From a virus, in IMG/VR virus record IMGVR_UViG_3300042564_002111, positions 1 through 44,667 of that record: DNA of 44,667 nt, one strand, 5' to 3'. The notes below the pieces were generated by a model. The model had not been told where the DNA came from and did not search any database. It was given only the letters and a program-made list of their open reading frames with translations. The position numbers were made by a program, and so were the translations under genes. Below are positions 1 through 44,667 of this stretch, piece by piece (positions within the stretch are counted from its first letter, which is position 1; every line of letters begins with the position of its first letter).

Positions 1-284
1 TTACGTCTGAAACTAAAGTTAGTGCTGGCACGGGTATGAGAGCTGGTCCTTTGGGGTATGTAACATTGCTTGGTGGTGTTGCAGCAGGATTAGATGTTGC
101 TATTCCAACTCAGATCAATGCGTTAACAAACATTTATGCTGGAGCTTCAGTGAATGCTCCTGTAGTTTTTGGTGGACAAGTACTTGATCTTAGAGGTTCA
201 ATGGAAATGATGCGAGCGGTATTTAATTCACACATACACCCAGCACCAAAAGGTGTGACGGGCACACCATTTTCACTAATGTAA
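1..284 (+). CDS. Baseplate hub/spike-type protein, C-terminal end (5' partial)
   Basis: The reading frame is open from the window edge (first full codon at base 3), so the gene starts upstream; an internal ATG at 36 is unlikely to be the true start. About 93 residues are visible. They end in an Asn-Ser-His-x-His-Pro-Ala-Pro stretch followed by Gly-Thr-Pro-Phe near the C-terminus. This pattern is common at the end of gpV/gp45/gp5-type baseplate spike proteins. Lying just upstream of gp25 and gp6, it sits where T4 has gene 5 (hub and tail lysozyme). Neither the lysozyme nor the OB domain is visible, so the gp5 assignment rests on position and the short C-terminal motif. It could instead be another small hub component. 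Confidence 0.55.
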   Translation, partial: TSETKVSAGTGMRAGPLGYVTLLGGVAAGLDVAIPTQINALTNIYAGASVNAPVVFGGQVLDLRGSMEMMRAVFNSHIHPAPKGVTGTPFSLM

Positions 285-296
285 TGAGGTAATATT

Positions 297-1157
297 ATGG
301 CTAGCGTATACGAGAGATTAAATTTTAGTTTTGATACTGGTAAGTTCGGAGATTCCATCAATTTGTCCGATTCCGCAAAGAATTATTTAAATTCTTCACC
401 AGATCAATTGCAAGCTTGGCAAAAAAGTGATTTGGCCAACGGCAGTATTGTTGCAACAGATTATTTTAAGAATCCAATGATTGATGTTACCGCGAGATTG
501 AGTGGTAATGTTAATATAATGAGTCAGATTGTTCAGACCATCAACATTTTTGAAAATGGTTCTAATACAGCAATGGGAACCAGTTTAACAAACTTGATTA
601 TTGAGATTGGGAACTATTTGAGTCATACATCAAATATTTCTGGTGTTACGGAAGCTAAAGCCAATGTTACAGAAAATTCCACCACAGTTACTTATTTTCC
701 AGACTACCGCAAGGCCGTTAGTGCCGGTGAACAAATTTTGATGTTGACAAACACCACCGATAATGTTGCAAACAGCGTCCCACTCTTGGGTAATTTCACT
801 AGTTTGTTTATCACTGATGATATCAATGCAAGTGCCAACAATATCATTAATGACCTTGTTACCGTTAGAAATAGTATTCGTGTTGAAACGATTACAGAAG
901 GTGATCCCCCAACAACCACAACTGTAAATGTGTCGAATTTGTCAGCAAATGTTTTCACAACAATATCTGCAAATGTTACTGCCGCCAATACATTATTGTC
1001 TACCAGAAGATTGCACGACTGGAACTTTTACAGAAATTCATTGAATATTTTAGACGATTACAACAAAGTTAACTCATTAGGTAGAGTTGGTAATACACAA
1101 AAATATTTGATAAACAATCTGATCGGTACAGACAAATATAAAAATAGCCTTGGGTAA
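297..1157 (+). CDS. Hypothetical virion protein between hub and gp25
   Basis: A 286-aa protein that I do not recognise as a named family. It starts at an ATG with a GAGGT ribosome-binding sequence about 7 bases upstream, 12 bases after the preceding stop. There is no signal peptide or membrane segment. The middle is rich in Asn, Thr, Ser and Val and looks amphipathic, with motifs resembling helical bundles (residues ~70-110 and ~175-235). The C-terminus carries an aromatic Asp-Trp-Asn-Phe-Tyr-Arg motif and then a Gly-Asn-Thr-Gln-Lys-Tyr-Leu stretch. Its place between the hub-type gene and gp25 in a tightly packed late operon implies a baseplate or tail structural role. That is inference from context only; gp53 occupies a comparable place in T4 but no gp53 similarity is evident. 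Confidence 0.75.
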   Translation: MASVYERLNFSFDTGKFGDSINLSDSAKNYLNSSPDQLQAWQKSDLANGSIVATDYFKNPMIDVTARLSGNVNIMSQIVQTINIFENGSNTAMGTSLTNLIIEIGNYLSHTSNISGVTEAKANVTENSTTVTYFPDYRKAVSAGEQILMLTNTTDNVANSVPLLGNFTSLFITDDINASANNIINDLVTVRNSIRVETITEGDPPTTTTVNVSNLSANVFTTISANVTAANTLLSTRRLHDWNFYRNSLNILDDYNKVNSLGRVGNTQKYLINNLIGTDKYKNSLG

Positions 1158-1161
1158 TGTA

Positions 1162-1169
1162 GATAAATA
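1162..1169 (+). promoter_or_regulatory. Late-promoter-like motif GATAAATA before gp25
   Basis: This octamer matches NATAAATA, the form reported for late promoters of T4-like marine phages (T4 itself uses TATAAATA). It lies in the 16-base gap between two genes, only 4 bases before the gp25 ATG. A transcript from here would have almost no leader, so the motif may be fortuitous, or may serve genes further downstream. Confidence 0.4.
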
Positions 1170-1173
1170 AGAT

Positions 1174-1578
1174 ATGGCCACAATAATTTCATCTGCATCC
1201 AGACAATATAAAGATTTGGACCTTAACTTTTTGATACATCCTGTGCGGAAAGATATCAATAAACACAAGGACGAAATGGCAGTAATCAATTCAATTAAGA
1301 ATTTGATGATGACCAACCACTACGAAAGACCGTTTCAGCCTGATTTGGGATCCAATGTACGCCGATTGCTTTTTGAAAACCTCGATAAAATTACCGCAAT
1401 ATCGATGGAAAGAGAGATTAGACAGGTTGTTGAGAACTACGAACCAAGAGCACAGATTAAAGCTTTAGATATCTTACCAGATGTTGACAATAATGGTTTT
1501 AGTGTTCGTATGGAATTCTACATTATGAATATGACAGACCCAATAACAATTAATTTTTTCCTAGAACGAGTACGATAA
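1174..1578 (+). CDS. 25: Baseplate wedge subunit gp25-like
   Basis: A 134-aa protein, close to the 132 aa of T4 gp25. It is a structural wedge protein of the gp25/GPW lysozyme-like fold that helps join the wedges to the central hub and is conserved across contractile injection systems. Visible family features are the N-terminal YKDLDLNF segment, a central NLMMTNHYERPFQPDLGSN stretch (the 'ERPF-P-GS-' signature), and a Glu-Pro-Arg motif near residue 90 that is a hallmark of the family. It is followed directly by gp6 with no spacer (stop TAA 1576-1578, next ATG 1579). T4 keeps gene 25 away from gene 6; here they are adjacent, as in several other T4-like phages. Confidence 0.93.
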   Translation: MATIISSASRQYKDLDLNFLIHPVRKDINKHKDEMAVINSIKNLMMTNHYERPFQPDLGSNVRRLLFENLDKITAISMEREIRQVVENYEPRAQIKALDILPDVDNNGFSVRMEFYIMNMTDPITINFFLERVR

Positions 1579-3180
1579 ATGGCAAATCGTTTAAGAGTAA
1601 CCGAACTTGATTTTGATACAATCAAGACCAATTTAAAAACATTCCTCAAACAACAAACGGAATTCTCCGATTATGATTTTGAGGGTGCTGGCTTGAGTGT
1701 TCTTTTGGACATTTTAGCATACAATACGCACTACAATGCATACTACCTGAATATGGTTGCAAATGAGGGTTTCTTAGATACCGCATTGTTGAGAAACTCG
1801 GTTGTGTCTCATGCTAAGAAACTTGGTTATACACCACGTTCCAATAAAGCAGCTAAGGCAGTAATTGATGTGTCGATTAATGGTGCCACATCACAGGAAA
1901 ATTACTTGACCATACCACGTGGTTACACATTCATCAGTGGTCCTGTTGAAGGTAAGATTTACACGTTCCTTACCTTGCAAGACCACACTGTTACAAAAAC
2001 TGGAACAAACTTTGTATATAATGATATAGAAATTTTTGAAGGCAAACTGCTTTCATATTCATACACTCACTCCAACAGCAGTAATCCTAAACAAGTCTAT
2101 GAGATACCTGATGCTAAAGTGGACACATCAACATTGCGTGTTACCGTTCAACAAAGTTCTGCAAACACAGAAACTGTTGTTTACAATGCTGTAGACGATT
2201 CAATTTCATTGACTTCGGATTCTAAGACTTATTTTCTACAAGAAGGACAGAACGGTAAATATCAAATTTACTTTGGTGACGATATTATTGGACAGAAACT
2301 TCCCGATGGTGGTATTTTGACATTGAGTTATCTAATCTGTAATGGAGAAGATGCAAATAAAGCCGCAAACTTTACAGGTTCAGCCTCAATCAATTTTCTG
2401 GCCGGTTTTTCAATCAGCACTGTTACTGTTGCCGCTGGTGGTAGAACACGTGAAACTGTTGATGAGATTCGATTTGCTGCACCACTACAATACATTTCTC
2501 AGAACCGTGCTGTCACCAAAAACGATTATGTTAAGTTAATTCAACAGAAATATCCTCAATTTGAGGCTGTAAATGTTTGGGGTGGAGAGGAAAATATTCC
2601 ACCAGTTTTTGGTAAAGTTTTTATATCTGCCAAGCCTAAAGATGGTTTTGAAATTACTGAAACCGAAAAAGATTTCTTTTTACAAAATGTTTTAAAACCA
2701 ATTAGTGTACTGACTGTTACACCACAGATTGTTGACGTTGATTATAATTACTTGAAACTAATTTCTACAGTTTATTATGACCCAACAAAAACAGTATTGG
2801 ATTTGAACACTCTGCGAACCAAAGTTAGAACATCAATTTTAGATTTTTGTAATTCCAATCTAAACTCTTTCAATGCTTACTTTAGGTCTTCTGCTTTGAA
2901 AACAGCAATTGACTCTTGTGACATTTCTGTTATTTCGAATGAATTGGAAGTTTTTATTGCCAAAAAGTTTAGGCCTAATCTTTCAACATCTTCAAATTAC
3001 GTTTTAGATTTTGGTGTGATAACTTCTATACAAGTCCAAATTTTACAATATTGGATGAAAATAATATTGTTAGATCGGCCTTCATTGAAGAAGTTCCATC
3101 ATCATTTACCGGTGTGGAATCAATTACTGTTACCAATCCAGGTATTAATTACTCATCAACACCAACGATTACCATTCTAG
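1579..3180 (+). CDS. 6: Baseplate wedge subunit gp6-like, N-terminal part (frameshifted)
   Basis: gp6 forms the wedge-connecting ring of the T4-like baseplate. This frame encodes a good gp6/gpJ-type protein up to about residue 482 (near base 3027). Family-like features include an N-terminal ILAYNTHYNAYYLNM segment and a region around QNRAVTKNDYVKLIQQKYP. After that the frame reads an atypical tail rich in Leu, Gln and His and stops at 3180. The plausible continuation (TSPNFTILDENN...) is in the -1 frame and runs to 3629. Joined by a -1 shift, the product would be about 683 aa, close to T4 gp6 (660 aa). The frame change must fall between 2979 (after a stop at 2976 in the downstream frame) and about 3050. 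No canonical X_XXY_YYZ slippery heptamer is present, so a one-base deletion or sequencing error seems likeliest. Confidence 0.85.
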   Translation: MANRLRVTELDFDTIKTNLKTFLKQQTEFSDYDFEGAGLSVLLDILAYNTHYNAYYLNMVANEGFLDTALLRNSVVSHAKKLGYTPRSNKAAKAVIDVSINGATSQENYLTIPRGYTFISGPVEGKIYTFLTLQDHTVTKTGTNFVYNDIEIFEGKLLSYSYTHSNSSNPKQVYEIPDAKVDTSTLRVTVQQSSANTETVVYNAVDDSISLTSDSKTYFLQEGQNGKYQIYFGDDIIGQKLPDGGILTLSYLICNGEDANKAANFTGSASINFLAGFSISTVTVAAGGRTRETVDEIRFAAPLQYISQNRAVTKNDYVKLIQQKYPQFEAVNVWGGEENIPPVFGKVFISAKPKDGFEITETEKDFFLQNVLKPISVLTVTPQIVDVDYNYLKLISTVYYDPTKTVLDLNTLRTKVRTSILDFCNSNLNSFNAYFRSSALKTAIDSCDISVISNELEVFIAKKFRPNLSTSSNYVLDFGVITSIQVQILQYWMKIILLDRPSLKKFHHHLPVWNQLLLPIQVLITHQHQRLPF

Positions 3181-3629
3181 GTGATGGCCAAGGTGCCAAG
3201 GCCGAAGCAACAATTATCAATGGCCGTTTGTCTTACATTACAGTGATTAATCCAGGTGTTGGTTACACCACTGCGGCTATTGTAATTACAGGCGGCGGCG
3301 GTACATTGGCAGCTGCATCAGCTGTATTAGAAAATAGATATGGCCAGTTACGTATTGGTTATTTTAAACCAGAAGAAACTTCAAATCAAAGTGTTAAAGC
3401 AATCTTAAATTTTCAAAACAACAATGGTGTTATGGGTCAGATTGATTATACACTAGGTAAAATTTACATCAATAATTTTAACCCACTTTCTGTAGCAAAT
3501 GATTTCGATGAATTGTCTGTACACATTCGTCCTTCAAAATCCGTGATTCATTCAGAAAAGAATAAATTATTAACATTTGATGTTAATGATTCTACCACAA
3601 TTGTTATCAACATAGTACCAATAAAATAA
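3051..3629 (+). CDS. 6: Baseplate wedge subunit gp6-like, C-terminal part (frameshifted)
   Basis: This is the downstream half of gp6 in the -1 frame. The first possible start is a TTG at 3051, but the frame is open back to 2979 and there is no ribosome-binding sequence, so I do not treat it as a separately started gene. It contains a beta-rich module (about bases 3117-3300) with two Asn-Pro-Gly-x-x-Tyr motifs and a Gly-rich turn, the same type of module seen in gp7, gp8 and the DUF4815 protein of this phage. The rest (IGYFKPEETSNQSVKAILNF, then IDYTLGKIYINNF) resembles the C-terminal domain of gp6. Its stop overlaps the gp7 start by one base (TAATG at 3627-3631), as expected of the true gene end. 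Confidence 0.85.
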   Translation: MDENNIVRSAFIEEVPSSFTGVESITVTNPGINYSSTPTITILGDGQGAKAEATIINGRLSYITVINPGVGYTTAAIVITGGGGTLAAASAVLENRYGQLRIGYFKPEETSNQSVKAILNFQNNNGVMGQIDYTLGKIYINNFNPLSVANDFDELSVHIRPSKSVIHSEKNKLLTFDVNDSTTIVINIVPIK

Positions 3630-6600
3630 TGTCAGATGTAATTCTATCAAGTATAGTAGAAGGTCAACTTCCTGAATTTATTAGGGAAGAACATCAGCTT
3701 TTTGCAACATTCATCAAACGATATTATGAGTGGTTGGAAAGAAATGGTAACATTGTTTTGGAATCCAAAAAGTTGGATGATGCCAAAGATGTTGACTTGG
3801 CCGACAATGTTTATATTGAACAAATTCGTAAAGAAATTGCACCATTCTTTCCACAAGAGTTATTGCTGGATAAAGCAAAATTCTTAAAGATTGTTGGTGA
3901 ATTCTATCGCTCAAAAGGAACACCAGAATCGGTCAAGTTTCTTTTCCGCATACTGTACAACGAAGAAATAACAATCAGTTTTCCAAAAGAACAGGTATTA
4001 CGAACTTCTGATGGCAAATGGGTTCTTCCATTGGCCCTGCGGGTGACTGATGATGATGCAAATATTTTAGAAATTGAAAAGACAAAAATCATTGGACAAA
4101 CATCCAAAGCAACTGCAATTGTTGAAAAAGCAATCAAATCAGTTGACCGACAGTTGGGTATTGAATATGTTGAATTGTATGTTTCAAATATTACAAAGTT
4201 GTTCACTACTGGTGAAACGATTAGAACACATGTTACTGGCAATACACAAATTCAAGTTACTGCAACACTAATTGGTTCACTATCTGAAATTAAAATTGAT
4301 CCGATAAATCGTGGTTTATATTACAATGGATATGATCCAGAATTAGGTTATGATGGTGATCCAGTTACAATTGTCGGTGGTTTAAATACACAATCTGGTA
4401 ATCCAGTCGGTGCTTTGGCGACAGTCGGTGATGTGTTGAGAGGTTCTGTTAAAAACATTATTACCAAATCTGGTGGATTTGGTTTTAGATATAATTCAAT
4501 TGCACCAAACTCATCTATCATTGACTTTAGAGGTGGATTTAGCGGAGGACTTTTAGGCTCAGAAGCCAAAGCTTTCATCTCTCTACTTGATGAAAATTAT
4601 ACACGAAATGTTAATGTTTCGGATGTTACACTTGAAACCATATATTCTCAATCTATAAATTCGTTAGACAATAGTTCTAACACAAAAACGATTGGCCAAG
4701 TTACGACATATCAAGATTTAGGTCTCTATAGTATTTCATATGTCGATCTTGAATCTCAAGGTGGTGGTTATCAACAAAAACCTGAGGTTAATATTTACAG
4801 CATGTATTTGGAAGACAATGACGATTTATTGGTAATAACATCATGCACTGCGGTTAAAGGCAGTAGCATACTCAGAGATTCATCACAGGATTTAACGAAT
4901 ACATTTGAGGTCGGTGAAAAGGTCAAGTTGTTTTTAAAGAATCGATTTGAAGAAATTAGAACAATTATCGCAGTCACCAGCGAAACCATAACATTAGATA
5001 TTCCATTTGAAAACAACATTGACAACTTGTCGGTGTTCAAACTACTAAGAAAGAATCTTGATGCCTTAGGTTCACTAGGACGTATTCAAGTTGTCAGTGG
5101 TGGACAAAATTACAACGTAGGTGAATATTTGATTTTCTCATCTACTGGCGGCCGAGGTATCGGTGCTAATGCTCAAATTACTCAAGTACACGCCGCAAAC
5201 AATGGTATCAGAACTGTAGAATTTAATGAAAAAACAATTGGCGCAATAACTAATGTAACAATTTCCACCGCAGGAACAGGATACGGCGTTGGTAATACAT
5301 TTACCGCAACTGGTGGAACTGGAACTTCTGCTGTATTGACCGTGCTTACTGTTAATGGTAGTGGTAATGTCACTTCAGTTAACGTTTCAAATTCTGGTAA
5401 ATACATTACAAGTCCAACGACAACATTAAATCCTTTCACATCAAATACTGGTTCAGGTTCAGGTTTTAGAGCAAACTTGACAATTAGTTACGCACCAGAA
5501 AATATTCGTGGTGGTGAGGGTTATGATGCTGCACACTTACCATTAATTACAATCAACACAGCTAATGGAACAGGAGCTTCACTGGTTGCCACAGAGATTC
5601 TCGGTGATGGTGAAGAACTTGAATTGTCAACAACTAGAATTGGATCAATCTCTTCATTGCGGGTTATCAGTTATGGTTATGATTATGTTTCTGCGCCACA
5701 AATTTCATTGCGTAATGCTGACTTAGTTTTATCAAATGTTACTGAAGGTCAAATCTTTGTTGCCAACACTAAAATTTATCAAGGCACATCAAATACAAAT
5801 ACAACATTCGTAGCATATGTTGATAGATATGTTTCATCAAATAACCACATGAGAATTTATAATTATAGTGGTACATTGAATGAAGCTACACAAATTAAAT
5901 CGAACGACAACGCAGTTTCTGCAAATGTTGTTGCAATATCATATTACGGAGACGGTAAAGCTAAAGCCACCGCTGCTTTCGAGAATGGTCTGATTCGTTA
6001 TCCTGGTATTTACTTAAATGAAGATGGCCAATTAAGTGCTGACAAGAGATTGCAGGATTCCACGAAGTATCATAATTTTTCATATGTTATCAATACGGAA
6101 AATGATTATGTTAAGTTTAAGAAAGCCTTGAATGATGTTGTGCATCCTGTCGGAACTAAAACTTTTGTTAATAGAGTTAGTGCCAATGAAGCAACTGCGA
6201 CCAGACCAAATAACACAACAATATTAATTTCTGTAAAAACTTTAGCCAACACATTCAATATTTCGAATGGTTCGAACAGCATGGTTGCTACAGGTGCATC
6301 ATCAAACCTATCATCTATTATTTCTGTTGGTGATTATGTTACATTAACATCTGTTGAACGCCAAATTAGTGGTACGGTTAATATTGGTGCGTCTTCTAAT
6401 GTTATTGTCGGTACATCAACAAACTTTATCAACGATGTGCAGGCTAATGATGTTATTAAACTATCAACAGGAAACACATCAACTGTATTGGAAGTCCTAA
6501 ACGCAAATACGATTTATACATATACGAATTTCCAGATTTCTAGCAACACAGCAAATATTAGTTTGTTGTTTAATGACACAAAACAGGTCACCTTTGTGAA

Positions 6601-6679
6601 TGCTAACACTATTTTGGTTAGCACTAATTTTACAACAAATTCGACCTTTGTGGTAACATATCACCAAAAACTTGAATAA
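3629..6679 (+). CDS. 7: Baseplate wedge initiator gp7-like
   Basis: A 1016-aa protein, close to T4 gp7 (1032 aa), the large peripheral wedge protein that nucleates wedge assembly. The N-terminus carries the pattern seen in aquatic T4-like gp7 proteins: LPEFIREEHQLFATFIKRYYEWL, then VGEFYRSKGTPESVKFLFRILY followed by a Glu-Ile-Thr-Ile segment (residues ~12-125). Residues ~480-690 hold several beta modules with Gly-x-Gly-Tyr and Gly-Gly-x-Gly-Thr turns. Residues ~905-1016 hold a different repeated beta module of the type 'GTVNIGASSNVIVGTSTNF', also found inserted in gp13. It overlaps gp6 by one base and sits directly before gp8, preserving the T4 6-7-8 order. Confidence 0.85.
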   Translation: MSDVILSSIVEGQLPEFIREEHQLFATFIKRYYEWLERNGNIVLESKKLDDAKDVDLADNVYIEQIRKEIAPFFPQELLLDKAKFLKIVGEFYRSKGTPESVKFLFRILYNEEITISFPKEQVLRTSDGKWVLPLALRVTDDDANILEIEKTKIIGQTSKATAIVEKAIKSVDRQLGIEYVELYVSNITKLFTTGETIRTHVTGNTQIQVTATLIGSLSEIKIDPINRGLYYNGYDPELGYDGDPVTIVGGLNTQSGNPVGALATVGDVLRGSVKNIITKSGGFGFRYNSIAPNSSIIDFRGGFSGGLLGSEAKAFISLLDENYTRNVNVSDVTLETIYSQSINSLDNSSNTKTIGQVTTYQDLGLYSISYVDLESQGGGYQQKPEVNIYSMYLEDNDDLLVITSCTAVKGSSILRDSSQDLTNTFEVGEKVKLFLKNRFEEIRTIIAVTSETITLDIPFENNIDNLSVFKLLRKNLDALGSLGRIQVVSGGQNYNVGEYLIFSSTGGRGIGANAQITQVHAANNGIRTVEFNEKTIGAITNVTISTAGTGYGVGNTFTATGGTGTSAVLTVLTVNGSGNVTSVNVSNSGKYITSPTTTLNPFTSNTGSGSGFRANLTISYAPENIRGGEGYDAAHLPLITINTANGTGASLVATEILGDGEELELSTTRIGSISSLRVISYGYDYVSAPQISLRNADLVLSNVTEGQIFVANTKIYQGTSNTNTTFVAYVDRYVSSNNHMRIYNYSGTLNEATQIKSNDNAVSANVVAISYYGDGKAKATAAFENGLIRYPGIYLNEDGQLSADKRLQDSTKYHNFSYVINTENDYVKFKKALNDVVHPVGTKTFVNRVSANEATATRPNNTTILISVKTLANTFNISNGSNSMVATGASSNLSSIISVGDYVTLTSVERQISGTVNIGASSNVIVGTSTNFINDVQANDVIKLSTGNTSTVLEVLNANTIYTYTNFQISSNTANISLLFNDTKQVTFVNANTILVSTNFTTNSTFVVTYHQKLE

Positions 6680-6682
6680 ATA
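6675..6682 (+). promoter_or_regulatory. Late-promoter-like motif AATAAATA before gp8
   Basis: An NATAAATA octamer that overlaps the gp7 stop codon (TAA 6677-6679) and lies 5 bases before the gp8 ATG. The very short leader makes it a weak candidate, but the same stop-overlapping arrangement recurs at 24706. Confidence 0.3.
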
Positions 6683-6687
6683 AAGAC

Positions 6688-8016
6688 ATGCCTTCAATAA
6701 TTACTAAAAATTTCTCGACCGAGTTAGCTCAAGATTTCACCTCTCTATTTGATATTGGTGCAAACGATTATTTGCCGCAAGATAAGAAGTCTTTTATTTT
6801 TGCAGTGCTCGGCAAACAAATTCCATGGAACGAAGGAGTTGAAGTTGCTCCCACACCAACACAAAGTATTCCGGGATTTGTACAATGTTGGGATAATGCT
6901 ATTGTTGCAAAAAGAATGTCTCTGAATGATATTTCTTATGTTGTTCCTAGAAGAAACTGGACTTCAAACACAAGCTATTACACATATGATTCCGGTAACG
7001 CAAACTACTATGTTTTAAATAGTCGGGATCAAATTTTTAAGTGTTTAGATAACAATGGTGGTGCAAGTTCTACTGATGAACCACAACTATTTCTATCTTC
7101 CACATCATTAGAGGAACCATATTTCCAGACCACCGATAGGTATAAGTGGAAATATATGTATACTTTAAACACGGCTCAAAAAGAAAGATTTTTAACTTCC
7201 GATTGGATGCCAGTTACCTTTAATAAGTTTGTGCGGGCAGCTGCTTTGAATCGAAGCATTGATATTGTAAAAGTTACAAACACTGGTAACAATTATGTCA
7301 ATGGTTCAACACAAGCAATCATATCAATTAACGGTGATGGTACTGGTGCAGTATTGAGAGCCAATGTCTCCAATGGACGTGTTCAAAACGTAATTGTTCA
7401 GAGTCGTGGTTTAAATTATACAAAAGCCAATGTGATATTTACAGATATTACAGGCGGCAATGGGTCTAACGCAGCTGCTACAATTTCACTTGCACCACAG
7501 AATGGTCATGGTTATGATCCAGTAGAAGAACTTTCAGCCAATACAATTATGTTAAATGTTGATTTTGCCGGCAACGAGTCTGGTGATTTTCCAGCAGAAA
7601 ATGAGTTTAGACAAATTTCATTGATTAAAAATCCATATGTTTTTGGAACATCAACGTTGGCTTCTAGTCAACTATATAATGTATACACAAAGATTAATGT
7701 GTCTCCAGGTATTGGTGATTTCAACAACGATGAGTATGTTTACCAAGGTGATACAATAGAGACCGCAACATTTTCAGCACAAGTTATTTCGTTTGATGAA
7801 CTTACGAATAACCTATTTTTAAATAACATACTAGGTACATTCCAGCCAAACGTGACCATTAAAGGTAATCTGAGTGGTGCGATTCGAGTTGGCGTTTCAA
7901 AAACAGATCCGGAATTACATTTATATTCCGGTAAAACATTAATGATTATTAATCAGCAACCTTTGACTAGGGATCCAGATCAGACGGATCGAATTAAATT
8001 TATATTGAGTTTCTAA
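6688..8016 (+). CDS. 8: Baseplate wedge subunit gp8-like
   Basis: A 442-aa protein, longer than T4 gp8 (334 aa). gp8 is a dimeric wedge component that binds gp7 and gp10 in T4. Features typical of aquatic T4-like gp8 are the N-terminal FAVLGKQIPW motif followed by aromatic residues, an Asp-Ile-Ser-Tyr-Val-Val-Pro-Arg segment (~residues 82-90), and the strongly conserved YKWKYMYTL near residues 151-159. The extra length is largely explained by a beta module at residues ~192-268 (VTNTGNNY ... SRGLNY ... GGNGS) of the same kind as in gp6 and gp7. The end (IINQQPLTRDPDQTDRIKF) also fits the family, where a C-terminal R-x-x-x-Q-x-E/D-x-I-K pattern is usual. Confidence 0.9.
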   Translation: MPSIITKNFSTELAQDFTSLFDIGANDYLPQDKKSFIFAVLGKQIPWNEGVEVAPTPTQSIPGFVQCWDNAIVAKRMSLNDISYVVPRRNWTSNTSYYTYDSGNANYYVLNSRDQIFKCLDNNGGASSTDEPQLFLSSTSLEEPYFQTTDRYKWKYMYTLNTAQKERFLTSDWMPVTFNKFVRAAALNRSIDIVKVTNTGNNYVNGSTQAIISINGDGTGAVLRANVSNGRVQNVIVQSRGLNYTKANVIFTDITGGNGSNAAATISLAPQNGHGYDPVEELSANTIMLNVDFAGNESGDFPAENEFRQISLIKNPYVFGTSTLASSQLYNVYTKINVSPGIGDFNNDEYVYQGDTIETATFSAQVISFDELTNNLFLNNILGTFQPNVTIKGNLSGAIRVGVSKTDPELHLYSGKTLMIINQQPLTRDPDQTDRIKFILSF

Positions 8017-8026
8017 CGAGGAATAC

Positions 8027-11000
8027 ATGACAACTCTTTTCAACTACGACCCATATTTTGATGACTTCGATGAAGACAAGAACTTCATGCGGGTTTTATT
8101 TCGACCTGGATATGCAGTCCAAGCCAGAGAATTAACTCAAGCACAAACCATCCTCGCAAACCAGATTGAGAAATTTGGTAATCACATATTCAAAAGTGGT
8201 AGTCCAATTGTTGGTGGCAAAATTTCACTTGATGACCGAGCATATTATATTCAGTTAAACACACAGTACAGTGGTGAAGATATTGTATTGGAAAACTTTT
8301 TAAACAAAACAATTATTAGTTACAACACAACTAAAATTGTTCGCGCTAAAGTTATTTCGGTTGATAATACCACAACGAATCCTATCTTGGTTGTTAAATA
8401 TCTGAGCGGTGAAAAATTTGTTGAATCCGATGAGATAAAAATTTCTGGCCAAAACATTTTTGCACAGGCCATAGCAACAAATGCTGTTGGTCGTTCATAT
8501 GTTGCCAGCATACAAGAAGGTGTATATTATTTTAAGGGCCAATTCGTAAAAGTATTACCTGAATTTTTGGTACTTGAAACTTTCTATCGTTTAGGTTATG
8601 ACACATCAACAATTAACGTTTTGCCATCATATAAAATTGGTATTGAATTTGAACAAGAAATTTATGATGAGATTGATGATGCTTCATTGTTGGATCCTGC
8701 CCAAGGATCATTTAATTATCAAGCACCTGGTGCCACAAGATCAAAACTTATTACACGATTATCCAAGCGCACATTGGATTCGTCAGATGAATCCGCATTC
8801 TTTGAGGTTATTCGTGTCGTTGAAGGTGTTAAAACTAAAGAAGTTGCATATCCAATTTACAGTGAAATTGAAAAGACTTTGGCCAGAAGAACTTATGATG
8901 AATCTGGCAACTACACAGTTGATCCATTCGTATTGACACTAGAAGAAGATTATGCAAATCGAGCTAACAATAACTATGTCGATCCAAATTACTTCAGTGT
9001 AATTTTGGATCCAGGTAAAGCATATGTTGCTGGCCATGAATTCCAAACAATTGCACCAACTAAGATTGGTGTCTATCGCGGCCGCGCAACCTCCAATGTT
9101 GCGGATTATGATATTCCTACAAACTATTCGAGTTATGTTGTTGTTGAAAATATCCAAGGCACAACAAACTTGGATATCACCACATTTCCAACATTAGATA
9201 TTCACTGTGTACCTAAACAATATATTGATAAACAAGGTACAGCATATTATAATTCCACAAAAATTGGTACAATTCGTGTTAATAATTTGAAGTACAATGG
9301 TGCAACCACAACAACATTAGGTTCATCACATACACATAGATTGAATGTTTTTGAAGCAAACACCACACCAATCATTGGTAACCTTGCTTCGTCCGGTAAT
9401 GCATCTGCAAACGTTATCCTGCCGGCCGCATGGTGTACAACATTACAGGCAAACTCTTATCAGGGAATGTTTTTTCATATTACTGATGGTGCTGGCGCTT
9501 CTTTGGCACCAATCAGAATTGAATCTTCTGGTTCAAATTTCATTAGATTAGATTCCGCTTTAACATTTACTCCATCAGCAAACGCATTCACGATTGAATC
9601 TGGTTTCTCTGGTGCAGAATCTTTAGTGGTTCGTTCTGGTGGTGCATTGCTTTGGGGTGGTGATGTTAGTGCTGAATCGAGAGATTCTTCAGGCGATGCT
9701 TACATTACAGAAAAGAACAAAGATAGTTTGTTGTTTGCAATTCCTTTTGAAGCTTTAAAAGAAGGAACGATTACAAACTTTGACTTCTTTGCAAATAAAG
9801 TATATTCAAACAAAGTGTCCGATGGCGGCGGTGTAATTACACTCTCTACTGTTGGTACAGATACCTTTGCTTTTGCTGGATCAGCCGGTACTATAGGTGA
9901 TACTGCTATTCTAGAAAATATTGTTTGTTTGGTGCGATCTGACACATCCACAACAAATGCAGCATCAGGTATTGCCGCAAACACCATTTTATCATTGGCA
10001 AATAACTTGTTTACAGTTACTGCTGTTAATAGCACAACAATTCAAGTTGACTTGAATACTGCTGCTGTTCGTTGCGACTTTATTGTCAAAACTAAAGTTA
10101 ATCAAGCCGAAGATGGTACAAACGGTGCAATCAGAACCAAAACTTTATATCCAACCAACGATTATTTACACACAAGAGTTCCTTATGTTTTGGACGATGT
10201 AGATGCTTTAAATGTTGGTAATACAGGCACCGTTACGGCTGTTACTGGTGGTTATGTCTTTCCAGACATTGGTGTGACACACTACGACACTTCGAGTATT
10301 GGTGGTTCTTTTCCACTTAATAAACTGAAAACTCCTGGTGTTCCAGTTAGTTTACAAGTTGCTGACGTTTATGAAATTGTTAGAATTACTGACTCCAAAA
10401 CAAACACCGGCAATATTACAATGTCGATGTTGACTGATCCAGCATATGATGTGACTGATCGTTATGAGTTGGATAATGGCCACAGAAAAACACATTATGA
10501 CCACGCAACAATTAAATTGAAACGTGGTTATAGTTCACCGACTGGTTCATCTTTGATGATTCAGTACAAATATTTCAATCACGGCAGCGCACCATCTCCA
10601 CAAAATAATGGTTTGTTTACTGTTGATTCATATACCGGTTTGACCAATCTAACATATAATCAATTACCAAAATTCTTCAATCGTGAAGATGGTAGAATTA
10701 TTTCATCACGTGCAGCATTAGACTTTAGACCAACAAGAGATGTTGCCAGCACAACACTGACAGGTGCAGTTAATCCTGATCCTGATTCTTTGGCTGAATT
10801 GTCTTTTGAATATTACTTGCCTAGAATTGACCAGATTGTTGTTAAACCCTCACAAGAAATTTCAATCATTAGTGGAACACCTGATGTGTTGCCTACTGCA
10901 CCACCAGTTGGTCCAGACGATTTGCACTTATACACAATGTTCGTACCGGCATATACCGAAAGTGTTAAAGACATTCGAGCCGACTTTAAGAATAACAAAC

Positions 11001-14000
11001 GTTATACGATGAAAGACATTAGTGCTTTCGATTCCAGAATTAGAGGTTTAGAATACTATGTGGCACTGAATACGTTGGAAAGAACGGCCAACGATTCAAA
11101 AATATTAGATGCAACAGGATTAGAAAGATCCAAGTATGGTATTTTAGTTGACAACTTTATTGATAATTCCGTTCAAGCAACATATGGCGATGCTGGTTTT
11201 GATAATCGTTGTTTGGTTGACACTGGATTGCTGAAGCCGGCTTCGTTGATGCGTACACTTAAAATGGTCTGGAATCAAGCTGCTTCGTCTGGTTCATATC
11301 GTGCTATTGGTTCTGGTGATAAAAAATCTTTGATGATGGATTACACATCATCACTATTTGCACAACAAGACGCTGCAACAAAAACTGTAGGTGTTGCAAG
11401 TGCGTTGTTTGGTGCATTTAGAGGAAACATGAAACTGTTTCCCGAGTATACAGCCGAAGCTGATACAGAAACAACAGCTAGAGTTACACTGAATTCATTA
11501 CAAGGTATTGAAAACCCATTTAATTTCTTGAATGATTCATTTAAATATATTTCGGATCAAAATCCAACTTGGAACAACGATGCGAATAATCCATTTGGTA
11601 AAACTATTGATTCAAAATGGTATGAAACTGTTTCAGACACAACTTCAGTTAGAGTGACAAGTGGTGGAGTTGGTTACGATTTAGGCAGTTTTGATTTTGG
11701 AACATTATCAACTACAACAAATGATGTATACATTAAAAAAGGTGCTCAATACACACAACAACTTCTTGCTGCGCCGACCGCAAGTACTGTTGACCTTGGC
11801 GATTATGTAACTGATGTTTCAATCAATCCATATTTAAAATCGAGAGCAATTTCTTTTGTTGCCAATTCACTACGACCAGATGCAAGATATTATGCTTTCT
11901 TTGATGGTGTTTCTGTTAACAATTACATTGTTGTTCCTAATAGAATTACAACAACTATTGGTACTGCTACAAATGGATTCGAACCAGGTGAACTTGCAGT
12001 TATTGGTGTTGACCAAACTGAAGTTAATACATACCTGACAAATTATAAAGCTCGTTCTGGAGATTATAAAATTGTTCGTATTATCAATGCTGACACTGCA
12101 AGAAATGTATCTTTAATTAATGAAACCGGTCTTTCACTACAGGGTAAATACATCAAAGGTGTCAACTCTGAATCGATACGATACATTGAAACTTTGGAAG
12201 AACACAAGTCTGGTGTAACACGAGCTGTTGGTGCCACGACCATCACTTTGGCTTCAGATGCACCATCATTTAACATTGCTGCATCTGCCAACACGAACGT
12301 CTTGTATCTAGTAAGATCGATTGGCACTACTGCTGAAGAGCAGCGAGGCACTGTTGAGAGTACCGCTTCGGGTGCAACCGTTGCGGGCGTAACATTCAAT
12401 GTTATTGCTTATGATACAACAACAAAAGTTGCAACCATTCAACAAACAACAACTTCATCACAAAGAACTTTGAGTTGGTCGTATTCTTTAGGTTCAAATA
12501 ACTCCACTCCATCTGGTGATGTTGGTGGTGTTTTATATCCACCTAAAGCAACATTCAGAACAGGTGAACGATTATTGCGTATTACAGAGTCTTTCAATAA
12601 CACATATGATAAAGATGCCATTGCTTTCACTGAAGCTTCTTTTGTATCATCGGGTGTTGCACTTAAGAAAACAAATCTGGTCAATACTGTTTATAATTTT
12701 CCAACTTCTACCAAATTTACGGGTGAAACAACTTCAGCAGTTCTGACATCTTCGAGCACATCATCAGTCTTAACAGACACCGGCAACAACCCACCGCCGG
12801 CGCCAGAAAGAATTACTCCGCCGCCGGTTCCGGAACCAGCGCCGCCAGCGCCTGCGACAAATGATAATGATCCATTGGCGCAAACATTTTATGTTGATCC
12901 CGAATCATATCCACTAGGACTGTTTGCTGAAAGTATCGATCTATTCTTCAGTGCCAAAGATGATATCTTGCCGGTTACTGTTCAACTCAGACCAACTGTT
13001 AATGGTGCACCATCTACAGATTTCTGGTATCCAGAATCTGTGACAACAAAGAAACCAGACCAAGTAAATATTTCATCTTCACCAAGTGTTGATGTTGCTG
13101 CAACGAGTACTAAGTTTACTTTCCCATCTCCTGTTTTCTTGAAGCCAGGTTTGTATGCGGTAGTTATATTGACTGCTAGTCCAGACTATGTAATGTGGGT
13201 CGCTGAAAAAGGTGCATTGACAACAACAAATAAAACTGTGTCACAAAATCCATATGTTGGTACTTTGTACAAATCACAGAACTCAATGGAATATGTTCCG
13301 TTCTTAAATGAAGATTTGATGTTCACGATAAATCGATGTAAGTTTTTGACCAACACAGCTGCTTACTTCAGTTTAGATTCTGAAAAACCACCTAAAACAT
13401 ATTATGTTGACAAATTTAGATTGTTGGAAACTTCAATCAAACCGACTTCAGATTTCCCTGTTGCATCTAATTATTATTTTGTTTCAACACCAGTTAATGG
13501 TGCTAAAGAAACTCAGTATAGAAGTTTTGTTCCACAGGTAACATATAATTTTGGTTTAGATGGTAAGTATACACTTGGTTCTAGACGAAAAGAGTTAGTA
13601 GATAAAGGTGACTTTACAGTTAAGTATCAACTGTCCACAAATACAGATACGATTTCTCCAATCGTATCATTGGAAAGCTTACACATAAATGTATGGGAAA
13701 ACTTTATTGATAACGCAGAGATTAACAATGAAGACTTCAATATTATTAGTCCTGGCGCAGGCTATGCTAATTCAAATACTATTACTATCAATTCATCTTC
13801 GGGTGGAGGCGCAACTGTTTTCATGTCGTGTGATGGAGTAAAAGGTAACGTTCTTTCAATGAATGTTTCTTCATCTGGTTTTGGTTACTTAGATGATTTT
13901 ACAATTTCTTTCCCAAATGCAAATAATACTGCAAACGTTACCTCAAACGCAACGATTGTATTGAATTCTGAATTTGACAGTTCTGCTGGTCCTTGTTTGG

Positions 14001-14392
14001 CCAAGTACATCACTAAACCTGTTGTTCTTGCTGATGGTTTTGACGCCGGTGATATGCGTGTCTATATGGCAGTTAACAGACCATCAGGTACAGATGTTAC
14101 TGTATTCTACAAATTGTTATCTTCATCAGATTCGACACCATTTAGAGATAGACGCTATCAGAAAATGGAATGTTTCAATCCAACGACAAGTGTTTCTGTG
14201 AGTGAATCCGATTTCTTCGAATTTGAGTTCAGACCTTCTCTAACATTGGATTCGGCAACATATACCTCCGACAGTGGTGTAACTTACAATACTTTCAAAA
14301 CATTCGCAGTTAAAATTGTGATGACTTCTTCAGACCCAGCGGTTGTTCCGTCTGTCAAAGACTTACGAATCATTGCTTTGCCAGCAGGTTAA
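8027..14392 (+). CDS. Large DUF4815-type baseplate/tail fibre-connecting protein
   Basis: A 2121-aa protein with a clear ribosome-binding sequence (GAGGA at 8018-8022). The N-terminus (FNYDPYFDDFDEDKNFMRVLFRPGY, then AVQARELTQAQTILANQIEKFGNHIFKSGSPIVGG) is the signature of the DUF4815 family of T4-like phage structural proteins. Two Gly-x-Gly-Tyr beta modules occur at residues ~1208-1230 and ~1904-1970. A proline/alanine-rich stretch at residues ~1585-1613 (PPPAPER, PPPVPEPAPPAPA) looks like a flexible hinge between the N-terminal three quarters and a C-terminal beta region that begins DPLAQTFYVDPESYPLG. The order gp8 - this gene - fibres puts it where T4 has gp9/gp10, so it probably joins the baseplate to the fibres. 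The exact T4 equivalent is not certain. Confidence 0.8.
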   Translation: MTTLFNYDPYFDDFDEDKNFMRVLFRPGYAVQARELTQAQTILANQIEKFGNHIFKSGSPIVGGKISLDDRAYYIQLNTQYSGEDIVLENFLNKTIISYNTTKIVRAKVISVDNTTTNPILVVKYLSGEKFVESDEIKISGQNIFAQAIATNAVGRSYVASIQEGVYYFKGQFVKVLPEFLVLETFYRLGYDTSTINVLPSYKIGIEFEQEIYDEIDDASLLDPAQGSFNYQAPGATRSKLITRLSKRTLDSSDESAFFEVIRVVEGVKTKEVAYPIYSEIEKTLARRTYDESGNYTVDPFVLTLEEDYANRANNNYVDPNYFSVILDPGKAYVAGHEFQTIAPTKIGVYRGRATSNVADYDIPTNYSSYVVVENIQGTTNLDITTFPTLDIHCVPKQYIDKQGTAYYNSTKIGTIRVNNLKYNGATTTTLGSSHTHRLNVFEANTTPIIGNLASSGNASANVILPAAWCTTLQANSYQGMFFHITDGAGASLAPIRIESSGSNFIRLDSALTFTPSANAFTIESGFSGAESLVVRSGGALLWGGDVSAESRDSSGDAYITEKNKDSLLFAIPFEALKEGTITNFDFFANKVYSNKVSDGGGVITLSTVGTDTFAFAGSAGTIGDTAILENIVCLVRSDTSTTNAASGIAANTILSLANNLFTVTAVNSTTIQVDLNTAAVRCDFIVKTKVNQAEDGTNGAIRTKTLYPTNDYLHTRVPYVLDDVDALNVGNTGTVTAVTGGYVFPDIGVTHYDTSSIGGSFPLNKLKTPGVPVSLQVADVYEIVRITDSKTNTGNITMSMLTDPAYDVTDRYELDNGHRKTHYDHATIKLKRGYSSPTGSSLMIQYKYFNHGSAPSPQNNGLFTVDSYTGLTNLTYNQLPKFFNREDGRIISSRAALDFRPTRDVASTTLTGAVNPDPDSLAELSFEYYLPRIDQIVVKPSQEISIISGTPDVLPTAPPVGPDDLHLYTMFVPAYTESVKDIRADFKNNKRYTMKDISAFDSRIRGLEYYVALNTLERTANDSKILDATGLERSKYGILVDNFIDNSVQATYGDAGFDNRCLVDTGLLKPASLMRTLKMVWNQAASSGSYRAIGSGDKKSLMMDYTSSLFAQQDAATKTVGVASALFGAFRGNMKLFPEYTAEADTETTARVTLNSLQGIENPFNFLNDSFKYISDQNPTWNNDANNPFGKTIDSKWYETVSDTTSVRVTSGGVGYDLGSFDFGTLSTTTNDVYIKKGAQYTQQLLAAPTASTVDLGDYVTDVSINPYLKSRAISFVANSLRPDARYYAFFDGVSVNNYIVVPNRITTTIGTATNGFEPGELAVIGVDQTEVNTYLTNYKARSGDYKIVRIINADTARNVSLINETGLSLQGKYIKGVNSESIRYIETLEEHKSGVTRAVGATTITLASDAPSFNIAASANTNVLYLVRSIGTTAEEQRGTVESTASGATVAGVTFNVIAYDTTTKVATIQQTTTSSQRTLSWSYSLGSNNSTPSGDVGGVLYPPKATFRTGERLLRITESFNNTYDKDAIAFTEASFVSSGVALKKTNLVNTVYNFPTSTKFTGETTSAVLTSSSTSSVLTDTGNNPPPAPERITPPPVPEPAPPAPATNDNDPLAQTFYVDPESYPLGLFAESIDLFFSAKDDILPVTVQLRPTVNGAPSTDFWYPESVTTKKPDQVNISSSPSVDVAATSTKFTFPSPVFLKPGLYAVVILTASPDYVMWVAEKGALTTTNKTVSQNPYVGTLYKSQNSMEYVPFLNEDLMFTINRCKFLTNTAAYFSLDSEKPPKTYYVDKFRLLETSIKPTSDFPVASNYYFVSTPVNGAKETQYRSFVPQVTYNFGLDGKYTLGSRRKELVDKGDFTVKYQLSTNTDTISPIVSLESLHINVWENFIDNAEINNEDFNIISPGAGYANSNTITINSSSGGGATVFMSCDGVKGNVLSMNVSSSGFGYLDDFTISFPNANNTANVTSNATIVLNSEFDSSAGPCLAKYITKPVVLADGFDAGDMRVYMAVNRPSGTDVTVFYKLLSSSDSTPFRDRRYQKMECFNPTTSVSVSESDFFEFEFRPSLTLDSATYTSDSGVTYNTFKTFAVKIVMTSSDPAVVPSVKDLRIIALPAG

Positions 14393-14396
14393 TCAA

Positions 14397-14627
14397 ATGC
14401 AAGTAAAAGTTGAAGGAACAAATTATGTTAAGGATATGAGCAACAAGGCTCTACTTAATACGAACAAAAGTGCTATCCTAGAAAATGAAGCTAGGAAGAA
14501 AATACGACAAAATTTATTGACGAAAAATGAAGAAATAAATACATTAAAAGAACAAGTATCTTCGATAAATGATGACATTGGTGAAATTAAAAACTTGTTA
14601 AAAACATTACTAGAAAAAAAGAGTTAA
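14397..14627 (+). CDS. Small coiled-coil virion-associated protein
   Basis: A 76-aa protein. I place the start at the ATG at 14397, four bases after the preceding stop, rather than at an earlier in-frame ATG at 14343 inside the DUF4815 gene, because only the later one begins the recognisable domain (VKVEGTNYVKDMSNKALLNT). The rest is charged and helical. Its last 45 residues show heptad-like hydrophobic spacing (Ile/Leu/Val in 'EEINTLKEQVSSINDDIGEIKNLLKTLL'), predicting a coiled coil. Similar short proteins are common beside the tail genes of T4-like aquatic phages. The function is unknown; a small structural or assembly role is inferred. Confidence 0.8.
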   Translation: MQVKVEGTNYVKDMSNKALLNTNKSAILENEARKKIRQNLLTKNEEINTLKEQVSSINDDIGEIKNLLKTLLEKKS

Positions 14628-14636
14628 AGGTTAACG

Positions 14637-17600
14637 ATGCCAACGACTACTATACCAACGATTGCCAGAAGCGACACCATTGACCAGTGGAGAATTCAGA
14701 CCAACAAATCAGCAACAGATTTGAATGATTTGGGGTTCTTCACATACAATAAAGACCAAGGTCAATTACTGATTTCAAATACAGCAAATGTCTCTATTAC
14801 GGCATCTGGTACTCCACTGTCAGTGGCAAATAATGTACTGTTTCAAAGTAACTTAACTCTTGCCAACAACATGTTTTTGGGTGTTGTTGGTGCGGCAACC
14901 GGTAACCTAATCTCTGGCGGAACAATCAGAGTAACAGGTCCAGGATCAGCGTTAAATGTAGCCAATAACATCTTGGTTGGTGCGGACGTTCAAGTTGTTA
15001 ATAATGTATATGTGAAGAACATTATTGCGAACGGCAACGTATCTGTTACCCAAAATATTACAGGCGCGGGTATATTAAGATTGACTGGTGTGGCAAACGT
15101 AATGTATGTCAATACTGGTACAGCAACTATCAATCGTGTCTTGAGCACCTACATGTATTCGGATGATGTATTTACTCCAAACTTAACTGCTAGTGTGGCC
15201 ACGATTGGTGTTTTGAATTATTTGCCATACGCAAACATTGGTATAATTGACAACTACACATTAAATTCTACCGATATTAATTCGAGCACATTAGACACAA
15301 CATATGGTAATGTTACTGTATTGGTTGCAAGAACTTCCGCAAATGTAGTCACATTAACATCAAACGTATCAACAATCAACAATGGTACTGTTCAAAATCT
15401 TGTTTCTACAAATTCTACAATCACAAACGGCACCGTAATTACTGGTAATGTTGTAACGTTGTCATCCAATGTTGCTACAATTAATACCTCGACTACATTA
15501 GTTGGAACTACAATTGCTGGTAATGTTGTGACACTCACATCAAATGTTGCAACAATCAATACTGGTACAATACAAACATTATCATCAGCTAATGCTAACA
15601 TTACAAACGCTTCAATTACATATTTGTCATCTTCAAATACGATTACAGCCAACACATTAATTTCAAACAACATTGAAGTTTCTACTGCGAATGCCGCATG
15701 GATTAATGTATCAAACAACTTGAGTGTAAAAACTGGCGGTTCAATTCGCGTATATGCAAATACAGCTCAAGATGAAGTATTTCAAGTTGATGGTAAAGCT
15801 ACTCTACGAACAGCACGCATTCTTGGTAACATTTCAGTTGAAGGTACTTGGACCGCTTTAGGTAATGTCGAATATGTAGCTAGTGAGTTCACATTAAATT
15901 CGAATACTGCAACTAATGCTGATGCATCAATCCGTAATAATCGTGTTGTTGGTGATGATGCATTCATTCGTTGGGATGAAGCCGATGACCAATGGAAAAT
16001 TTCCAAAGGTAATACATATTCAAGTTTGTATGGTATTTTGGATGCGAGTTTCTTAAATGCAACAGTAACAAGTAATAGTACATCAAATGTTGCGACATCA
16101 AGTGCTGTTAAGGCTGCATATGATACCGCCGTTTTTGCCGGCGGTTATGCCAACTCAGCATACACAACGGCCAATTCTGCCAGTTCTTATGCCAATTCAG
16201 CTTACACTTCCGCAAACTCGGCAGGTGTATATGCTAACGCTGCTTTCTTAGCATCAAATACTGCAAACACATTTTTAATTAACACATCTTCTATCGTTGG
16301 TAGTTTTGCAAACGGTGCTTATGCTAGAGGTAACACAGCATTAACACATGCTAACTCTGCATATAACCAAGCAAACACTGGTACTCAATTCGCAAACTCG
16401 GCAGGTGTTTACGCCAATGCAGCTTTTGCATTATCTAATATTGCAGACCAAAGAGCAGTCACATCTGGTTCTTATGCTAACTCCGCATACACAACTGCAA
16501 ACAGTGCGGTGGTTTCGCTTGTTCTGGCTGAACAGAATATAACTATCACTGGTAGTTATGCCAACTCAGCATATGCATTGGCAAACACAATTGCGGCTGG
16601 ATCAACCGATCTCTACGCAAGACCACATGTTAATGCTGCTTTCAGTGTAGCAAATACAGCCAACACGCTCGCAAGCAGCGCCTTACAGAGAACATCTGCA
16701 TCGTCACAAACTGTTGCGAGTGACCTTGTATTTAATGGCAATTTATCATTTTTCAATAATACAAAAGGTATTATTAGTTACAACTCCACCATTTCAGGTA
16801 TACTTGCCGCAAACACAGGTTTTGTAACAGTCAACAATGGATTGTCTGATACATCCGGTCCAACACAAAATGGTGGTATTAGAGTTAAACGTGGTACTTC
16901 AAGTGATGCATTCGTCAGATGGAATGAAAACATAAGTCCTCCAAGATGGCAATATAGTGATAATGCTGGTAACTTCATAGACTTTAATGCTGCGAGTTTG
17001 TTGTCAGGCAAAGCAACTAATATTGCTGGTGGTGCCACAAATAAAATTCCTGTACAATCAGCTCTGGACACAACAGTATTCATTGATGCACCAACGGTAG
17101 CTGATCGATTCTTGCAGTGGACCGGTTCTGCTTTTTCTTGGGTGCCGGTAATCACAGATTTGTCTAATTTGGATGCTAGTAACTTAACATCAGGCACTGT
17201 GCCAGCTGCTAGAATGTCCGGCACATATACAATGAATATTACTGGAAATGCAACAAGCGCCACCACCGCAGGTTCTGTTACTAATGGTGTAACTACCACT
17301 GGTAGTTTTGCTAATCCTTCTTGGATTACAAGCTTGGCGTATAGCAAAATAACTGGCGCCCCGACCAATCTCAGTTCATTTACAAACGGACCTGGATATT
17401 TAACTTCTGGTACTGGTGTTACGTCAGTTTCAGGATCAAATGGTTTGACTGGCACAGTCACTACTACTGGCTCATTAAGTATGAGTGGTTCATACACCGG
17501 CACATTTTCTGTTACTGGTGCAATCATTGCTAGTGGTAATATTACGGCTTTCTCCGATAGAAAGCTTAAAGAGAACCTTGAGAAAATTAGTGGTGCTCTT

Positions 17601-17834
17601 GCAAAAGTTAGATCATTAACTGGTTACACATATACCAGAAATGACCTTGATGATAAAACAAAGAGACATACTGGTTTGATAGCGCAAGATGTTGAAGCAG
17701 TTTTACCTGAAGCTGTTGAAGAACATGGTGGAATTAAAGGTGTTGCTTATGGCCAAATGATGGGTCTAGTTTTTGAAGCTATTAAAGAGTTAGATGATAA
17801 ATTAGAGGAAATCAAGAAACAACTTAACAATTAA
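14637..17834 (+). CDS. Tail fibre with C-terminal S74 self-cleaving chaperone
   Basis: A 1065-aa fibre with an AAAGG ribosome-binding sequence about 6 bases upstream of the ATG. The N-terminal ~70 residues are typical of virion-bound fibre proteins of this phage group. Residues ~225-350 are Val/Thr/Asn-rich short repeats (VVTLTSNVATINTGT type) that look beta-helical. Residues ~500-670 carry ANSAY-type repeats. The C-terminus from residue 973 (SDRKLKENL ... HTGLIAQDVEAVLPEAV ... AIKELDDKLEEI) is the peptidase S74 intramolecular chaperone found in endosialidase-type and L-shaped fibres. The catalytic Ser973 and Lys978 have the family's spacing of five, so the protein is expected to trimerise and then cut itself just before Ser973, releasing about 93 residues. 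Confidence 0.92.
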   Translation: MPTTTIPTIARSDTIDQWRIQTNKSATDLNDLGFFTYNKDQGQLLISNTANVSITASGTPLSVANNVLFQSNLTLANNMFLGVVGAATGNLISGGTIRVTGPGSALNVANNILVGADVQVVNNVYVKNIIANGNVSVTQNITGAGILRLTGVANVMYVNTGTATINRVLSTYMYSDDVFTPNLTASVATIGVLNYLPYANIGIIDNYTLNSTDINSSTLDTTYGNVTVLVARTSANVVTLTSNVSTINNGTVQNLVSTNSTITNGTVITGNVVTLSSNVATINTSTTLVGTTIAGNVVTLTSNVATINTGTIQTLSSANANITNASITYLSSSNTITANTLISNNIEVSTANAAWINVSNNLSVKTGGSIRVYANTAQDEVFQVDGKATLRTARILGNISVEGTWTALGNVEYVASEFTLNSNTATNADASIRNNRVVGDDAFIRWDEADDQWKISKGNTYSSLYGILDASFLNATVTSNSTSNVATSSAVKAAYDTAVFAGGYANSAYTTANSASSYANSAYTSANSAGVYANAAFLASNTANTFLINTSSIVGSFANGAYARGNTALTHANSAYNQANTGTQFANSAGVYANAAFALSNIADQRAVTSGSYANSAYTTANSAVVSLVLAEQNITITGSYANSAYALANTIAAGSTDLYARPHVNAAFSVANTANTLASSALQRTSASSQTVASDLVFNGNLSFFNNTKGIISYNSTISGILAANTGFVTVNNGLSDTSGPTQNGGIRVKRGTSSDAFVRWNENISPPRWQYSDNAGNFIDFNAASLLSGKATNIAGGATNKIPVQSALDTTVFIDAPTVADRFLQWTGSAFSWVPVITDLSNLDASNLTSGTVPAARMSGTYTMNITGNATSATTAGSVTNGVTTTGSFANPSWITSLAYSKITGAPTNLSSFTNGPGYLTSGTGVTSVSGSNGLTGTVTTTGSLSMSGSYTGTFSVTGAIIASGNITAFSDRKLKENLEKISGALAKVRSLTGYTYTRNDLDDKTKRHTGLIAQDVEAVLPEAVEEHGGIKGVAYGQMMGLVFEAIKELDDKLEEIKKQLNN

Positions 17835-17856
17835 AACTTATTGTGCCCCTATTCAT

Positions 17857-17864
17857 TATAAATA
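17857..17864 (+). promoter_or_regulatory. Late promoter TATAAATA
   Basis: This is an exact match to the T4 late promoter -10 sequence, placed in a true intergenic gap (17835-17885). It is followed by AAGGAG at 17874-17879 and a GTG start at 17886. The spacing leaves a normal short leader. It should drive the small-protein and giant-fibre genes downstream. Confidence 0.75.
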
Positions 17865-17885
17865 AGTAAAAGTAAGGAGTTTCTT

Positions 17886-18218
17886 GTGGCTGAATTTGTA
17901 GAACTAACCATAGACCAAGGTGCAACATTTAATACCGTCATCACAGTTAATGACGGTACCGGCGTAGGTCAAAACCTTGTTGGTTATGTTGCACGATCAC
18001 AAATGAGGAAATCATATTATTCCTCTTCAAAAAATTCATTTGTTGTAACGGTTACAACACCAAATATTGGTGAAATCACCATGGCCATGACAGCAGCTAA
18101 CACTGCCAATCTCACGCCTGGTAGATATGTTTATGATGTTGAAATTGATAATAATTCTGGTGAAGTCACCAGAATTTTCGAAGGTATCATAACCGTTCTA
18201 CCTAACGTAACGAGATAA
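17886..18218 (+). CDS. Small beta-rich virion protein (BppU/Ig-like)
   Basis: A 110-aa protein starting at GTG (17886), supported by a strong AAGGAG ribosome-binding sequence and the late promoter just upstream. The sequence pattern (LTIDQGATFNTVITV ... GYVARSQMRKSYYSS ... TPNIGEITMAMTAANTANL ... GRYVYDVEID ... RIFEGIITVLP) is characteristic of a small beta-sandwich found in phage upper-baseplate and fibre-attachment proteins and common in T4-like cyanophages. There is no signal peptide. A role as a connector or accessory protein of the fibre encoded next is inferred from context. Confidence 0.8.
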   Translation: MAEFVELTIDQGATFNTVITVNDGTGVGQNLVGYVARSQMRKSYYSSSKNSFVVTVTTPNIGEITMAMTAANTANLTPGRYVYDVEIDNNSGEVTRIFEGIITVLPNVTR

Positions 18219-18221
18219 AAA

Positions 18222-18422
18222 ATGGCAATACAAGTACAAGTAAAACCACAAAAAACAACCATTTCATCTGTAACAGTTGCACGAACAGCAAATCTGAATT
18301 TGTCACAGTTAAACAACGTTGAGACTCAAGGCGCAACAGATGGCCAAGTGTTAACATATGAAGCTGGTTCAGGAAAATATGTTGTCAAGGATGTTCCCAC
18401 AGTCAAGGGTGGTACATTCTAA
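18222..18422 (+). CDS. Small fibre-associated protein
   Basis: A 66-aa protein starting 4 bases after the preceding stop. Its C-terminal half (LSQLNNVETQGATDGQVLTYEAGSGKY) is the short 'L-x-x-L-x-x-V-x-T-x-G-x-x-D-G-x-V-L-x-Y' motif common as a repeat unit in tail fibres of aquatic T4-like phages; here it stands alone as a single unit. Its stop (18420-18422) is followed immediately by the GTG start of the giant fibre, so the two are probably co-translated. Its function is not known beyond this association. Confidence 0.7.
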   Translation: MAIQVQVKPQKTTISSVTVARTANLNLSQLNNVETQGATDGQVLTYEAGSGKYVVKDVPTVKGGTF

Positions 18423-21400
18423 GTGTCAACGATAATTATAACCAAGTATTCGGTATCTAATACCGCGCCTACACCAGGATTATTAGATACTGGTGAGTTT
18501 GCGTATTCGTTCGTTTCCAATAAGATGTTTATTGGTAATGCAAATGGTTCTTTTGATGTTATTGGTGGTAAATATTATGTTGACTTGATTGATGGAGCAA
18601 CCAGCAACGTAACAACAAACAGCTTTGTTAAACGTGATGGAAATGGAAACATCAATGCTAATACGTTCGTTGGTAATTTAAGTGGCATTGCAAACACCGC
18701 AAATGCACTTACTTCACCAATAACAATAACTTTTGGTGGCGATGTATCCGGTAACGTGATTATTGGTCAAGGTTATGGCGTAGGCGAAGCCGAACCAACC
18801 ACCAACATATTTTTGAGTAATGTTACTACTGGTGGAACTTTTGGTAATTCCACACATATTCCGGTTATCACAGTTGATACTACCGGTAGAATTACTAATG
18901 TTGCGAATGTACAAATTGTTACGCAAGATATTTTTGACAAGGCCAATGTTGCATTCACCACTGCAAATGCTGCTTTTGCGGTGGCCAATGTTTTAAATCC
19001 AACTAACGTACAAACAATATCCAATACAGCCAACTCTGCGTTGACTTTGGCAAACTTATCGTATATACATGTTAATAGTGTATATGATTTAGCAAATACA
19101 ATTAATATTAGTTCATTGAGTGCTGGTGTTTACGCTAATGCCGCATTCTTGGCCGCAAATAATGCAGTTGATCCTTGGGTTCGAGATGCTGCAAATTCAG
19201 CAAGTTCATATGCCAACTCTGCTTTTGCTTCTGCAAATTTGGCAGCAAATACTGCGGCCACTGCAAACAGTCAAGCAAATATTGCTTTCAATACTGCACT
19301 AGCTACAACAAATTTAACGACAATATTAAGTAATACAATAACGTCATTAGCAACTTCGGTAACATTAGCATACAATACTGCACAGAACACTTCAACTGAT
19401 GTTGGTGTTGCTGGGTCATATGCTAACTCTGCATATCGACACAGTAATGCTGCATTCACAAGTTCAAATACGAAACTGTCAGCAGCTGGCGGTACAATTG
19501 CTGGCAGTTTAATTGTTACAGGTAATCTAACCGTATCTGGTAATTTAACTTATATCGACTCCAATCAGTTAAACATTGGTGATAACATTATCACCTTGAA
19601 TGCTGACATAGGGCAGTCTGCCACACCAACACAAAATGCAGGTATTGAAATTGATCGTGGTATTGAACCAAATGCATCTATTACTTGGGAAGAAACTGGA
19701 AATAGATGGCTATACAGTGATGGTAACAGTTCTATTCAAATTGGTGCCGCAAGTGCTGGTGACTATGCCAACTCTGCGTATTTGCAAGCAAATGCGGCAT
19801 TTGCAGTTGGCGCCGTTGTAACTATTCACGCAGAAGAAGCTTTTGCTAAAGCCAATGTTGCAAACAACAGAGCTGTTGTTTCTGGTAACTATGCTAATGC
19901 AGCATATACACAGGCAAACACTCCAAGTTTTGTTGCAAACTCGGCTTGGTCACATGCCAATGCAGCCTTTGCAGCTGCGAACACTTTAAGTCCTACATTT
20001 GCACAAGCAGCTTTCGATCAAGCAAATACTGCAAACACAATTGGTGCTACGGCCGACCAACGTGCTATAACTTCTGGTTCATATGCTAATGCAGCATTTA
20101 TCAGAGCAAATACAGTAACATCAGCATACAATCACGCCAATGCGGCTTACATTCAAGCAAATACTGGTGTACAAAATTCACTATTTGCAAATGCTGCTTT
20201 TTCACAGGCAAATACTGCAATATTAATCGGTTTGGCTGCATATGCAAAAGCAAACTCAGTTATCGATTTGGCAACAGGTGTTCAAGCGTTAAATCAAGCC
20301 AATGGTGCTTTCGATCAAGCAAATCTTTCAACTATAATTGCAACAAGTGCTTTTGCATATGCTAATAGTTTATCGGTTACAGCTGTTGATACATTTGCTA
20401 GAACACATACAAACTCAGCTTTTGAAAATGCAAATACTGTTGGTCGTTATGCGAATGCGGCTTATGTGCAAGCTAATACTGCAACAACAGACGCCGCACG
20501 AGCTGACCAACGAGCAGTAACTTCAGGTGACTATGCCAATTCAGCATTTATCACTGCAAACACAAAGCTTTCCGCTGCTGGTGGTACAATTTCTGGTGAC
20601 TTGACAGTTTCTGGTAATTTGTTAATTTCTGGCACATCAGCAAGATTCAGTGTGCCAACATTGACAGTTGAAGATTCGATTATTGATATTAGTTCTGAAA
20701 CAATTGGAGTACCAACACAAAATTCTGGTATTCGTGTTATCCGTGGAGACGAGAATCCAGTTTTACTTCGTTGGAACGAATCGGTAAAATATTGGCAATT
20801 TACTAATGATGGTGTTTTATTCTCCAACATCTCATCTTCATCCGCAGAGTCGTATGCTAACGTTGCTTATTTACATGCAAATGCGGCTTATGTACAAGCA
20901 AACACTCCAAGTTACACAGCTAACTCCGCATCGGTTTATGCTAATGCGGCATATACTCAAGCAAATGTAACGACCTTAAACGCAGCGTCTGCATATAACC
21001 AGGCAAACACTGGTACACAATATGCAGAATCTGCTGGTGTTTATGCTAACTCAGCTTTCGCAGCTGCTAATACTGCCGATCAAAAAGGTGTAAGTGCAGG
21101 TTCATACGCCAATTCTGCTTTTGCTTTTGCTAATGTTATTGCATCAGGTTCAACAACAGCGGCGTACAATCACGCCAATGCCGCATATGTCCACGCGAAT
21201 ACCAAGTTTGCTTCTGCTGGTGGTACAATCACTGGTGACGTTGGTATTGTTGGTAATTTAACAGTACAAGGCACAACAACATATCTAAACACAGAACAAG
21301 TTAATATTGCTGATAATATTATTAACTTGAATTCTGATATTGACCAATTTAGTTTACCTTCACAGAGTGCTGGTATTTCTGTTCAGCGTGGGTCTTCTGC

Positions 21401-24400
21401 AAATGTTGCGTTATTGTGGAATGAAACAACTGATAAGTGGACATTTACAAATGACGGATCCAATTATTTAAATATTGGAACTGATGCATCCGATTCATAT
21501 GCTAATGCAGCTTTTACACAAGCAAACACTGCTAATACTAATGCAGCAACAGCCGACCAAAGAGCAGTAACATCTGGTGAATATGCCAACTCAGCATACA
21601 TTCATGCCAATGCATCATATAATCTAGCTAACACTGCGGATCAAAGAGCTGTTACATCAGGTTCATACGCCAACTCTTCATACATTAAAGCTAACAGTGC
21701 TTTCGATGCGGCCAACACGGCAGATCAACGAGCTGTTACATCAGGTGCATATGCTAATGCTAGTTATGCTCATGCTAATGCATCTTTTGCTGCAGCTAAT
21801 ACAACTGACCAAAGATCAGTAACTTCTGGTGATTACGCTAACTCAGCATATCTTCAAGCAAATACTGGAACTCAATTCGCAAATTCGGCAAGTTCTTATG
21901 CCAATTCTGCATACACAAATTCTAATGTAGCGAGTCAGCGTGCCGTAACATCTGGTGCTTATGCTAATGCAGCTTACACTCAAGCAAACACTGGAACTCA
22001 GTACGCAACAAGTGCTGGTGTATACGCTAATGCAGCTTTCGATCACGCCAACACCAAGTTTGCTTCCGCTGGTGGTACAATCTCCGGTGACGTTGATGTT
22101 ACTGGTAACTTAACTGTTTCAGGTTCAACAACTTATTTAAATACACAACAACTTAATGTTGGCGACAATATTATTAATCTGAACGCTGACTTACCACAAT
22201 TAAGTCTTCCGTCGGAGAGTGCAGGCATATCAGTTGAGCGTGGTATATCTGCAAATGTATTAATTTTGTGGAACGAATCGACAGACAGATGGCAATTTAC
22301 AAACGATGGTACAAACTATCGTAATATTGGTTCCGATTCTGGTGAGACATATGCGAATGCTGCTTTTGAACAGGCAAATACTGGCACAGTAATTGGACTT
22401 ACTGCTGGTGACTATGCCAACTCTGCATACTTGGCATCAAACGTTGCAGACCAAAAGGCAGTATCTGCTGGTGTATATGCCAATGCTGCATATACTAATT
22501 CCAACACTGCAAGTCAGCGAGCTGTAACATCTGGTTCATATGCAAACTCTGCGTATTTGCACGCCAATTCTTCATACTTGGCAAGCAATGTTGCTGACCA
22601 AAGAGCAGTAACATCAGGTCTTTATGCTAATGCCGCTTACGATGCGGCTAACACAGCAGATCAACGAGCAGTAACTTCAGGTGTATATGCTAACGTTGCT
22701 TACACTCAGGCGAACACTGGCACACAGTATGCAACATCAGCTGGTTTGTATGCTAACTCTGCATACTTAGCAGCCAATACGGCCGACCAAAAGGCAGTAT
22801 CTGCTGGTTCGTATGCCAACTCATCTTATATAAATGCCAATGCATCGTATGATGCTGCTAATACTGCTGACCAACGAGCTGTAACTTCTGGCACATACGC
22901 TAATGCATCATATGTTGTTGCAAATACTGCCAATTTAACTGCAACATCTGGCAGTTCATATGCAAATGGTGCTTTTACTGCTGCCAATACGGCAGATCAA
23001 AAGGCAGTATCTGCTGGTCTGTATGCTAACTCTGCATACGCATTAGCAAACACATTAGTCTCCAGTTCAGTTGATGCGTATGCAAGACCTCATTCTAATG
23101 CGGCTTTTGATTCAGCAAATACTGCCGATCAGAGAGCAGTCACATCCGGTTCATATGCTAACTCCGCATATGCATTAGCTAACACAAAATACTCATCTTC
23201 GGGTGGTACAATTTCTGGTGATGTAACTGTTACTGGTAATTTGATTGTTTCCGGTAATGTATTCAGTGTTGAGGCAACAAATCTCAGCGTTGAAGATAAT
23301 ATGATTTATCTTAACGCTAATAATACTGTCACCAATCCTGACCTTGGGTTTGCTGGTAATTACAACGATGGCACATATCATCATGCTGGTGTGTTCCGGG
23401 ATGCTTCAGATGGTACTTGGAAATTCTATTATAACTATGAACCAGAACCAGATGCATCACCGTACATTGATACGACACACGCATCATTCAGAATTGCTAA
23501 TTTAACTGCAAACTTAATTACTGATGTTGCTTTCATCCGTGGTTTTGATCCAATCACATATACTGGTGGTGCTTACAATGTAGCCAACTCTGCCAGTTTA
23601 TATGCGAATGGTGCTTTTGTTGCCGCTAATACTGCTGACCAGAAAGCTGTGTCTGCTGGTGTATATGCTAATGCAGCATTCAGTAAAGCAAACACGACTT
23701 CGAGTGATGTTTTAATAGCTGACCAAAAGGCAGTCTCTGCTGGTGTATATGCCAATGCTGCTTATGTTCAAGCAAATACCGGAACAACAGATGCGGCTAC
23801 GGCTGACCAGAAAGCAACAACAGCTGGTTCTTATGCCAATTCAGGTTTCAGTATTGCAAACACTGCCAGTCAACGAGCCGTAACATCTGGTGTATATGCC
23901 AATACTGCTTATGTACACGCAAATGCTGCTTACATACAAGCCAACACGGCAGACCAACGAGCACTGACAGCTGGTGATTATGCCAACTCTGCATACATTC
24001 AAGCAAACACTGCAACGAGTGATGCCAACACCGCAGACAGTAAAGCAACCATCGCAGGATTCTTTGCCAATTCAGCTTTTGGTAGAGCTAACACCGCAAA
24101 CACCAATGCTGCAACCGCCGATCAGAAAGCTGTAATTTCTGGAGTGTTTGCGAATGGTGCATATAGTGCTGCGAACACAGCATACATTCACGCCAACTCG
24201 GCTTATACTTTAGCAAATAATTTGATATCAACAGCTGTTGATACATATGCTAGACCACACGCAAATGCAGGTTACGATGCAGCAAATACTGCTGACCAAA
24301 AGGCAGTATCTGCTGGTGTATATGCCAATGCTGCTTATGTTCAAGCAAATACCGGAACACAGTATGCAACATCTGCTGGTTCTTATGCCAACTCTGCATA

Positions 24401-24710
24401 CACTCAGGCTAATACTGCCACATCTAATGCTGGCTCAGCTCAAAGTGATGCAACTTTAGCTGGCATTTTGGCTGCAGCAGCCTACAATCAAGCAAACACA
24501 CTTACTGGTTTTGTGGCCAGTGCTTCTTCATATGCTAATGGTGCATTCGCCGCCGCAAACACCGCAGATGCAAAATCTGTAATATCAGGAGGTTACGCCA
24601 ATTCAGCTTACAGTCAAGCAAATACAGGCACTATACTTGCACAGGCAGCATATAATTCTGCCAATACAATTATAGCAGATTCTCTGGCATTCTCAATTGC
24701 ACTCGGATAA
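18423..24710 (+). CDS. Giant repeat tail fibre 1 (2095 aa)
   Basis: Starts at GTG with AAGGG upstream at 18405-18409; the N-terminus (TPGLLDTGEFAYSFVSNKMFIGNANGSF) is an Mtd-N/'GELAYN' type virion-attachment segment, which confirms this start. From about residue 170 on, the protein is dozens of Ala/Asn-rich units of the form YANSAYxxANTADQ(R/K)AVTSG, often 21 residues long. Five compact beta modules beginning 'GGTI(S/A/T)G' interrupt them, at about 19474-19744, 20566-20838, 21205-21480, 22054-22332 and 23188-23570. The C-terminus (DSLAFSIALG) resembles that of giant fibre 2. There is no S74 domain. It is most likely a long trimeric host-recognition fibre, with the repeats as shaft and the modules as knobs. 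Confidence 0.88.
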   Translation: MSTIIITKYSVSNTAPTPGLLDTGEFAYSFVSNKMFIGNANGSFDVIGGKYYVDLIDGATSNVTTNSFVKRDGNGNINANTFVGNLSGIANTANALTSPITITFGGDVSGNVIIGQGYGVGEAEPTTNIFLSNVTTGGTFGNSTHIPVITVDTTGRITNVANVQIVTQDIFDKANVAFTTANAAFAVANVLNPTNVQTISNTANSALTLANLSYIHVNSVYDLANTINISSLSAGVYANAAFLAANNAVDPWVRDAANSASSYANSAFASANLAANTAATANSQANIAFNTALATTNLTTILSNTITSLATSVTLAYNTAQNTSTDVGVAGSYANSAYRHSNAAFTSSNTKLSAAGGTIAGSLIVTGNLTVSGNLTYIDSNQLNIGDNIITLNADIGQSATPTQNAGIEIDRGIEPNASITWEETGNRWLYSDGNSSIQIGAASAGDYANSAYLQANAAFAVGAVVTIHAEEAFAKANVANNRAVVSGNYANAAYTQANTPSFVANSAWSHANAAFAAANTLSPTFAQAAFDQANTANTIGATADQRAITSGSYANAAFIRANTVTSAYNHANAAYIQANTGVQNSLFANAAFSQANTAILIGLAAYAKANSVIDLATGVQALNQANGAFDQANLSTIIATSAFAYANSLSVTAVDTFARTHTNSAFENANTVGRYANAAYVQANTATTDAARADQRAVTSGDYANSAFITANTKLSAAGGTISGDLTVSGNLLISGTSARFSVPTLTVEDSIIDISSETIGVPTQNSGIRVIRGDENPVLLRWNESVKYWQFTNDGVLFSNISSSSAESYANVAYLHANAAYVQANTPSYTANSASVYANAAYTQANVTTLNAASAYNQANTGTQYAESAGVYANSAFAAANTADQKGVSAGSYANSAFAFANVIASGSTTAAYNHANAAYVHANTKFASAGGTITGDVGIVGNLTVQGTTTYLNTEQVNIADNIINLNSDIDQFSLPSQSAGISVQRGSSANVALLWNETTDKWTFTNDGSNYLNIGTDASDSYANAAFTQANTANTNAATADQRAVTSGEYANSAYIHANASYNLANTADQRAVTSGSYANSSYIKANSAFDAANTADQRAVTSGAYANASYAHANASFAAANTTDQRSVTSGDYANSAYLQANTGTQFANSASSYANSAYTNSNVASQRAVTSGAYANAAYTQANTGTQYATSAGVYANAAFDHANTKFASAGGTISGDVDVTGNLTVSGSTTYLNTQQLNVGDNIINLNADLPQLSLPSESAGISVERGISANVLILWNESTDRWQFTNDGTNYRNIGSDSGETYANAAFEQANTGTVIGLTAGDYANSAYLASNVADQKAVSAGVYANAAYTNSNTASQRAVTSGSYANSAYLHANSSYLASNVADQRAVTSGLYANAAYDAANTADQRAVTSGVYANVAYTQANTGTQYATSAGLYANSAYLAANTADQKAVSAGSYANSSYINANASYDAANTADQRAVTSGTYANASYVVANTANLTATSGSSYANGAFTAANTADQKAVSAGLYANSAYALANTLVSSSVDAYARPHSNAAFDSANTADQRAVTSGSYANSAYALANTKYSSSGGTISGDVTVTGNLIVSGNVFSVEATNLSVEDNMIYLNANNTVTNPDLGFAGNYNDGTYHHAGVFRDASDGTWKFYYNYEPEPDASPYIDTTHASFRIANLTANLITDVAFIRGFDPITYTGGAYNVANSASLYANGAFVAANTADQKAVSAGVYANAAFSKANTTSSDVLIADQKAVSAGVYANAAYVQANTGTTDAATADQKATTAGSYANSGFSIANTASQRAVTSGVYANTAYVHANAAYIQANTADQRALTAGDYANSAYIQANTATSDANTADSKATIAGFFANSAFGRANTANTNAATADQKAVISGVFANGAYSAANTAYIHANSAYTLANNLISTAVDTYARPHANAGYDAANTADQKAVSAGVYANAAYVQANTGTQYATSAGSYANSAYTQANTATSNAGSAQSDATLAGILAAAAYNQANTLTGFVASASSYANGAFAAANTADAKSVISGGYANSAYSQANTGTILAQAAYNSANTIIADSLAFSIALG
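18960..24690 (+). repeat. ANSAY/ADQRAVTSG repeat array, fibre 1
   Basis: A protein-coding degenerate repeat region. The core unit is 21 residues (YANSAY, two variable residues, ANT, ADQ, Arg or Lys, AV, TSG or SAG, one variable residue). Ala-Asn pairs recur at multiples of 7 residues (7, 14 or 21). At the DNA level the copies share long similar stretches but use varied synonymous codons, so they are old or kept divergent. Confidence 0.85.
23188..23570 (+). repeat. Shared fibre module, copy 1 of 3 (NMIYLNANNTV type)
   Basis: A ~125-residue module (GGTISGDVTVTGNL ... VEDNMIYLNANNTV ... NYNDGTYHHAG ... GTWKFYYNYEPEPDASPYI ... RIANLTANLITD ... IRGFDPI). Near-identical copies lie in giant fibre 2 (about 28826-29206) and in the 584-aa fibre (about 37811-38190). 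Confidence 0.85.
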
Positions 24711-24713
24711 ATA
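24706..24713 (+). promoter_or_regulatory. Late-promoter-like motif GATAAATA
   Basis: An NATAAATA octamer overlapping the stop codon of giant fibre 1 (24708-24710), with the next ATG at 24734 and a CAAGAGG ribosome-binding region between. The 20-base spacing to the start is suitable for a late promoter. Confidence 0.5.
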
Positions 24714-24733
24714 AATTATTCAAGAGGTTATAC

Positions 24734-25060
24734 ATGGCAAACAGTTTTAAAAATAGTTTAGTACAAGCAATTGGAACAGCAGCAGTTAACGTATATGCAG
24801 CAGGCGCTGGCGTACAATCTACTGTTATTGGTTTTACAATATCAAATGTGACATCAGCTGACATTACTGCAAATGTAACAGTACATTCTGCTGGTAACAC
24901 TTCATTTATGGTTAAACAAGCAACAATCGAACCTGGAAGTTCCATGGTTCCAGTTGGTCAATTACAAAAATTAGTATTAACAAATGGTGATTTTCTAAGA
25001 GTTCAAACCAACACACCATCATCAGCAGATGTTGTTTTAAGTGTGCTTGAAATAAGTTAA
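24734..25060 (+). CDS. Small beta protein paired with giant fibres (type A)
   Basis: A 108-aa protein with GAGG upstream. It has no signal peptide and is beta-rich. It aligns by eye with the 119-aa protein encoded after giant fibre 2: both have a Ser-Asp-Ile-Thr segment in the middle (SADITANVTV / ASDITVDLYR), a matched Gly-Asp-x-Leu-Arg motif (NGDFLRV / EGDALRL), and end in x-x-E-Ile-Ser. Related domains also appear twice at the C-terminus of the 584-aa fibre. I infer a small jelly-roll-like capping or adaptor domain of the fibre system. It sits between the two giant fibre genes, 4 bases before giant fibre 2. Confidence 0.75.
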   Translation: MANSFKNSLVQAIGTAAVNVYAAGAGVQSTVIGFTISNVTSADITANVTVHSAGNTSFMVKQATIEPGSSMVPVGQLQKLVLTNGDFLRVQTNTPSSADVVLSVLEIS

Positions 25061-25063
25061 AAA

Positions 25064-28000
25064 ATGACAATAAATTACCTAGGCGATCAGGCTAAGAGTC
25101 AAGCAAAAAGAGTATCAAATACCGCAAATTCTGCTTTTGTTGCGGCAAATACTGCTGACCAAAAAGCAGTATCTGCTGGTGTATATGCTAATTCAGCCTA
25201 TGCATTCGCTAACACAATTGCAGGTGGTTCGGCCGCTGGCGCTTACCTACATGCCAACTCATCTTACATTCATGCTAATGCTGGATTCAATCAAGCAAAT
25301 ACTGCAACTCAATTTGCTCAGGCAGCTGGTGCCTATGCTAATGCATCATACTCTTTAGCCAACACAAAATTTGCATCGGCTGGTGGTACAATCTCTGGTG
25401 ATGTTATTGTTTCTGGTAATTTAACAATCAGTGGTGCAACAACAACAGTTACATCTGAAATTGTAAAGATTGCGGATAATACAATTGATTTAAACAGTAA
25501 CTTTGAATCAGGAACACCAACAGAAAATTCTGGTATTCGTGTCATTCGTGGTGATGAATTGCCTGTTCAATTCCGTTGGAATGAATCAGCTGACAATTGG
25601 GAGTTTACAAACGATGGTACAAACTTTCGTTACATAGCTTCTTTATCCGCAGAATCTTATGCTAATGGTGCATTTGGTGCCGCGAACTCCGCATCTTCAT
25701 ATTCTAATGGTGCCTTCTTGGCAGCCAATACTGCCGACCAAAAGGCAGTATCTGCTGGCTCATATGCCAACTCTGCGTATGCACAAGGCAATACATCATT
25801 TATTCACGCGAATGCGGCATACAATTTAGCAAACACTTTAGTATCATCAGCAATTGACTTGTATGCTAGACCGCACGCTAATGCGGCTTACATTCAGGCA
25901 AATACTAATGCCACAAATATAACTATCACCGGTAGTTATGCTAACTCAGCATATACTCAAGCAAACACCGCAACTACTAATGCTGCACAGGCTGACCAAC
26001 GAGCTGTAACATCTGGTGCATATGCAAATGCAGCTTTTGATGTTGCAAACTCCGCAAGTTCTTATGCCAATGGTGCTTTTGTTCAAGCAAATACTGGTAT
26101 CGTAAATTCTGCAGCTGCAAGTTCTTATGCCAATTCAGCGTTCTTACATGCCAATGCATCTTATCAATTGGCCAATACAATTGGTGGTGCTATTAGAGGT
26201 ACATTTACTGCTCGTAGTTACGTAGGAGATGGTTCAACATTAACATTTGCAGTTTCAAATACTGCATCTGAAAGTAGTATCATTGTTAGTGAAGACGGTG
26301 TTTTACAAGCTCCATTCAGTGACTACACAGTTTTAGGAACAACATTAACATTTAATCAAGCACCAGGCTCAAATGTAAATATACAAATTAGAGAACTTTC
26401 TGTTGCTGATACTGCTGCAAATGATAATGTTGCTAGAGCTTTAATTACTACAATTGGTACTCAAGTTAATAGTGCATATGATGCAGCCAATACGGCCGAT
26501 CAGAAGGCAGTATCTGCTGGTGTGTATGCGAATGCTGCGTATGCTTTAGCAAACACGCTCGTAACATCTTCTGTTGATACATTTGCAAGATCACAAGCAA
26601 ATGCAGCTTTTGATGCTGCCAATACGGCCGCACTGAATGCTTTATCTGCTGGTTCATACGCAAATTCTGGTTACACAACAGCCAATACAGCTGCAGTAAA
26701 TGCTCTGTCTGCTGGTTCATATGCCAACGCATCTTTTATAACTGCCAATACAGCTGCAGTAAATGCTCTGTCTGCTGGTTCTTATGCGAACGCTGCGTTT
26801 GCAGCTGCCAATACGGCCGATCAGAAGGCAGTAACATCTGGTGTATATGCTAATGCCGCACTACTAGCCGCAAATACCGCTGATGCAAAATCAGTAATTG
26901 CCAGTTCATATGCTAACAGTGCTTTCACAACCGCAAATTCTAAACTATCTTCTTCTGGTGGTACAATTTCTGGTGACTTGAATGTTACTGGCAACTTAAC
27001 TGTATCTGGCCAAATAACCACAATCAACACAGAAGTAATTGCTCTTGCTGATAACACGATTGATTTAAATAGTAATTTTGCAACAGGTACACCGACTGAA
27101 GATGCCGGCATTCGTGTTATTCGCGGTGATTCAACACCAACACAATTACGTTGGAATGAAACCAGTGACAAGTGGGAATTCACAAATGATGGTTCGTCTT
27201 ACAGTAATATTGGTTCGGCTGCGGCAGAATCTTATGCTAACTCCGCATATGCATTAGCTAATACGATAGCTTCTGGTTCGGCTGCTGGTGCTTATCTGCA
27301 TGCTAATGCCGCATATGCACAAGCCAACACATCATCTCTGTATGCATTGTCTGCTGGTGATTACGCCAACTCCGCATACATTCAGGCCAATTCTGGTTAC
27401 GTTGCGGCTAATTCTGCAAGTTCATATGCTAACTCCGCATTTACAGAAGCCAATTCGGCTTATGGTCAAGCAAACACTGCAACCACAAATGCATCATCTG
27501 CTAGTTCGTATGCCAACTCTGCATATCTACAGGCTAATACCGCAAATACTAATGCGGCTACGGCAGATCAGAAGGCAGTAACTTCGGGTGTGTTTGCTAA
27601 TGGTGCATATGGTTTTGCCAACTCAGCCAGTTCTTATGCCAATGGTGCCTTCTTGGCAGCCAATACGGCCGATCAACGAGCAGTAACTTCTGGTGTATTT
27701 GCTAATGCTGCATTTGGTGTCGCCAATACAGCTGACCAGAAAGCAGTAACTTCAGGTGTATATGCTAATTCTGCTTACGAACAAGCAAATACCGCAAACC
27801 AAACTGCAACTTCTGCTGGTGTGTATGCCAATGTAGCATTCACATCTGCTAACAACGCTTCAAATTACGCCAACTCTGCATACTCAACTGCTAACACAGC
27901 ACTAGTCAATGCTGGAACAGCCGATCAAAAAGCAGTAACTTCAGGTGTGTATGCCAACTCAGCATACGATCAGGCCAATACAGCAAACACAATTGCAACA

Positions 28001-31000
28001 AGTTCTGGTTCTTATGCTAACGGCGCTTTTGTTGCAGCCAACACATCTGACCAGAAGGCATCTTCGGCTGGTGATTATGCTAACTCTGCATATCTACAGG
28101 CTAATACTGCAAATACTAATGCGGCTACGGCAGATCAGAAGGCAGTAACTTCGGGTGTGTTTGCTAATGGTGCATACACTCAAGCGAATACGGCCAATAC
28201 TACTGCAACTTCTGCTGGCATATATGCTAACGCTGCCTTTACAGCTGCTAATAATGCAGTCGATACATGGGTTCGCAACGCTGCCAATTCAGCAAGTTCA
28301 TATGCTAACTCTGCCTTTGTTGCAGCAAACACTGCAAATATAAATTCTGCTTCGGCTGGTTCATATGCGAATTCTGCTTACACACAAGCAAATACTGGAA
28401 CAACTCTAGCTCAATCATCTTACGACTTGGCTAATTCATTATCTGGCGGTACTTCTACAGATGGTTTTGCTAGAAATGTTGCTAATGCTGCAAGTTCTTA
28501 TGCTAATAGTGCTTTTGCTGCAGCTAATACTGCCGATCAGAAAGCAGTAACGAGTGGTTTATACGCCAACTCTGCATACACTCAAGCCAACACGGCCTCA
28601 ACTGATGCTGGTTCAGCCAGTTCATATGCTAACTCAGCATTTACTTCTGCTAACACCGCAGACCAGAGAGCAGTCACATCCGGTTCATATGCTAACTCTG
28701 CATACACTCAGGCTAATACGGCTGAACAAAAAAGTGTCTCTGCAGGCTCTTATGCTAACTCTGCATATGCGTTAGCCAATACAAACACACTAAGTGCAGC
28801 TGCAGCTTTTAATACTGCAAACACTAAGTTTAATTCTACTGGTGGTACAATCTCAGGTGATGTAACTGTTACTGGCAATTTGGTTGTTTCTGGTAATGTA
28901 TTCAGTGTTGAGGCTACAAATCTAAGCGTTGAAGATAACATGATTTATCTGAATGCTAACAATACTGTTGCTAATCCAGATTTAGGTTTTGCAGGTAATT
29001 ATAATGATGGAACATATCACCACGCTGGTTTATTCCGTGACGCATCAGATGGTACATGGAAGTTTTTCTATAACTATGAACCAGAACCAGATGCATCGCC
29101 GTACATTGATACAACACATTCTTCATTTAGAATTGCCAATTTAACAGCTAATTTAATCACTGACATTGCTGTAATTCGTGGTTATGATCCAATCAATTAT
29201 ACGAATACAGCATATGCTCATGCCAATGCGGCGTTTGCTTTTGCCAACACAGTGTCAAGTGGTACTGCGGTTGATTCTTGGGTGCGGGACGCTGCAAATG
29301 CGGCTTCTAGTTATTCAAACAGCGCATACTTGGCAGCTAACACAGCAGACCAAAAAGGTGTAAGTGCTGGTGTATATGCCAATGCCGCTTATGCTCAATC
29401 TAATACTGTTGCAACAAATGTTTCTTCTGCCAGTTCATATGCCAATGGTGCTTTTGTCGCGGCTAACACAGCTGACCAACGAGCAGTAACTTCTGGTGTA
29501 TATGCTAACACAGCGTTTGATATTGCTAACTCAGCATCTTCATATGCCAATGGTTCTTTTGTGGCGGCTAACACAGCTGACCAACGAGCAGTAACTTCTG
29601 GTGTTTACGCTAACGCCGCTTACACACAAGCTAACTCTAATTTTACAAGTGCTGTCACTAAACTGTCAATTACATCTCCTGGCATGTACTATAGTGTTGA
29701 CCAATATTCAGGAAACAATCCTGCGATATATGTGTCTGCCGGTGAAACAATAGCATTCTTTTTAGATAATGTAACTGGTCATCCGTTCATGTTGCGTGAA
29801 TCAGCTGGCGGCACCAATTACAATACAGGTTTAACACACGTTAGTCCTAGTGGTGTAGTATCAACAGGTTCTAGCGCACAAGCTCAAATAAACGGCACCA
29901 TCTATTGGAAAGTTCCATTTGATCTGGTTGGTTTAACTTATGTGTATCAATGTCAAGTACACTCAGGTATGGTTGGCAACATTGTTATTCAACAACCTGT
30001 TTCTTTTGTTGCATCGAATACCGCATTAGCTTTAACTCAAGCCAATGCGGCCTTTGCAGCTGCTAACAATGCAGTAGATACATGGGTTCGTTCAGCTGCT
30101 AACTCAGCAAGTTCATATGCTAATGGTGCTTTTGTTGCAGCTAATACTGCTGACCAAAAAGCAATAACAAGTGGTTCATATGCCAACTCCGCATACACTC
30201 AGGCTAATACTGCAATCACCAATGCGGCTACTGCTGACCAACGTGCAGTAACTTCTGGTGATTATGCCAACTCTGCATATGCATTAGCAAATACAACTAA
30301 CTTAACTGCAACAAGTGCCGGCGTATATGCTAATGCAGCCTTTACAGCTGCTAACAATGCAGTAGATACATGGGTTCGCAACGCTGCCAATTCAGCTTCT
30401 AGTTATGCTAATAGTTCTTTTGCAGTTGCAAATACTGCAAATGTAAATTCTGTTTCTGCTGGTTCATATGCTAACTCTGCTTTTGCTGTAGCTAATACAT
30501 CAGACCAGAAAGCTGTAACATCCGGTGTTTACGCAAATGCATCATTTACATTAGCAAACACATCAAACTTAACCGCAACAAGTGCTGGTGTATATGCTAA
30601 CGCAGCCTTCGCAGCTGCCAACTCTGCCGGTTCATATGCTAACAGTTCATTCATTGTAGCAAATACTGCAAATATAAATTCTGTTTCAGCTGGTTCGTAT
30701 GCCAACTCCGCATACATTCAAGCAAATACTGGAACAATTTTAGCACAAGCATCTTACGACTTGGCTAATTCATTATCTGGTGGTACTTCTACGGATGGTT
30801 TTGCTAGAAATGCTGCCAACTCCGCTGGTTCGTATGCCAACTCTGCATATCTACAGGCTAATACCGCAAACACAACTGCAACAAGCGCTGGTGTTTATGC
30901 CAATGCAGCCTTTGTATCTGCTAATGCTTCAATCAACTTCATTGCAATTGGTACTGCAAACTCTGCAGCTTCATATGCAAATTCAAGTTATACACAAGCA

Positions 31001-33844
31001 AACACTGCTACTATAAATGCAGCTACTGCTGACCAACGTGCCGTAACATCTGGTGCTTATGCTAATTCAGCATATTTACACGCCAACGCAGCATTTGCAA
31101 TCGCCAACACAGGTGGCGGTGGTACTACTGACACATTTGCTAGAAATCAGGCGAATGCATCTTACAATCATGCTAATGCAGCTTTTGCAATTGCTAACAC
31201 TGGCGGTGGTGCTACAACTGACACATTTGCAAGAACTCAAGCTAATGCCGCATTTAATGCCGCAAATAACGCTTCTGGTGGTGCATTCAACTTAAGTGTT
31301 GCATTAGATTCTTTTGTTTCTGATGGAAGTAATACAACATTTACTTTATCAACAACACCAATAAATGAGAACTACACATTAATTACATTGAATGGTGTAA
31401 CGCAGCATAAGTCTGCATATACATTAACTGGCAATGTAATTACTTTTTCAGAAGCAGCTCCTGTAGGTTTGCCAATTGATGTAGTAACTTATTATGGCAC
31501 TAACGATGCTTCTGGTTCATATGCCAACTCAGCATACTTGGCCGCAAATTCCGCTGGTGTATACGCTAACGCCTCTTTCATTCAAGCAAATACTGCTGAC
31601 CAGAAAGCAACAAGTGCTGGCGTATATGCTAATGCAGCCTTTGCAGCTGCCAACAACTCAACAGATACTTGGGTTCGTTCAGCTGCAAACTCAGCAAGTG
31701 ATTATGCTAACAGTGCATTCATTACTGCCAACACAGCCAACTTAACTGCAATTTCTGCTGGTGTATATGCTAATGCAGCCTTTGCAGCTGCCAATAATGC
31801 AGTCGATACATGGGTTCGTAATGCGGCAAACAGTGCTTCGTCATATGCTAATGGTGCATTTGGTGTCGCTAACTCCGCTAGTTCTTATGCTAACGGTTCA
31901 TTTGTTCAGGCTAACACTGCTACTACGAATGCAGCTACTGCTGACCAGCGTGCCGTAACATCTGGTGATTATGCCAACTCAGCATACATTCACGCCAATT
32001 CATCTTATGCATTTGCAAACACTATTGCATCAGGTTCTGCGATTGACTCATGGGTTCGTTTGGCTTCTAATGCCGCGAGTTCATATGCTAACTCTGCTTA
32101 TGCCGCAGCCAATGTTGCAGATCAAAGAGCTGTCACATCAGGTTCTTATGCCAACTCCGCTTTCGTTGCAGCCAATACGGCCGATCAACGTGCAGTAACA
32201 TCTGGTGTATACGCTAATGCAGCATACACATTAGCTAACGCCAAGTTCTCCACATCTGGTGGTACAATCTCTGGTGATGTTAATGTTACAGGTAACTTGA
32301 CCATCACTGGTCAAACAACATACGCCAACACAACAACGGTACTTTTAGGTGATAACATTATCACCTTGAACGCCGACATTCCGGTGGCAACTGCACCGAC
32401 AGAGAATGCCGGCATTGAAGTGGCGCGTGGAAGTTCCACGAACACATCTATACTCTGGAACGAAACCACAGACAAGTGGACATTCACAAATGATGGTACC
32501 AACTACAGTAACATAGGTTCAGCAGATTCTGAGTCCTACGCCAATTCCGCATATCTTGCCGCAAACACTGCCGACCAACGTGCGGTAACTTCAGGCACAT
32601 TCGCTAATGCCGCATTTGGTGCCGCCAACTCCGCGTCTTCATATGCCAACGGTGCCTTCTTGTTTGCCAATACGGCCGATCAGAAAGCAGTAACAAGTGG
32701 CTCTTATGCTAATGCTGCATTCGGTATTGCCAATTCTGGATCCTCGTATGCCAACGGTGCTTTCACGGCAGCAAACAATAAACTGTCCACTTCTGGTGGT
32801 ACAATTACTGGTGACTTAACAATTAATGGCAACATCACAGTTTCTGGATGCACTGCAACCTTAACTGTTGAAACCTTAAGAGTACACGATTCTATTATCG
32901 ATGTTGCATGGGATGTAACTGGTGTACCTGCACTTGATGCTGGTGTTCGCGTTGTTCGCGGTGATTCTAATCCTGTACTGTTGAAGTGGAACGAATCAAT
33001 CGACAAGTGGACATTCACCAATGATGGCACAAATTATTCAAACATTGGTTCATCGGCCGCAGAAGATTATGCCAACACAGCATTTGCAACTGCCAATGCG
33101 TCTGCCAACTTCATAACAATTGGTACTGCAAACTCTGCAAGTGTTTATGCTAATGCCGCCTATTTACATGCCAATGCAGCCTTTGCGGCTGCTAATACTG
33201 GTGGCGGTGGTGGTACAACAGACACATTTGCTAGAAATCAAGCCAATGCGGCATTCACACAAGCAAATACTTCTATATCACTAAATGTTGCCGTTGATAG
33301 TTTCACTGGTGATGGTTCAAACACAGAATTTACATTAAGTGTAACTCCGTTCAACAAAAACTTCACTACCGTTACACTAGATGGTATTTCACAACACAAA
33401 TCTGCATACAATGTCAGTAGCAACATATTAACATTCTCTGGCGCACCTGATACTGGTGTTGCAATTGATGTTTCTGTTTTCTATGGTGGTTCTCAAGGTT
33501 CTGGACAATATCAGACCAGAAACTACACTGGTGACGGTACAACTGTAAACTACACAGTCTCCGCAAGAACAACTGCAAATAGTGTCATGGTAATGGAAAA
33601 CGGTATCGTACAAACACCAATCACCGACTATACATTGACTGGAACAACTCTAACATTTGTAATTGCACCGACAACTGGCACAAAGATTCAGATTAGAGAA
33701 ATGTCTTATGGCAGTGATGATGCAACTGCCGCTTCGTCATATGCCAACTCAGCATACATACAAGCTAACTCTGCATTTAGTACTGCAAACACAAAAGCAT
33801 CAACTGGTAAAGCTATAGCAATGGCAATAGTATTTGGATTCTAA
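25064..33844 (+). CDS. Giant repeat tail fibre 2 with cupredoxin-like domain (2926 aa)
   Basis: The largest gene in the window, starting 4 bases after the preceding gene. Most of it is ANSAY/ADQRAVTSG repeats. Embedded domains in order: GGTIS-type modules at ~25367-25641, ~26942-27216, ~28826-29206 (shared copy 2), ~32243-32520 and ~32779-33052; adhesin-like beta modules (GDGSTLTF, SDGSNTTF, GDGSNTEF, GDGTTVNY) at ~26201-26400, ~31286-31506, ~33274-33489 and ~33509-33711; and a cupredoxin-like domain at ~29656-30000 (residues ~1531-1645). Unlike fibre 1 it lacks the Mtd-N-type start and begins almost at once with the repeats. The C-terminus ends ...GKAIAMAIVFGF, close to fibre 1. Probably a second long trimeric fibre carrying several binding domains. 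Confidence 0.88.
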   Translation: MTINYLGDQAKSQAKRVSNTANSAFVAANTADQKAVSAGVYANSAYAFANTIAGGSAAGAYLHANSSYIHANAGFNQANTATQFAQAAGAYANASYSLANTKFASAGGTISGDVIVSGNLTISGATTTVTSEIVKIADNTIDLNSNFESGTPTENSGIRVIRGDELPVQFRWNESADNWEFTNDGTNFRYIASLSAESYANGAFGAANSASSYSNGAFLAANTADQKAVSAGSYANSAYAQGNTSFIHANAAYNLANTLVSSAIDLYARPHANAAYIQANTNATNITITGSYANSAYTQANTATTNAAQADQRAVTSGAYANAAFDVANSASSYANGAFVQANTGIVNSAAASSYANSAFLHANASYQLANTIGGAIRGTFTARSYVGDGSTLTFAVSNTASESSIIVSEDGVLQAPFSDYTVLGTTLTFNQAPGSNVNIQIRELSVADTAANDNVARALITTIGTQVNSAYDAANTADQKAVSAGVYANAAYALANTLVTSSVDTFARSQANAAFDAANTAALNALSAGSYANSGYTTANTAAVNALSAGSYANASFITANTAAVNALSAGSYANAAFAAANTADQKAVTSGVYANAALLAANTADAKSVIASSYANSAFTTANSKLSSSGGTISGDLNVTGNLTVSGQITTINTEVIALADNTIDLNSNFATGTPTEDAGIRVIRGDSTPTQLRWNETSDKWEFTNDGSSYSNIGSAAAESYANSAYALANTIASGSAAGAYLHANAAYAQANTSSLYALSAGDYANSAYIQANSGYVAANSASSYANSAFTEANSAYGQANTATTNASSASSYANSAYLQANTANTNAATADQKAVTSGVFANGAYGFANSASSYANGAFLAANTADQRAVTSGVFANAAFGVANTADQKAVTSGVYANSAYEQANTANQTATSAGVYANVAFTSANNASNYANSAYSTANTALVNAGTADQKAVTSGVYANSAYDQANTANTIATSSGSYANGAFVAANTSDQKASSAGDYANSAYLQANTANTNAATADQKAVTSGVFANGAYTQANTANTTATSAGIYANAAFTAANNAVDTWVRNAANSASSYANSAFVAANTANINSASAGSYANSAYTQANTGTTLAQSSYDLANSLSGGTSTDGFARNVANAASSYANSAFAAANTADQKAVTSGLYANSAYTQANTASTDAGSASSYANSAFTSANTADQRAVTSGSYANSAYTQANTAEQKSVSAGSYANSAYALANTNTLSAAAAFNTANTKFNSTGGTISGDVTVTGNLVVSGNVFSVEATNLSVEDNMIYLNANNTVANPDLGFAGNYNDGTYHHAGLFRDASDGTWKFFYNYEPEPDASPYIDTTHSSFRIANLTANLITDIAVIRGYDPINYTNTAYAHANAAFAFANTVSSGTAVDSWVRDAANAASSYSNSAYLAANTADQKGVSAGVYANAAYAQSNTVATNVSSASSYANGAFVAANTADQRAVTSGVYANTAFDIANSASSYANGSFVAANTADQRAVTSGVYANAAYTQANSNFTSAVTKLSITSPGMYYSVDQYSGNNPAIYVSAGETIAFFLDNVTGHPFMLRESAGGTNYNTGLTHVSPSGVVSTGSSAQAQINGTIYWKVPFDLVGLTYVYQCQVHSGMVGNIVIQQPVSFVASNTALALTQANAAFAAANNAVDTWVRSAANSASSYANGAFVAANTADQKAITSGSYANSAYTQANTAITNAATADQRAVTSGDYANSAYALANTTNLTATSAGVYANAAFTAANNAVDTWVRNAANSASSYANSSFAVANTANVNSVSAGSYANSAFAVANTSDQKAVTSGVYANASFTLANTSNLTATSAGVYANAAFAAANSAGSYANSSFIVANTANINSVSAGSYANSAYIQANTGTILAQASYDLANSLSGGTSTDGFARNAANSAGSYANSAYLQANTANTTATSAGVYANAAFVSANASINFIAIGTANSAASYANSSYTQANTATINAATADQRAVTSGAYANSAYLHANAAFAIANTGGGGTTDTFARNQANASYNHANAAFAIANTGGGATTDTFARTQANAAFNAANNASGGAFNLSVALDSFVSDGSNTTFTLSTTPINENYTLITLNGVTQHKSAYTLTGNVITFSEAAPVGLPIDVVTYYGTNDASGSYANSAYLAANSAGVYANASFIQANTADQKATSAGVYANAAFAAANNSTDTWVRSAANSASDYANSAFITANTANLTAISAGVYANAAFAAANNAVDTWVRNAANSASSYANGAFGVANSASSYANGSFVQANTATTNAATADQRAVTSGDYANSAYIHANSSYAFANTIASGSAIDSWVRLASNAASSYANSAYAAANVADQRAVTSGSYANSAFVAANTADQRAVTSGVYANAAYTLANAKFSTSGGTISGDVNVTGNLTITGQTTYANTTTVLLGDNIITLNADIPVATAPTENAGIEVARGSSTNTSILWNETTDKWTFTNDGTNYSNIGSADSESYANSAYLAANTADQRAVTSGTFANAAFGAANSASSYANGAFLFANTADQKAVTSGSYANAAFGIANSGSSYANGAFTAANNKLSTSGGTITGDLTINGNITVSGCTATLTVETLRVHDSIIDVAWDVTGVPALDAGVRVVRGDSNPVLLKWNESIDKWTFTNDGTNYSNIGSSAAEDYANTAFATANASANFITIGTANSASVYANAAYLHANAAFAAANTGGGGGTTDTFARNQANAAFTQANTSISLNVAVDSFTGDGSNTEFTLSVTPFNKNFTTVTLDGISQHKSAYNVSSNILTFSGAPDTGVAIDVSVFYGGSQGSGQYQTRNYTGDGTTVNYTVSARTTANSVMVMENGIVQTPITDYTLTGTTLTFVIAPTTGTKIQIREMSYGSDDATAASSYANSAYIQANSAFSTANTKASTGKAIAMAIVFGF
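28826..29206 (+). repeat. Shared fibre module, copy 2 of 3
   Basis: A near-identical protein copy of the ~125-residue module at 23188-23570, with small changes (FFYNYEPEPDASPYI, HHAGLFRD, IRGYDPI). It is evidence of module exchange between fibre genes. Confidence 0.85.
29656..30000 (+). other. Cupredoxin-like domain inside giant fibre 2
   Basis: A ~115-residue domain within giant fibre 2 with the look of a blue-copper (plastocyanin-type) fold: IYVSAGETIAFFLDN, then GHPFMLRE with His1573, a Gly-rich loop, YWKVPFDLVGLTYVYQC with Cys1630, then His1633 and Met1636 in the C-Q-V-H-S-G-M turn, ending IVIQQP. His, Cys, His and Met are the four type-1 copper ligands. In plastocyanin the last three are spaced Cys-x2-His-x4-Met, here Cys-x2-His-x2-Met, so the Cys and His match and the Met is two residues closer. 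Copper binding is inferred from sequence only. Confidence 0.7.
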
Positions 33845-33853
33845 GGAAATAAA

Positions 33854-34213
33854 ATGGCAAACCCAAACATAGTAGCGGTAACAACAATTAACGGAAACAC
33901 AACAGTTCAGTCAATCACCACAGCTGCAACTGCGATTGTTGAGAATGGTTCCAGTAGTGGTAAAGTATATAAGATTAACTGTTTAATTATTGCAAACATT
34001 GATGGTGTTAATGCATCGGACATTACTGTTGACTTATATAGAAACTCAACAGCATTTAAAATTGTTAATACTGTTTCTGTTGCCGCTGACAGTTCATTCA
34101 CTGCAATTGACAAAACATTGTCTCTGTACCTAATGGAGGGTGATGCACTACGTTTGACCGCTGGCAATAACAGCAGACTTCAAGGCGTATGTTCATTTGA
34201 GGAGATTTCTTAA
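33854..34213 (+). CDS. Small beta protein paired with giant fibres (type B)
   Basis: A 119-aa protein with AAGGA upstream, directly after giant fibre 2. It is the counterpart of the 108-aa protein at 24734: same size class, same order of beta segments, and the same C-terminal (E)EIS ending. Its stop overlaps the next start by one base (TAATG at 34211-34215), coupling it to the LamG adhesin. A fibre-cap or adaptor role is inferred. Each giant fibre gene is thus followed by one small protein of this family. Confidence 0.75.
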   Translation: MANPNIVAVTTINGNTTVQSITTAATAIVENGSSSGKVYKINCLIIANIDGVNASDITVDLYRNSTAFKIVNTVSVAADSSFTAIDKTLSLYLMEGDALRLTAGNNSRLQGVCSFEEIS

Positions 34214-37149
34214 TGTTTAATGGCGGTGTTCGTGGTAAAAGAGCAAAAGACGGTGTTGGTTTTTTATCAACAGCTGAACAATTTAACCAAAAAAGTTTTC
34301 TTGTTCCAACAGTAACTTCATTTTCGGTTACTGATGTTTCTTATGTTCCACTAGATGACACGGCCGTTGATACTGCAGGTGGTCAAACGATTGTTATTAA
34401 TGGTTCAGGTTTTGCTTCAGGTGCCACGATTCAAGTTGGTGCCACAACGATTGCTTCAGTAACATTTGTTGACCAAAGCAGATTGGCATTTACAGCACCA
34501 GCACTCAGTTCTGGCAGTTATACAATCTATGTCACAAACAATAATGGTGGTACAGGTATTTTAGTATCTGGTTTAGTTTATTCCGGACTACCAACATTCA
34601 CAACAACTGCAGGAACACTAGGCGCAGTCTACGAAACTGCAAACATCAATACTGCCATTGTTGCAACTGGTGATGCACCAATTACATATTCGGTGATATC
34701 AGGTACATTGCCGACTGGTGCAACACTAAATTCAAATGGTACAATCACCGGTAATGCGCCTGTCGATGGCTCAAGTACAACATATTCATTTACAATTCAA
34801 GCATCCGACGGACAATTACAGGAGTCAACACGTTCTTTCTCGCTAACTATTAATACCGATGTGTTGACTTGGGGTTTGGCTAACAATACAGTATATACAT
34901 TAGATGAAGCAGCAATGTCCAATGTGACTTTGACTGCAACAAGTTCGGCCAACGCAAACTCTGGTGTGACATTTGCAGCCAATACATTACCGACAGGTGT
35001 GTCTTTATCTGGTAATACAATATTTGGAACACCAACAGTTGAAGAAACAGTTTATTCTGAATTGACTGCTACTGCTACACAAACAGGAAGAACTGCGACT
35101 CGTTTTGTGTCTTGGACGGTTTCAGTATCCGAACCTTTCTTCAAATACGTGTCGTTGTTGCTAAAAGGTAATGGCACCAACGGCGCACAGAATAATACAT
35201 TTTTAGATGGTAGTACAAACAACTTTGCTATCACACGTAATGGTAATACTACTCAAGGTACATTTAGTCCATATGGTAGTAACTGGAGTAATTACTTTGA
35301 TGGTACTGGAGATTCCTTGACCGGAAATATGGCACAAATTATTAATTTTGGAACAAACGACTTCACTGTTGAGTTTTGGGTCAATTTTTCTAACGCGGCC
35401 GACACGGTATTTTATATCTTCGATGGTCGAGATTCTTCAACTCCCTCGGCATGGGCATTATATAGATCAGCAGGTGGCGCTTTGTCATGGTACAACGGCA
35501 CATCAAACTACTCAGCTTCATTGACTGATACAAACGTATGGACTCATGTGGCCTGGAGCAGAAGTGGAACTTCATTGCGTACATTTATCAATGGTGCTTT
35601 GACCAACACATTCACTGACACCACCTCATATACAGCAGTTCCGGCAACATCAACTATTGGATCCAGATTCAATGGAGTTGAATATATCAATGGTTATATT
35701 TCTAATTTTCGTATTGTAAAAGGCACCGCGGTGTATACTAGTGCATTTACTCCAAGCACTACGCCACTAACGGCAATAGCAAACACAAGTTTATTAACCT
35801 GTCAATCTAATCGTTTTATAGATAACAGTACAAACAACCTCACTATTACTAGGAACGGAGATGTTTCTGTACAACGTTTCAGTCCATTCAGTCCTACTGC
35901 TGAATACAGTACCAGCACAATCGGTGGGTCAGCATACTTTGATGGTACTGGGGATTACTTGTCTTACGCACAATCTGGATCAACATATCCTAGTCAAGTA
36001 TCTTTTTTAAATGGTTCAACAGGTACAGGAACTATTGAATTCTGGGTTTATCAAAATTCTAGTAGTCAGGGTGTTAACACATATGATTATCCACCGGTAA
36101 TTGCTGTTGGTAGTACTTATTTTAGTACAGGAATTACAACAGGTAATAAAGTAAGAGTTTATTGGTATATAGGTTCACCTACTTATTTTGACTCAACAGG
36201 AACTGTACCGTTTAGATCATGGGCACATGTAGCCATTGTTAGAAACGGAGCCACTATAACTATATACATAAACGGTGTATCTTCAGGGTCAACCGCATAC
36301 ACCGGTTGGTCTTGGGCAGCTACCGCCGACGGCTCTAATTTATATATAGGTTATACTAACCCCGGCGCCAATACGGTATATCTTACTGGATATGTAAGTG
36401 ATTTAAGGATTGTCAATGGCACTGCAAATTATACATCAAATTTTACACCGGCGACCACACCATTAACCTCAATCACAAATACACGATTGCTACTTAACAT
36501 GACCAACGCTGGTATTATTGATAACGCAATGATAAACAATTTAGAAACAGTTGGCAACACACAAATCTCCACAACGCAAAGTAAGTTTGGCGGAAGTAGT
36601 ATGCGTTTTGATGGTAGTGGAGATGGAATATTAATACCATACACTTCACTTCATCACTTGTCTGGAGATTTTACGATTGAGTTTTGGGTTTATTGGAATG
36701 GAGCCGCAGGAACTCATATGTTGATTAATAAAGGTGGTGGTGTTGGTATTGGATATGCGAGTTATGAAATTTACATTGACGGCACAACAGATAATGCTAG
36801 ATTTGCTGGAAGTTCCACGAACACAGGATATAACCTTGGTGGAGAATCTGCTACAGGTAACATGGGTATAGTGCCGACAAATACATGGACACATATAGCA
36901 TTGACTAGATCGGGTACTGCGTTTAGAGGTTTTGTAAATGGTGTTCAAGGATTTAGCCAAACATCATCCGTGATACCGTATGATACAAGTCCAAGAGGAT
37001 TACTAATTGGCTCTAGTTATGCCACCACGTGGGGTTCAACTCCTAACGGAACATTTAATGGTTACATAGACGATCTCCGCATCACCAAAGGTTATGCACG
37101 TTATACAAGTAACTTTACTCCACCAACCTCGACATTTAAAAACCGGTAA
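34213..37149 (+). CDS. Adhesin with IPT/TIG, Ig-like and three LamG domains
   Basis: A 978-aa protein. The N-terminal ~30 residues are basic (FNGGVRGKRAKDGVGF) and probably anchor it. Residues ~31-125 are an IPT/TIG-type Ig fold (VPTVTSFSVTDV ... GGQTIVINGSGF). Residues ~126-308 are two putative Ig domains of the He_PIG type (ITYSVISGTLPTGATLN, LPTGVSLSGNTIFGTP). Then come three concanavalin-A/LamG-like domains starting near residues ~310, ~527 and ~758, each with a (Y/R)FDG(T/S)GD motif, a (T/F)IEFWV or FTVEFWV strand, and a W-T/A-H-(V/I)-A motif. LamG domains typically bind glycans, so this is likely a host-surface adhesin. It overlaps the preceding small gene by one base and has no signal peptide, as expected for a virion protein. 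Confidence 0.85.
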   Translation: MFNGGVRGKRAKDGVGFLSTAEQFNQKSFLVPTVTSFSVTDVSYVPLDDTAVDTAGGQTIVINGSGFASGATIQVGATTIASVTFVDQSRLAFTAPALSSGSYTIYVTNNNGGTGILVSGLVYSGLPTFTTTAGTLGAVYETANINTAIVATGDAPITYSVISGTLPTGATLNSNGTITGNAPVDGSSTTYSFTIQASDGQLQESTRSFSLTINTDVLTWGLANNTVYTLDEAAMSNVTLTATSSANANSGVTFAANTLPTGVSLSGNTIFGTPTVEETVYSELTATATQTGRTATRFVSWTVSVSEPFFKYVSLLLKGNGTNGAQNNTFLDGSTNNFAITRNGNTTQGTFSPYGSNWSNYFDGTGDSLTGNMAQIINFGTNDFTVEFWVNFSNAADTVFYIFDGRDSSTPSAWALYRSAGGALSWYNGTSNYSASLTDTNVWTHVAWSRSGTSLRTFINGALTNTFTDTTSYTAVPATSTIGSRFNGVEYINGYISNFRIVKGTAVYTSAFTPSTTPLTAIANTSLLTCQSNRFIDNSTNNLTITRNGDVSVQRFSPFSPTAEYSTSTIGGSAYFDGTGDYLSYAQSGSTYPSQVSFLNGSTGTGTIEFWVYQNSSSQGVNTYDYPPVIAVGSTYFSTGITTGNKVRVYWYIGSPTYFDSTGTVPFRSWAHVAIVRNGATITIYINGVSSGSTAYTGWSWAATADGSNLYIGYTNPGANTVYLTGYVSDLRIVNGTANYTSNFTPATTPLTSITNTRLLLNMTNAGIIDNAMINNLETVGNTQISTTQSKFGGSSMRFDGSGDGILIPYTSLHHLSGDFTIEFWVYWNGAAGTHMLINKGGGVGIGYASYEIYIDGTTDNARFAGSSTNTGYNLGGESATGNMGIVPTNTWTHIALTRSGTAFRGFVNGVQGFSQTSSVIPYDTSPRGLLIGSSYATTWGSTPNGTFNGYIDDLRITKGYARYTSNFTPPTSTFKNR

Positions 37150-37157
37150 GATAAATA
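37150..37157 (+). promoter_or_regulatory. Late-promoter-like motif GATAAATA
   Basis: An NATAAATA octamer directly after the LamG adhesin stop (37147-37149) and 4 bases before the next ATG (37162). This is the same very tight geometry as at 1162. The leader would be nearly absent, so function is uncertain. Confidence 0.35.
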
Positions 37158-37161
37158 GTAC

Positions 37162-37446
37162 ATGGCACTAACAAAATTACAACCAGCAAACTTGGACTCA
37201 GCCAATGACTTCTCATCATTGGTAACTTCAGTATTCTCAATTGCAAACTCAGCATTCCTTCAAGCAAACACAGCAACGAATGATGCTGCAACAGCGGCCA
37301 CCAATTATCTACCAACCGGTGATTACGGTTCTGTTGTTCCGGCTGCCAACACTTTAGATGAAGAAACTGTTGTCACATACGATTTAAAGACTGAACCTTC
37401 AAAACCAGCAAATTACTTTCTAGAGTTGGACTTTGGGCCACTCTAA
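37162..37446 (+). CDS. Small virion protein with one ANSAF repeat
   Basis: A 94-aa protein. The first 50 residues (LTKLQPANLDSANDF ... FSIANSAFLQANTATNDA) carry a single unit of the ANSAY repeat family, and the C-terminus (VVTYDLKTEPSKPANYFLELDFGPL) is a short aromatic tail. It may be a remnant or minimal member of the fibre family, or a linker protein. There is no clear ribosome-binding sequence upstream. The function is unknown. Confidence 0.65.
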   Translation: MALTKLQPANLDSANDFSSLVTSVFSIANSAFLQANTATNDAATAATNYLPTGDYGSVVPAANTLDEETVVTYDLKTEPSKPANYFLELDFGPL

Positions 37447-37447
37447 A

Positions 37448-37455
37448 CATAAATA
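37448..37455 (+). promoter_or_regulatory. Late-promoter-like motif CATAAATA
   Basis: An NATAAATA octamer in the 31-base gap before the 584-aa fibre gene, 22 bases before its ATG, with an AAAGGA ribosome-binding sequence between. The geometry is good for a late promoter. Confidence 0.5.
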
Positions 37456-37477
37456 GAATATAAAAAAGGACTTTTAA

Positions 37478-39232
37478 ATGCCAACACAGATACAATTAAG
37501 AAGAGGTAGTACTGTACAAACATCTACCTTTACTGGTGCCGCAGGTGAGATTACAGTAGATACCGATAAAAAAGTTGTTGTTGTACACGATGGTTCTTCT
37601 GCTGGCGGTGTTCCACTTGCACGTGCTAACCACACTCAATCCGCGTTTGATGCTGCCAACACTACAGTAACTGCCGCAGCAGCTGCTAGTTCGTATGCCA
37701 ACTCCGCATACTCAACGGCAAACACTGCGGCAACAAATGCAACCACGGCAGATCAACGTGCCGTAACATCTGGTGCTTATGCTAATGCGGCCTTTGCTGC
37801 AGCTAATGCCAAGTTCTCTGCAACCGGTGGTACTATTTCTGGTGACGTTGTTGTCACTGGTAATTTGAGTGTCTCTGGTAATGTATTCAGTGTTGAAGCG
37901 ACAAATCTGAGCGTTGAAGATAACATGATTTATCTTAACGCTAACAACACCGTAGCGAATCCTGATCTTGGTTTCGCAGCTAATTATAACGATGGCACAT
38001 ATCACCACACTGGTGTGTTCCGTGATGCGACTGATGGTACATGGAAGTTCTTTTATAACTATGATCCAGAACCAGATGCTTCAGCATATATCGACACAGC
38101 GCACGCTACATTTAGAATTGCTAACTTAACAGCCAATCTGATTACTGATGTTGCAACTATCCGTGGTTACGATCCGATCAATCACACAAATGTTGCATAC
38201 ACTCATGCCAATGCCGCTTTCGTGGCAGCCAATAACTCAACAGATTCTTGGGTTCGTGATGCCGCTAACTCAGCATCGTCTTATGCTAATGGTGCTTTTG
38301 GTGTTGCCAATACTGCTGCAACAAATGCGACCACGGCAGATCAACGTGCAGTAACTTCTGGTGTTTATGCCAATGCTGCATATGGTGTTGCCAACTCCGC
38401 CAGTTCTTATGCCAATGGTGCTTTCACACAGGCAAACTCTGCATTCAATAACGGAACCTCTGCGTCATCATATGCAAACGGTGCTTTCTCAGCTGCCAAT
38501 TCAGCCAGTTCATATGCTAATGCGGCCTTTGTTAAGGCTAACACAGGCGGCGGTGGTTCAGGACTATTCAACTCTTCAATCAATGTAGCAACTGGTTACG
38601 CAATCACAAGTTCTTTGGCAAATGCTGTAGTGTTTTCTGCCAATGCAACAATCTATTCGATTTATGTAACAAACATTGGTCCAGATGTTAATGCTGCCGT
38701 GACTGTAACTGGTGACTTTACACCAACAGGTTCTTCTGCAAACGTTTCGTTGTTTAGAAACATTCCAATCCCATCTCGTTCTTCCGTAGAGATGTTGAAA
38801 AAACCGCAAGTTGTTAAGGCAAACGACATTATCAAAATGCAATCGTTTGTCAATGGCACTGCTGCTTCTTCTAATGCACACGTAACTATTGTATACGAAA
38901 CCACTGCATTGTCTTCTTTTGATAGATCAGCTGCATTGGCTGGTACAGGTTACTCCGCACTTTATGCTGCAACAGGTAGTCCAGCAGTTATTGAGAGTAT
39001 CAAAATTGTCAACCAAGATACTGCATTTGGCAACCACGCAATCAGTATTATTTGGACAAACTCAGGCAATACGATACAAGGTTATATTGCCAAAGACATT
39101 ATTTTACCTGCAAACTCTACAATTGAATTGTGTGAGGCACCAAAATATCTGTATGCTGGTGATGAGTTAGATTTCTATTCATCATTTGCTAACGTAGTAT
39201 CGGTGTTCGTATCAGCTAAACGCACAGCATAA
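37478..39232 (+). CDS. Mtd-N-type tail fibre with duplicated C-terminal beta domains
   Basis: A 584-aa protein with AAAGGA upstream. The N-terminus (TQIQLRRGSTVQTSTFTGAAGEITVDTD ... VHDG) is the Mtd-N-type virion-attachment domain common on phage fibres. Short ANSAY repeats follow, then shared module copy 3 (~37811-38190), then more repeats to a Gly-rich linker (near 38548). The last ~220 residues hold two beta domains in tandem that resemble the small proteins at 24734 and 33854: one with RNIPIPSRSSVEMLKKPQVVKANDIIKM, one with KDIILPANSTIELCEAPKYLYAGDELDF. It is therefore a compact fibre whose tip fuses what the giant fibres carry as separate genes. Probably a host-recognition fibre. Confidence 0.85.
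   Translation: MPTQIQLRRGSTVQTSTFTGAAGEITVDTDKKVVVVHDGSSAGGVPLARANHTQSAFDAANTTVTAAAAASSYANSAYSTANTAATNATTADQRAVTSGAYANAAFAAANAKFSATGGTISGDVVVTGNLSVSGNVFSVEATNLSVEDNMIYLNANNTVANPDLGFAANYNDGTYHHTGVFRDATDGTWKFFYNYDPEPDASAYIDTAHATFRIANLTANLITDVATIRGYDPINHTNVAYTHANAAFVAANNSTDSWVRDAANSASSYANGAFGVANTAATNATTADQRAVTSGVYANAAYGVANSASSYANGAFTQANSAFNNGTSASSYANGAFSAANSASSYANAAFVKANTGGGGSGLFNSSINVATGYAITSSLANAVVFSANATIYSIYVTNIGPDVNAAVTVTGDFTPTGSSANVSLFRNIPIPSRSSVEMLKKPQVVKANDIIKMQSFVNGTAASSNAHVTIVYETTALSSFDRSAALAGTGYSALYAATGSPAVIESIKIVNQDTAFGNHAISIIWTNSGNTIQGYIAKDIILPANSTIELCEAPKYLYAGDELDFYSSFANVVSVFVSAKRTA
37811..38190 (+). repeat. Shared fibre module, copy 3 of 3
   Basis: The third copy of the NMIYLNANNTV module, slightly more diverged (NYDPEPDASAYIDTAHATF), located in the Mtd-N-type fibre. 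Confidence 0.85.
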
Positions 39233-39242
39233 GAGAAACACC

Positions 39243-41036
39243 ATGGCAATTAGTGGAATATTAACAAGTCAGAACCATTATAACCAGAGGGCTAGTGGTT
39301 TTTGGCCAACTAGTGTTTACGCATTGCCGACCATAGCAGTGGAATATTTGGTGGTAGCCGGCGGCGGCAGTGGAGTTTCAAAAACCAAAGGTGGCGGTGG
39401 TGGTGCCGGCGGCGTGTTAAATTCAACATTGGCAGCGGCATTGGCCACATCTTTTACCGTTACAGTAGGTGCTGGCGGAACAGGCGCCACGACTGTTGAC
39501 GCAGCAGGAAGAAAAGGAAATGATAGCGTATTTGCAACTATAACTGCAACTGGCGGTGGAGGAGGAGTAGCAAACTATGAAGAATTTCCTATTAACAATG
39601 GAAAAAATGGTGGGTCTGGTGGTGGTGGATCAACAAACTACGGTACTGGATCAGGCCAAGCCGGCGGTACTGGTATTGCTGGTCAAGGTAACAACGGAGG
39701 TGCCGGCTTTGGAAATGCTAGCAATGGTACAGGCGGCGGTGGCGGTGGTGCAGGTGCAGTAGGTGGTGCAGGTGTATCTAACGTTCCCGGAAATGGTGGC
39801 GCAGGATTATATTTTGCTCAATTCACAAACGCAGGTGCACCTTCGGGATATTATGGCGGTGGTGGCGGCGGGTCACATACCTATACTAACGGCGGCGGCA
39901 TTGGTGGTATTGGTGGCGGTGGTTCTCTTACAGATAATCCAAACCCAACTGGAGTAGGAACAATTAATACTGGCGGCGGCGGTGCCGGCGGCAAAGGTAC
40001 CGAGACCGCTCAAAACGGTGGTAACGGTGGATCCGGTATAGTTATTGTTCGTTATCTTGCTACATTTGCAGCAGCCACAGCAACCACTGGTTCACCAACA
40101 GTCACACTTGCTGGTGGTTATAGAGTGTATACTTTCACCAGTTCCGGTTCAATAACATTCACTGATGAGCTGGCACCACTGGTAAGTAAAAAAGCAATAT
40201 TTGGATATGGATATACCAGCGCCAATCTATCAATGACCAATTTAGTATCGGATACAGGTGTAGTTGCTACTGACACAGCCGGTGTAGGTACCATAAGAAG
40301 AGCGCTGGCGGCCGCAGGGTATGGAACCGATAAAGCTATATTTGGGTATGGTTTTGCTGCGCCCAACACAGCAATAACCAATCTAGTTTCAAATACAGGT
40401 GTGGTAGCTACCGATACTGCTGGGGTAGGCACTGCTAGATATGAAATTGCGGCTGCCGGTTATGGCACTGATAAAGCTATCTTTGGATATGGATATGGTA
40501 CTGCATTCACAGCAATAACCAATCTAGTTTCAAATACAGGTGTGGTAGCTACCGATACTGCTGGTGTTGGTACTGCTAGAAGTGCTTTGGCGGCTGCTGG
40601 GTATGGAACTGATAAAGCTATCTTTGGATATGGTACCGCGCCATCAGATTCTGCAATAACCAACTTAGTATCAAATACAGGTGTAGTAGCTACCAATACT
40701 ACTGGTGTTGGTACTGCTAGAAGTTCATTGGCGGCCGCTGGGTATGGAACTGATAAAGCTATATTTGGATATGGTCTCACCGGTGCATTATTGTCAATGA
40801 CCAACCTAGTATCAAACACTGGTGTAGTTGCTACTGACACTGCTGGTGTTGGTACAGCTAGAAACGGATTAGCAGCCGCGGGGTATGGGACTGATAAAGC
40901 TATATTTGGATATGGTAATGCAGGTACAAATACAGCAATAACCAATTTAGTATCAAACACTGGTGTAGTTGCTACTGATACTGCTGGTGTTGGTACTGCT
41001 AGACAATTACTTGCGGCCGCATCTTACGGTTCATAG
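39243..41036 (+). CDS. Adhesin: Gly-rich domain fused to six-blade kelch-like repeats
   Basis: A 597-aa protein. Its first ~25 residues end in an R-A-S-G-F-W-P-T-S-V-Y motif shared with the proteins at 41701 and 42693, a probable common anchor. Residues ~36-290 are a Gly-rich domain (VVAGGGSG, GGGGGAGGV, SGIVIVRYL) of the phage Gly_rich type, with many GGGG runs like the polyglycine core of gp38-type adhesins. Residues 317-597 are six ~47-residue repeats KAIFGYG-(variable loop)-TNLVSNTGVVATDTAGVGTAR-xx-LAAAGYGTD. The pattern I-F-G-Y-G, then N-T-G, then T-A-R-x-x-L-A-A-A resembles kelch blades (YvFGG ... D-x-x-T ... aRxghaaa), so a six-bladed beta-propeller is inferred. It is likely a receptor-binding tip. 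Confidence 0.8.
   Translation: MAISGILTSQNHYNQRASGFWPTSVYALPTIAVEYLVVAGGGSGVSKTKGGGGGAGGVLNSTLAAALATSFTVTVGAGGTGATTVDAAGRKGNDSVFATITATGGGGGVANYEEFPINNGKNGGSGGGGSTNYGTGSGQAGGTGIAGQGNNGGAGFGNASNGTGGGGGGAGAVGGAGVSNVPGNGGAGLYFAQFTNAGAPSGYYGGGGGGSHTYTNGGGIGGIGGGGSLTDNPNPTGVGTINTGGGGAGGKGTETAQNGGNGGSGIVIVRYLATFAAATATTGSPTVTLAGGYRVYTFTSSGSITFTDELAPLVSKKAIFGYGYTSANLSMTNLVSDTGVVATDTAGVGTIRRALAAAGYGTDKAIFGYGFAAPNTAITNLVSNTGVVATDTAGVGTARYEIAAAGYGTDKAIFGYGYGTAFTAITNLVSNTGVVATDTAGVGTARSALAAAGYGTDKAIFGYGTAPSDSAITNLVSNTGVVATNTTGVGTARSSLAAAGYGTDKAIFGYGLTGALLSMTNLVSNTGVVATDTAGVGTARNGLAAAGYGTDKAIFGYGNAGTNTAITNLVSNTGVVATDTAGVGTARQLLAAASYGS
40191..41033 (+). repeat. Tandem kelch-like blades, six copies
   Basis: Six repeats of about 47 codons (~141 bases). 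Bases 40367-40423 and 40508-40564 are identical over 57 bases, offset by exactly 141, which points to recent duplication or gene conversion. Variation is mainly in the loop after KAIFGYG and the two residues after GTAR. Confidence 0.9.
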
Positions 41037-41089
41037 AATTTAATCGACCTAAATATTTTTTTTACAACAACCTTTTTTATGGATAAATT

Positions 41090-41695
41090 ATGGCGTCAAA
41101 TCTAAACTCTGAATTCAACTATCGTTACCAAGTTATTGGTAGCACACCGTGGGAAAAAATTAAAACTCTACAAGGCTTCTTAGTCGGTAGAAAACGAGCA
41201 GCAGTACTTGAAGAATGTGCTGAACTTAAATATCAAGCTAAACTAGAAGAGTTGAATCATCTAAGAGAAATACCGGCAGCAAAGCACCTTATTTTAAATT
41301 TGCGGGCTGAAATTCTGGAATTAGAATCACACTTAGATGACCAAAAACATGCGTTCGAACTTAATCGTAAAGAGATTAAGATATTGGAAAAGTTAATGGC
41401 AGAACTTTATACTGAAGTTGAACCAACAAGACTTAAACATGAAGACGGCACACCTTATACAGATGATGAGATGTTTGAGGAAAATGCTAACTATGAATTT
41501 ACTGTAACTGTTGGGCGTGAAATTCAGGCAGAAATTATTGCCAATGGTAGACCAAGTCCTGCAAAATTGTTAAATGCAATGAGCAATCCACAAACACTAG
41601 AATCACTTAAATTAGTTGGCCTTATTCCAAATGAAACATCTTTGTTGACAAAGAACGATGTTGTTGGATTAATTGGTAACGATACAACCGAGTAA
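41090..41695 (+). CDS. Coiled-coil protein between adhesin genes, possible fibre chaperone
   Basis: A 201-aa, largely helical, charged protein with no repeats, signal or membrane segment, quite unlike its fibre neighbours. Residues ~35-105 (EECAELKYQAKLEELNHL ... LILNLRAEILELESHLDDQ) predict a coiled coil. The C-terminus (PSPAKLLNAMSNPQTLESLKLVGLIPNETSL) looks like a small helical domain. It lies between two adhesin paralogues, in a place where phages often encode fibre-assembly chaperones (T4 gp38/gp57A have such a role, but I see no sequence similarity). A chaperone role is therefore a positional guess; a structural coiled-coil protein is the alternative. Confidence 0.75.
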   Translation: MASNLNSEFNYRYQVIGSTPWEKIKTLQGFLVGRKRAAVLEECAELKYQAKLEELNHLREIPAAKHLILNLRAEILELESHLDDQKHAFELNRKEIKILEKLMAELYTEVEPTRLKHEDGTPYTDDEMFEENANYEFTVTVGREIQAEIIANGRPSPAKLLNAMSNPQTLESLKLVGLIPNETSLLTKNDVVGLIGNDTTE

Positions 41696-41700
41696 AACAA

Positions 41701-42669
41701 ATGAGTCTTTTAAACGACATTTTTTCGTTGCGTGGTATGAATGATCTGAGAGCAGATGGCTTTTGGCCGACTAGTGTTTATGTCTTAACAGTGGCCGCAA
41801 CTCAAAAGGCTATATTTGGTTATGGAGGCAATGCGAGTGGTACCAATGTGTCGATAACCAACCTAGTGTCGAATACAGGTGTTGTTGCTACTGATACCAC
41901 AGGTGTTGGTACTGCTAGATATGGATTGGCAGCTGCAACTTATGGCAATGATAAAGCTATATTTGGATATGGATCTTCGGTTGCTAATGGTGGAGAATCG
42001 TTAACCAATCTAGTATCAAACACTGGTGTAGTCGCTACAAATACTACTGGCGTTGGTACTGTAAGACTTGAATTGGCAGCTGCCGGTTACGGTATCGATA
42101 AAGCTATATTTGGATATGGTTACAATGGACCTAATTATTCAATGACAAACCTAGTATCAAACACTGGTGTAGTTGCTGCTGATGTTACTGGTGTTGGTAC
42201 TGCACGCCGGCAACCGGCTGCTGCAGGTTACGATTCAGACAAAGCTATATTTGGATATGGATTTGCTGGTGCTTATCTTGCAACGGTCAACCTAGTATCA
42301 AACACAGGTGTTGTTGCTAGCAATACCACAGGTGTTGGTACTGCTAGATATGGACTTGCTGCATCTAGGTATGGTACTAATAAAGCTATATTTGGATATG
42401 GTGAGGGTGCCGGCGGTAAGATATCTGTGACCAATCTAGTGTCCAATACAGGTGTTGTTGCTACTGATACTACTGGTGTGGGTACTGTTCGTATGAATTT
42501 AGCCGCTTCTGGATATGGTGCCGATAAGGCTATATTTGGACATGGATTAACTACTGTTGGAACATTAATAACTAACTTAGTGTCAAATACAGGTGTAGTA
42601 GCTACTGATACTGCTGCTTCTGGTACTGCTAGATATTTTCATGCAGCTGCTGGTTTTTCACTGTCATAA
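41701..42669 (+). CDS. Adhesin paralogue: anchor plus six kelch-like blades
   Basis: A 322-aa paralogue of the C-terminal part of the 597-aa adhesin, without the Gly-rich domain. Residues 1-35 carry the same anchor-type motif (R-A-D-G-F-W-P-T-S-V-Y). Residues 36-321 are six KAIFGYG blades with different loops (GGNASGTNVS, SSVANGGES, YNGPNYS, FAGAYLA, EGAGGKIS, LTTVGT). The last blade is the most diverged (FGHG; TAASGTARYFHAAAGFS). It starts 5 bases after the coiled-coil gene. The shared anchor suggests it attaches to the same virion site as its paralogues, competing with or adding to them. A host-binding role is inferred. Confidence 0.82.
   Translation: MSLLNDIFSLRGMNDLRADGFWPTSVYVLTVAATQKAIFGYGGNASGTNVSITNLVSNTGVVATDTTGVGTARYGLAAATYGNDKAIFGYGSSVANGGESLTNLVSNTGVVATNTTGVGTVRLELAAAGYGIDKAIFGYGYNGPNYSMTNLVSNTGVVAADVTGVGTARRQPAAAGYDSDKAIFGYGFAGAYLATVNLVSNTGVVASNTTGVGTARYGLAASRYGTNKAIFGYGEGAGGKISVTNLVSNTGVVATDTTGVGTVRMNLAASGYGADKAIFGHGLTTVGTLITNLVSNTGVVATDTAASGTARYFHAAAGFSLS
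41806..42666 (+). repeat. Tandem kelch-like blades, six copies
   Basis: Six copies of the blade repeat in the 322-aa adhesin, from Lys36. Scaffold residues (IFGYG, NLVSNTGVVA) are nearly invariant and loops differ in length and sequence. Confidence 0.88.
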
Positions 42670-42692
42670 ACAATAAACTAAAATAATAAAAA

Positions 42693-43496
42693 ATGGCAGA
42701 TACAAATATTACAGGACCACTTTGGGGTTACGAGTACCGAAGCAGAAGACTTGCTGGATTGTGGCCGACTAGTTTTTATGCGGCTGCAGCTGCAAATATT
42801 AGGGCTATTTTCGGATATGGATACAATATTTCAAATGCAACCGTATCAATGACCAACCTAGTATCGAACACAGGTGTTGTTGCTGCTGATGTTACTGGTG
42901 TTGGTACTGCAAGATATTATTTGGCGGCCGCAGGTTATGGAACTGATAAAGCTATATTTGGATATGGTTACAGCAGCAGCGCGGCCAGATCAATGACGAA
43001 TTTAGTATCAAACACCGGAGTTGTTGCAACAGATACGGCAGGAGTTGGTACTGCTAGAACGGGCCTAGCAGCTGCTGGTTATGGCACCGATAAAGCTATA
43101 TTTGCATATGGTGAAAACACCGCAATAACCAACCTAGTATCAAACACTGGGGTAGTTGCAACTGATACTTCTGCCTCAGGTAGTGTTAGAAACCAATGGG
43201 CCGGTGCTAAGTATGGCACCGATAAAGCAATATTTGGATACGGATTAACAACTTCAATAACTAATTTAGTGTCAAATACTGGTGTGGTTGCTACGGACAC
43301 TACTGGTGTTGGTACTGCTAGGTATGGACTAGCAGCTGCTGGATATGGAACTGATAAAGCTATCTTTGGTTATGGCCAAGCGGCCGACGTATCATCACTA
43401 ACGAACCTAGTATCAAACACTGGGGTAGTTGCAACTGATACCAGTGGTGTTGGTACTGCTAGAGCTGCTTTAGCAGCTGCATCTTACGGTTCATAA
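42693..43496 (+). CDS. Adhesin paralogue: anchor plus five kelch-like blades
   Basis: A 267-aa third paralogue. It carries the anchor-type motif (R-L-A-G-L-W-P-T-S-F-Y, residues ~19-29) and then five blades from residue 37. The third and fourth blades have very short loops (FAYGENTAITN; FGYGLTTSITN). With five blades instead of six, either one blade is missing or the propeller closes differently; this is the shortest family member. The last blade ends ALAAASYGS, like the end of the 597-aa adhesin (LLAAASYGS), which suggests a conserved closing strand. There is no clear ribosome-binding sequence; the upstream gap is AT-rich. Confidence 0.82.
   Translation: MADTNITGPLWGYEYRSRRLAGLWPTSFYAAAAANIRAIFGYGYNISNATVSMTNLVSNTGVVAADVTGVGTARYYLAAAGYGTDKAIFGYGYSSSAARSMTNLVSNTGVVATDTAGVGTARTGLAAAGYGTDKAIFAYGENTAITNLVSNTGVVATDTSASGSVRNQWAGAKYGTDKAIFGYGLTTSITNLVSNTGVVATDTTGVGTARYGLAAAGYGTDKAIFGYGQAADVSSLTNLVSNTGVVATDTSGVGTARAALAAASYGS
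42801..43493 (+). repeat. Tandem kelch-like blades, five copies
   Basis: Five copies of the blade repeat in the 267-aa adhesin, with loops of roughly 3-10 residues between FGYG and TNLVSNTG. Confidence 0.88.
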
Positions 43497-43524
43497 TAAT
43501 AAACTAAAATAATAAAGGTAAAAA

Positions 43525-43740
43525 ATGATAGACTTAGAAAACATGCCTGAACCAACAGCAGAAGAAATTGCACAAGCAAGAGAAAACGCATTTAATGCTG
43601 AACGACCAGCATCATGGGTTTGGAACGAAGCAGCAGTATCATATGTTGCACCAATAGCAATCCCGTCTGATGGTTATCCATATTTGTGGGATGAAGCTAC
43701 AACTAATTGGGTACCATTTCCAGATTTCCCTAGAAGTTAA
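43525..43740 (+). CDS. Small Trp-rich protein next to adhesins
   Basis: A 71-aa protein with AAAGG upstream. It has two repeated Trp/aromatic motifs, ASWVWNEAAVSYVAPIAIP and YPYLWDEATTNWVPF (W-N/D-E-A-x-x-x-Y/W-V-x-P/F), after a Glu/Ala-rich helical start. Similar short W-x-E-x-x-x-x-W proteins are common near tail fibres in T4-like aquatic phages. Its role is unknown; by position it may aid fibre or adhesin assembly or cap the adhesins. The short tandem motif suggests two small beta hairpins. Confidence 0.72.
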   Translation: MIDLENMPEPTAEEIAQARENAFNAERPASWVWNEAAVSYVAPIAIPSDGYPYLWDEATTNWVPFPDFPRS

Positions 43741-43749
43741 TTTTTAACT

Positions 43750-43757
43750 TATAAATA
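43750..43757 (+). promoter_or_regulatory. Late promoter TATAAATA before gp13
   Basis: This is an exact T4 late -10 sequence in the 43-base gap before gp13, 26 bases before its ATG. Just upstream, 43734-43750 forms an AT-rich inverted repeat (AAGTTAA, TTT loop, TTAACTT) that could be a weak hairpin at the end of the previous gene; it is too weak to call a terminator. The promoter fits separate late expression of the neck genes. Confidence 0.7.
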
Positions 43758-43783
43758 TACCTTACAATTTAAAGATATAAAAA

Positions 43784-44667
43784 ATGGCTGCACCAATAAC
43801 AAGAACCGAATTTAAAGATTATTGTCTTCGCAGACTAGGGTTTCCTGTTATCCAAATTAATGTGGATGACGATCAAGTAGATGACCGAATTGATGATGCT
43901 CTTCAGTTTTTTCACGACTATCATTTTGATGGTGTTGAAAAAATTTACATGAAGCACAGAATTACACAAGACGATATTGACCGCAAATTCATTTACTGTC
44001 CTGATCCAGTTATCTTTGTAACCAAAATCTTTCCGTTTGATGATTCTAATTCATCAATCAATATGTTTGACCTTCGTTATCAGTTGCGTCTGCATGATCT
44101 TTATGACTTTACATCAGTATCTTATGTGTCATATGAAATCACAATGCAACACATTACAACACTAAACATGTTGTTCTCTGGTTATCCACAACACCGATTC
44201 AATCGCCACCAAAACAAAATCTTTTTAGATATTGATTGGTCACGTGATGCAACCTTAGGTGAATATGTGGTTATTGAATGTTATCGTAAGTTAGAGCCAG
44301 ATACAGTAACATTAACTGGTACATTTACATCAACGAACACATCAAACTTAATCACAGGTACTGGTACAACAATCGACCAACAAATCATTGAAGGCGATAT
44401 CATTACAGTTGGTGGGCAAGACGCACAAGTTAATCGTATCATTTCACCAACACAAGCATTTCTAACAGCAAACTTGGCAACCAGTGTGACTGGCGCAACA
44501 GCCACAAAAACTGGAGTGTCTGATGTTTGGAACGATAGATTTTTAAAACAGTATGCCACGGCTTTAATTAAATACCAGTGGGGCAGCAACCTGTCTAAAT
44601 TTGCTGGTGTTCAAATGCCAGGGGGAGTCACACTAGATGGCCCTCGAATTATGACTGAAGCACAAGT
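43784..44667 (+). CDS. 13: Neck protein gp13-like (3' partial)
   Basis: Open from ATG 43784 to the window end, so the last codons are missing (294 codons visible; T4 gp13 is 309 aa). gp13 forms the neck ring joining head and tail together with gp14. The N-terminus (YCLRRLGFPVIQINVDDDQVDDRIDDALQFFHDYHFDGVEK) and the end (DRFLKQYATALIKYQWGSNLSKFAGVQMPGGVTLDGPRIMTEA) are strong gp13 signatures. Between them, residues ~172-245 carry a Thr/Gly-rich beta insert (GTFTSTNTSNLITGTGTT ... GDIITVGGQDAQV) that resembles the end of gp7 in this phage and is not part of the T4 protein as I recall it. Its position after the fibres matches T4 order (12-wac-13). Confidence 0.9.
   Translation, partial: MAAPITRTEFKDYCLRRLGFPVIQINVDDDQVDDRIDDALQFFHDYHFDGVEKIYMKHRITQDDIDRKFIYCPDPVIFVTKIFPFDDSNSSINMFDLRYQLRLHDLYDFTSVSYVSYEITMQHITTLNMLFSGYPQHRFNRHQNKIFLDIDWSRDATLGEYVVIECYRKLEPDTVTLTGTFTSTNTSNLITGTGTTIDQQIIEGDIITVGGQDAQVNRIISPTQAFLTANLATSVTGATATKTGVSDVWNDRFLKQYATALIKYQWGSNLSKFAGVQMPGGVTLDGPRIMTEAQ

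Follow-up and report, generated by a model that had tools for sequence, protein, structure and literature searches.

Three related genes on the + strand of the window (the whole 44,667-nt stretch of DNA analysed here) encode modular repeat proteins. Gene 1 (39243–41036, 597 aa) is formed by an N-terminal anchor that ends in GFWPTSVY (39243–39320), a glycine-rich domain (Gly_rich_2, PF21722, E = 1.2e-23; residues 30–271, 39330–40055) and a predicted propeller of six 47-residue blades (40191–41033), each with variable columns at 8–14 and 38–39. Gene 2 (41701–42669, 322 aa) joins an anchor to a six-bladed propeller (41806–42666), and gene 3 (42693–43496, 267 aa) joins one to five blades (42801–43493). 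The anchor common to all three reads G-[FL]-W-P-T-S-x-Y; the blade unit measures 44–49 aa and starts with [KR]AIF[GA][YH]G. At the DNA level there is a 125-nt repeat present in 17 copies at a spacing of ~141 nt, and the anchor forms a separate 40-nt repeat at 39280, 41741 and 42739. With 17 copies plus a distinct anchor repeat, the pattern lies far beyond chance. Open reading frames and DNA repeats both agree with an earlier note on this DNA that described three genes with the same anchor and 6, 6 and 5 blades, but the three are not contiguous: an unrelated 201-aa companion gene (41090–41695, +), bearing an NSEFNYRYQV motif and looking helical or coiled-coil, separates genes 1 and 2. In gene 1, unlike the anchor-then-blades layout of that note, the Gly_rich_2 domain splits the anchor from the blades. 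All three copies are intact and co-oriented.

The carrier is a freshwater-type tailed phage. The window covers a T4-like tail region, with baseplate wedge genes, long fibres, laminin-G and Mtd_N proteins and then a neck gene, and the propeller cluster is placed between the fibre/baseplate genes and the T4-like neck gene; gp6 is nearest to those of Pelagibacter and Methylophilales phages (43%). Directly before the neck gene stands a 71-aa ORF (43525–43740, +) that matches phrog_7759, a family of unknown function. Three further candidate adhesins are present: a 978-aa laminin-G protein (34213–37149) with a putative Ig and three laminin-G domains, which is a probable adhesin, a 584-aa Mtd_N protein (37478–39232) and a fibre-like protein (14637–17834). 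A 2926-aa ORF (25064–33844) consists mainly of short Ala/Asn-rich repeats (SYANxAFxxANTA) with small inserted domains and is probably a very long fibre stalk; similar repeats also occur in the 584-aa ORF.

Predicted fold and blade number

AF2 modelling of the gene 1 propeller with 139 aligned relatives predicts, with high confidence, a closed six-bladed ring of kelch fold (pLDDT 95.4, pTM 0.91); of the five models, a pair reached confident scores (95.4 and 94.8) and three scored 71, 50 and 48. Full gene 2, modelled from 64 aligned sequences, gave low confidence (pLDDT 49), and six-bladed kelch domains still ranked first when this model was searched with Foldseek. For the gene 1 model, the best solved matches are the kelch domains of KLHL12 (TM 0.83) and Keap1 (TM 0.81), the kelch matches having E values of about 1e-12, down to 4e-13, at 13–16% identity. 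The chain starts at a blade's second strand (KAIFGYG) and ends after its first (AAAxY), with the B, C and D strands at the N terminus and the A strand at the C terminus; by strand order and in the AF2 model, the C-terminal strand completes blade 1. Closure by a C-terminal strand has been described for the kelch domains of Keap1 (PMC5339396) and of KLHL20, in which the BC and DA loops shape the substrate-binding surface (PMC6720452).

Among 147 distinct complete ORFs of the family, 134 have six blades, three have 12 and two have 18 (139/147 with 6, 12 or 18), and the 12- and 18-blade proteins have a linker after every sixth blade; the other ORFs look broken, split or short of one blade. A closed ring demands a count fixed at multiples of six and an open solenoid would not give it, which rules out an open solenoid or fibre of arbitrary repeat number. 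The earlier note had proposed a small kelch-like β-propeller and named structure prediction as the check, with any fold other than a closed propeller counting against it. The predicted structure is a closed six-bladed ring, and AF2, Foldseek and blade numbers of 6, 12 and 18 together support the predicted fold.

The kelch parallel does not extend to the sequence family. For 139 members, the listed Pfam matches (E ≤ 0.1) include no kelch model, PF01344 was not found in the window, and an hhalign comparison with E. coli NanM did no better than shuffles. With no Pfam kelch match and no hhalign signal beyond shuffles, kelch homology by sequence is not supported; support extends to the fold alone. 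The kelch GG doublet is absent, G-Y-G standing in its place, and no scaffold column holds a conserved Trp. Photorhabdus PLL/PHL lectin propellers, a seven-bladed family, show weak profile similarity (best E = 0.004, with low per-stretch scores).

The five-blade state of gene 3 is atypical; a few other genes with five blades occur. One contig (L001) is identical to the window between 39459 and 43240 and once more downstream, except for one extra 144-bp blade, and its version of gene 3 has six blades; a 20-bp homology (43221–43240, +) lies at the junction of the missing blade. Because L001 otherwise equals the window, the five blades reflect either the loss of one unit by deletion or an assembly collapse, the two being indistinguishable here. 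The HNWD repeat domains of Podospora anserina are wrongly rebuilt in Illumina assemblies (PMC12222747).

Loop variability and its origin

We compared 840 blades; the 140 propellers that supplied them are all <90% identical to one another. Nine columns, 8–14 (after GYG) and 38–39 (after TAR), have entropies of 2.7–3.7 bits (mean 3.2), against a mean of 0.59 for the other columns. In the bottom loops, SNTG and Y-G-x-D stay near-invariant, with columns 44 and 47 varying moderately. Tyr (22%), Ser, Gly and Asn are frequent at the variable positions 8, 38 and 39. Retrieval by scaffold patterns could favour conserved scaffolds; we therefore repeated the test on 31 propellers fetched only via the companion gene, whose variability profile is the same, ruling out retrieval bias as the cause of scaffold conservation. 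The claim of the earlier note that variation is concentrated in the loop after GYG and the residues after GTAR thus holds in the family and in an independent set, entropy being high in nine loop columns and not spread evenly, the outcome which that note had set against its claim. In an antiparallel blade, strand B ends on the side where strand A starts, so columns 8–14 and 38–39 should share one face of the predicted ring.

Between close relatives, codon positions 1 and 2 of columns 38–39 differ by 0.50–0.60, four-fold sites by 0.15–0.23 and scaffold positions 1 and 2 by 0.05–0.10. Amino-acid-changing differences in the variable columns exceed synonymous ones about 2–3-fold between near relatives, an approximate effect size because the pairs counted (11 between 0.02 and 0.25 four-fold divergence, non-independent) are few and related. 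In near-identical alleles (L012, L013, L019 and L021), the main difference is a loop residue, an indel in a loop or a residue right after TAR. Codon comparison therefore indicates that the loop columns are under diversifying selection and change faster than neutral DNA.

Diversification appears to proceed by ordinary mutation, selection and recombination. The reverse transcriptase PF00078 was found in 0/22 viral records (possibly fragments) and was not found in the window, and the adenine-template (AAY) codon bias is absent: variable codons use the third base much as the scaffold does and include many NNA codons. On these two results DGR diversification is rejected. Blades within a gene are mostly 71–84% identical in DNA and their scaffold is heavily diverged at synonymous sites, which disfavours recent amplification of one blade. 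Shuffling of intact blades between phages is rejected for lack of any identical blade protein in two different propellers (840 blades). The suggestion, made in the same note, that three versions would serve to switch host range finds no support in these results. With no reverse transcriptase found and every copy intact and facing the same way, display of the versions together is likelier than switching between them.

Family distribution, proposed exchangeable heads and the companion

Viral contigs hold 180 relatives in one scan and at least 539 in a profile-guided scan. A search of 84,980 bacterial and archaeal genomes gave a single match, on a 168-kb contig (BOLD01000008.1, L084) of the Oligoflexia MAG BroJett040 that carries both propeller and companion; this contig may be a phage binned with the MAG. 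No significant propeller match came from 50,697 phage records (one row returned, E = 8), and direct phage-database matches were none for the propeller and none for the companion. Copies per genome reach eight propellers in a 171-kb contig and seven in a 155-kb contig. The 524-kb contig IMGVR_UViG_3300027749_002876 has 17 propeller matches and is perhaps a composite assembly, because it has segments in common with the 171-kb contig; its count is therefore set aside here.

Relatives differ in what accompanies the propeller. In L075 it is fused to Mtd_N (the major tropism determinant N-terminal domain), and in others to laminin-G or fn3. Single genes in L074 (4936–6897) and L151 (3942–5915) join a second repeat type (YGNGLFVAVAxDGTNRVMTSTDGITWTARSA), probably another propeller, to the kelch-fold propeller. 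A gene that looks Dps/ferritin-like in sequence lies directly upstream of propeller genes in several contigs (L050, 5551–5988, and relatives).

The companion family (~200 residues, with NSEFNYRYQV and GFLxGRxRAA motifs) is conserved and stands beside propellers in 119 loci. Retrieval by the companion alone finds a propeller within 4 kb in 71/80 loci and none within 4 kb in 9/80; in several of the nine exceptions the neighbour has, by eye, a propeller-type anchor with a glycine-rich or LamG-like head. The companion has no convincing relative in Pfam, PHROG, NCBIfam or the PDB. One companion per cluster and an apparent helical coiled-coil make-up (by eye) suggest a part in assembly, and it is probably a shared assembly factor of the adhesins.

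Putative receptor-binding heads and their known counterparts

Tail-region context, fusions to Mtd_N, laminin-G and fn3, and up to 8 propellers per contig point to exchangeable heads shown in parallel. We consider it likely that the products of the three genes are alternative receptor-binding heads which a T4-like phage displays together, and the large, undescribed propeller family as a whole probably grips host surfaces. The short N-terminal anchor (GxWPTSxY) would attach each protein to tail or fibre, and would be followed by an optional spacer domain and then by a six-bladed kelch-fold propeller closed by its C-terminal strand. Scaffold and bottom loops (YGTD, SNTG) are kept nearly constant. 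The top face would be formed, in each of the six blades, by the BC loop (after GYG) and the blade start (after TAR); every blade adds ~9 hypervariable residues to it, and host glycans or proteins presumably make contact there. This face would be diversified under positive selection by point substitutions, by small indels in the loops and by whole-blade loss or gain, and whole heads (propeller, laminin-G or glycine-rich) would be exchanged on a fixed anchor, with the adjacent ~200-aa companion as the probable shared assembly factor.

Propellers on the virion might instead bind something other than the infection receptor, for example by attaching reversibly to glycans of the host or the environment, and the true receptor-binding protein would then be encoded elsewhere. 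The other candidate adhesins in the window (34213–37149, 37478–39232 and 14637–17834) and the weak similarity to PLL/PHL lectins speak for this reading, which we hold to be unlikely: diversifying selection on the loops, like the presence of several versions in one genome, suggests specificity towards varying hosts, although glycan binding would show this too. Antigenic escape would likewise yield a constant scaffold with exposed variable loops, and the loops could in that case serve to evade host surface defences, protist grazers or outer-membrane decoys and not to bind. Other presumably exposed loops are spared, however (SNTG and Y-G-x-D being near-invariant), and variation is confined to the face that kelch domains use for ligands (PMC6720452), so that escape is highly improbable.

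The least probable of the readings weighed here makes the propellers intracellular, as inhibitors or scaffolds produced during infection. Some contigs do have DNA polymerase-, TilS- or Dps-like ORFs (by eye) near the cluster, but the cluster of the window lies within the tail/neck module, its relatives are fused to Mtd_N, laminin-G and fn3, and its anchors are held in common with other adhesin-like heads.

Propeller heads and variable adhesins are each already known in phages. We give an even chance to the family being an antibody-like phage scaffold independent of reverse transcriptase: a fixed kelch-fold frame, one face of which bears ~54 hypervariable residues, used as an interchangeable head on many anchors, present in up to 8 versions in a genome and served by a dedicated, undescribed companion. 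Such a scaffold would be abundant in aquatic viromes, while phage isolate records yielded none. By uniting a near-fixed six-bladed frame with strongly diversified loops and several co-encoded versions, and by doing so without a retroelement, a widespread family of this kind would be nature's equivalent of designed binding scaffolds. It becomes possible to test how uncultured aquatic phages recognise their hosts, as the presumed specificity residues can be listed directly, and two protein families, propeller and companion, are absent from Pfam, PHROGs and NCBIfam.

The kelch domains of BTB-kelch proteins (Keap1, KLHL12 and KLHL20) share the predicted six-bladed fold, the C-terminal closure and the use of BC and DA loops as the variable or binding face. 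The phage propellers differ from them: identity is ~14%, the kelch GG doublet and Trp are missing, no Pfam kelch model matches, the blades are near-identical and the anchors are those of phages. Propellers of phi11 Gp45 (five blades), PRD1 P2 (a distorted five) and phiKZ gp131C (seven) are (putative) host-recognition domains (PMC4901313), as we propose for the present proteins; they have other blade numbers and sequences and occur as single versions, and no repeat pattern of constant scaffold and variable loops is described for them in PMC4901313. DGR-diversified adhesins such as Mtd and the tentaclins (PMC10743442) also combine a fixed scaffold with variable binding residues and a role in host range, whereas the propellers have no reverse transcriptase that we could find and no adenine-type codon bias.

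In the HNWD WD40 sensors of P. anserina (het-d and het-e), near-identical repeats carry a few hypervariable codons under diversifying selection on the recognition face (PMC12222747). Unit-number polymorphism, hypervariable recognition-face codons and unreliable short-read assembly of the repeats are common to both systems. The sensors are of WD40 and not kelch fold, act in fungal immunity, have no fixed blade number and keep their repeats alike by concerted evolution, whereas the phage blades are mostly 71–84% identical in DNA and their scaffold looks held by purifying selection. Kelch-annotated proteins of phages BcepSaruman, CBB and PS119XW and virion proteins of PhiPA3 are alike in kelch-like fold, at only ~11–22% identity; among the kelch-like phage proteins compared, A0A6J7XFV6 ('uncharacterized', from an uncultured Caudovirales phage), at 73% identity, is a real member of the family.
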